From an uncultured Flavobacteriales bacterium (GTDB taxonomy: Bacteria; Bacteroidota; Bacteroidia; Flavobacteriales_D; Crocinitomicaceae), in NCBI GenBank assembly GCA_913056215.1, contig CAJXMN010000014.1:1-39786 (forward strand): 39,786 bases of DNA, given 5' to 3'. Under the pieces are notes generated by a model. It was not told where the DNA came from. It saw only the letters and a list, made by a program, of their open reading frames with translations, and ran no database searches. The position numbers were made by a program, and so were the translations under genes. Shown here one piece after another: positions 1 to 39,786 of the stretch. Within the stretch, counting starts at the first letter, position 1; every line of letters starts with the position of its first letter.

Positions 1-468
1 AAACAAAAGGGAATAGATTATATACCAGAAACTTTAATTAATGGAGATACACGAAAACAAATACTTGCTCGTAGCCGCTATTTACTTTACAAGAGTCGCG
101 AAAAGTGGACAATCAAACAGCAAGTAAGAGCTCAACTATTATTTAAAGAATATCCTGAAATAGAAAAAGCTTACAACCTAAGTCAGGCTTTACGTCAAAT
201 CTATAATACTGATAAAGGAAAGGGAGTTGCGCTTACTAAACTCGCTCAATGGTATGACCAGGTCGAAAAATCAGGGTTTAAGAGCTTCAACACCATAATG
301 AACACCATTTCACTCAACTATGAATCGATACTCAATTATTTTGATAACAGAAGTACCAACGCAGCGGCAGAATCATTTAATGCTAGAGTTAAAGCGTTTA
401 GATCTCAGTTTAGAGGTGTCAGAAATGTAGAATATTTTTTGTTCAGATTAACTAAAATTTATGCTTAG
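1..468 (+). CDS. IS transposase, C-terminal part (cut by window edge)
   Basis: An open frame runs from base 1 to a TAG at 466-468 and gives the last 155 residues of a transposase; the N-terminus lies outside the window. The tail is that of a DDE transposase of the ISL3-like/ISAon1 type common in Bacteroidota. A helical, basic segment leads into NYFDNRSTNAAAESFNAR, where the Glu (residue 124 of the fragment) is the likely third catalytic acid. The ending FRGVRNVEYFLFRLTKIYA is also typical of the family. No frameshift or stop is seen in the visible part, so it may be intact. It lies about 100 bp from the 3' end of tRNA-Ser. Transposase is fairly sure; the exact IS family is recalled from the C-terminal signature and is less sure. 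Confidence 0.8.
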   Translation, partial: KQKGIDYIPETLINGDTRKQILARSRYLLYKSREKWTIKQQVRAQLLFKEYPEIEKAYNLSQALRQIYNTDKGKGVALTKLAQWYDQVEKSGFKSFNTIMNTISLNYESILNYFDNRSTNAAAESFNARVKAFRSQFRGVRNVEYFLFRLTKIYA

Positions 469-475
469 TCCCCAA

Positions 476-507
476 CTTTTACTCTTGATCCCTTTTACTC
501 TTGATCC
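476..507. repeat. 16-bp perfect tandem repeat at the IS end
   Basis: The unit CTTTTACTCTTGATCC occurs twice back to back, at 476-491 and 492-507, starting eight bases after the transposase stop. The position suggests that it is, or contains, the right terminal repeat of the insertion sequence. Because the left end is outside the window I cannot confirm an inverted-repeat partner or a target duplication. Confidence 0.7.
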
Positions 508-535
508 TCTATTCTTTTACATTAAAAATTAGGGG

Positions 536-568
536 AATAAAAAAAGGTTGCCCTTTCGAACAACCTTT
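536..568 (-). terminator. Rho-independent terminator of tRNA-Ser
   Basis: Read on the minus strand, AAAGGTTG (complement of 561-568) pairs perfectly with CAACCTTT (complement of 543-550) across a 10-base loop. It is followed by a T-rich run (complement of the A tract at 536-545). It begins 6 bases beyond the tRNA 3' end. Confidence 0.85.
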
Positions 569-573
569 CGCGG

Positions 574-658
574 CGGAGAAAGAGGGATTCGAACCCCCGA
601 TACCTCTCGGTATGCCGGTTTTCAAGACCGGTGCAATCAACCGCTCTGCCATTTCTCC
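574..658 (-). tRNA. tRNA-Ser (anticodon UGA)
   Basis: The minus strand folds into a class II tRNA of 85 nt. The acceptor stem GGAGAAA/TTTCTCC has a G discriminator. The anticodon stem-loop is CCGGT-CTTGAAA-ACCGG, giving anticodon TGA. A long variable arm (CATACCGAGAGGTATC) is characteristic of serine tRNAs, and the T-loop is TTCGAAT. The 3' CCA is not encoded; the following bases read CCG. It decodes UCN, mainly UCA. It has its own promoter and terminator, so it is probably a single-gene transcription unit. Confidence 0.97.
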
Positions 659-662
659 GCGA

Positions 663-692
663 CAAAAGTAGTAATAGTTATTTTTATGCCAA
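663..692 (-). promoter_or_regulatory. Promoter of tRNA-Ser (-33 TTG / -7 TACTTTTG)
   Basis: On the minus strand TTG (complement of 690-692) is followed after 19 bases by TACTTTTG (complement of 663-670), a perfect match to the Bacteroidota TAnnTTTG -7 element. Only four bases separate the box from tRNA nucleotide 1, so the 5' leader must be very short or absent. Confidence 0.8.
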
Positions 693-859
693 GCTTTTTA
701 TGAAACTATTTTATATAAAAATTGAAATCAATTGATTATCAGACAGGTTTTGATTAGTCATTTATTTACTCAAAATCACCGTTTACTCAAAAGAACTGCA
801 CATCTTTTAAGTTTACTTAAAATTACCTTATTTTTATGCTTTGATTCAAAAGAGAGAAA

Positions 860-2323
860 ATGAGATATCAAAACGCTTTCATAGTTGTATTGTTCTTTAT
901 AATTCCTTCCCTTTTCTGGGCTCAGGAAAGACAACTCAAAGCATACCTCAATGAACGTCAATTTTACGCACCTGAAGAGGGTACCTATTTAGAGGTTCAA
1001 TTGCATTTTGCGGGGCATACCCTTCGCTACTTGTCAGAAGATAGCACCACTTATGGGGAAGTTGAAATTACACACATATTCAGTCAACATGATACCGTAT
1101 TCACTTACGACAAATACGTGCTCAAGAGTCCATTAGTTATTGATAGTATTGTAGAAGATTTCCACGATATTCAGCGTTATTCACTTCCTCCTGGTACCTA
1201 CGACTATGAGTTGAGCATTAAAGATGTTCATGCAGACCACCCGCCGATAAGTGTTGAAAAAACTATTCGTATACGAGCTATGGATGGACAGGTAGAAATT
1301 TCGGATCTAGCTGCAGCTGAAAGCATACGTCCAAAAGGTCAGCAATCATCAGTCTTTTCGAAATTTGGATACGATGTTGTTCCAATGGTGACGAATTACT
1401 ACCCCACCGAATTGCAAAAGCTACCTTATTATGTTGAAATATATAATACTAAAGCGCATCACGATGATTCGGTCTATGTCGTCGAACAAAAAATCGTTGG
1501 CACCAATGATGATATTGATCTATCTGGATATACGCGTTATTTTCGCTATAAAGAATCGCGCTTACAGCCCATTGCGAAGTACGTAGATATCAGCACCCTT
1601 CCTACTGGCGCTTATGAATTGAAGATCAATGTACTCAACAGAAACAAGGAGGTAATTGCTCAACAAACTTTTGCCTTTGACCGGAATAACACCGCGGAAG
1701 TGGACAATGTAGCATTCCGATCCACAGTGCTGGATCCTGCATTTGAAGAAAGTATCCCCAACGACTCTACTGGATATTATGTAGCGAGTCTCATTCCCAT
1801 TGCCAGGTCAAGCGAAGTAAAAAACATTATAGAAATACTCAAACAAAAGGACAACGAAAAAAATCAAAAGTATCTACAAGCTTTTTGGAAATCTGCTGAT
1901 CCAAAAAAACCCTATGAAGGCTGGATCAAATACAAACAACAGGTTCAAAAAGTGGAAAAACTATTTGCCACAAACTATCAAGTAGGGTTTGAAACGGATC
2001 GTGGTCGTGTTTATTTGCAATACGGACCTCCTAATCAATTGACAGAGCGTCCATCTTCTCCTTCTGAATACCCGTATGAAATATGGCAATACGACAAAAT
2101 TGGACGTTTTTCCAATCGACGCTTCGTGTTTTATAGTCCAACCAATTTAAACAAGGATTACCGATTGCTGCACAGCGATATGGTAGGGGAACTTCAAAAC
2201 TATCGTTGGCGTTATGCACTCAATAAACGAAATACGCCCGACAGCAATCTTGATAATCCACAAGGCAGTGGATACCAACGGCACTTTGGAGGCAATTCTT
2301 CACTCTATTACAACAGCTATTAA
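860..2323 (+). CDS. Secreted GWxTD-domain protein
   Basis: A 487-residue protein with an N-terminal signal peptide: hydrophobic residues 7-20, likely cleaved after the Ala of FWAQ. Near residue 376 it carries GFETDRGRVYLQYGPP, followed by YPYEIWQYD and RRFVFYSP. This is the layout of the GWxTD domain, found in secreted Bacteroidota proteins of unknown function; here the Trp of the motif is Phe. The N-terminal ~350 residues are beta-rich and not recognised. The ATG at 860 directly precedes the signal peptide. Its stop overlaps the start of the next gene (TAATG), so the two are probably translationally coupled. The function is unknown; the coupling to a glycosyltransferase hints at an envelope role, which is inference only. 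Confidence 0.75.
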   Translation: MRYQNAFIVVLFFIIPSLFWAQERQLKAYLNERQFYAPEEGTYLEVQLHFAGHTLRYLSEDSTTYGEVEITHIFSQHDTVFTYDKYVLKSPLVIDSIVEDFHDIQRYSLPPGTYDYELSIKDVHADHPPISVEKTIRIRAMDGQVEISDLAAAESIRPKGQQSSVFSKFGYDVVPMVTNYYPTELQKLPYYVEIYNTKAHHDDSVYVVEQKIVGTNDDIDLSGYTRYFRYKESRLQPIAKYVDISTLPTGAYELKINVLNRNKEVIAQQTFAFDRNNTAEVDNVAFRSTVLDPAFEESIPNDSTGYYVASLIPIARSSEVKNIIEILKQKDNEKNQKYLQAFWKSADPKKPYEGWIKYKQQVQKVEKLFATNYQVGFETDRGRVYLQYGPPNQLTERPSSPSEYPYEIWQYDKIGRFSNRRFVFYSPTNLNKDYRLLHSDMVGELQNYRWRYALNKRNTPDSNLDNPQGSGYQRHFGGNSSLYYNSY

Positions 2324-3366
2324 TGATACATGGCGAACAACCAACGGCTGTGGTTATTTTAAATTGGAACGGGAAAACATTTCTAGAACAGTTTTTGCCG
2401 GCACTAATTAAAAATACACCGGCTGCAACAATCATCGTTGCAGACAATAATTCTTCAGATGAGAGTGTTTCTTTTTTATCGAAAAACTATCCCAATATTG
2501 AAGTGATTCAAAACAAATCTAATGGTGGTTTCGCGAAAGGTTATAACGATGCTCTGGCATTACTAAAAGGACGATTTTCTAATTACGTATTGATCAATTC
2601 GGATATCGAAGTCACTCCGGGGTGGCTGGAACCACTCGTGCAAAAAGTAAATCAGAAAAACGTAGCAGGAGCGCAACCTAAGGTGCGTGCTTATCACCGT
2701 CGTTCACATTTCGAACACGCCGGAGCAAGTGGTGGGTTTATAGATAAAAATTACTATCCGTTTTGTCGTGGTCGTATTTTTGATGCTGTAGAGCCCGATA
2801 ACGGTCAGTACGACAATGAAAAGGAGATTTTTTGGACAACGGGAGCCTGTATGATTATCCGGGCTGACATTTACCATGAACTTGGAGGACTCGATGCTGA
2901 TTTTTTTGCTCACATGGAGGAAATTGATCTTTGTTGGCGCGCTAAGAAAAGCGGTTATTCTTTCTATGTCGTTCCTGATTCCCTAGTATACCATGTTGGG
3001 GGTGGCACCCTTACCTACGAAAATCCACGCAAAACATTCCTTAACTTCCGCAACAGTCTATTTATGATCCACAAAAATCACGAAGGATGGTTGTTCGGAA
3101 AGATCATTTACCGAATGATACTGGACGGAATTGCTGGTCTTAAATACTTGGCGTCATTTAATGGAAAACATTTCAATGCAATTTTAAAGGCACATTTCGC
3201 TTATTATCGTCAGCTGAAAACATTGAATAAAAAACGCAAAGCAATTAAGGAATCAACAACAACATTCAATAAAACTGGATTATATAAAGCCTCCTTATTG
3301 TGGGCTTATTTTTTTAAGGGGGTCAAATCCTTCAAGGGTCTGAACAAACGCTTTTTTGCGGATTAA
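2323..3366 (+). CDS. Glycosyltransferase family 2
   Basis: A 347-residue inverting GT-A glycosyltransferase of the rhamnosyltransferase-like GT2 type. It opens with the nucleotide-sugar binding strand AVVILNWNG and has ADNNSSDES, the DxD-like LINSDIEV, and the acceptor-side motif FFAHMEEIDLCWRAKKSGY containing the likely catalytic acid, preceded by TTGACMIIRAD. The C-terminal ~110 residues are basic with a possible membrane-associated helix. It starts inside the stop of the GWxTD gene (1-nt overlap), so it is the second gene of a two-gene operon. Its stop codon overlaps that of convergent aroQ. It probably adds a sugar to a cell-surface glycan; donor and acceptor cannot be told from sequence. 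Confidence 0.85.
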   Translation: MIHGEQPTAVVILNWNGKTFLEQFLPALIKNTPAATIIVADNNSSDESVSFLSKNYPNIEVIQNKSNGGFAKGYNDALALLKGRFSNYVLINSDIEVTPGWLEPLVQKVNQKNVAGAQPKVRAYHRRSHFEHAGASGGFIDKNYYPFCRGRIFDAVEPDNGQYDNEKEIFWTTGACMIIRADIYHELGGLDADFFAHMEEIDLCWRAKKSGYSFYVVPDSLVYHVGGGTLTYENPRKTFLNFRNSLFMIHKNHEGWLFGKIIYRMILDGIAGLKYLASFNGKHFNAILKAHFAYYRQLKTLNKKRKAIKESTTTFNKTGLYKASLLWAYFFKGVKSFKGLNKRFFAD

Positions 3367-3782
3367 TCCTCCTTGTGATACTTACATAAATAATCGATAG
3401 CCAGCTCGTAGCTCGTCATCCCAAAGCCAAAGATGCAGCCCACAGCCACAGGGCTTATCAGTGATTCATGACGAAAAGATTCGCGCCCGGCAATATTGGA
3501 AATATGCACTTCTACCACCGGTTGATGTATCGCGGCTACCGCATCGCGCAACGCCACAGAAGTATGTGTATAACCCCCAGCGTTCAGGACAACCCCTTCT
3601 GCATCGCTCTGATGAAGCTTATCGATGATCTCACCTTCAACATTGGATTGAAAAGAGGTGATATCGTGGTCTTTTGCTTCGAGCTGCTCCAAAAAGTATT
3701 CAAAAGTGACTTCACCATATATCGTGGGTTGCCGCTTGCCCAATAAGTTTAAATTGGGTCCATTAACTATGAGGATTTTCAT
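3363..3782 (-). CDS. aroQ: Type II 3-dehydroquinate dehydratase
   Basis: This cytoplasmic enzyme converts 3-dehydroquinate to 3-dehydroshikimate in the shikimate pathway. The 139-residue length is standard for the type II (dodecameric) family. Diagnostic motifs are NGPNLNLLGKRQPTIYG (residues 7-23, with catalytic Arg17 and Tyr22), NAGGYTHTS (67-75) and EVHISNIAGRESFR (91-104, with catalytic His93 and substrate-binding Arg104). The gene is on the minus strand and converges on the GT2 gene; its TAA and that of the GT2 gene overlap in the bases TTAA. About 120 bp separate it from the divergent LTA-synthase-like gene. No convincing promoter box was found for it. Confidence 0.96.
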   Translation of the reverse strand: MKILIVNGPNLNLLGKRQPTIYGEVTFEYFLEQLEAKDHDITSFQSNVEGEIIDKLHQSDAEGVVLNAGGYTHTSVALRDAVAAIHQPVVEVHISNIAGRESFRHESLISPVAVGCIFGFGMTSYELAIDYLCKYHKED

Positions 3783-3905
3783 ATCACTGATTTTAGGTTG
3801 AAGGTAACAAAAAATTCCCGAAGACGCTCCTCTCGGTCATTGAATATGAGCTCTTCTTAGCGTAAAAATGCTATTATTATTGACAAAAAAATGTACATTT
3901 AACCG

Positions 3906-5894
3906 ATGCAAAACGTGTTCATACGAAAATTAAATACCTTTTGGAAAAATTATTCATTGCTTTTTCTCTGGATGGTTTTTTATGTGGTAGCCATTCGTAG
4001 CTTCGAATTCATTTTCCTGCTTGAAAACAAGCTGTCGATGACGAATCCCTGGAGAAGTTTCACGTATGCCTTAGAATTTGACCTCATCTTAATCGGTGTC
4101 ATGTACCTGATTTTAATTATTCCCTCAATAGGATTGTACCTATGGCACCAGCGTCTTTTGCGATTATGGTTTGGTATTTTATTCTTCACCTATGGGCTAC
4201 TGCACATCTTCTTAATTCAGTTTTTCTATACAAGTAATTTACTACTGGACAAAACTGTTTTTTACTTTAGTTGGGCGGAAATTGAAATTATTATAGGTGG
4301 AGAATCTGGACAGCTCTTTGGAGCTTATTTTTGGTTATACGCAGGAACATTGCTTTGGTGGATCATTGGTACTTTTGTTTATTTAAAATGGGTGAGATTA
4401 AATAGAATCTGGTCCATTTGTAGTAAAGTTATTACACTTGTTTTAGTGGCAATGTGGATTCTTCGAGGACAAGTACACCCTTCTCAATTGAACGCTTATT
4501 CACATTTTGAAACACAACTACACACTTCTAAACCGGCCTATTTTATATCCAGTATAGTAGAGGCCTTGTATCAAGAAAAAAATAACGAAGACCCTATTCG
4601 TGCAGCCAAAACTTACCGAACTATTTTAGGTCAAAAAAAAGATTTTCAGCATCTCAACTATCCTTTTTATCAGTCGAAAAGCTGGTATTGCAATAACGAT
4701 TGGTCCAACTATTTCAACGATTTAGATTCCAACACTAACGTAGTCATGATTTTTGCAGAAGGCTTGTCTACTCAGTTTTCAGGAACTCAAACGCTCGATG
4801 GAAGTTACACCCCTTTTTTAGATTCACTCGCCGGCGAAAGCCTCTATTGGCCAAATATGCTGAGTAACACAGACCGTACGCATGGTGTTTTCGCCTCAGC
4901 ACTTGCTGGACTTCCACACGGATTTGAGCGCGGATTTTTAAATTACAAGGGTAAAAAACCAGATTATTTTTCACTTCCCAAAATATTGAAACAATCAAAT
5001 TATCAACTCAACTTCATCTACGGAGGATGGTCCTTTTTCGACAATTACAACGGATTTTTGCGCGCCAACAACTTCGACTCTATCGTAGATCGCGATTATA
5101 TTAAAAAGTATTTCCTCAAGAAGGATACTTCTTCGCTCGAATTTTCATGGGGTTTCCATGACGAAAAAAGCGTAGCAACCTATTTTCAGTTTTTAGAGGA
5201 GCACGGATCGTCTTCCCCTTATTTCAATTTGTATCTTACGCTTAGTCTACACAGTCCTTTCAATATACCCTTGAAAGATAGTCTTTCGCAATCAATTGAA
5301 AAGCAGCTGGATTCAGAGCACACACCCTTTTTTCAAACCCATAAAGATGTGTTAACCGCCGCCTACTATTCAGACCAGAGTCTCAAACGCTTTTTTGAAG
5401 AATATAAAAACCGACCAGATTTTCAAAACACGATCTTCTTAATCATGGGAGATCATAGTGTTTCTGAATTGGATAGAAATTGCGTATTGGGTAGGTATCG
5501 CGTTCCATTTTATATTTACTCGCCGCTGCTTCAAAAGACAGAGACGTTTAGCGAAATTATTTCACATTGGGATGTTCCAGCTACAATTCTCGACATTCTT
5601 CCTGCCGCAAAAATGAGTAAAAATTACAACCACTGGCTCGGTAAAGGCGTACAATTATCTCAAAAATGTTCTACTCAAGCCCCCATTTTTGTAGGAACTT
5701 TTCGCGGTGATATCAACGGTGTCATCTGGAAGCAATATGCTTATATTCACAATCAACTATACTCCATTCAAGAACATTTTGAACTAACTCCAGCAACAAA
5801 TAGCGCTATGAAAAAAAAATTAAGCAAAGCGCTCAAATTGTATCGTTGGGCCAACGCGTTTTCGATCGAAGAGAACCGTATTGTTCCGCTCTGA
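3906..5894 (+). CDS. LTA synthase family protein (membrane sulfatase-fold phosphotransferase)
   Basis: A 662-residue inner-membrane protein with about five N-terminal transmembrane helices (roughly residues 13-35, 50-72, 80-102, 133-157, 165-187) and an extracytoplasmic alkaline-phosphatase/sulfatase-fold domain (~275-610). Visible metal and catalytic elements are VVMIFAEG (Glu285), SNTDRTHG with the probable nucleophile Thr325, GGWSFFDNYNGF, the SLHSPF His, and IMGDHS (Asp516-His517). LtaS-type enzymes transfer phosphoglycerol from phosphatidylglycerol; in Gram-negatives, relatives modify glycans or lipids with phosphoglycerol or phosphoethanolamine. The substrate here is unknown. It converges with a GDPD lipoprotein 14 bp away. 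A run of nine A (5811-5819) lies near the 3' end but the frame is intact. Confidence 0.85.
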   Translation: MQNVFIRKLNTFWKNYSLLFLWMVFYVVAIRSFEFIFLLENKLSMTNPWRSFTYALEFDLILIGVMYLILIIPSIGLYLWHQRLLRLWFGILFFTYGLLHIFLIQFFYTSNLLLDKTVFYFSWAEIEIIIGGESGQLFGAYFWLYAGTLLWWIIGTFVYLKWVRLNRIWSICSKVITLVLVAMWILRGQVHPSQLNAYSHFETQLHTSKPAYFISSIVEALYQEKNNEDPIRAAKTYRTILGQKKDFQHLNYPFYQSKSWYCNNDWSNYFNDLDSNTNVVMIFAEGLSTQFSGTQTLDGSYTPFLDSLAGESLYWPNMLSNTDRTHGVFASALAGLPHGFERGFLNYKGKKPDYFSLPKILKQSNYQLNFIYGGWSFFDNYNGFLRANNFDSIVDRDYIKKYFLKKDTSSLEFSWGFHDEKSVATYFQFLEEHGSSSPYFNLYLTLSLHSPFNIPLKDSLSQSIEKQLDSEHTPFFQTHKDVLTAAYYSDQSLKRFFEEYKNRPDFQNTIFLIMGDHSVSELDRNCVLGRYRVPFYIYSPLLQKTETFSEIISHWDVPATILDILPAAKMSKNYNHWLGKGVQLSQKCSTQAPIFVGTFRGDINGVIWKQYAYIHNQLYSIQEHFELTPATNSAMKKKLSKALKLYRWANAFSIEENRIVPL

Positions 5895-5908
5895 TTAGCT
5901 AGTCGTCG

Positions 5909-6790
5909 TCAGTCACCTCTTTCTCTTTTAATATCACGAATGGATGAGCTCGTTAAATCCAATCCACTGATCTGCATAGAGAAAGGGTTAAGCTTTATGG
6001 CCTTTTTCAATAGTTCCTCATTTTTAATCGGCCACAATTGCACCGCGAGCTGTTTTGCTTGAGCTTCTTCGATGAGTTGTTTTGTTAAAGTACTATCCAT
6101 AATAGATGACGACACTCCGTCATAGCCTTTTTCGATTGCCCTATTTAATGCAGATGGAAAATCGTCGTAATTGATAAGGTGGCAACCCACTGATGGATGA
6201 TGTGTCTTGATTTGATCCAAAAAATAGCTATAACCTGTTTCGACGATGACCCGATCCGCTAAATCATATTGTCGTATCAACTTCACTAATTGCTGTGCTA
6301 AAGGGTCAAAATAAGAAGACGGTGCGTTACGATCAGGAAAACAACGTTCATCAAAGTAACCTTTCACATCTAATGATAACCATTTATTCGAAAATTCATT
6401 TTTTGCCAATTCCTTAAAGATTGTTTCTAGTCGATATAACTGATCTGAAACCCCCTCCCTACACTGCTTTATAGCCTCTAACTCACTAACGGATGATTTA
6501 GGGATGCAAAATGAGTTCGAATCGGCCGTATTGCAAAAATGTCCGAGCTTATCGTCATGGTAAAGCCAAATCGTCGAATCGGCTGCAAGTTGTATATCAA
6601 TCTCGCATCCATCTAGAAATTGCAAAGCATGCTTCACAGCGGGTAACGTATTTTCCAAAAATTCATTTTGGTAAACATCAGGTCCAGCTCCTCGATGACC
6701 AAATAGAAGTTGCGTAGGCAGTTTTTCTTCGCTGGGTTGGCACGCAATCAAAGAGAAACTCAAAAACAAAAAGAAGTAACGATATTTCAT
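5909..6790 (-). CDS. Glycerophosphodiester phosphodiesterase family lipoprotein
   Basis: A 293-residue TIM-barrel GDPD. The lipobox LIAC makes Cys17 the lipidated residue after a hydrophobic signal. Catalytic-site motifs are GHRGAG (His32, Arg33), EIDIQLAADSTIWLYHDD (Glu63, Asp65, His78), and a C-terminal LAVQLWPI strand. GDPDs hydrolyse glycerophosphodiesters to glycerol-3-phosphate and an alcohol. The lipid anchor places it in the envelope. It is encoded convergently with the LTA-synthase-like gene and divergently from xerD, with a 79-bp shared upstream region. Glycerophosphodiester chemistry on both sides of one convergent junction suggests related substrates, but this is inference. Confidence 0.88.
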   Translation of the reverse strand: MKYRYFFLFLSFSLIACQPSEEKLPTQLLFGHRGAGPDVYQNEFLENTLPAVKHALQFLDGCEIDIQLAADSTIWLYHDDKLGHFCNTADSNSFCIPKSSVSELEAIKQCREGVSDQLYRLETIFKELAKNEFSNKWLSLDVKGYFDERCFPDRNAPSSYFDPLAQQLVKLIRQYDLADRVIVETGYSYFLDQIKTHHPSVGCHLINYDDFPSALNRAIEKGYDGVSSSIMDSTLTKQLIEEAQAKQLAVQLWPIKNEELLKKAIKLNPFSMQISGLDLTSSSIRDIKRERGD

Positions 6791-6857
6791 GATGACGAGG
6801 CATTCTAATCAGTACTAAAATTACAATTTTTCGATCAACGATCATCATTATATTCCT

Positions 6858-6865
6858 TAGTTTTG
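6858..6865 (+). promoter_or_regulatory. -7 box of xerD (TAGTTTTG)
   Basis: A perfect TAnnTTTG element ends four bases before the xerD ATG at 6870. No clear TTG is present at the expected -33 position. Transcription from it would begin at or next to the start codon. Confidence 0.6.
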
Positions 6866-6869
6866 TGAC

Positions 6870-7775
6870 ATGACATCCTGGGAGCAACAACAGAAGGCTT
6901 TTACCAACTTCCTTCGCCTCGAGCGGGGACTCGCAGACAATTCGATTTTTGCATATCAGCGCGATGTTCAGAAGTTGAAGGATTATTGCGCACCGCGATC
7001 AATTGACCCCGTCAATGTGAGCCTGGAACACCTTAAACATTTCCTGACAGACTTGTATGACTTGGGGATTGGTGCCCGATCTCAAGCCAGGATTATCAGC
7101 GGAATCAAGCAGTTTTTTGAATTTATGATGCTCGAAGGTGAACGAGAGGACGATCCCAGCGAATTATTAGAGCTACCGAGGATTGGTCAAAAACTCCCCG
7201 TATTCCTCACCATCGAAGAAATTGACAAGCTCATCGCTGCCATCGATTTGAGCAAGCCAGAAGGTCATCGCAATAAAGCAATTCTAGAGACGCTTTATAG
7301 TTGTGGACTCCGCGTTAGTGAATTGATCAATCTGCGTTTTTCTAATCTGTTTTTAAAGGAAGGATTTGTACGTATCATCGGCAAAGGGGATAAAGAACGG
7401 TTAGTTCCTGTGAGTCCCAGTGTGGAAAAAGAAATCGACTTTTATGTTCAAGGTACGCGCAATCATATGAACGTTCAGAAAGGACACGAGGATTTCATTT
7501 TTCTCAATCGTCGCGGTAAGCAACTGACGCGAGTTATGATCTTTACCATAGTTAAAGATCTCGCTAGCGCTATTGGACTTCAAAAATCAATCAGCCCACA
7601 CACGTTTAGACATTCTTTTGCCACCCATTTAATTGAAGGTGGGGCTAATTTGCGGGCCGTTCAGGAAATGCTGGGCCACGAATCTATCACGACCACCGAA
7701 ATCTATACGCATTTGGACAGCGCGTATATCAGAGAGGCTATCATTAGTTATCACCCGAGAAACAAAAAAGGTTAA
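6870..7775 (+). CDS. xerD: Tyrosine recombinase XerD
   Basis: A 301-residue site-specific recombinase that resolves chromosome dimers at dif together with XerC. It has a SAM-like N-terminal DNA-binding domain (residues ~5-88) and the C-terminal catalytic domain. The complete catalytic set is visible: Arg148 in SCGLRVSEL, Lys172 in IGKGDKERLVPV, His244 and Arg247 in HTFRHSFATHL, His270 in MLGHESI, and nucleophile Tyr279 in EIYTHLD. The full-length, unbroken sequence favours a housekeeping Xer protein over a phage or integron integrase. XerD rather than XerC is assigned from overall resemblance and the nearby aroQ, with which xerD is often neighboured in Bacteroidota. The ATG at 6870 is the only reasonable start. 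Confidence 0.9.
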   Translation: MTSWEQQQKAFTNFLRLERGLADNSIFAYQRDVQKLKDYCAPRSIDPVNVSLEHLKHFLTDLYDLGIGARSQARIISGIKQFFEFMMLEGEREDDPSELLELPRIGQKLPVFLTIEEIDKLIAAIDLSKPEGHRNKAILETLYSCGLRVSELINLRFSNLFLKEGFVRIIGKGDKERLVPVSPSVEKEIDFYVQGTRNHMNVQKGHEDFIFLNRRGKQLTRVMIFTIVKDLASAIGLQKSISPHTFRHSFATHLIEGGANLRAVQEMLGHESITTTEIYTHLDSAYIREAIISYHPRNKKG

Positions 7776-7815
7776 TTCCATTTGGCTATTGCGCCGCATC
7801 ACAGAGAGCAATCAT

Positions 7816-7844
7816 TTTCTACCTTTTTTCTATAGCTACTTTTG
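7816..7844 (+). promoter_or_regulatory. Possible orphan promoter in the xerD-pepF gap
   Basis: TTT at 7816-7818 is followed after 18 bases by TACTTTTG (7837-7844), a perfect -7 element pointing into a 190-bp stretch without an ORF. That stretch holds a weak inverted repeat (TGCTGC 7900-7905 / GCAGCA 7925-7930) and an imperfect direct repeat (about 7961-7982 and 7991-8012). No terminator or known RNA family was recognised. Confidence 0.3.
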
Positions 7845-8032
7845 ATTGTTTATAGAGACTGCATAATATTAACTCAAAACACGAAATATACCATTAAAAT
7901 GCTGCGTTGAAAAACAAATTTATGGCAGCACCTATCCAACAACACTACATCTAACTTCGGCCGTTCTACAATTCCTTATTCAATATTCCACGGTTCTGCA
8001 ATTCGTTTACAGATTTACAGGAACGACCCGGC

Positions 8033-9742
8033 TTACCTCACTGCATCGAGTTCTTTCTGAATAAATGCTGCCAACTCACTGATATTTTTTCTAGAAAAAT
8101 CAAAGGTGATCCCCGCCGTTTTATAAATCTCAGGTATCGATTGCGTGTAGCCTAGAGATAAGGCCTGTTTGTACGCTTCAATAGTTTTATTGAAATCGGA
8201 TTTACTCTTTTTCCAAACCGCGAGCGCACCCAATTGAGCCATACCGTATTCGATATAATAGAAAGGCACTTCGAATAAATGTAATTGACGTTGCCAGGTG
8301 TTTTCCTGTACTGATTCGTAACCAGTCCAATCTGTCATTCCTGTGCCATAATCTTTCAGAATAGCAAGCCACTTTGATTTGCGTTCCTCCACCGAGTGAT
8401 GCGGATTGGTATAAATCCAATGTTGAAACTCATCGATGGTCGCCACCCACGGTAAAATTTTTAGAATGGTTTCCAATTGTTCGATTTTAGCACGTTGTAA
8501 ATCGTCTTGATCTTCGTAAAACACGGACCAGTCATCCATAGTCAACAACTCCATACTCATCGATGAAAGCTCTGCCACCTCAGAGGGTAGGCTTTTAAAA
8601 GCAGTCAATTCCAGGTCCCGATTTAAAAAAGAATGAATCGCGTGTCCACCCTCGTGAACCATAGTAATCATATCGCGATGCGAACCAACCGCATTCATAA
8701 AAATAAATGGAACGCCAATTTCATATAAGGGATAATTATATCCTCCGGGAGACTTTCCATCTTTTGATTCGAGGTCGAGATGCCCCATTTCATCCATGGT
8801 TTTCAGGCAATCTCCAAAATATGGGTCGATATTATCAAAAATGGCAATCGTCTTCTGAAGCAGTTGTTGACCTTCTTCAAATGGTTTTAACGGTTTTTTT
8901 CCATCTGGATCGACATCTCCATCCCATGGTTTCAGCTTTTCCTTCCCCATCTTTTCAGCTTTCGCAAGAGCGATTTCCCGCATGAGTGGAACGATTTCAT
9001 CTTTGATCGACTGATGAAATTCAAAACAATCTTCTTTCGTGTAATCAAATCGTCCAAGCTCTTCGAATTTATAGTCGCGATAATTATCAAATCCGGCATT
9101 TTGAGCAATTTGATGGCGCAATTGAACGAGCTCCGTAAATAGTTCATCCAACGCTTCAACATCATCTGCACGTCGATCAGCCATTTTTTCAAAGACCGCT
9201 TTACGCAGTTCCTCATCATTTTCTTTGAGTAAGGTCGCCGCTTTTTGCATCGTCATGCGCTCACCATCATGCTCAATCGATTGGGCTCCACTAATAGCAC
9301 TGAATCGTTGACTTTTTTCAGCCATCTCTGCTTGTAGCGGTATGTTATTTTCACAAAACAAGCGAATTTCCGTATCTACAGAGCGAAAATAGATCTTATA
9401 GGCCTCGTCTTTAAACTCCTTTTTAAAAGAGCTTTCCGATAGCTTCTTATTAAGACGAAAAGCATAGGGCGCTATCTTAGGTTGAATTTCTTTGACAAAA
9501 AATGTATAATCTTTTGCCAAATCCTCATCCTTTGTATTAATGGTCATTTTAATATATCGCCAAGCTACATTTTCAGCTAACACCGCTTCTAATTCACTTT
9601 GATCCAATAACCAACGTTTAAAAGCCGAAGGACTATCAATGGATCGTTCTTCCAGATCGATAAAATATTTTTCTACTGTTTCCCAATTATCAATAGTAAA
9701 ATTCTCGGGTAAAAAATGGCGTTCGGGGCGCTCTATATTCAT
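8033..9742 (-). CDS. M3 family oligoendopeptidase
   Basis: A 569-residue cytoplasmic zinc metallopeptidase of the PepF/M3B type, which cleaves short peptides. The zinc site is HEGGH (His363, Glu364, His367) with the third ligand Glu391 in LPSEVAELSSMSMELL. Family motifs around it are GGYNYPLYEIGVPFIFMNAVG upstream and YYIEYGMAQLGALAVWK, with conserved Tyr residues, near the C-terminus. No signal peptide is seen. The gene begins 4 bp after the stop of the DUF5606 gene on the same strand, so the two form an operon with the DUF5606 gene first. It converges on xerD across 257 bp of non-coding sequence. Confidence 0.9.
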   Translation of the reverse strand: MNIERPERHFLPENFTIDNWETVEKYFIDLEERSIDSPSAFKRWLLDQSELEAVLAENVAWRYIKMTINTKDEDLAKDYTFFVKEIQPKIAPYAFRLNKKLSESSFKKEFKDEAYKIYFRSVDTEIRLFCENNIPLQAEMAEKSQRFSAISGAQSIEHDGERMTMQKAATLLKENDEELRKAVFEKMADRRADDVEALDELFTELVQLRHQIAQNAGFDNYRDYKFEELGRFDYTKEDCFEFHQSIKDEIVPLMREIALAKAEKMGKEKLKPWDGDVDPDGKKPLKPFEEGQQLLQKTIAIFDNIDPYFGDCLKTMDEMGHLDLESKDGKSPGGYNYPLYEIGVPFIFMNAVGSHRDMITMVHEGGHAIHSFLNRDLELTAFKSLPSEVAELSSMSMELLTMDDWSVFYEDQDDLQRAKIEQLETILKILPWVATIDEFQHWIYTNPHHSVEERKSKWLAILKDYGTGMTDWTGYESVQENTWQRQLHLFEVPFYYIEYGMAQLGALAVWKKSKSDFNKTIEAYKQALSLGYTQSIPEIYKTAGITFDFSRKNISELAAFIQKELDAVR

Positions 9743-9746
9743 AAAC

Positions 9747-10319
9747 TTATGACTTTTTTGCGGTCGTTGTTTTATTTGTCGTGGACTTCTTAGATGTTGA
9801 TTTTTTAGCCGCTGACTTTTGTTCGTCTTTTTTTGACGTACTCGTTTTCTTCTCGCCTTTTTTAGCAGGTTGTTTTTTTTCTGCTTCCTCCGTTTTCTGC
9901 TCCGACTTTGAATCTTCCGAAGTTTCCTCCTCTTCTTCCTGTTCTAAAAGTTCAGCTTTATGAAGAATATTATACCATTGAAATAATTTCTTGATGTCAG
10001 AGGGATAAACGCGATCCTCATCGTAATCCGGAAGAACCTCGAGCAAGTAGTCAGTCAATTTATTTAGACTTTCTTTATGCGAAAGCGTTTTACCACCTTC
10101 TTCTTTTTCATAAATCGACTGGTATACTTCTTTGAGCGGTATATCCTCTTCATAGGTATAAATACTAATATCATCCAATGCTGAAATGCGATCAGTTGAA
10201 TAGGCGGGCAATCGTTTACCATCAATCAGCGATTCTACTATTATGTTGTTCTTCGCTTGTGCGACGACTTTGTAAAGCCCCGGCTTCCCTGAAATTGAAA
10301 TAACACCTGATAAATCCAT
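9747..10319 (-). CDS. DUF5606 family protein with basic low-complexity tail
   Basis: A 190-residue cytoplasmic protein. Residues 1-125 start with MDLSGVISISGKPGLYKVVA and match the DUF5606 family of Bacteroidota, whose function is unknown. From about residue 127 the sequence becomes an acidic run (EEEEEE) and then a Lys/Ser/Thr/Ala-rich tail resembling histone H1-like tails. An upstream in-frame ATG at 10352 would add 11 residues. I prefer 10319 because a complete promoter (-7 box at 10341-10348) would place the transcript start downstream of 10352, and because the conserved domain starts at MDLSG. It is the first gene of an operon with the M3 peptidase. Confidence 0.75.
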   Translation of the reverse strand: MDLSGVISISGKPGLYKVVAQAKNNIIVESLIDGKRLPAYSTDRISALDDISIYTYEEDIPLKEVYQSIYEKEEGGKTLSHKESLNKLTDYLLEVLPDYDEDRVYPSDIKKLFQWYNILHKAELLEQEEEEETSEDSKSEQKTEEAEKKQPAKKGEKKTSTSKKDEQKSAAKKSTSKKSTTNKTTTAKKS

Positions 10320-10340
10320 ATATTTTGTTTTGTGAAGTTT

Positions 10341-10369
10341 CAAAAATAGCAAGATTACTTAAAGCACAA
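10341..10369 (-). promoter_or_regulatory. Promoter of the DUF5606-peptidase operon
   Basis: On the minus strand TTG (complement of 10367-10369), 18 bases, then TATTTTTG (complement of 10341-10348): both elements of the Bacteroidota promoter with good spacing. It lies between the stop of the T9SS protease gene (10374) and the ATG at 10319, leaving a ~15-nt leader, and it decides the start codon of the DUF5606 gene. Confidence 0.7.
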
Positions 10370-10373
10370 GTAT

Positions 10374-12917
10374 CTAGCGAACTAAAATCTTACGTTCAAA
10401 TGTGCCTATGTTCGTCTTTGCGTGTAACAGATAAACGCCTGACGAGTAGCCTTCGAGGTTGGTGCTCCACTCTTGCCCAGTAACAAGCTCACGACGCAGT
10501 ACTTCTCCGTGAACGGAACGCAACGTTATTTCTTCCAGCACACCGTGCTCAAAACGAACATGAATTACTCCACTGGTGGGATTAGGGTACAAGCTTAATT
10601 CAGATGAAAACTGCTCATTTAGTGTAAGTGTCCAATTAAAAGCAGGTGAAAAACTTTTACACCCATCTCCCCCAGTCACTGCAACACTGTAAAACCCAAC
10701 TGTGTCGGGGTAAATGACTTGAAACGTATCACCAACCAAAGGAGAGTCGTTTATAAACCACTGATAGTTAGGAGCCATGGAAGCTACGAGACTATTTTCA
10801 ATTTTTGCAATTGAGGGGTTGGGCAAAGGACTTCCCTGCACAATGATTGCCGTATCTGATATTACATCACAATTTTGCATATTTTGTCCCGTTAAAAATA
10901 TCGTATCCGGCTGTGTCACCGTAATCTGGCTAGTAGTAGAACCATTCGACCAATTATACTCGGAGAGTGGTATATTGGTAGACAATTCAACGGGTATCTG
11001 ACAGATAGCCGTATCTCCTACAATCTGCAAACCACCATTGGATTGTTTCATTAATTCAAAAGCATCTGCTTTTCCATCCCCATAGCGCAAATTTGGAGTT
11101 GTTCCCGTCTGAGCATCAACGATCGCTGTTGACTGTAGGTCTGTTAAAAAATCGCTCCAGCTCGCCTGATTACACTTTTCCAGATAAAGTGCTGCAATCC
11201 CTGTAACCGTGGGTGCCGCCATTGATGTCCCGCCATTCCTCACGTGGTAACCACCGCTGTCTACCACACCATTATAGGCTGGATCGTTTAGCATCCATGT
11301 GGGTCCACTTCCCAGAGTCACATCTCCAGCAGCGGAAATATCTGGTTTCAACTGACCTAAACGATTTGGCCCCTTGCTGGAAGAAGGAGCTATCTTACCT
11401 GGCGTTGTCATATCACTTGGATAGTACTGGTTACCATTTTTATCAATGTGCCCTAATCTACCTCTTAAATTCCCAACGGAAATTACTTCTGAAGCACAAT
11501 TCCAGGAAGACACAATAGATTGAGCGCTATCAGGAAGCACATAATTAACAATAGGAGAATAATCTTGTGGGCTTGGTAGATTAGATACGATCTTATTTAA
11601 ACCTATAAATTCACCACTCCAAAGGTCATACATGCCACTACCTGTTGTAGAAAAGCGCATGCGGTAATTTATGGAATCCACTTGTGAAAAGAACACCTGC
11701 ATGTGAAAGTTATCCGCCTGATATTCGGTATAAATCTCCAATGTTGCTATTCGATCGTTATTACTATTCCACAACGTATCATAAACAATCGTTCCAACAT
11801 TATCTTTTGCCTGCCTAAAAATGGTAGATGCGCGGTTTTCAAAACTAGGGCTCGCCCGATTAGCTCCAAGTGCATATTCAAAATCGGCATCACTGGTATC
11901 TGCCCACAGGTCTATAAAAACAGTATTATTTCCAAGTGTACCTGAAGGATTATTCTCCAGCCATATAAAATTCGTATCAACTGGAGTCATAGTTTGCCTG
12001 GCGTGATAAGGTGATTTATCACCTGAATTTCCCGCTGCAGCAACTACAATACGACCATTTTTCTCGTTCAGCAACGTCGAGATTAATTGGCCCGCAGGAT
12101 CCTTTCCATCGTGACTCCCAAGATAACTACCCACACTCAAATTGATCACAGCAGGTTTTCCCAGACTATCCGCCACCCGAAAAATATAATCGCAGGCATC
12201 AGCTACAGTTAATGTCCAGTTCGGTAAATTAAAATTCGTTTCCACCACAATAATATCTGCTTCGGGAGCCATGCCTTTGTTTGTTCCATTAGCCAAGCCA
12301 TTCCCAGCGGCTTTTCCCGTTACAGAGGTACCGTGCCCAGAGCTTTCTTCATTACTCGTAATCGTACCATTGTTGATTTGAGATGCGTACCAAACCTGTC
12401 CGTAATTATAAGGTGATGGAACTTGTGTTGGATTGGTAATCGAATGATCCCAATAGCGAATGACGCGGCTATTTCCTTGCAAATCTATAAAATCAGGATG
12501 CGTATGGTCGAGTCCTTGATCAACGACACCGATAATCACTTCTTTACCTGTATAGCCGCGAGGTAGTGGAGCGATTCCGTTGTGCACCTGATTAACGCGA
12601 TGCATTTTACGGGTAGTATCGTCCATCACGCTCGGCGGAGCATATTCAAAATAAAAATCATCAACGCGACCCTTTCTGAACAAACTATCCATTTTTGAAA
12701 GCGTTGTCGTGAAATAAATGTACGCAGCTGTCGTTTTTTTAATTCGAATATTGGCCTTGTGGAGTAGTTGTTTGTTATTATCAGTGTGAGCTATTGTAAA
12801 CGGAGCTTTTGTACCTGGTGAGCCTTCCAAAGCGGATGGAAACTGAAATTTTTGACCGTACAATGAAAAGCAGAATTGCAGGAAAATGATAAAATATATG
12901 TATTTTTGGAACACCAT
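10374..12917 (-). CDS. Secreted S8 (subtilisin-family) peptidase with T9SS sorting domain
   Basis: An 847-residue secreted serine protease. The signal peptide spans residues 1-21 (cleavage near LYGQ). The S8 domain runs from about 120 to 620, with the catalytic triad Asp133 (IIGVVDQGLDHTHPDF), His195 (SSGHGTSVTG) and Ser565 (NGGTSMAAPTVTG). The oxyanion Asn is probably in VVAAAGNSGD. A beta-rich Ig-like segment follows (~650-760). The last ~80 residues (LYPNPTSGVIHV ... GVYLLHAKTNIGTFERKILVR) are a type A C-terminal sorting domain, so it should cross the outer membrane by the type IX system and be attached to the surface or released. It is divergent from another S8 protease, across 115 bp. 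The substrate is unknown. Confidence 0.92.
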   Translation of the reverse strand: MVFQKYIYFIIFLQFCFSLYGQKFQFPSALEGSPGTKAPFTIAHTDNNKQLLHKANIRIKKTTAAYIYFTTTLSKMDSLFRKGRVDDFYFEYAPPSVMDDTTRKMHRVNQVHNGIAPLPRGYTGKEVIIGVVDQGLDHTHPDFIDLQGNSRVIRYWDHSITNPTQVPSPYNYGQVWYASQINNGTITSNEESSGHGTSVTGKAAGNGLANGTNKGMAPEADIIVVETNFNLPNWTLTVADACDYIFRVADSLGKPAVINLSVGSYLGSHDGKDPAGQLISTLLNEKNGRIVVAAAGNSGDKSPYHARQTMTPVDTNFIWLENNPSGTLGNNTVFIDLWADTSDADFEYALGANRASPSFENRASTIFRQAKDNVGTIVYDTLWNSNNDRIATLEIYTEYQADNFHMQVFFSQVDSINYRMRFSTTGSGMYDLWSGEFIGLNKIVSNLPSPQDYSPIVNYVLPDSAQSIVSSWNCASEVISVGNLRGRLGHIDKNGNQYYPSDMTTPGKIAPSSSKGPNRLGQLKPDISAAGDVTLGSGPTWMLNDPAYNGVVDSGGYHVRNGGTSMAAPTVTGIAALYLEKCNQASWSDFLTDLQSTAIVDAQTGTTPNLRYGDGKADAFELMKQSNGGLQIVGDTAICQIPVELSTNIPLSEYNWSNGSTTSQITVTQPDTIFLTGQNMQNCDVISDTAIIVQGSPLPNPSIAKIENSLVASMAPNYQWFINDSPLVGDTFQVIYPDTVGFYSVAVTGGDGCKSFSPAFNWTLTLNEQFSSELSLYPNPTSGVIHVRFEHGVLEEITLRSVHGEVLRRELVTGQEWSTNLEGYSSGVYLLHAKTNIGTFERKILVR

Positions 12918-12985
12918 TTGTATAGATTAACATCCTATAAAAGATGAAATTTATTAATTCATGGAATAAATATCGCAATTTTGAG

Positions 12986-13013
12986 TTGTTTTTTCAAATT
13001 TTGCGCTACTTTG
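12986..13013 (+). promoter_or_regulatory. Probable promoter of the second S8 peptidase
   Basis: TTG (12986-12988), 18 bases, then TACTTTG (13007-13013), one base shorter than the TAnnTTTG consensus. The ATG follows 19 bases later. Confidence 0.45.
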
Positions 13014-13032
13014 TAAAGATAAAATAAGAGGT

Positions 13033-14649
13033 ATGAAAAAATTATTGTTAAAAATACTACTTCCAATAGCTATAGGAGGTTTTTTCTCAACTGCGCAAGC
13101 ACAGAAAGCGGAAGACGTAGACGAAGACGTGTTGAATTGGTACAACACTAAAAAAACGGGTATGTCAACAGACAAAGCCTATAGAAAAGTAAGAAGAATA
13201 ACACCTGATACGGTAATAGTTGGAATTATCGATTCAGGTATTGATATTGAACATGAAGACCTTCAAGGTATCATCTGGACTAATTCCGACGAAATTCCAG
13301 GAAACGGAAAAGATGATGACAACAACGGTTACGTTGATGATATTCATGGCTGGAACTATCTTGGGAATGCTGATGGAGAGAATCAAGGTCCGGCTCGTTT
13401 AAACGTGACTCGTATTTACGCTCAGTTAAAGCCAAAGTTCGACAGTATTGATTCCAGTGCCGTTACGGAAGCTCAACGAGAGGACTACGAATTGTACCTC
13501 GAAGTAAAAGAAGAGGTTGAAAGTAGCATTGATCGTTTTGAGCAGACAATTGAACAAACAAAGCAATTTCGAGACAACATGCTTCCATCCTTACCAAAGA
13601 TGATTGGTAACATGATGGACAAGGAAGATTACACACTTGAAGATCTCGAAGAATGGGAACCAGAAGATGCCCAAGGTAAACAAATGAAGCAAGTCGGTAT
13701 TCAGTTGAAAAAAGGAAAATTGAACGCTGAAGTTCTCGATAAACAAATTAAGCAGATTCAAGGAATGATTGATCACCACTACAACGTTGACTATGATGAT
13801 CGTAGTCTTATTGGTGATGATCCATACGATATGACTGACACGGACTACGGTAACAACGATGTTGAAGGTCCGGACGCGTTGCACGGAACACACGTAGGTG
13901 GTATCGTTGCTGCTATTCGCGAAAACGAATTGGGTGGAGATGGTGTTGCTGATAACGTAAAATTAATGTCTCTGAGAGCTGTGCCCGATGGTGATGAGTT
14001 TGATAAGGACATTGCTTTAGCAATTAGATACGCTGTAGATAATGGTGCTGACGTCATCAATGGCTCTTTCGGAAAGTCTTACTCGAGCATGCCTAAAGCG
14101 GTATATGAAGCGATGATGTACGCACAGGAAAATGACGTTTTATTTGTGCATGCCGCAGGTAACTCTTCTGAGAACTTAGGTGAAGAGAGCAACTATCCAG
14201 CGGTACAATACGAATTTCAAGAAGAACCTTTTACACATCTATTGACAATCGGTGCTTCAACGCGCGAAGACGATGAAGAACTCGCAGCTCCATTTTCGAA
14301 TTACGGAGATGAAGAGGTAGATATCTTTGCTCCTGGTGCAGAAATATACAGTACGGTTCCGCAAAGCGAATACAAAATCCTTCAGGGAACGTCAATGGCT
14401 TCACCAATGGTTGCAGGAGTTGCTGCTTTATTAAAAGGCTATTTCCCTGAACTCACGATGCTCGAAATCAAAAACATCATCCTTGAAACGGGAGATGATT
14501 ATGCAGATACTGACCAAACAATACCAGGTGGTGATGAATTAGTACAATTTGGAACATTGTCGCGCACTGGTAAAGTGGTAAACGTGAAACAAGCTGTTAA
14601 AGCCGCGAAAAAATTGCAACGAAAAAAGGAAAAAGCTCAGGATAAATAA
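13033..14649 (+). CDS. S8 (subtilisin-family) peptidase with long insertion between Asp and His
   Basis: A 538-residue exported serine protease with a signal peptide (residues 1-24, AQAQ). The triad is Asp67 (VIVGIIDSGIDIEHEDL), His284 (LHGTHVGGI) and Ser454 (GTSMASPMVAGVAALL), with the oxyanion Asn in VHAAGNSSEN. After the Asp comes an Asp/Asn-rich stretch (NGKDDDNNGYVDD) that looks like a calcium-binding loop. It is followed by a ~140-residue acidic, mostly helical insertion (~115-255), so Asp and His lie 217 residues apart instead of the usual ~35-60. There is no T9SS tail, so it probably stays in the periplasm or is anchored otherwise. A terminator follows. I recall similar inserted S8 proteins in other Bacteroidota. 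Confidence 0.9.
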   Translation: MKKLLLKILLPIAIGGFFSTAQAQKAEDVDEDVLNWYNTKKTGMSTDKAYRKVRRITPDTVIVGIIDSGIDIEHEDLQGIIWTNSDEIPGNGKDDDNNGYVDDIHGWNYLGNADGENQGPARLNVTRIYAQLKPKFDSIDSSAVTEAQREDYELYLEVKEEVESSIDRFEQTIEQTKQFRDNMLPSLPKMIGNMMDKEDYTLEDLEEWEPEDAQGKQMKQVGIQLKKGKLNAEVLDKQIKQIQGMIDHHYNVDYDDRSLIGDDPYDMTDTDYGNNDVEGPDALHGTHVGGIVAAIRENELGGDGVADNVKLMSLRAVPDGDEFDKDIALAIRYAVDNGADVINGSFGKSYSSMPKAVYEAMMYAQENDVLFVHAAGNSSENLGEESNYPAVQYEFQEEPFTHLLTIGASTREDDEELAAPFSNYGDEEVDIFAPGAEIYSTVPQSEYKILQGTSMASPMVAGVAALLKGYFPELTMLEIKNIILETGDDYADTDQTIPGGDELVQFGTLSRTGKVVNVKQAVKAAKKLQRKKEKAQDK

Positions 14650-14672
14650 CCTATTCTAAGTTAATGAATTAT

Positions 14673-14700
14673 AGGGTGCTCTAAATTGGGCACCCTTTTT
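14673..14700 (+). terminator. Rho-independent terminator after the S8 peptidase
   Basis: AGGGTGC (14673-14679) pairs with GCACCCT (14690-14696) across a 10-base loop and is followed by a T run. It separates the protease gene from the next gene, whose ATG is at 14715, so the next gene needs its own promoter or read-through. Confidence 0.85.
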
Positions 14701-14714
14701 GTTATAATTCGAAC

Positions 14715-15803
14715 GTGATGAGACGAACTTTCATATTGATCATTGCTCTCCTTGGTTCCTTCAGCAATCTCTGGGGACAAGAAGTATTTCCTTTCATTGA
14801 TAACCTGGAATACCTGAGAAGTTTTCAAAACGGTGTTGAACGACAAGTCGATTATTTACGCCCCGTTCATGTTAAGTATTCAGAAGAAATCATCGCTTAT
14901 ATTGACAATAAAAAGGACTTTTTCATCTATGACGGTGAGTCTAAACAAAAAATGACCGGACTCGCCAATGACTTCAAAATCGGTATTGAAATCGCTGCCT
15001 GGAACACCGGTCCGATTGTTTCAGTCTGGGATCGCGGAGAAAAACAAGTTCTCACGCAATTTGGCGGTCGGTATGAAGTTAGTGACAGCCTGGTGGTCTT
15101 CGAAGATAGAAGAGACAATGCTATTCGCGTTTACTACAATGATTCTATTCACGATTTATATTACAGTGTAAGTCGTCTGAGATTCCCAAGTTCGATAGGA
15201 AGCAATACTGTGGCCTATATAGGGAACGGTAATGTACATTATGCTTTTGTTGCTGGTAAAGTATTAGAAATCGGCGTCATCAATGATCCCGTCAACTACA
15301 AACCTGGAGGAAACCTGATTGCTTTCAACGATCCTTTTCATCAGTCTTTTGCTGTGTGTCATCCGAACGAAATTGTCGATGTAGAACCGATCACTGTCAA
15401 CGACTATAAAGTAGGATATAATGCAGTAGTGTATCGCGACAGAAATAATAATTTGCGCGGATATATTGACGATCAACTTGTCGACCTGAGTAGTTATTCT
15501 GCTAAATTTTATGAAGTGTTCAGAGATATCGTAATATGGGGCGAAAATGGTATGTTTTACGCATATTACGAAGGACAGAAATATGAAATTGCCAATTACA
15601 TCCCAGAAGAATATAAATTGCGTGACGGTATCGTCGCATTTCGTAACTTAAACGGTGGCGTATCCGCTTTTCACAACGGAGAGGTCAATATTGTGAGCAA
15701 CCTCACTCAAGCCCCTTTTGAAGTCAATGGAAATACGATTCGAGTCAAGGTCAATCGTGGAAATTATATCTTTTACAAGAACGGTAAAACTTATCAGCAC
15801 TAA
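14715..15803 (+). CDS. Secreted repeat protein of unknown function (beta-propeller-like)
   Basis: A 362-residue protein with a signal peptide (residues 1-21, NLWGQ). No known domain was recognised. After residue 55 it is built of repeats: a hydrophobic strand plus Asp/Asn-rich turn, then an aromatic strand and a short Asn/Gly turn. Examples are IIAYIDNKKDFFIYDGE (59-75), NTVAYIGNGNVHYAFVAG (164-181), NLIAFNDPFHQSFAV (200-214), NAVVYRDRNNNLRGYIDD (236-253), DIVIWGENGMFYAYYEG (271-287), GIVAFRNLNGGVSAFHNG (305-322) and NTIRVKVNRGNYIFYKNG (340-357). Less clear copies lie near 99 and 125. The last six units recur every 34-36 residues, which fits a beta-propeller or similar solenoid. It stands alone after a terminator. 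The function is unknown. Confidence 0.8.
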   Translation: MMRRTFILIIALLGSFSNLWGQEVFPFIDNLEYLRSFQNGVERQVDYLRPVHVKYSEEIIAYIDNKKDFFIYDGESKQKMTGLANDFKIGIEIAAWNTGPIVSVWDRGEKQVLTQFGGRYEVSDSLVVFEDRRDNAIRVYYNDSIHDLYYSVSRLRFPSSIGSNTVAYIGNGNVHYAFVAGKVLEIGVINDPVNYKPGGNLIAFNDPFHQSFAVCHPNEIVDVEPITVNDYKVGYNAVVYRDRNNNLRGYIDDQLVDLSSYSAKFYEVFRDIVIWGENGMFYAYYEGQKYEIANYIPEEYKLRDGIVAFRNLNGGVSAFHNGEVNIVSNLTQAPFEVNGNTIRVKVNRGNYIFYKNGKTYQH

Positions 15804-15892
15804 AATGCTCTAAATATATTTCTAATTTCTTTTTGAATCTTTGTAAGTTATTTCTCGTATTATCGTCTAGAGAAGTAATAAATAGCATTTTT

Positions 15893-17227
15893 ATGGAGCA
15901 CGTAGTGATTATAGGCAATGGCATTTCGGGAGTAACTGCGGCGCGTTATATCCGTAAAATGTCCGACAAGCGAATAACAATCATTTCGGCTGAAAGCAAG
16001 TATTTTTTTTCAAGAACCGCACTCATGTATATTTACATGGGTCACATGAGTTTTGAAGACACGCAACCCTACGAAGCGCATTTTTGGGATAAAAATAATA
16101 TTGACTTAGTACAAGATTACGTTCAAAAAGTCAATTATGATGACAAAACACTTCACCTGGCTGAGACTACTCCTATCCACTACGACAAGTTGATTCTGGC
16201 TGTAGGATCTAAACCTAACAAATTTGGCTGGAAAGGGCAAGATTATCATGGTGTTCAAGGGCTTTACTCCAAAAAAGATTTAGATCTTATGGAGCGCAAC
16301 ACGCGGAACGCTCAAGAAGCGATTATTGTAGGAGGAGGACTCATCGGCGTTGAGATGGCAGAAATGTTACTCACCCGAAACATTAACGTTACATTTTTGA
16401 TTCGTGAAGATCGTTTTTGGGGAGGAGTGTTGCCCTTGGAAGACAGTCTCATGGTGAAGCGACATCTCGAAAAACATAATGGATTGACCCTTAGACTTGA
16501 AGAAGAGCTCGAGGAGATTGTTGCTGATGAGGAAAAACGCGCAAAAGCAGTCATTACTAAAAAAGGAGAACGGATTCCATGCCAATTTGTGGGACTAACA
16601 GCTGGTGTGAGTCCGAATGTAGATTTCCTCAAAGGTGATCAGCTCGAAATTGAGCGCGGTATTTTGGTCAACCCTGATCTTTCTGCGAACATTCCTGACG
16701 TTTATGCGATAGGTGATTGTGCACAGTTTAAACAACCAAATGGACAGCGTAAGCCGATTGAACAGGTCTGGTATACGGGGAGAATGATGGGCGAAACCGT
16801 CGCTCAAACGATTTGTGGAAGTCCAGTTGAATACAAACCAGGTAATTGGTTTAATTCTGCTAAATTTTTCGATCTTGAATATCAGACTTACGGCTGGGTT
16901 TGGAACGAACTCAAAGAAGGTGAAGCAGAATTCATCTGGAAAAATGATGAAAAAGAACTGTTATTGCATTTCATTTTTGACAAAGAATCACATGAGTTCA
17001 AGGCCATCAACACTTTTGGTATTCGTATGAGACATGAGGTTTTTGACCATTGGCTCAATACCAACGCTTCGATTGAAGAAGTAATTCGCAATTTAAAAAT
17101 GGCCAATTTTGATCCAGAATTTTATAAACATTTCGAAAAAGAGATTATTGAGGCATTCAACAAACAGTTTGATCAAAATATCAAGTTAGCTAAAAATAAG
17201 TGGTGGAAATCTCTACTCCCACAGTAA
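15893..17227 (+). CDS. FAD-dependent NAD(P)H oxidoreductase
   Basis: A 444-residue two-dinucleotide-fold flavoprotein of the nitrite-reductase/ferredoxin-reductase-like pyridine nucleotide-disulfide oxidoreductase class. The FAD site is VVIIGNGISGVTAARY (4-19). The NAD(P)-binding fold is AIIVGGGLIGVEMAE (~143-158), and the second FAD motif is DVYAIGDCAQF (~269-279). An in-frame ATG sits 20 codons into a longer open frame; I start at 15893 because the FAD strand begins at residue 4 and the upstream codons add only an irregular, non-conserved stretch. The C-terminal ~110 residues are not a standard reductase dimerisation domain and may be a partner-docking region. It is 28 bp upstream of a membrane polyferredoxin, so it probably passes NAD(P)H electrons to that protein. 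Confidence 0.85.
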   Translation: MEHVVIIGNGISGVTAARYIRKMSDKRITIISAESKYFFSRTALMYIYMGHMSFEDTQPYEAHFWDKNNIDLVQDYVQKVNYDDKTLHLAETTPIHYDKLILAVGSKPNKFGWKGQDYHGVQGLYSKKDLDLMERNTRNAQEAIIVGGGLIGVEMAEMLLTRNINVTFLIREDRFWGGVLPLEDSLMVKRHLEKHNGLTLRLEEELEEIVADEEKRAKAVITKKGERIPCQFVGLTAGVSPNVDFLKGDQLEIERGILVNPDLSANIPDVYAIGDCAQFKQPNGQRKPIEQVWYTGRMMGETVAQTICGSPVEYKPGNWFNSAKFFDLEYQTYGWVWNELKEGEAEFIWKNDEKELLLHFIFDKESHEFKAINTFGIRMRHEVFDHWLNTNASIEEVIRNLKMANFDPEFYKHFEKEIIEAFNKQFDQNIKLAKNKWWKSLLPQ

Positions 17228-17255
17228 CGATACCTATTAAATAAAAAATTGAATC

Positions 17256-18827
17256 ATGACAGCAATTAATCAATCCATTTCAGGAGACACTGCATCGCTG
17301 AACACCCAACAAAAAATAGGTGCAGGAATTGGAGCTACTGGTCTCATCATACTTTTACTGGCCTCATTCAATGTGGGGTTTCAACCACTTTGGTTATGGC
17401 TCACCATTTCTCTAGCCGCTATTGCCGGAGGTATATTGTGGTACACCCGCGCCACATATGTAGGTCACCCTGAAGGAATAAAAAATGATGGCGTTTATTT
17501 TAGGTCACTAACCTCTAAAGGTTTATATGGATATCTTGCAGGTGTAGGGCTCACTGGATTTTATATCATTTTATACTTCTATCCCGAATACATTGGTCTG
17601 GTTGAAGGGTCGAGCAACGAGGGAATAATCCAGCTTTTTGACCCGCTTAGTAAAAGCCTTAATGGAAACCCTGCTAGTCAATGGTTCGTATACGGAACAC
17701 TTTACACACTAGCGATATTGTTTTTTGGAATTAAATTTATCATCAAATACCGGCACAGTCGCTACCACATTATAAGAACAGCATCCGTCATGTTCTTTCA
17801 ATTGGCCTTCGCCTTTCTAATTCCAGAATTCATGGCGCGCCTCAATGGTGATGGATTAAATTTACCCTACTACGACCTTAAAAATATATGGCCCCTCAAC
17901 TACTACAACTTTGATCAATACCGCGTTGATAAGATGATCAATTCGGGTACAATAGGCATGGCATTACTCATTTTTGGAATTGCCTCTATCTTTATTATCA
18001 CTCCCATTCTCACCTATTTTTACGGAAAGCGCTGGTATTGCTCGTGGGTTTGTGGTTGTGGAGGTCTAGCAGAAACAGCTGGCGATTCTTTCAGACAGCT
18101 GAGTGACAAATCGACGAGGGCCTGGAAAATAGAACGCTGGTTAATTCATTCTGTGGTGGTATTTGTTACCATTTCGACTGTTGCCGTTGTTCACTCTTAC
18201 CTTGGAACAGATACGAGCAAATACTGGTTGACGAAATCTGCTTTCTTATGGATCGTTGGTGGCATTCTTACCCTTATTTTCGCTTGGGTAATGCTGTTCA
18301 AACGTCATAAATTTCAAAAAGATGCGCTTTACGGAGCCGTGGGCTTTTTCGTGGTCATTATTGCATTCATGGGTATTCATGGCCTATCAGATACAGAACA
18401 TATTTTCCTGGTAGAAAAACAAACGGTTCGCGGCGGATACGGCTTTTTAATCGGGTCGATCTTTTCTGGAGTTATCGGCACTGGTTTTTATCCTATCCTC
18501 GGAAATCGCGTTTGGTGTCGCTTCGGGTGTCCAATGGCTGCTATTCTAGGTTTTCAGCAAAAACTACTTTCGCGATTTAGAATTACGACCAACGGCGGTC
18601 AGTGTATTTCATGTGGAAACTGCTCTACTTATTGCGAAATGGGGATTGACGTTCGCGCTTATGCTCAGAAAGGACAAAACATTGTACGCTCTTCGTGCGT
18701 GGGTTGTGGTGTTTGCTCCTCGGTTTGTCCACGGGGCGTGCTCAAGTTAGAAAATGGTCCTTCAGAAGGTCGGGTAGATGACAATCCAATTATAATAGGG
18801 CACGACAATCAACCACGACTTCAATAA
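17256..18827 (+). CDS. Polytopic membrane protein with two [4Fe-4S] clusters (NapH/NosR-like)
   Basis: A 523-residue inner-membrane protein with about eight transmembrane helices. Two Cys motifs lie at membrane edges, YCSWVCGCGG (Cys262, 266, 268) and WCRFGCP (Cys421, 425), as in the NapH/NosR/CcoG polyferredoxin group. The C-terminal domain holds two ferredoxin clusters: CISCGNCSTYC (450, 453, 456, 460) and CVGCGVCSSVCP (481, 484, 487, 491). Family relatives move electrons between membrane carriers and redox enzymes. With the flavoprotein just upstream it looks like an NAD(P)H-fed electron-transfer unit. The terminal acceptor is not encoded nearby. The A-rich sequence before the ATG is typical of initiation in this phylum. 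Confidence 0.85.
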   Translation: MTAINQSISGDTASLNTQQKIGAGIGATGLIILLLASFNVGFQPLWLWLTISLAAIAGGILWYTRATYVGHPEGIKNDGVYFRSLTSKGLYGYLAGVGLTGFYIILYFYPEYIGLVEGSSNEGIIQLFDPLSKSLNGNPASQWFVYGTLYTLAILFFGIKFIIKYRHSRYHIIRTASVMFFQLAFAFLIPEFMARLNGDGLNLPYYDLKNIWPLNYYNFDQYRVDKMINSGTIGMALLIFGIASIFIITPILTYFYGKRWYCSWVCGCGGLAETAGDSFRQLSDKSTRAWKIERWLIHSVVVFVTISTVAVVHSYLGTDTSKYWLTKSAFLWIVGGILTLIFAWVMLFKRHKFQKDALYGAVGFFVVIIAFMGIHGLSDTEHIFLVEKQTVRGGYGFLIGSIFSGVIGTGFYPILGNRVWCRFGCPMAAILGFQQKLLSRFRITTNGGQCISCGNCSTYCEMGIDVRAYAQKGQNIVRSSCVGCGVCSSVCPRGVLKLENGPSEGRVDDNPIIIGHDNQPRLQ

Positions 18828-18843
18828 TTAGGGAAAACCCTCA

Positions 18844-18874
18844 TTGTGTAATTGTAGAACAATTCATACCTTTG
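18844..18874 (+). promoter_or_regulatory. Promoter of the duplicated lipoprotein gene
   Basis: TTG (18844-18846), 20 bases, then TACCTTTG (18867-18874), matching both Bacteroidota promoter elements. The spacer contains a small palindrome, ATTGTAGAACAAT. The ATG follows 37 bases after the box. Confidence 0.75.
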
Positions 18875-18911
18875 TTCATTGAACAACATAGTAATTAAAA
18901 ACTAATTCACA

Positions 18912-20177
18912 ATGAAAACTACACAATTATTCACCTTTATTATAGGAACAGCAATTGTATTGGCTTCTTGTAAAAAAGAAGGATGTACAGATCAATCAGC
19001 AACAAATTACGACCCTAATGCGGAGAACGATGATGGGTCTTGTGTTTACGATGGTTCTGGCGGAAACAACGATGGTGGAGATGGTGATGATAACACAGAT
19101 AACCTTCAAAATTTAGCGGGTAACGAAAGTTCTCCCCTGACAATATCTGATGTTCATTCCGATAACAGTGTTTATGATTATTATATCGATGGTACTTGGG
19201 AAATCAATGCAGCAGTAACAATTGAACCTGGCGTTCGCATTTTGATGAAATCAGGTGCTCAAGTAGAAGTTAATGAAAATGGCTCACTGACTGCCATCGG
19301 AACGGGAGCAAATAAAATTGCTTTTATTGGTGAACAAGCTGTACCAGGTTACTGGAATTATATTCGTTTTGATGCTTCAAACAATCCTAATAACGAACTG
19401 ACATACGTTGAAGTGAAGCACGCTGGTGGTGACGATTATTACCTGAGTAACGCAGCTGTATTTGTGCGGGGAAAGTCACGACTTAAAATGAACAATACAC
19501 TAATTCAAAACAGTGCCCGCCGCGGTTTAAAAGTTAATGCTGCTGATGGACTCTTAACCGAATTTAGCAACAACACAATTTCAGACTGTGAATCTCACTC
19601 CATTTATTTGCATAACCTGGGTCATCTAGCAAATTTTGCAGGAAATAATAATCTAAGCACTGGTAACACCTACAATAAAATTCAAGTTGGTGGTAATCCA
19701 GTAGGATCTCCTGTCGATATTCCTAATGTAAATTCAACAATTTTACTTGAAGAAACGTCTGATATCAATGCAGATGTGACAATTGCAGCTGGGAACTATT
19801 TTGAAATGGGATCTGGTGCAAAAATTGAAGTGAATAGTAACGGGTCTTTAGCCATGATTGGGAACGCCTCCAACCCTATTACAATCACAGGAAAGCAAGA
19901 AGTTAAAGGTTACTGGAAGTGCATTCGCTTCGACGATAGTAATAACCCTTCAAACGAAATGCAATACGTTGACGTTTCTTATGGGGGTGGTGAAGACTAT
20001 TATTTAGAAAACGCTATGATCTTCGTTAGATCCAGCGGATACTTAACAATGGGTAACTCAAGTGTTACATATAGTGAACGAGACGGAGTGAAAGTAAACT
20101 CAACGGATGGTACCTTCAATGATGAAGGAACTAACACCTTCTCGAATAACGATGGTCAAGATGTAAATCTTCCATAA
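18912..20177 (+). CDS. Lipoprotein with duplicated beta-helix-like domain
   Basis: A 421-residue lipoprotein. The lipobox LASC gives lipidated Cys20. Next comes GCTDQSATNYDPNAENDDGSC (residues 25-45 in part), a motif widespread in secreted Bacteroidota proteins, with two Cys that may bond. An Asp/Gly/Asn-rich linker (48-66) follows. The rest is two copies of a ~125-residue unit, at about 96-223 and 285-412. Both contain a VTI-type strand, a GAxxEVNxNGSL turn, GYWxxIRFDxSNNPxNE, and G-x-DYYLxNAxxFVR. The regular short strands suggest a right-handed parallel beta-helix, as in carbohydrate-active or adhesive surface proteins, but no catalytic residues are identifiable. It is transcribed alone from a strong promoter and ends in a terminator. 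Confidence 0.85.
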   Translation: MKTTQLFTFIIGTAIVLASCKKEGCTDQSATNYDPNAENDDGSCVYDGSGGNNDGGDGDDNTDNLQNLAGNESSPLTISDVHSDNSVYDYYIDGTWEINAAVTIEPGVRILMKSGAQVEVNENGSLTAIGTGANKIAFIGEQAVPGYWNYIRFDASNNPNNELTYVEVKHAGGDDYYLSNAAVFVRGKSRLKMNNTLIQNSARRGLKVNAADGLLTEFSNNTISDCESHSIYLHNLGHLANFAGNNNLSTGNTYNKIQVGGNPVGSPVDIPNVNSTILLEETSDINADVTIAAGNYFEMGSGAKIEVNSNGSLAMIGNASNPITITGKQEVKGYWKCIRFDDSNNPSNEMQYVDVSYGGGEDYYLENAMIFVRSSGYLTMGNSSVTYSERDGVKVNSTDGTFNDEGTNTFSNNDGQDVNLP

Positions 20178-20202
20178 TTGAAAATTTATTTTGTATAATT
20201 TG

Positions 20203-20232
20203 AGGGCGGTTTTAGCGAATCGCCCTTTTTTT
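20203..20232 (+). terminator. Rho-independent terminator after the lipoprotein
   Basis: AGGGCG (20203-20208) pairs with CGCCCT (20221-20226), followed by a run of T to 20232. The next ATG is only 14 bases further on. Confidence 0.85.
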
Positions 20233-20245
20233 AAAAGCTAACGTT

Positions 20246-20845
20246 ATGAAGAAATTTTTAACATTAATAATTGTCATCCTCTTTTTACTTCCTTCTTCCA
20301 CCTTGCAGGCTCAAGCTTATCGGCAGGATCAAGTATATGTGAACGCAGGAGTCAGCTTTGCTTTTAATTGGTATCGGCCGACAGTTAATGCATTTTGGAA
20401 TGACTACAATTATTCCTTTACCCCTCCCCTTATCGTGAGTGTGGAAAAAGGATTGTCCGAATATTTCAGTGCAGGTGTTTATGGTACGCATCGCAGTTAT
20501 GGTTGGGACTACAAACGTATTGATGGATTTTATGAAAATCGCTATACCCGCATGTCTTTTGGAGGACGAGTATCGCTGCACTACGTTGATTTGTTAAACG
20601 AGCATCTCGACCTCGGGCTGCCTGCTGGAGAACTCGATTTGTATATCACTGGAATCTTAGGGTTTAATACTTATAAAGAGTCAATAACGCGACCTTCATA
20701 TCGTGAAACAGATCGCGATCTCGACTTTTTCATCGGACCTGTTTTAGGCGCACGTTATTTTTTCAGCAATAATTTTGGTGTCTATCTAGAAGCTGGACGC
20801 GGTAGTCTTGGACTTGCGAACGGTGGGATCACACTCAAATTCTAG
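20246..20845 (+). CDS. Small outer-membrane beta-barrel-like protein
   Basis: A 199-residue protein with a signal peptide (residues 1-23, LQAQA). The mature part alternates aromatic or hydrophobic with polar residues in strands such as VYVNAGVSFAFNWY, YFSAGVYGTHRSYGW, RMSFGGRVSLHYVDLL, LDLYITGILGFNTY, FFIGPVLGARYFF and FGVYLEAGRGSLG. It ends in GITLKF, with a C-terminal Phe as in outer-membrane barrels. The size fits an eight-strand barrel. No specific function can be assigned. It lies between two terminators, just behind the first, and no clear promoter was found for it, so it may depend on read-through from the lipoprotein gene. Confidence 0.75.
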   Translation: MKKFLTLIIVILFLLPSSTLQAQAYRQDQVYVNAGVSFAFNWYRPTVNAFWNDYNYSFTPPLIVSVEKGLSEYFSAGVYGTHRSYGWDYKRIDGFYENRYTRMSFGGRVSLHYVDLLNEHLDLGLPAGELDLYITGILGFNTYKESITRPSYRETDRDLDFFIGPVLGARYFFSNNFGVYLEAGRGSLGLANGGITLKF

Positions 20846-20855
20846 TAGATCACTT

Positions 20856-20897
20856 GGAAAAAGAATGGGTATTCCATATATGCATTCTTTTTCCTTT
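20856..20897 (+). terminator. Terminator with 12-bp perfect stem
   Basis: GGAAAAAGAATG (20856-20867) pairs perfectly with CATTCTTTTTCC (20883-20894) and is followed by TTT. The stem is AT-rich and the loop is 15 bases. It follows the beta-barrel gene by 10 bp. Confidence 0.7.
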
Positions 20898-20978
20898 AAT
20901 TTCTATTTCACTTTAGTACCACCATAACTTCTGAATTGATCCTAATTTAAAAAGTATCACTTTTTATGAGGGTTTTGC

Positions 20979-20986
20979 TATTTTTG
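20979..20986 (+). promoter_or_regulatory. -7 box of the histidine kinase gene (TATTTTTG)
   Basis: A perfect TAnnTTTG element ends four bases before the ATG at 20991, the same spacing as at xerD and at the tRNA-Ser 5' end. The -33 region is T-rich without a clear TTG. Confidence 0.55.
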
Positions 20987-20990
20987 TTCT

Positions 20991-22853
20991 ATGGAGCAAA
21001 AATCAATTTTCACTTTCCTGGCTATTTGTTTTTTTATAGCGACACAGGTCTGTGGTCAGGATTTGTTTCAAAAAGATTCAACTCTAATTGAACAACACAT
21101 TTCGCAACTTCTTTCGGACACTTCAATCATTGAACAACCAAAAGACGTTGAAGCAGCACTCAAACAGCAATTAGACCATCAACTAAATGACAACACTAGA
21201 AGTTTTATACATTTTAACGTGGCAAAGTATTATTTTGTTAAAGGCCAATTGACACAATCCCTCGGCTACATCCATGAACAAAATATGCCTGACACCCTAC
21301 AATTCTTTCCGAAAATCAAGAATTTGGAGGGTGTCATTTATAGTCTTCAACGTAATCACAACAAAGCTGTTGAAGCCTATCTCAAGGCTGCTGAAAGCTA
21401 TGCCAAACAAAATAAAATTATTCGGCAACATGTGGTTTATAACAACATTGCAAACATCTATCTCGCCTTAGGCGATTATGCTCAAGCACACAAATACAGC
21501 AAAAAATGTTTCAGTGTCATCGGTAATCATCCTGAAAATGAAAATTACCATACGATGAGGGGAATACTCGCTTTATGTGAGGTGAACCTGGGGAATTATC
21601 AAGCCGCAAAACGTCACTTGGAGGCACTCAAATCTACAGATTTAGAAAAAAAAATACTCGCCAAAATCATCACACTTTATGTAGAGGCTGAATACGAACG
21701 TGCTCAAAACAACTATCATAGCTCTATCAAACTTGCCAATTCAAGCTTAGCACTGAGCCAACAACATCAACGTCAACAATATATTCTCATCAGTCACATC
21801 ATTTTGATGAAGAATTATAATACCCTGGCTAAATACGACCGCGCTATTGAGCATGGAGAATCAGCGCAAAGTGTTTTGATCGCAACACATAATCCGACCG
21901 TAAAACACACTATATTTTCTGGTCTTTCTAAAGCCTATGCGGGAATTGGTAAATACAAGAAAGCTTATTCATTTCAGAAAACTTCCGATTCTCTTCGATC
22001 CATTGACCGTAGAAAAGAAAATCGAGCTAAGATTGATAGTTTAATGGTACAATTTGAAACTATTGAGACGCAAAATGAAGTCCTGCAACAACGCAATCAA
22101 ATTCAGCAACAAAATCGAACGATTCAACAACGTAACGACTTTATCCAGCTCATGATATTCATCCTCATACTTATACTATTTCTTAGCGCTATAGGTATTT
22201 TCCTATATCGGCAAAAATTGGCCATTGAACGTAATAAATCGGAAAAGAACATTCTACGTGCACTCAATGAAGGAGAAGAAAAAGAACGTCAACGCATAGC
22301 CTCTGAATTACATGATGGTATTGCATCTGAATTGACTGCACTCAAAATAGCACTTGAACAAAAGGATATTGAGAACGATAACTTCCTGCGTATGACAGCT
22401 CATATCCATGAAGGAGTGCGGCGAATTTCTCATAACCTTTCGCCTATTCACCTGAATGAAATGGGCTTGACAAAAGCAATCAAAACATTTGTTGAAACCA
22501 ATGCAACCTCTAATCAAATCAATTTTTATAGCAATATTACCTCACCCTTGGAATTGTCTCGCAACACGACCTTAATTCTATACAGAGGCACACAGGAAAT
22601 CATTCAAAACGCCCTCAAACATGCTCAAGCTAAAAATATAGATGTTCAGATTATTCGCAATGAAGATCAATTATCCATAAGTGTTGAAGATGATGGTATA
22701 GGCTTTGATACAACAGATCAATCAAAAACGATCGGACTTAATTCGCTACGACAAAGAATTGCTTCTATAGGAGGAGAACTTACTTTTGATTCTACGATTC
22801 GCTCTGGAACTACAATATTTATTTCAATACCTGTCAATGATGGAAAAAAGTAA
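20991..22853 (+). CDS. TPR-containing sensor histidine kinase (NarL-partner type)
   Basis: A 620-residue sensor kinase. A signal-like N-terminus (MEQKSIFTFLAICFFIATQVCGQ) puts the input region outside the membrane. Residues ~50-345 form tetratricopeptide-like helical repeats (for example AVEAYLKAAESYAKQNKI, NIANIYLALGDYAQAHKY). A coiled coil rich in Gln follows, then one transmembrane helix (~382-404). The HisKA_3 motif ERQRIASELHDGIASELTALK has phospho-accepting His441. The HATPase domain (~520-617) shows EIIQNALKHAQA, VEDDGIGFD and GLNSLRQRI. The signal is unknown. The 3' end overlaps the response-regulator start, so the pair is coupled. Confidence 0.92.
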   Translation: MEQKSIFTFLAICFFIATQVCGQDLFQKDSTLIEQHISQLLSDTSIIEQPKDVEAALKQQLDHQLNDNTRSFIHFNVAKYYFVKGQLTQSLGYIHEQNMPDTLQFFPKIKNLEGVIYSLQRNHNKAVEAYLKAAESYAKQNKIIRQHVVYNNIANIYLALGDYAQAHKYSKKCFSVIGNHPENENYHTMRGILALCEVNLGNYQAAKRHLEALKSTDLEKKILAKIITLYVEAEYERAQNNYHSSIKLANSSLALSQQHQRQQYILISHIILMKNYNTLAKYDRAIEHGESAQSVLIATHNPTVKHTIFSGLSKAYAGIGKYKKAYSFQKTSDSLRSIDRRKENRAKIDSLMVQFETIETQNEVLQQRNQIQQQNRTIQQRNDFIQLMIFILILILFLSAIGIFLYRQKLAIERNKSEKNILRALNEGEEKERQRIASELHDGIASELTALKIALEQKDIENDNFLRMTAHIHEGVRRISHNLSPIHLNEMGLTKAIKTFVETNATSNQINFYSNITSPLELSRNTTLILYRGTQEIIQNALKHAQAKNIDVQIIRNEDQLSISVEDDGIGFDTTDQSKTIGLNSLRQRIASIGGELTFDSTIRSGTTIFISIPVNDGKK

Positions 22854-23481
22854 TTTGAACATATTAATTACGGACGATCACGCCATGATTCTGCAGGGAC
22901 TGCACGCTTACATCAACCGACAGCGACCCAATTACGTGGTTTACACTGCAGAAACGAAAGCAGCGATGGACAAACATCTCGAGCAAAATGCAATTGATGT
23001 TTTGTTACTGGATTTAATGATTGGGAAAACAGACGCCCGATTTTTTATCAAATCGCTTAAAGCGAAATACGATGATTTAAAAATTATCGTGATCAGCTCC
23101 CACGAAACCAATGAAATTGTTAAAACACTCATCAACAATGGCGTTAACGGATTTGTAGGTAAATCTCATTCCTCCGAATATATTTTAGAAGCTATTGATC
23201 AATCTCAAGAAAAGTCGTTTTACCTGGACCCTAAAATGGAGAAAAAGTGGGAGCAAACGGCAGATCGTTCCGTGAATGACGACATTCATCTGACGAAAAG
23301 AGAACTGGAAGTTTTACAGGAAACACTCAAGGGGTCATCCATCAGAGCAATTGCCGATGCACTTTTTCTTTCCGAAAAAACCATCGAAAATCACCGCTCC
23401 AATTTATTCAGCAAATTTGAGGTGAAAAATGTAACAACTTTGGTCAAAAAAGCGATGCTTCTGGGGTACCACGAAACATAA
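22837..23481 (+). CDS. LuxR/NarL-family response regulator
   Basis: A 214-residue response regulator. The receiver domain (~8-125) has acidic Asp13 and Asp14, phospho-acceptor Asp59 (VLLLDLMIG) and conserved Lys109 (GFVGKS). The C-terminal HTH (150-212) contains LTKRELEVL, IRAIADALFLSEKTIENHRSNLFSKF, a LuxR/GerE domain. The longer open frame begins at a TTG at 22786 deep inside the kinase gene. I chose the ATG at 22837 (a second ATG is at 22840) because the receiver starts directly after it. It overlaps the kinase by 17 bases and is surely its partner. The target genes are unknown; the T9SS cargo gene just downstream is one candidate. Confidence 0.92.
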   Translation: MMEKSNLNILITDDHAMILQGLHAYINRQRPNYVVYTAETKAAMDKHLEQNAIDVLLLDLMIGKTDARFFIKSLKAKYDDLKIIVISSHETNEIVKTLINNGVNGFVGKSHSSEYILEAIDQSQEKSFYLDPKMEKKWEQTADRSVNDDIHLTKRELEVLQETLKGSSIRAIADALFLSEKTIENHRSNLFSKFEVKNVTTLVKKAMLLGYHET

Positions 23482-23564
23482 TTCCTTTAGCGCAACTTGG
23501 ATGAACAAATTATTTGGGAGTAAACTTTTTAAGTTACCAGCTATTTTTATAACTTGAGCAAGAC

Positions 23565-24953
23565 ATGAAAGAATTATTTCATTTAATCACTGTGCTAACT
23601 TTGACTTTCTCCCTCTCGGCACAAGGTCAATACGATAAATGTTACTTTGGAAGTGCAGGTATTGATTTCGGCGGCTGGTTTCCAACTGCTCTAACTGATA
23701 GCGAAATGGAAACATCAGAAAGTGCTGTATCAATGTGCAGTCCTCAGGGAGATTTGTTGTTTTATTCAAATGGTGGAAGTAGCCCTACAGTTCCTGGTGT
23801 TGCTGGTGCAGTATGGAATGCCAACCACGATATTATGGAAAACGGACTCCTCGGTGACTCCAGCGGTTGTATTAGTTCTTTTCAGGGGGCGGTCGCTTTC
23901 CCTTTTACTGGCACCTCTACTGGCACCTCTACCAAAACAGGTTCAGGCATGTACTACATTTTTATGAGAGACTGTGCAGAAAGTAGTTTCTCTCCACCCA
24001 ACTATAACTCAGGTCTCACCTATTGTGAAATAGACATGAGCGCGAACAGCGGTTTAGGAAAAGTAGTATCAAAAAACAACGTCGTTATTCCATTCCAGTC
24101 GGGTGGAACAGTCAAAACAAATCATGAACCTGTCACCGCAATATTACACGACAATAATCAGGACTGGTGGTTGTTCTCCTACAACAACGACTCCCTTTAT
24201 AGCCTTCAAATTACACAAAACGGCATCAGTCAATATCGCTCATACTTCAAAGGTAAGGGATCACTCGTTTTTTCTCCGGATCGAAAGCTGGTTGCAGCGG
24301 GCCATGAACTCTATTCTTTTAATGCGTTTACGGGTGATTTATCACATCTTTCCTCATTACCCAATGGAAGATATGCTTTCTCTCCAGACGGTCAAAAACT
24401 CTACAGAGTCGATCAAGAACTGATCCAATATGATGTTTCCAGTAGTAACATCCTTAGTTCTGCCGTGACGATCGCGTCAGGAATTGATTGCAATCAGCTA
24501 TACCTAGCACCTGATGGCCGTATTTACTTATACAAGTATGGTGTTACATATCTCCCCGGATATATTGATTGCCCCAATGCAACAGGTATCAATTGTGGTT
24601 TTTCGCTTTCATCCATAGATCTGAATGGTCGCAATGCCAAAAGAGGGTTTACAAATATCCCAGCCAACTACCTCTTCAAAGAAAGTTACGATTGTAATCT
24701 GAGTAATGAAGAACTCCAACATTCATCTGATCAAATCCGGCTATATCCCAATCCCGCTAAAGAGGAATTAAACATCATATTACAAGGATCAGAGTACCCT
24801 ATCCGATGTTCAGTTCATAGCCTCAAAGGAAAACAACTATTCCATCAAACGATCCACCACAAACAAACCACTATAGATATCTCGAAATGGTCTCCTGGCA
24901 TTTATTATTTCAGAAGTGATCAAACAATTAAAAAACTGATTATACAACCCTAA
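23565..24953 (+). CDS. Secreted T9SS cargo protein, beta-propeller-like
   Basis: A 462-residue secreted protein with a signal peptide (residues 1-20, SLSAQG). The central part has beta-propeller-like strands, for example SLVFSPDRKLVAAGHELYSF, RYAFSPDGQKLYRVD and QLYLAPDGRIYLYKY, comparable to PD40/WD40-like blades, and several Cys that could form disulfides. The last ~75 residues start at IRLYPNPAKEELNI and end in GIYYFRSDQTIKKLIIQP, a type A T9SS sorting domain, so it should reach the cell surface. A 12-bp tandem duplication inside it encodes TGTSTGTS. It stands alone between the two-component genes and the glycosyltransferase operon. No catalytic function is evident. Confidence 0.85.
   Translation: MKELFHLITVLTLTFSLSAQGQYDKCYFGSAGIDFGGWFPTALTDSEMETSESAVSMCSPQGDLLFYSNGGSSPTVPGVAGAVWNANHDIMENGLLGDSSGCISSFQGAVAFPFTGTSTGTSTKTGSGMYYIFMRDCAESSFSPPNYNSGLTYCEIDMSANSGLGKVVSKNNVVIPFQSGGTVKTNHEPVTAILHDNNQDWWLFSYNNDSLYSLQITQNGISQYRSYFKGKGSLVFSPDRKLVAAGHELYSFNAFTGDLSHLSSLPNGRYAFSPDGQKLYRVDQELIQYDVSSSNILSSAVTIASGIDCNQLYLAPDGRIYLYKYGVTYLPGYIDCPNATGINCGFSLSSIDLNGRNAKRGFTNIPANYLFKESYDCNLSNEELQHSSDQIRLYPNPAKEELNIILQGSEYPIRCSVHSLKGKQLFHQTIHHKQTTIDISKWSPGIYYFRSDQTIKKLIIQP
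23907..23930 (+). repeat. 12-bp in-frame tandem duplication
   Basis: ACTGGCACCTCT occurs twice in tandem (23907-23918 and 23919-23930). It encodes two copies of Thr-Gly-Thr-Ser in a Gly/Thr/Ser-rich loop of the T9SS cargo protein and keeps the frame. Confidence 0.9.
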
Positions 24954-24977
24954 ATACTGTAGCTTTTATAATTATCG

Positions 24978-24985
24978 TAAGTTTG
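24978..24985 (+). promoter_or_regulatory. -7 box of the glycosyltransferase operon (TAAGTTTG)
   Basis: A perfect TAnnTTTG element 25 bases before the ATG at 25011. No clear TTG at -33. Confidence 0.5.
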
Positions 24986-25010
24986 CCAAAAGCCATTCGT
25001 CAAAGTTGAC

Positions 25011-25724
25011 ATGAATCTTAACATGAAGGTTGAGCACCAACATATTTTCGTAGTTATACCTGCGTTCAACGAAGAGCAGTCCATAGGTAAAGTGATTGCT
25101 GAAATCCCACTCATTGATAAAAAAAATGTTATCGTAGTAAGCAACAACTCTACAGACGCTACGGAAAAAGTGGCACTAGAAGCTGGCGCGACAGTGCTGT
25201 CAGAACAACGAAAAGGTTATGGATGGGCATGTCTTAAAGGGATCGATCATGCTATTGAAGAAAGTGCTGAAATTATTGTCTTTATGGACGGGGATTACTC
25301 CGATTTTCCCGAACAAATGACGAACGTAATCGCTCCTATATTGGATAAAAATATGGATCTCGTCATAGGATCTCGCGCACTCGGACAAAAAGAAAAAGGA
25401 TCAATGACCTTCCCGCAAGTGTTTGGCAATTGGTTATCAACACATTTGTTGAAAATTTTTTACCGGGCTCATTTCACAGACCTTGGACCTTTTCGCGCAA
25501 TTAAAACGCACGCATTACAAAAGCTCCAAATGTCAGATAAAACCTACGGTTGGACGATTGAAATGCAAATAAAAGCAGCTCAACATCAGCTTCATTTTTG
25601 TGAAGTTCCCGTCGATTATAAACAGCGAATTGGAACCTCAAAAGTAAGTGGAACCATAAAAGGTGCTGTTTTGGCAGGAATAAAAATTATCTTTGCAGTG
25701 TTTAAGTACAAATTTGTGCGATGA
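25011..25724 (+). CDS. GT2 glycosyltransferase, polyprenyl-phosphate-sugar synthase-like
   Basis: A 237-residue GT-A enzyme like dolichyl-phosphate mannose/glucose synthases. It has VVIPAFNEEQSIGKVI (14-29), VVSNNSTDAT, the metal-binding MDGDYSDFPEQM, GSRALG, and FTDLGPFRAIK ending the catalytic domain. No transmembrane tail is present, so it is a soluble or peripheral form. Such enzymes load a sugar from a nucleotide donor onto undecaprenyl phosphate, to be used by integral-membrane GT-C enzymes. One is encoded two genes downstream, which supports this role. ATG 25011 is used; ATG 25023 (residue 5) is a possible alternative start. Its stop overlaps the next start by 4 bases (ATGA). Confidence 0.85.
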   Translation: MNLNMKVEHQHIFVVIPAFNEEQSIGKVIAEIPLIDKKNVIVVSNNSTDATEKVALEAGATVLSEQRKGYGWACLKGIDHAIEESAEIIVFMDGDYSDFPEQMTNVIAPILDKNMDLVIGSRALGQKEKGSMTFPQVFGNWLSTHLLKIFYRAHFTDLGPFRAIKTHALQKLQMSDKTYGWTIEMQIKAAQHQLHFCEVPVDYKQRIGTSKVSGTIKGAVLAGIKIIFAVFKYKFVR

Positions 25725-27334
25725 GCGAGCTTTTAATAACAGCAATTATTGATAATGAACCAACATGGATGTTCAACTGGGGCGATGCATTTGGTTTCGA
25801 TCATTACTGGTCTCACATTCTGGCTAAGTCTATTCTAGCCCTTTACGGATTATGCCTTCTGCTCATTTTCTTTTACAGCGTGCTTCAGCTTTCCCTGGCC
25901 GTCAATTACAATCGTCACAAAGCAGTAAAGGATAAGCAACCAAAACCGGACTTTTCGGCTGATTCAGCTCCTCATGTCACGGTTCAACTTCCCATTTTTA
26001 ACGAATATTATATTGCTGAACGTATTATAGAAAAAGTTTCACGGCTCGATTACCCCTTGAACAAACTCGAAATCCAAGTACTCGATGATTCCACAGATGA
26101 AACTAAAGAACTAATTGTTCGGAAAGTGAAAGAAGTGCGAAACGAATATAATGTTGATATTCAACATATTCATCGAACTAATCGCAAGGGTTATAAAGCA
26201 GGAGCACTCGATGAGGCGCTACCCGACGCTAAAGGAGAATTTGTAGCAATTTTCGACGCAGATTTTTTACCCAAACCGGATTTTTTGAAAAACACGATTC
26301 CCTATTTTAAAAATGAAAACGTGGGTGTTGTGCAGACACGTTGGGGGCACATCAACAAAAATTATTCGCTCTTAACAGAACTACAAGCTTTTGGACTCAA
26401 TGGTCATTTTGCTATCGAACAAGGTGGGCGAAGTGCATCAAACCATTACATCAATTTCAATGGAACAGGTGGCGTCTGGCGAAAAATCTGTATTGATTCT
26501 GCCGGTGGATGGGAGTGCGATACACTTACAGAAGATTTGGATTTGAGTTATCGTGCTCAAATGAAAGGATGGAAATTTCAATATTTAGAAGATGTTGTAG
26601 CTCCAGCCGAACTTCCTATCACCATGAGCGCTTTAAAAGGTCAACAACATCGCTGGATGAAAGGCGGTGCCGAATGTTTCCGAAAAATAGCTGGTCAACT
26701 ACTAACCAAAAAAGGTATTCGATTTACAGATCGTATTCACGGACTCTCTCACCTATTTAATTCTTCTGTTTTTATTTTTATTCTTTTGTTGGGATTACTG
26801 AGTTTACCAGTTCTTCATATTAAAGATAGTTTTGCAGACCTCAATTACTTCATACAGTTCGGTAGTATTTTTATCCTATCAACCTTCTTTTTGATGTATT
26901 ATTACTGGAATTCTTATCGCGATAAAACAACCAATAAAACACAATCACTGGGACAGTTTATCATTCGTTTTTTTCAATTCCTAATAGTGTCAATGGGGTT
27001 ATCACTCAATAATGCTGTTGCAGTTATCGAAGGCTATCTAGGTATTAAAAGTTCATTTGTTCGTACTCCAAAATTCAACGTAGCTAGTAAAAGCGACAAA
27101 ATCAATAATAAATACGATAAAAAGTCCATCTCTTTAATTACTATTGGTGAAGGCGTCTTGTTTGTAATTTTTGCCTTTACTGCGATCAATCGACTCATAT
27201 ACGGAGATTTGGGTATGGTTCCCTTTCATCTTATGCTCGCTGCAGGCTATGGAATTGTCTTTTTCTATGGTATTCTAGAAGCTAAACCTGCAATGTTTAA
27301 CTTCGTTCCTCGTTTTAGTACCAGCAACGTATAA
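25721..27334 (+). CDS. Membrane GT2 glycosyltransferase, cellulose-synthase/glucosylceramide-synthase-like
   Basis: A 537-residue inner-membrane glycosyltransferase with the D,D,D,QxxRW pattern of processive-type GT2 enzymes: LDDSTDET (Asp122/123), FDADF (Asp179/181), TEDLDLS (Glu271, Asp272) and QQHRW (308-312). One transmembrane helix precedes the catalytic domain (~36-58). About four to five follow it (for example FIFILLLGLLSLPVL, FILSTFFLMYYYW, FLIVSMGLSL, LFVIFAFTAI, MLAAGYGIVFFYGI). The same pattern occurs in polysaccharide synthases and in single-sugar glycolipid transferases, and sequence alone does not decide between them. No PilZ domain or other cellulose-operon genes are nearby, so a glycolipid role seems more likely. 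It is translationally coupled to the gene before and 3 bp from the one after. Confidence 0.88.
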   Translation: MSELLITAIIDNEPTWMFNWGDAFGFDHYWSHILAKSILALYGLCLLLIFFYSVLQLSLAVNYNRHKAVKDKQPKPDFSADSAPHVTVQLPIFNEYYIAERIIEKVSRLDYPLNKLEIQVLDDSTDETKELIVRKVKEVRNEYNVDIQHIHRTNRKGYKAGALDEALPDAKGEFVAIFDADFLPKPDFLKNTIPYFKNENVGVVQTRWGHINKNYSLLTELQAFGLNGHFAIEQGGRSASNHYINFNGTGGVWRKICIDSAGGWECDTLTEDLDLSYRAQMKGWKFQYLEDVVAPAELPITMSALKGQQHRWMKGGAECFRKIAGQLLTKKGIRFTDRIHGLSHLFNSSVFIFILLLGLLSLPVLHIKDSFADLNYFIQFGSIFILSTFFLMYYYWNSYRDKTTNKTQSLGQFIIRFFQFLIVSMGLSLNNAVAVIEGYLGIKSSFVRTPKFNVASKSDKINNKYDKKSISLITIGEGVLFVIFAFTAINRLIYGDLGMVPFHLMLAAGYGIVFFYGILEAKPAMFNFVPRFSTSNV

Positions 27335-27337
27335 ATT

Positions 27338-28648
27338 ATGACTCGTTATGTTAAGGCGGCGCTGAGTATCTACTTTGTCTCGCTGTTCTGTTTTATATTT
27401 TGGGGAAATCAGAACAACTTTTTAACTTCCTGGGGGTGCTACTCGGGCCTTTTTATCGCTTACGCCTATCTCGTTCATAATCGACAGTATTGCTCAGTGG
27501 AAAAATGGGAAATTTATGCATTTGTGGCTGCAATCATCCCCTTTCTAACTCTTCCTCAATTATCTCCAGATTTTTACCGTTTCTTGTGGGATGGGGAACT
27601 AACCAATAGAGGTATTCATCCCTATGCCTTCACTCCCAACGAAATCATGGAAAATTCGGCCATAAAAAAAGATGCGCTGATCAGCGAACTTTATGAAAAT
27701 ATCACACTGCTCTCGCGTCAACATTACTCACCGTATCCTACTGTAAGTCAGCTTTACTATGTTGCAGCTACATTTTTTACTGATAACATCATCCTTGCAA
27801 CCACAGTTTTACGCATGTTGATTTTGGGGACACTGATTATTGGAGTACGCTATTTAAAAAAACTATTAGCTTTATTTTCTTTACCCTCCCATAACTTAGT
27901 AATCGTACTACTCAACCCTCTCATTATTATAGAAGTTATCGGTAATTTGCACTTTGAGGGAATTGTAGCTTGTTCAATCATCATAGGTGTTTACTACATG
28001 CTTCAAAAAAAACACCTCATGGGAAGCTTATTTTGGTCGATGGCTATTGCAATCAAACTTACCCCCCTACTCTTACTTCCTTTGTTCTGGAGGTATCTGG
28101 GTGCACGACGATCACTTTTGAACTACGCCTATATCGTCATTTTTTCCACTGCTATTCTACTTATATTTCTTTGGCCACCATACGTAGCTAATTTTCTGAG
28201 AAGTATTACACTGTACTTTAATAATTTTGAATTCAACGGCAGTGTTTTCGAGGTTATACAATGGACCGTTGAGTTCTTTCAAACTGAAAGTTCGGTGACA
28301 ATTGCCGGCCCGATCACGAGCATACTTGCTTTTATAACTATACTAACCATAGCCTTTATCAAAAGACCTCGAAATGCAACGCATTGGTTATCTAAAATGG
28401 AATGGTCTTACTTAATTTTCCTACTTCTAGGGACTACTGTACATCCGTGGTATATCGTTCTTCCCCTTTGCTTCACCGTATTTACGAAAAATAAGCTCAC
28501 ATGGTACTGGTCTTATTTGATTTTCTTAAGCTATGGTTTTTACGCTTTTCCGGCAAGTTCTACAGGTTCACTGCTTATCTTTATCGAATACGGTGCTCTA
28601 CTCTTTATATTCATTCGCTCTCAACTGTCGAAGCCTTTCTTCCAATAA
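27338..28648 (+). CDS. GT-C membrane glycosyltransferase (mannosyltransferase-like)
   Basis: A 436-residue polytopic membrane protein with about ten helices. After the first two or three helices comes LSPDFYRFLWDGELTNRGIHPYAF, which matches the Asp-x-Tyr-Arg-x-x-x-Asp-Gly loop of polyprenyl-phosphate-mannose-dependent MptA/B-like and related GT-C enzymes. A later loop GNLHFEGIV and the late THWLSKMEW-VHPWYIV segment are also typical. GT-C enzymes use polyprenyl-phosphate sugars on the periplasmic side, which would pair with the first gene of the operon. The 3' stop directly abuts the stop of the convergent unknown gene (TAATTA). Donor and acceptor are unknown. Confidence 0.8.
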   Translation: MTRYVKAALSIYFVSLFCFIFWGNQNNFLTSWGCYSGLFIAYAYLVHNRQYCSVEKWEIYAFVAAIIPFLTLPQLSPDFYRFLWDGELTNRGIHPYAFTPNEIMENSAIKKDALISELYENITLLSRQHYSPYPTVSQLYYVAATFFTDNIILATTVLRMLILGTLIIGVRYLKKLLALFSLPSHNLVIVLLNPLIIIEVIGNLHFEGIVACSIIIGVYYMLQKKHLMGSLFWSMAIAIKLTPLLLLPLFWRYLGARRSLLNYAYIVIFSTAILLIFLWPPYVANFLRSITLYFNNFEFNGSVFEVIQWTVEFFQTESSVTIAGPITSILAFITILTIAFIKRPRNATHWLSKMEWSYLIFLLLGTTVHPWYIVLPLCFTVFTKNKLTWYWSYLIFLSYGFYAFPASSTGSLLIFIEYGALLFIFIRSQLSKPFFQ

Positions 28649-29224
28649 TTACCGTAGCGATTTGTAATGCTCGATCCAATCGCGATTCATTACATCCTTG
28701 ATCAGCTTAAAAAAACTACTGTCTGCAAAATAATCCTGATCATACCCACGTACCCCGTAGCGATTGTAGATGTAGGCACGTTGCTTTTCAGTGGGTCGGT
28801 ATTCGCCCTGACTCCAACCCTTGCCTTTACCGCCTTTTAAAGGGTGTGCTGAAAACCTAACTTTCCATAACGAATCAAGAGCAGCATTAATATCAAAAGC
28901 TGCTGTGCTGTCTGTGCCAAATACATTGATATCGTAGTCGGCAAAATAATCATGAAAATACATCGTCTTAGGAGCAGGCCACTTCCCAGCTCCTACTTTG
29001 ATCAATCGCTCGCGCGTCACGGGTTGAATCGATGTACGCCTTCCTCTTCGATAGTGCACTAATGCAGTCTGTTGCAAACCTCCCGTCGGTAGAATACCGA
29101 TTTTAACACCCAAACTTATACCATTCGATGAAACAGGTGAACCATTTTCATATTCATTGGTCGACCCCGTTAAACACAAACAAGTTAGAACAGCAAGAAT
29201 TAGATATTTTGCGCTCTCGAACAC
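28649..29224 (-). CDS. Secreted or membrane-anchored protein of unknown function
   Basis: A 191-residue protein not recognised as any family. It starts with GTG at 29224; no ATG is available near the hydrophobic N-terminal segment (AKYLILAVLTCLCLTGS, ~5-21), which looks like a signal peptide without a good lipobox. The rest is rich in Tyr, Gly and basic residues (VHYRRGRRTS, HPLKGGKGKGW, EKQRAYIYNRYGVRGYDQDYF) with Asp-rich patches (FHDYFADYDINVF). Composition fits its neighbours and the frame is open throughout, so I treat it as a gene. It lies convergent to the glycosyltransferase operon and 68 bp downstream of the DUF4301 gene on the same strand. Confidence 0.65.
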   Translation of the reverse strand: MFESAKYLILAVLTCLCLTGSTNEYENGSPVSSNGISLGVKIGILPTGGLQQTALVHYRRGRRTSIQPVTRERLIKVGAGKWPAPKTMYFHDYFADYDINVFGTDSTAAFDINAALDSLWKVRFSAHPLKGGKGKGWSQGEYRPTEKQRAYIYNRYGVRGYDQDYFADSSFFKLIKDVMNRDWIEHYKSLR

Positions 29225-29292
29225 TGCACTAATTTAATCAACGTGAAGTTGAACTCAAACAATATCGGAAATAAACAACACACAAAGTACCA

Positions 29293-30708
29293 TTATTTTT
29301 CTAAATCGCGATGTTCGGGTGTCAAAAGGTCCAGTGCGGTCTTGACTGGCGTAAAAGTAGCAGAGGGCACCTCCACAAAGACGGTCAGCCAGTCCGCCAT
29401 AGATCCATTCCACAATCCAGGACGCTCCATAAACTGAATGGGGTTGCCTTCAAACTTTTTATCAACGATAAAATATTTTTCTTCATCACAGAAATCATGG
29501 AGATTGAAGTACTCGTCATCAAAATCCTTTGTAGAAACCGCCATTAATACGGGGTTAAAAAACTGACTCTGCACCATCAATCGATATTGATTTCCCTTCA
29601 TATCAATTTGAGATTTTTCTACAATCTGTTTTGATTTTTTACCATTTTCTTCAACCCAAAAAGGACCTCCACCCGGTTGTCCTTCGTTGCGCACCATTCC
29701 ACAGACGCGCAAAGGTTTATTAATCAAAGCGATTAAATCACGGCGTGACAACTTCGAAAATTCAGTTGATGCATCAAAAATCTGATACTTCTCATTGAGC
29801 TTAACCAGTTTTTCGTGTGGTTCGCTTTGATTATAAATAGCTTTCAACTCATCGCGAATCACCTGGAGTAACCCACCAAGATAACGGAGGTGATCAACAG
29901 AAGTATCCGCGCGCGATTCATGCTGGACATTGTCAATGTTCTTAATAAAAATAATATCTGCTCGCTGCTGGTTTAGGTTATTCAGTAATGCTCCGTGACC
30001 TGATGGTCGCGTCAGAAGTTCACCCGAACTACGTTGCACCGGATCTTGATTTATGTCAAAGGCTATAGCATCTGTTGTCGGGTCTTGATGAGAAGTACTC
30101 GTTTCACATTTGCGCCCTGTCAGTTCTTTAACTGAATTCAACGTTTGCTGAATTTCCGCATCAAATACAGGATTGATTGTAAAATGAAAATCCACATTTT
30201 TTTCGCGAAGACGAATACCTTGAAGAAGCTGCTCCTGAAAAGCATTGAGAATAAAGCTGCGAGAACGGTGAAAAGGCAACAACCCTTTTGGCATTATTCC
30301 AAGACCCAATCCTTCTTCTTTGAGCAGATAACTGACAAAGTCATCAAGATCGATCGTATAGTTGCGCACTTTTTCTTTTAACTCAAAGGGCAACAACTCG
30401 AAAAATGCAAAATCTTCAATCGCATTGAGAAATCGCTCCGTTTTACCGCGCGTTTCTTCGCTCGGATAAGACAAAAAATCATATAAAAACTGAAACATTC
30501 GAGATCCAGAGCCGGATGCCGGAATAAAAAACCGCACCTCATCACTGGATTGTAAAAAGGATAGCATATAGCGATTTTTCTCAAATGTAGAGTGACGAAT
30601 AACGCCATCGTGGAGTTTACAAGGTGCAACAATATTTATAGCAGGCTGTTTATTAAAAACAAGTTGTCGCTGCCGTTCGATCTCTTGAGTTGAAGTTGCT
30701 GAATTCAT
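29293..30708 (-). CDS. DUF4301 family protein
   Basis: A 471-residue cytoplasmic protein of the DUF4301 family, found mainly in Bacteroidota and without an assigned reaction. Recognisable parts are RFFIPASGSGSRMFQFLYDF, which resembles the nucleotide-binding start of nucleotidyltransferases, then MPKGLLPFHRSRSFILNAF, TRPSGHGALL, FIKNIDN and NEGQPGGGPFWVEENG. The layout (phosphate-binding loop, PKGLLPFH, G-x-G-x-L, IKNIDN) is like UDP-sugar pyrophosphorylases, so a sugar-nucleotidyltransferase-like fold is plausible, as inference. The longer frame begins with TTG at 30720; I chose the ATG at 30708, in front of NSATSTQE. It is divergent from the methyltransferase gene. Confidence 0.85.
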   Translation of the reverse strand: MNSATSTQEIERQRQLVFNKQPAINIVAPCKLHDGVIRHSTFEKNRYMLSFLQSSDEVRFFIPASGSGSRMFQFLYDFLSYPSEETRGKTERFLNAIEDFAFFELLPFELKEKVRNYTIDLDDFVSYLLKEEGLGLGIMPKGLLPFHRSRSFILNAFQEQLLQGIRLREKNVDFHFTINPVFDAEIQQTLNSVKELTGRKCETSTSHQDPTTDAIAFDINQDPVQRSSGELLTRPSGHGALLNNLNQQRADIIFIKNIDNVQHESRADTSVDHLRYLGGLLQVIRDELKAIYNQSEPHEKLVKLNEKYQIFDASTEFSKLSRRDLIALINKPLRVCGMVRNEGQPGGGPFWVEENGKKSKQIVEKSQIDMKGNQYRLMVQSQFFNPVLMAVSTKDFDDEYFNLHDFCDEEKYFIVDKKFEGNPIQFMERPGLWNGSMADWLTVFVEVPSATFTPVKTALDLLTPEHRDLEK

Positions 30709-30754
30709 GGATTCGTTCAATATATTACTGAAATAACGTAATTTCGTCGCTGTT

Positions 30755-31522
30755 ATGCTCTATTTGGTTCGTGAATATATAAATTATCGTTTAAAGGCAA
30801 AGCATCGACACGGAGTTCACTCGCCCTTCGTGTACAAATTTAATAATGAGTGTCTCCGATTAAACGTGGATCGAGCCTCACGAGAAAACTTCAAGAGCTA
30901 TTTCAAGACGCTGCGCGGATCTACAAGTACAATCGAAATGGACGATTGGGGTGCAGGTTCAAAGAAACTCGGGACAACCCGCTGCGTATCAAAAATCGCC
31001 AAAGTTTCTGGCACCCAAGGTAAATACGCAAATTTACTCTACCGCCTGACGCGATACTTCGAGCCTGAAAACATTCTGGAATTAGGGTCCTCTCTGGGGT
31101 TAGGAACACTCATGTTACACCAAGGACACCCTTCTGCGCACATTACTTCTGTGGAAGGATGCGAAGACACGCATGCTTTTCTGCTGGCTCATCACCCTTT
31201 AAAAAACGAGAAAAATGTCCATTTTTGTCGCAATGACTTTTTAAGCTACCTCCAACAGTCTAAAAACGTCTTTGACCTCATATTTATCGATGGCGCTCAC
31301 AACCAAGAAATGACACTTAAAATTTTAAGCAAACTCAAGTTTCACCTTCATGAGGAGACAATTATTGTGTTAGACGACATTCGATGGAGTACCGATATGT
31401 TAAAAGCATGGCATGAAATTGTCCACGATTCTACCTACCACTTGACGATGGATTTTTTCAAATTGGGTATAATTATACCTAGACAACACCAAGCCAAAGA
31501 ACATTTCATCATCCGTTATTAA
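30755..31522 (+). CDS. Class I SAM-dependent methyltransferase
   Basis: A 255-residue protein. The N-terminus (YRLKAKHRHGVHSPFVYKF) is a conserved opening of a Bacteroidota methyltransferase family. The SAM-binding fold follows: motif I ILELGSSLGLGTLML (~108-122), ITSVEGCED, then VFDLIFIDGAHNQEMTL and IIVLDDIRWS, a pattern close to O-methyltransferases. The substrate is unknown. Start ATG 30755; a near-match -7 box (TAATTTCG) ends just upstream at about 30746. It lies alone between the divergent DUF4301 gene and the Na/Pi transporter. Confidence 0.85.
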   Translation: MLYLVREYINYRLKAKHRHGVHSPFVYKFNNECLRLNVDRASRENFKSYFKTLRGSTSTIEMDDWGAGSKKLGTTRCVSKIAKVSGTQGKYANLLYRLTRYFEPENILELGSSLGLGTLMLHQGHPSAHITSVEGCEDTHAFLLAHHPLKNEKNVHFCRNDFLSYLQQSKNVFDLIFIDGAHNQEMTLKILSKLKFHLHEETIIVLDDIRWSTDMLKAWHEIVHDSTYHLTMDFFKLGIIIPRQHQAKEHFIIRY

Positions 31523-31526
31523 ATAA

Positions 31527-31563
31527 TTGTCAAACAGTTACAAATATTAATATTTATTTAACA
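31527..31563 (+). promoter_or_regulatory. Candidate PHO-box-like direct repeats upstream of the Na/Pi cotransporter
   Basis: Hexamers TTGTCA (31527), TTACAA (31538), TTAATA (31547) and TTAACA (31558) recur with spacings of 11, 9 and 11 bases, on one face of the helix. They lie upstream of the -7 box at 31595. Direct repeats of ~11 bp are how PhoB/PhoP-type regulators bind. A similar array precedes the PhoB-like regulator gene. The region is AT-rich, so this is a candidate only. Confidence 0.4.
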
Positions 31564-31594
31564 TCGCACGATGGAGGGTAACTATTTTCCCTAT

Positions 31595-31602
31595 TACTTT
31601 TG
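31595..31602 (+). promoter_or_regulatory. -7 box of the Na/Pi cotransporter gene (TACTTTTG)
   Basis: A perfect TAnnTTTG element 21 bases before the ATG at 31624. There is no TTG at the -33 position, which fits a promoter that needs an activator. Confidence 0.6.
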
Positions 31603-31623
31603 TCAGCGGTAATCTAGAGACAT

Positions 31624-33729
31624 ATGAACAAAACTTTGGCGTTAGTCCTTCCTTTGCTATTGACCTTCAACTTGTTGTTTGCAGGGTCAAATGACACGAA
31701 TCAAAGCACCCTTACTTCGAAAACCATAAAAAATGTTGCAGCTACTCCCAAAGCGGAAGGATTTACTGTCGTTTGGGGTCTCGACTACAAAGCGTATAGC
31801 CAACTAAAAAATGAAAATTACTCCATTTCCATCAAGTATAACACGAAAATTGGTGCGAAAAGATTTAAAGACGGTTACAAAGACGTTAGTTGGAATGTCA
31901 TCAACAACATCCCTTTAGATTCAACGAGCTACACAATTTCAGCGTTAGCCGAAGAAAAAACATACGTCTACAAAGTAGGTATCACCAAAAATGACGTGAC
32001 GCAATGGTCAGACAAATACTCAGTAACCACTAAACGCGGATGGGGTGTTTTTCGTTTTTTTATACTCATTGGTTCGCTCGGCCTGTTTATTTACGGAATG
32101 AAAGTCATGAGTGAAGGACTACAGCAAGCGGCTGGATCGAAACTTCGAAACTTACTGGGATCTATCACTTCCAATCGCGTCAAAGGGGTGCTTACTGGTT
32201 TTGGCATCACCTCTGTCGTGCAGTCTTCATCAGTGACTACCGTTATGACCGTTTCTTTTGTAAATGCTGGGCTACTAACGTTAGTGCAGTCTGCTGGCGT
32301 CATGATGGGAGCTAATATAGGGACCACTATTACGGGATGGATCATTAATATTTTTGGCTTTAAGGTGAGTATTGGTTCTTACGCCCTCATATTTATTGCA
32401 CTCGGTGCGCCACTACTCTTCTTCGCGCGCCAAAAAATCAAAGCCTGGGCTAGTGCAATAATCGGGTTCGCTATACTCTTTATGGGGCTCGGATTTTTAA
32501 AAGATGCCGTTCCCGAATTGGGACCAAATTCTGCTCTGGTTGAGTTTTTTGTAGAATATAAAAACATACCAATAGTCAGCACGCTGATATTTGTGTTGCT
32601 CGGAGCCTTAGTGACAATTATTGTACAATCCTCTTCTGCGGCAATGGCATTAACAATGACATTGGTAGCTAGTGGCATTATTCCTTTTGAAATCTCTGCT
32701 GCCATGATCCTTGGCGAAAATATTGGTACGACAATCACTGCAGAACTTGCCTCGACGGTTGGAAACGTACATGCGAAACGATCCGCGCGTATCCACTCGT
32801 TATTCAATATAGTAGGGGTGACCTGGGCTATTTTCTTATTCCCTTTTATATTGGATGCTATTAAGCACTTCATGATCACAATAGGTGCGGGGAACCCTTT
32901 TGATAACCCGACTGAATATGCGAATACCGGTTTAGCTATTTTTCACACCACATTTAATTTACTGAATGTATTGTTACTCATCTGGTTTGTACCTAACCTG
33001 GTTCGCATTGCCGAACGTACCGTAAAATCAAAAGGTGCTCAAGATGAAGAGTTTCACCTCGACTATATTGGTTCTGGATACATGTCGACACCAGACCTTT
33101 CTTTGTTGGAGGCTAAAAAAGAAATCGCCAAGTTCGGTGAAATCACCAGTCGAATGTCTCGATTCTCGCGTTCACTACTTTTCGAAAAAAACAGGAAAAA
33201 GCAGAAAAAACTGCATGAACGAATCGCCAAATATGAAGAAATAACGGATCGCGTAGAAATTGAAGTAGCAAATTACCTCAACAAAATTTCGGAAGGTGAA
33301 TTGAGTGGTGACACCGCTATACGTATACGAGGAATGAACAGTATTGTCAATGACCTGGAACGTATTGGAGATATCTATTATCAAATGTCTAAAACACTTG
33401 AACGCAAATCCAGCGAAAAAATTTGGTTTACGCCAGAACAGCGAAATAACCTTGCATCCATGTTTGATCTCGTGGATAAAGCATTTAAAATCATGATTGA
33501 TAACTTACAAAAACATTCAGGAACGGTAACGATGGATGAAGCCCGCGAGATCGAGAATGCCATTAATATGAAGCGAGATGACTTGCGTAAAGACTATCTA
33601 GATAACTTATCACAAAGTGACGAGTTGCATCTGCGAGGCGGACTTATTTACAACGATATGTTTGCTTCTTTGGAAAAAGTAGGTGACCATATCATCAACG
33701 TAACTGAAGGAGTCATTGGCAAAGTCTAA
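31624..33729 (+). CDS. Na+/phosphate cotransporter family protein with N-terminal extracytoplasmic domain and C-terminal PhoU domain
   Basis: A 701-residue NptA/PNaS-type transporter. Residues 1-21 form a signal peptide. Residues ~37-139 look like a fibronectin-III-like domain (FTVVWGLDYKAYSQL ... TYVYKVGI ... QWSDKYSVTTK). From ~144 to 460 comes the membrane part with its two inverted-repeat QSSS signatures, QSSSVTTVMTVSFVNAG (Gln200) and QSSSAAMALTMTLVASG (Gln335), each followed by a GANIGTT/GENIGTT motif. Residues ~490-700 are a PhoU-like helical domain (IVNDLERIGDIYYQM, YNDMFASLEKVGDHIINV). It imports phosphate with sodium, or exports it; the direction cannot be read from sequence. The extracytoplasmic domain is an addition to the usual ~550-residue form. 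A PhoB/PhoR-like pair follows. Confidence 0.9.
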   Translation: MNKTLALVLPLLLTFNLLFAGSNDTNQSTLTSKTIKNVAATPKAEGFTVVWGLDYKAYSQLKNENYSISIKYNTKIGAKRFKDGYKDVSWNVINNIPLDSTSYTISALAEEKTYVYKVGITKNDVTQWSDKYSVTTKRGWGVFRFFILIGSLGLFIYGMKVMSEGLQQAAGSKLRNLLGSITSNRVKGVLTGFGITSVVQSSSVTTVMTVSFVNAGLLTLVQSAGVMMGANIGTTITGWIINIFGFKVSIGSYALIFIALGAPLLFFARQKIKAWASAIIGFAILFMGLGFLKDAVPELGPNSALVEFFVEYKNIPIVSTLIFVLLGALVTIIVQSSSAAMALTMTLVASGIIPFEISAAMILGENIGTTITAELASTVGNVHAKRSARIHSLFNIVGVTWAIFLFPFILDAIKHFMITIGAGNPFDNPTEYANTGLAIFHTTFNLLNVLLLIWFVPNLVRIAERTVKSKGAQDEEFHLDYIGSGYMSTPDLSLLEAKKEIAKFGEITSRMSRFSRSLLFEKNRKKQKKLHERIAKYEEITDRVEIEVANYLNKISEGELSGDTAIRIRGMNSIVNDLERIGDIYYQMSKTLERKSSEKIWFTPEQRNNLASMFDLVDKAFKIMIDNLQKHSGTVTMDEAREIENAINMKRDDLRKDYLDNLSQSDELHLRGGLIYNDMFASLEKVGDHIINVTEGVIGKV

Positions 33730-33802
33730 CAATTAAAATCATTTCCTCATTGATGGTCATTGATTGAATGGAGCGCATCCTTCTTTCTCTAAGAATAAGC
33801 TA

Positions 33803-33849
33803 TTAATACATTTTAACATTCTATTAATAACACGTCTGGTTTCTTAACT
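33803..33849 (+). promoter_or_regulatory. Candidate PHO-box-like direct repeats upstream of the PhoB-like gene
   Basis: TTAATA (33803), TTAACA (33813), TTAATA (33824) and TTAACT (33844) are spaced 10, 11 and 20 bases apart, upstream of the -7 box at 33892. The array resembles the one before the Na/Pi cotransporter gene, suggesting autoregulation by the PhoB-like protein. This is inference from phasing in AT-rich DNA. Confidence 0.4.
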
Positions 33850-33891
33850 TAAGGGTAAACTTATCGTAATTTTTCACGCTTCGTACCTGTC

Positions 33892-33899
33892 TATCTTTG
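33892..33899 (+). promoter_or_regulatory. -7 box of the PhoB/PhoR-like operon (TATCTTTG)
   Basis: A perfect TAnnTTTG element 16 bases before the ATG at 33916. The -33 region is T-rich but has no TTG. Confidence 0.55.
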
Positions 33900-33915
33900 C
33901 TGTAAAATTTTAGCT

Positions 33916-34599
33916 ATGGCAAAAGAAACAATATTACTGGTCGATGATGATCCGGACATCGTAGAACTCATCAAGTACAACCTTGCAAAAGCTGGCTATA
34001 AAGTACTTACGGCCTACGACGGAGAAGAAGGAATAAAACTTGCCAAACAAAACAAAACCGATCTCATTTTACTCGATGTAATGATGCCAAAAATGGATGG
34101 CATTGAGGTCTGTGAGCTGATTCGAGAAGATGCTACCATTCAGCAACCTATGGTTGCATTCCTTACCTCACGGAACGAGGACTATTCGCAAATTGCTGGG
34201 TTCAGAGCCGGTGGGGATGATTACATCAGCAAACCCATTCGTCCGAAGGTTTTAATGAGTCGAGTGGAGGCATTGTTGAGAAGAAAGGACAATCGTTCTG
34301 TGGGATCTACGCAAGAATCGATCAATAGTAAAATCAAATTGGACCGGGAGCGTTTCCTGCTCATTGCTGATGGTCGTGAAATGCAGCTTCCCAAAAAAGA
34401 GTTTGAACTGCTCGAATTACTATTGTCGAAACCCGGTAAAGTGTTTACGCGCGATCAGATATTGACCAATGTCTGGGGCAACGAAACGATCGTCGGGGAG
34501 CGCACAATTGATGTTCATATCAGAAAATTGCGTGAAAAGATAGGAGATGCTTACATTCGCACTATAAAAGGTGTTGGGTACACGTACAATGAAGTGTGA
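33916..34599 (+). CDS. OmpR/PhoB-family response regulator
   Basis: A 227-residue response regulator. The receiver domain (1-120) has LLVDDDPDI, phospho-acceptor Asp54 (ILLDVMMPKMDG) and the conserved Lys in DDYISKPIRP. The winged-helix DNA-binding domain (~140-225) contains LPKKEFELLELLLSKPGKVF, NVWGNETIVGERTIDVHIRKL and IRTIKGVGYTY, as in PhoB. It lies behind a phosphate transporter gene with a PhoU domain and overlaps a PhoR-like kinase gene by four bases (GTGA), so control of phosphate uptake is the best guess. PhoB-like regulators with other roles look similar, so I give no gene symbol. Confidence 0.92.
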   Translation: MAKETILLVDDDPDIVELIKYNLAKAGYKVLTAYDGEEGIKLAKQNKTDLILLDVMMPKMDGIEVCELIREDATIQQPMVAFLTSRNEDYSQIAGFRAGGDDYISKPIRPKVLMSRVEALLRRKDNRSVGSTQESINSKIKLDRERFLLIADGREMQLPKKEFELLELLLSKPGKVFTRDQILTNVWGNETIVGERTIDVHIRKLREKIGDAYIRTIKGVGYTYNEV

Positions 34600-35630
34600 G
34601 AAGTAAGAAACCGATACATATAATTTTTGCGGGCAGCGTTATTTTTTCGTTGGCAACCCTCGTGTTGATTCTGATCGCTAATGCCTATCTCCCATTAGCG
34701 ACGCTCTACATTTTTCTTATTCCCTTCGCTAGTTTTATTTTATCTTTTGCCATTTTTTTCTTAGTTGTTGAACGCTTTATTCACGACAAAATCAAACTTA
34801 TTTACAGAGTCATACGACGAGGAAATAAAATTGAAGAACAAAGAAATCCAGTTTCCATGATGGACAACACCATCGATAAAGCGGTGGCTGAAACAAAATC
34901 CTGGGCAGAAGAACGCCATAAAGAGATTAGAAAATTAAAAGAACAAGCAAACTTCCGAAGGGAGTTCCTCGGTAATCTGGCCCACGAATTAAAGACACCT
35001 GTTTTCAGTATTCAGGGATATATTCTAACGTTGTTAGAAGGAGGCTTGGAGGACGAGAAGGTCAATCGTAAATTTCTGGAACGTGCTTCATTTGCGACTG
35101 AAAGAATGGCCGCTATTTTGGAGGATTTAGATGAAATCACCAAAATGGAGGTCAACCGCTATGAATTGCACCTTGAAAAATTCGATCTCGTAAAATTGAC
35201 TAAAGAAGTGCTTGACTCGACAGAAGAACATCGCCCCGAAAAAGACATCAATGTTCAGATAGATAAATCCCATGACCCCATTTACGTGAAGGCTGACAAA
35301 GGTAAAATCTCACAAGTACTAACCAATCTCATTCTTAATTCTATTAACTATGGAAAAAATAAAGGGAATACAATTATAAGATTTTACCCGATGGACGACG
35401 TGATCATGACAGAAGTAGCAGACGACGGACCCGGTATTGAAGAAAAAAATTTGCCACGTTTGTTTGAGCGTTTTTATCGCGTAGAGCAAAGTAGAAACAG
35501 GAATGAAGGAGGGTCAGGTCTTGGTCTGGCAATTTGTAAACACATCATTGAAGCACATAAACAGTCTATTAATGTTCGCAGTACCATCGATGTTGGAAGC
35601 GCTTTCACGTTCTCCCTACCTAAGGCATGA
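34596..35630 (+). CDS. PhoR-like sensor histidine kinase
   Basis: A 344-residue kinase with two transmembrane helices (~8-30 and 36-58) joined by a very short loop, so there is no periplasmic sensor domain, as in PhoR. The dimerisation domain has FRREFLGNLAHELKTPVFSIQG with phospho-accepting His130. The ATPase domain shows the N box (NLILNSINYG), EVADDGPGIE, FERFYRVEQSRNRNEGGSGLGLAI and a final FTFSLP. No PAS domain is visible between membrane and kinase core, unlike E. coli PhoR. The GTG start at 34596 overlaps the regulator's TGA. Confidence 0.9.
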   Translation: MRSKKPIHIIFAGSVIFSLATLVLILIANAYLPLATLYIFLIPFASFILSFAIFFLVVERFIHDKIKLIYRVIRRGNKIEEQRNPVSMMDNTIDKAVAETKSWAEERHKEIRKLKEQANFRREFLGNLAHELKTPVFSIQGYILTLLEGGLEDEKVNRKFLERASFATERMAAILEDLDEITKMEVNRYELHLEKFDLVKLTKEVLDSTEEHRPEKDINVQIDKSHDPIYVKADKGKISQVLTNLILNSINYGKNKGNTIIRFYPMDDVIMTEVADDGPGIEEKNLPRLFERFYRVEQSRNRNEGGSGLGLAICKHIIEAHKQSINVRSTIDVGSAFTFSLPKA

Positions 35631-35681
35631 GGTACCCATGCCAGGTCAGATATTTTCATTAACTTGGAGCAAAAGTAGTTC

Positions 35682-37010
35682 ATGCTCTATCGCTTGCTAA
35701 AATTCTTCATTGGTGTTGGCATTCGTCTCTATTACAACGAGGTGAAGGTTAAAAACAAGCAACGTTTAGCACAGGGGGAAGGCCCTGTTATTATCGTGGC
35801 AAACCACCCCAATACGCTCATGGACGCCTGGGTGATTGGAATGATCTGCAAGCAGCCGATACATTACATGGCAAAAGCAACGCTCTTTGACTCCAAATTA
35901 AAACTCAGGTTGCTAAGAAGTCTAAATCTAATTCCAATTAACCGCCAGGGAGAAGGCATTACAAAGGGAGTTGACAACATGGACTCACTGACAGAATGTT
36001 ATGAAGTATTGGCCGCTGGTAAAACATTGGTCATCTTCCCGGAAGGCACAAGTTACAAGGAACGTGTTCTTCGTAAATTAAAAACAGGTACGGCTCGCAT
36101 TGCTCTAGAAACCGAACAGCGCAACGGAGGAGAATTAGGTGTAAAAATAGTCGCAGTAGGTCTTAACTATTCGCAACAAGAAAAATTTCGTAGCAATATT
36201 CTCATCGATGTTGACGAACCACACGATGTGCGTCAATACCTCGAAGAATATAAAAAAGATAAACACGAAGCTTCAATGCGCTTGACAAGAGAGATTCGCA
36301 AACGTCTCGAACGCGTTCTAGTGACTGCAGAATCTCAAGATGAAGAGTTGCTGATCGAAAAAATTTACAAAGTGCTCAACACGCGCTATCAAGAAAAAAA
36401 GATTCGTGGTGTATCGAAAGAAGTTGCCGATATGAAAGAAATCACTCGACGCCTTGATGAAATCAAAATCTTACAGCCCTGGCGCCTGGAAGAGATCAAA
36501 AACAAATTAAAATCCATCGATTGGAAACTTGAAAAAATGCACATCCGCACCGATTTTCTCGATCGCAAATTCAGATCAGTTCCTTTTCTAAAACAAGTGT
36601 TGATATCAATGCTCTTTGTTTTAATTGCTATGCCTGTAGCTCTTTTCGGTGTCCTCCACAATATTTTTCAATACCTGTTCGCTGACTGGTTAGTACCTAA
36701 AATCTCCAAAGACATTGAATACTATGCACCTTTAGCTATTTTGGTAGGAACTATTCTCTATCCGGTCACGTATACCTTATGGGGACTGCTTGCCTATCTA
36801 CTTTTTGATTTGCGCTCCTTCGGTATGGTCATTTATATACTCTTGCTCCCGACGACTGGACTCTTCGCTTATTGGTTCATTCGATACCTAAAAAACATTA
36901 GTTATAGTTGGCAATACATGCTATTGTTGGTCGACAGAAAATCGACACTACATGCTTTGCGGGAAGAAAAGAAGCATCTCCACGCGCTCCTCTATGATGA
37001 CAGTATCTAA
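35682..37010 (+). CDS. Membrane-bound 1-acyl-glycerol-3-phosphate acyltransferase-like protein
   Basis: A 442-residue PlsC-domain protein. The catalytic motif is VANHPNTLMDAW, with His42 and Asp48 spaced as H-x5-D, one residue longer than the classic H-x4-D. The glycerophosphate-binding motif is VIFPEGTSYKE (~115-125). A charged helical region (~190-300) precedes three or four C-terminal transmembrane helices (~306-335, 350-385, 388-410), so it is nearly twice the length of a simple PlsC. It probably acylates a lysophospholipid or glycerol-3-phosphate at the inner membrane. It lies 51 bp after the PhoR-like gene on the same strand and may be co-transcribed. Confidence 0.85.
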   Translation: MLYRLLKFFIGVGIRLYYNEVKVKNKQRLAQGEGPVIIVANHPNTLMDAWVIGMICKQPIHYMAKATLFDSKLKLRLLRSLNLIPINRQGEGITKGVDNMDSLTECYEVLAAGKTLVIFPEGTSYKERVLRKLKTGTARIALETEQRNGGELGVKIVAVGLNYSQQEKFRSNILIDVDEPHDVRQYLEEYKKDKHEASMRLTREIRKRLERVLVTAESQDEELLIEKIYKVLNTRYQEKKIRGVSKEVADMKEITRRLDEIKILQPWRLEEIKNKLKSIDWKLEKMHIRTDFLDRKFRSVPFLKQVLISMLFVLIAMPVALFGVLHNIFQYLFADWLVPKISKDIEYYAPLAILVGTILYPVTYTLWGLLAYLLFDLRSFGMVIYILLLPTTGLFAYWFIRYLKNISYSWQYMLLLVDRKSTLHALREEKKHLHALLYDDSI

Positions 37011-37154
37011 AAAAATTATTTCCGCTTCCTTTTTTGCATCACTATACTTTAGTTTAGCAATCCATTCGTTTTGATTAAATTTGAGTAATACAATTGGTCT
37101 TTCTTCGCGAAGGTTAAAAAGCATGTAGTCGTGTATTAAAAGTAAAATAAAGCT

Positions 37155-37162
37155 TAATTTTG
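37155..37162 (+). promoter_or_regulatory. -7 box of the YwqK-like lipoprotein/dnaG operon (TAATTTTG)
   Basis: A perfect TAnnTTTG element 11 bases before the ATG at 37174. A second possible box, TAAATTTG, lies at 37076-37083. The 163-bp gap also contains the palindrome CTTCGCGAAG (37103-37112). Confidence 0.5.
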
Positions 37163-37173
37163 TATCAGTTCAT

Positions 37174-37611
37174 ATGGCAAAATCATCAATTATGAAATAC
37201 AGCGTCATTGTTGCACTCCTCGTTATAGTGAGTGCCTGCAATCAAGGTGATCAGGAGCCCAAAAAGCAAACGGAACAAGATGTTTCAAATTATCGCGCTT
37301 TAAAAGTAGTCGATAATCAAGGGCGCTACAAAGAGTGGTATCCTGGACACGAACAGCTTAAACTGGAAGGTAGACAAAACGAAAAAGGAGAGCGTACTGG
37401 AATTTGGAAGCTCTACTCTAAAAATGGTGTAGTGCTTTCCATAACTGTATATACAGATGGAAAAAGAGATGGACATATCATTGTGAAACACCCCAATGGT
37501 GCATTGCATTACAAAGGCCAGTACGTTATGGATGAACGCGTAGGGGAATGGAAGTTCTACGATGAACAAGGAAATCTCACAAAAACTGAAAATTTTGGAG
37601 AAGTAGATTAA
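37174..37611 (+). CDS. YwqK/MORN-repeat-like lipoprotein
   Basis: A 145-residue lipoprotein. The lipobox VSAC follows a hydrophobic stretch, so Cys22 should be lipidated. ATG 37174 is used; ATG 37192 (MKYS) is a shorter alternative that still leaves a signal peptide. The mature part carries three or four MORN-like repeats (KEWYPGHEQLKLEGRQNEKGERTGIWKLY, DGHIIVKHPNGALHYKGQY, RVGEWKFYDEQGNL split here), as in the YwqK family. It is probably a small envelope protein binding a partner or lipid. The stop overlaps the dnaG start (TAATG), an unusual partner for a lipoprotein. Confidence 0.8.
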   Translation: MAKSSIMKYSVIVALLVIVSACNQGDQEPKKQTEQDVSNYRALKVVDNQGRYKEWYPGHEQLKLEGRQNEKGERTGIWKLYSKNGVVLSITVYTDGKRDGHIIVKHPNGALHYKGQYVMDERVGEWKFYDEQGNLTKTENFGEVD

Positions 37612-39575
37612 TGCGCAGAATACCCTCACATATCATTGATGACATCATGAACACCGCTCGCATTGAGGAGGTGATTGGCGATTATGTGCAATTAAAAAAA
37701 TCGGGATCCAACTATAAAGGTCTTAGTCCATTTACTGAAGAAAAAACACCTTCGTTTATGGTGAGTCCAGCCAAACAAATTTTCAAGTGCTTTTCTTCAG
37801 GAAAAGGAGGAACGGTAGTGAGTTTTCTCATGGAGCTCGAACAGTTCAGCTACCCGGAAGCTCTCAAATGGCTGGCAGAGCGTTACAACATCCAGTTGCC
37901 GGAAGAAAAACCACTCACTGAAGAAGAAAAGGAGGAAATTACGGAGCGCGAGAGTTTACAAATCATTAACGACTTTGCGCGCGACTTTTTCGTAGACACC
38001 ATCCATAACACTGATGAAGGTAAAACCATTGGGCTCTCTTACTTCAAGGAAAGAGGATTTCGTCAGGACATTATCGAGCGATTCCAACTCGGATATTGCC
38101 CGCGAAAAGAGCTATCTTTCACAGAAACGGCGCTTGAAAAAGGATTTAAACAAGAATATTTAGAACAGCTGGGGCTTACCAAAGTCAAAAATGACAGGTC
38201 TTTTGATTTTTTTAGTGGGCGGGTCATGTTTCCTATTCACAGTGTTTCTGGTAAAGTATTAGGTTTTGGTGGACGAACATTACAAAACGATAAGAAAGTT
38301 GCTAAATACTTCAATTCACCAGAGAGTATCCTTTACAATAAAAGTAAGATACTTTACGGAATCTATTTTGCCAAAAGCTCTATCATCAAACAAGATAACT
38401 GCTTTTTGGTGGAAGGATATACGGATGTGATTAGTCTGGCACAATCGGGAGTGGATAATGTTGTCGCCAGTAGCGGAACCTCTTTAACTACCGAACAAAT
38501 AAAGCTCGTACAGCGATATACCAATAATATTACCGTGCTCTACGACGGCGACGCTGCAGGAATCAAGGCTTCTTTCCGAGGGATTGACCTCATCCTGGAA
38601 GCAGGCATGAACGTCAAAGTCTTACTATTTCCGGATGGAGACGATCCCGACTCGTACGCTAAAAAAGTTGGTGCTGACGAATTGCAGCAATACATTGCGG
38701 ATCACCAACGGGATTTTGTGAGTTTCAAAACGCAAGTCCTCCTCGAAAGCACCACGAATGATCCCGTAAAGCGTGCTCAATTAATTCGGGAAATTGTTAC
38801 TTCCATTGCGAAAATCCCAGATAATATTACACGCAGTGTCTACCTCAAACAAACGGCAGAACAATTTGACCTTACAGAACAAACACTGGTCAACGAGCTC
38901 AATAAAATCCGGAGAAAATTAAGTAATGAGCGCCAAGGTCAACCGGTGATACAGGAGAAAGAAGAACAAGTTTTAGCTCCTCAACAGCGCGAAGCAGATC
39001 AGAGCCATCGTACTTTTTACGAACAGGAAAAGGACCTTATTCGCATACTTATTCTATATGGAACACGCGCTTTAGAAATTGAATCTCCAGATGAAAATGC
39101 TGAAGAAGAAGTCTCAGAAGTCAGTGTTGCCGAACTCATCATTGCAGAGATTGTTCGTGATGACCTTTCCTTTGACGATCCCTTATTCAAAATGCTCTTT
39201 GAACATTGCGAAAAAGGATTAGCGGAAGGTGTACTTTACGAACCGACACATTTTCTGCGACTTGAAGATCAAAATGTAGTCAAATTTGTCAGTGACCTCT
39301 TATCTCCACGATACGAATTAAGTCGCCGATGGCTGATGGATTACCGCATTGAAACAAACGGGGAGATTCACAAGCTTCCACAAGCCGTGAAAGAATCGTT
39401 GTATTCATTTAAAAAAGGTAAAATCATTGCGCGCATCGAAGCGATTAGAGAACAACTGAAACCTAAAGAAGAAACGATATCTGACGACAAAATCAACGAT
39501 TTACTTAAAGAACAAATGCAACTGGACCGCATTAAAGGTAATTTCGCACAACAACTCGGGAGAATTATTATTTGA
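37611..39575 (+). CDS. dnaG: DNA primase
   Basis: A 654-residue replicative primase that makes RNA primers at the fork. The N-terminal CHC2-like domain (1-100) reads GLSPFTEEKTPSF ... QIFKCFSSGKGG, but three of the four zinc ligands are replaced (Cys to Ser39, His to Thr42, Cys to Ser63; only Cys60 remains). I recall the same substitutions in other Bacteroidota DnaG. The catalytic core follows (RVMFPIHSVSGKVLGFGGR; TOPRIM motifs VEGYTDV with Glu268, YDGDAAG with Asp312, and DGDDPDSY). The C-terminal ~200 residues are the helicase-binding domain. The ATG at 37611 overlaps the lipoprotein stop. Confidence 0.95.
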   Translation: MRRIPSHIIDDIMNTARIEEVIGDYVQLKKSGSNYKGLSPFTEEKTPSFMVSPAKQIFKCFSSGKGGTVVSFLMELEQFSYPEALKWLAERYNIQLPEEKPLTEEEKEEITERESLQIINDFARDFFVDTIHNTDEGKTIGLSYFKERGFRQDIIERFQLGYCPRKELSFTETALEKGFKQEYLEQLGLTKVKNDRSFDFFSGRVMFPIHSVSGKVLGFGGRTLQNDKKVAKYFNSPESILYNKSKILYGIYFAKSSIIKQDNCFLVEGYTDVISLAQSGVDNVVASSGTSLTTEQIKLVQRYTNNITVLYDGDAAGIKASFRGIDLILEAGMNVKVLLFPDGDDPDSYAKKVGADELQQYIADHQRDFVSFKTQVLLESTTNDPVKRAQLIREIVTSIAKIPDNITRSVYLKQTAEQFDLTEQTLVNELNKIRRKLSNERQGQPVIQEKEEQVLAPQQREADQSHRTFYEQEKDLIRILILYGTRALEIESPDENAEEEVSEVSVAELIIAEIVRDDLSFDDPLFKMLFEHCEKGLAEGVLYEPTHFLRLEDQNVVKFVSDLLSPRYELSRRWLMDYRIETNGEIHKLPQAVKESLYSFKKGKIIARIEAIREQLKPKEETISDDKINDLLKEQMQLDRIKGNFAQQLGRIII

Positions 39576-39786
39576 TCATATCCAGAAAAAGTAGTACTTC
39601 GACCCGAACGATTTTATAGCTCTGCGATCTTTTTATTTACGACGATCTAAGACGAGTAAAAAAATTTGAGAAGAGCCCCTATTATCATTCCATCGAAATT
39701 ATTGTTCACCGCTAAGTTCAATTAGTAAATGCAACAAAAAGCTTAAAAAAACGGATGTTGTGGAAAGTTATTCTGAAGTTTTTCTG

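Follow-up and report, generated by a model that had tools for sequence, protein, structure and literature searches.

A flavoprotein and a ferredoxin-type membrane protein as the probable redox arm of a glycosylation module in Bacteroidota

We suggest that two adjoining genes, one for an NAD(P)H flavoprotein and one for a polytopic membrane protein with two ferredoxin clusters (MEM in the following), provide the redox part of a module dedicated to glycosylation, in which electrons pass from NAD(P)H over flavin to iron–sulfur clusters. The pair would act as an NAD(P)H-driven membrane reductase in a polyprenyl-phosphate-sugar pathway. The dedicated link of the pair to glycosyltransferases is very probable and the electron path taken by itself is likely; for both parts together we consider the chances moderately better than even. 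An orphan electron-transfer pair is in this way turned into a testable gene set of flavoprotein, MEM, a GT2 and a GT-C enzyme. We found no earlier description of such a module in the open-access PMC literature. In the window, that is the whole stretch of 39,786 nucleotides which was analysed, the pair and its cysteine motifs are located as follows.

15893..17227, plus strand: NAD(P)H flavoprotein of the NirB/ferredoxin-reductase type, 444 aa (Pyr_redox_2; ferredoxin-reductase fold match)
17256..18827, plus strand: MEM, 523 aa, a membrane protein of 10 helices that carries two ferredoxin clusters (Fer4_5 and dicluster ferredoxin matches above cut-off, alignments, model and predicted topology)
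18039..18059, plus strand: CxxxCxC motif (C262, C266, C268) at the predicted cytoplasmic membrane edge, invariant in 48 sequences
18516..18530, plus strand: CxxxC motif (C421, C425), invariant in 48 sequences
18603..18728, plus strand: two ferredoxin-type [4Fe-4S] motifs (C450–C460 and C481–C491), Fer4_9 and Fer4_10 above cut-off, cysteines invariant

The flavoprotein gene extends from the ATG at 15893 to the stop at 17227 and MEM follows 28 bp further on the same strand, as the first-pass annotation had placed the two. Profile searches of 296 Bacteroidota genomes detect the flavoprotein in 60 and unfused MEM in 61 genomes. Every flavoprotein genome (60/60) also has MEM, and in 54 of the 60 the pair adjoins. 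In 10 other genomes MEM is fused to a different flavoprotein, related to TrxR/YpdA, in a single open frame; none of these 10 has an unfused MEM in addition, which is not significant alone. MEM in either form is thus present in 71 genomes, leaving 225 others. The first-pass annotation had called for a co-occurrence and fusion search and would have abandoned its idea for genes not conserved together; the genes are conserved together.

The counts rest on profile searches and not on ORF calls. Our ORF scripts collect long non-overlapping ORFs and fail in GC-rich contigs. Within the phylum set, 5 of 34 paired-type loci yielded no MEM ORF: L210 is an antisense artefact, and L213, L216, L233 and L245 hold the flavoprotein alone, from split pairs. 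The absent flavoprotein at L217 is likewise an artefact of ORF calling, as it adjoins MEM in the profile searches. We disregarded weak MEM matches in G008, G029 and G039 and excluded G058, where the genes are split across two contigs, from the neighbourhood set. In G006 a deletion cuts the pair and c3 (see below) is frame-broken, which we count in favour of the module.

Further downstream the window contains three glycosyltransferase genes.

25011..25724, plus strand: GT_c2, a DPM-synthase-like GT2 and core partner of MEM (Glycos_transf_2, 5.9e-20; 5mlz profile match; co-occurrence)
25721..27334, plus strand: GT_c3, a membrane GT2, cellulose-synthase-like (Glyco_tranf_2_3, 2.1e-23), flanked by c2 and c4 at many loci
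27338..28648, plus strand: GT_c4, a polytopic GT-C protein resembling MptA/PIG-M and core partner of MEM (profile match to GPI mannosyltransferase 1; co-occurrence)

The GT_c2 profile matches the dolichol monophosphate mannose synthase 5mlz over residues 3–211 of 234. GT_c4 matches the MptA and MptB models under their cut-offs, and GPI mannosyltransferase 1 is found by profile search.

Both core partners follow MEM closely. At E 1e-65, a cut-off of our own choice at which alone the counts hold, GT_c2 is found in 69 of the 71 MEM genomes and in 1 of the 225 others (Fisher 5e-64; the sampled genomes are related and P values overstate). GT_c4 was sought in 80 of the 296 genomes, chosen beforehand for family spread (48 of the 71 with MEM, 32 of the 225 without), and is present in 48/48 and 1/32, respectively. 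The gene set occurs across 28 Bacteroidota families of the sample and once in the Gammaproteobacteria. Among the genomes listed, six families have members with and without MEM, and here too c2 tracks MEM with one exception. We note as counter-examples G189, which has c2, c3 and c4 without MEM, and G152 and G169, which have MEM and c4 without c2 above cut-off.

One could suppose that these genes merely share ancestry without a common function, given that the gene order is kept mainly in Flavobacteriales and that the sampled genomes are related. In 43 of the 69 shared genomes, however, GT_c2 does not lie within 8 kb of MEM; synteny alone therefore does not explain the co-occurrence. At six loci (L253, L259, L260, L262, L270, L271) c2, c3 and c4 stand together away from MEM. 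Against the module counts that beyond the Flavobacteriales only 4 of 28 loci have c2 close to MEM; of 38 c2 regions, four (L274, L275, L278, L288) yielded no c2 ORF. The order is also shuffled, for example at L222, and in another phylum Pseudoalteromonas carries a compact unit in which c3, GT87, the fused MEM and c2 follow one another directly. We thus regard shared ancestry as a very improbable explanation. The first-pass annotation had stated that known neighbours leave the pathway unexplained; this no longer stands, as the glycosyltransferases follow MEM over 28 families, even on other contigs.

The neighbourhood also suggests arsenic metabolism. Of the 19 genomes that carry the arsenosugar ArsM (NF038099), 18 also have MEM in either form, and in 12 of these the listed coordinates put the two within 13 kb of each other; many Flavobacteriaceae pairs lie beside TIGR04282, TIGR04283, PNP, DUF547 and ArsM genes. 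That MEM serves only to make arsenosugars or arsenolipids is nevertheless very unlikely: 53 of the 71 MEM genomes are without the arsenosugar ArsM, among them the source genome, where NF038099 has no match at E 1e-80, and the Pseudoalteromonas unit is without ArsS or ArsM in the 26 kb read. We reject arsenosugar synthesis as the only role on the grounds of this co-occurrence. The source genome does have ArsS, TIGR04282-like and TIGR04283 genes. TIGR04283 predicts MEM poorly, being present in 48 of the 71 genomes with MEM and in 108 of the 225 without. Genes annotated as 'arsenosugar biosynthesis' are frequent companions of the module where the arsenosugar ArsM is absent. More specifically, the radical-SAM enzyme ArsS (TIGR04167) might draw low-potential electrons from MEM. 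Its gene adjoins the pair in f39 and f35 and the fused MEM in f27, and ArsS is found in 48 of 71 MEM genomes compared with 73 of 225 others. This would leave 23 MEM genomes without ArsS and 73 ArsS genomes without MEM, and c2 and c4 fit MEM far better; we give it very little credence.

To which family does MEM belong? It is a member of the Fer4_5 superfamily (PF12801; 28.3 bits, gathering cut-off 22), and its nearest NCBIfam relative is NapH, with scores far from family membership (46.4 versus 213 bits for TIGR02163, 37.4 versus 234 bits for NF007013). Two CX3CP motifs are given as a feature of NapH, NosR and RdhC in the excerpts of PMC5928378 available. The second motif of MEM is CxxxCP, but the first is CxxxC[GST]C without the proline, a reading which covers 17 paired and 6 fused alignment rows plus the fused frames; CcoG, NapH, NosR and YccM have CxxxCP where MEM has CxxxCxC. 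In a tree with five CcoG sequences and one each of NapH, NosR and YccM (all three on long branches), CcoG forms a group of its own (100/100) and MEM groups with the fused form (94/89). Six of 12 CcoG loci had been taken, and the sixth row, L305, was dropped for an ORF reading of only 91 aa. By score, motif and tree we reject MEM as a CcoG, NapH or NosR; it is distinct from YccM as well. The first-pass annotation's worry that it might cluster firmly with one of these three does not apply.

Distant homology could still be taken to make MEM a copper reductase or oxidase-assembly factor of the CcoG type, and both proteins carry a GIDVR/GIDIR stretch behind the first cluster. We find this hardly credible, as TIGR02745 is not among the 24 NCBIfam matches of MEM, the first motif and the tree group are different, and a separate CcoG is encoded at C5 of this genome (438 bits, cut-off 317).

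NapH oxidises quinol and feeds the periplasmic nitrate reductase, and NosR and RdhC carry an FMN-binding domain. A respiratory-type transfer, towards which the first-pass annotation leaned, would lead from NAD(P)H over MEM to the quinone pool or a terminal acceptor, with the glycosyltransferases as bystanders. The membership in Fer4_5 next to NapH favours this, as do conserved aromatic residues on helices 3–4 of MEM, towards the outer side. In the excerpts of PMC8238504 the closest characterised kin of MEM serve respiration, NapH-like proteins work with many oxidoreductases, and for most systems of this kind the reaction is said to be unknown. MEM has, however, no Pfam match to an FMN-binding domain at E 0.001, unlike NosR and RdhC. 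Also, as already annotated, no terminal enzyme is nearby: neither nap, nos, nrf nor another terminal oxidoreductase was matched when 28 of the 36 window ORFs with at least 100 aa were scanned with Pfam, the other eight having 100–166 aa. GT_c2 and GT_c4 follow MEM across 28 families and on other contigs, which makes a biosynthetic role likelier than a respiratory one. Thus, in our view a respiratory function is improbable.

The predicted ligand sets of the two [4Fe-4S] clusters of MEM are C450/453/456/460 and C481/484/487/491. All 13 cysteines of MEM are invariant in alignments of 18 and of 48 sequences, and they are kept in the paired form (at least 90% of 48) and in the fused form (6/6). The motifs for two clusters and those at the membrane edge, as given in the first-pass annotation, are thereby borne out. 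The model of MEM (pLDDT 75.8) has 10 long helices and is poor in the cluster region, below 50 at 450–463. From its K/R-rich loops together with this model, both termini and all cysteine motifs would be cytoplasmic. A fold search with the model matched no solved fold (best E 0.077, TM < 0.2), and the MEM profile matched one solved chain, within the ferredoxin-like stretch.

The flavoprotein is a Pyr_redox_2 protein (E 1.2e-48), and in NCBIfam it comes closest to NirB, matching the N-terminal part with a score far under cut-off (145 versus 578 bits). Its model (pLDDT 93.8) aligns over 400–440 columns with 9li3, 3lb8 and 3lxd (TMq 0.75–0.78). The extra C-terminal part of about 110 residues seen in the first pass exists, but judged by these fold matches most of it corresponds to the C-terminal domain that is usual in ferredoxin reductases; its end (about 385–444) is helical. 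The CoA-disulfide reductase/NADH oxidase class has a redox-active cysteine near residue 42. At this position, taken from an alignment with 3cgb, the flavoproteins have no cysteine but threonine in 38 and proline in 9 (n = 47). The cofactor is probably NADPH rather than NADH. We count towards this Val/Ile170 (47 of 47) and Arg171 (46 of 47), and an NAD kinase gene in divergent orientation beside the pair at six loci from five families (Pfam run on two).

We suggest that the module could work as follows. NAD(P)H, probably NADPH, would reduce the flavoprotein, and from there electrons would enter MEM through its two ferredoxin clusters on the cytoplasmic side; such a flow from NAD(P)H to the membrane is plausible. 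From the clusters the electrons may reach the membrane-edge cysteine motifs and then a substrate in the membrane, which would be part of the GT_c2/GT_c4 pathway. By resemblance, GT_c2 would put a hexose onto polyprenyl phosphate, GT_c4 would belong to those GT-C enzymes which work with lipid-linked sugars of this sort, and GT_c3 may be an additional transferase. An isoprenoid carrier or a lipid-linked intermediate would be the most economical target of reduction, but we give a clearly less than even chance to the idea that it is this carrier, or a sugar conjugate of it, which becomes reduced. In an even more speculative version, which we think improbable, MEM would be an Fe-S membrane enzyme that reduces the polyprenyl-phosphate carrier with NADPH electrons from the separate or fused flavoprotein and so provides a dolichol-like lipid for glycosylation by the DPM-synthase and GT-C enzymes; CxxxCxC and CxxxC could then form an unusual metal or thiol centre acting on the lipid within the membrane. 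A dolichol-type polyprenol reductase reduces the alpha-isoprene unit of polyprenol. The description of polyisoprenols from bacteria as fully unsaturated (in the excerpts of PMC5088576) argues against carrier reduction, and the finding of at most eight Fe in NosR (in those of PMC5928378) against a third cluster at such cysteine motifs.

We know of no redox step tightly tied to lipid-linked glycosylation in the NapH/CcoG superfamily. Like MEM, the Fer4_5 proteins NapH, NosR and RdhC (PceC) have membrane helices with two membrane-edge cysteine motifs, and NapH and NosR also have two C-terminal ferredoxin clusters (excerpts of PMC5928378); MEM differs by its first motif, the lack of an FMN-binding domain, its NAD(P)H flavoprotein partner and the company of glycosyltransferases instead of a reductase. 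The flavinylated systems of Meheust et al. (2021) likewise place a NapH-like protein in a modular electron-transfer set (excerpts of PMC8238504), whereas here no FMN-binding domain was noticed beside the pair among the scanned window ORFs either, and the donor would be cytosolic NAD(P)H. CcoG/RdxA/FixG are also polytopic with two clusters and a GIDIR-like stretch, yet belong to a different clade. The flavoprotein has the fold, and probably the NAD(P)H chemistry, of the NirB N-terminal part and of ferredoxin reductases, and YpdA is its counterpart in the fused form; it is without the sulfite-reductase-type domains of NirB, has no redox cysteine and appears to serve MEM specifically. Gene clusters for arsenosugars (NF038099, TIGR04167, TIGR04282, TIGR04283) are frequent neighbours of the pair with partial co-occurrence. 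Our working analogy is eukaryotic dolichol synthesis: its redox proteins are unrelated in kind and carrier reduction is putative here, but there an NAD(P)H-dependent reduction (DHRSX, SRD5A3; excerpts of PMC11607601) feeds DPM synthase and GT-C enzymes.

The flavoprotein and the membrane protein (MEM below) are two genes separated by 28 bp, as the first-pass annotation had placed them:

15893-17227, ATG start: NAD(P)H flavoprotein of the NirB/ferredoxin-reductase type, 444 aa
17256-18827: MEM, 523 aa

The annotation had taken the two as a unit, and this pair is real and conserved. A profile search of 296 Bacteroidota genomes found the flavoprotein in 60, MEM in 61 and both in 60; the genes adjoin in 54 of the shared genomes and lie on different contigs in six. 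Locus by locus, with up to two small unlabelled ORFs allowed in between, the genes are neighbours in 30 of the 33 loci taken from relatives and in 23 of the 29 from other parts of the phylum. The same holds for 78 of 80 named loci, the best 80 of 587 confirmed relatives, whose titles are mostly Flavobacteriaceae. Ten further genomes gave a MEM match of 160-214 bits in long frames. In all ten, flavoprotein and MEM are encoded together in a single open frame, 773-889 aa long (eight scanned with Pfam, two with NCBIfam); in the latter two the flavoprotein part scored best with YpdA and thioredoxin reductase. Since paired and fused forms differ in their flavoprotein, two flavoprotein types are linked with the same membrane protein. 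No genome has both fused and unfused MEM (0/10; P 0.22, not significant alone).

The setting of the pair, however, had been misread. The neighbours had been said not to explain the pathway, yet c2, a DPM-synthase-like GT2, occurs in 70 of the 296 genomes; MEM, in either form, is present in 71, and the two sets overlap in 69. MEM without c2 is found in G152 and G169, and c2 without MEM in G189; within the six families holding both states among the listed genomes c2 tracks MEM, G189 excepted. In 43 of the 69 genomes the distance between c2 and MEM exceeds 8 kb or the two are on separate contigs. The polytopic GT-C enzyme c4 is present in 48/48 MEM genomes and 1/32 others, again G189 (80 genomes tested). 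On the same strand and at most eight genes downstream of MEM, c2 was found in 25 of 30 relative loci and in 72 of 79 named loci (among the best 80 of 587 relatives). In the same sets the cellulose-synthase-like membrane GT2 c3 is near downstream in 19 and 72 loci and c4 in 18 and 54, and the spacing is operon-like; in the rest of the phylum only 4 of 28 loci have c2 close to MEM. The c4 profile found only GPI mannosyltransferase 1, which we take to be PIG-M; the MptA and MptB models stayed below cut-off. Nearly the whole c2 profile aligns with dolichol monophosphate mannose synthase (5mlz); for its first half, glucosyl-3-phosphoglycerate synthases reach equal scores.

In the window MEM and c2 are separated by four genes (18912-24953), among them those for a sensor kinase and a LuxR-type regulator. 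The four genes recur in two of seven same-genus loci (L033, L049) and are absent from five (L031, L032, L034-L036). In L049 (genome G006, 2047-9888) a deletion joins flavoprotein residues 1-116 to MEM residues 345-523, which are read in a different frame. In this locus c3 is broken across two frames, and c2 and c4 each match in one; this is either decay of the module in that genome or an assembly error. Locus L301 of G189 holds c2, c3, c4 and DUF547 in one region without MEM. Its c3 to c2 interval carries a thioredoxin-like gene (assigned by eye), a two-component pair and an outer-membrane-like gene, possibly a natural replacement of MEM.

Outside the Bacteroidota the fused form was met in Pseudoalteromonas sp. 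Bsw20308, where it is encoded on a large plasmid and shows 42.5% identity across 82% of the query; of 104 matching plasmids no other covered at least 80% of the query. A hypothetical gene, a c3-like GT, a GT87-type gene, fused MEM, c2, a DUF2064 gene and a GT2 follow each other in one direction, the last being TIGR04283-like (32% identity, BLAST), and two IS481 transposases lie upstream. The arrangement has the look of a self-contained unit that was transferred.

In many Flavobacteriaceae the pair is placed after arsenosugar genes. Of 19 genomes that encode the arsenosugar ArsM, 18 have MEM, and in 12 of the 18 it lies within 13 kb (listed coordinates). The radical SAM protein ArsS (TIGR04167) is found in 48/71 MEM genomes versus 73/225 others, and TIGR04283 in 48/71 versus 108/225. 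In the source genome, ArsS is accompanied on contig C67 (L246) by a rhodanese-like and a TIGR04282-like gene, and TIGR04283 lies beside DUF547 on C8 (L299); a profile search found no arsenosugar ArsM in this genome. The arsenic link is frequent, yet not required. Of the ArsS genomes, 102/121 are without arsenosugar ArsM, and ArsS may therefore have products other than arsenosugar ones. An above-cut-off match to the OvoA C-terminal family TIGR04345 (C152, 1723-2448) makes ovothiol synthesis possible in the source genome.

The flavoprotein matches Pyr_redox_2 (Pfam, 1.2e-48) and its structure is predicted confidently (pLDDT 93.8). An extra C-terminal part of about 110 residues had been noted; it is present but mostly the ordinary C-terminal domain, because most of the model's length aligns with ferredoxin and putidaredoxin reductases. 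None of the 47 aligned flavoproteins has the redox Cys known from CoA-disulfide reductases. Residue 170 is Val or Ile in all 47 and Glu in 3lxd, and Arg171 follows in 46. In BphA4 mutants an arginine at this place is reported to favour NADPH, and from these residues we infer that NADPH is used. In six loci, which represent five families, a divergently oriented NAD kinase gene lies beside the pair (two of the six scanned with Pfam); this fits NADPH use.

MEM has 10 predicted long helices, two ferredoxin motifs and two membrane-edge Cys motifs. Averaged over 48 sequences, the K+R and D+E counts of the loops place both termini and all Cys motifs in the cytoplasm. Paired and fused forms have thirteen Cys and the helix 4-5 pattern F144, Y146, Y150, Y170, T175, Q182, P190 in common. 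In a tree of 31 rows they form one group (94/89) and CcoG its own (100/100), with YccM, NapH and NosR apart on long branches; a separate CcoG is present in the source genome. The MEM copies of the window and L031 cluster with those of Flavobacteriaceae (96/99), not with same-genus L033. The window MEM is up to 73% identical to Flavobacteriaceae copies (best 80 of 587 confirmed relatives) and only 52-54% to same-genus L033-L036; the adjacent flavoprotein shows 67-77% within the genus and 56-62% to Flavobacteriaceae. Judged by sequence, MEM alone may have been swapped in place and the flavoprotein retained.

We suggest that electrons would pass from NADPH to the FAD of the flavoprotein, then to the two cytoplasmic clusters of MEM and, through the Cys site at the membrane edge, to a substrate in the membrane. 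Because MEM is almost always found together with a probable polyprenyl-phosphate-sugar synthase and a GT-C enzyme, we suggest the carrier or a lipid-linked sugar as this putative acceptor. In a glycosylation module of this kind the pair most likely forms the redox arm. Against carrier reduction, bacterial polyisoprenols are described as fully unsaturated in PMC5088576; also against the scheme, no more than eight Fe were found in NosR according to PMC5928378.

Within the NapH/CcoG superfamily the pair most likely represents a new variant. At the first membrane-edge motif, MEM and fused MEM read CxxxC[GST]CG; CcoG, YccM, NapH and NosR read CxxxCP there (PMC5928378 defines the motif as CX3CP). 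Unlike the flavinylated NapH-like systems of PMC8238504, MEM has no FMN-binding domain in a Pfam scan. As a working analogy for the reduction step we propose eukaryotic dolichol synthesis, where polyprenol is converted to dolichol in three redox steps according to PMC11607601, whose reference list cites work on a preference of mammalian glycosyltransferases for dolichyl forms.
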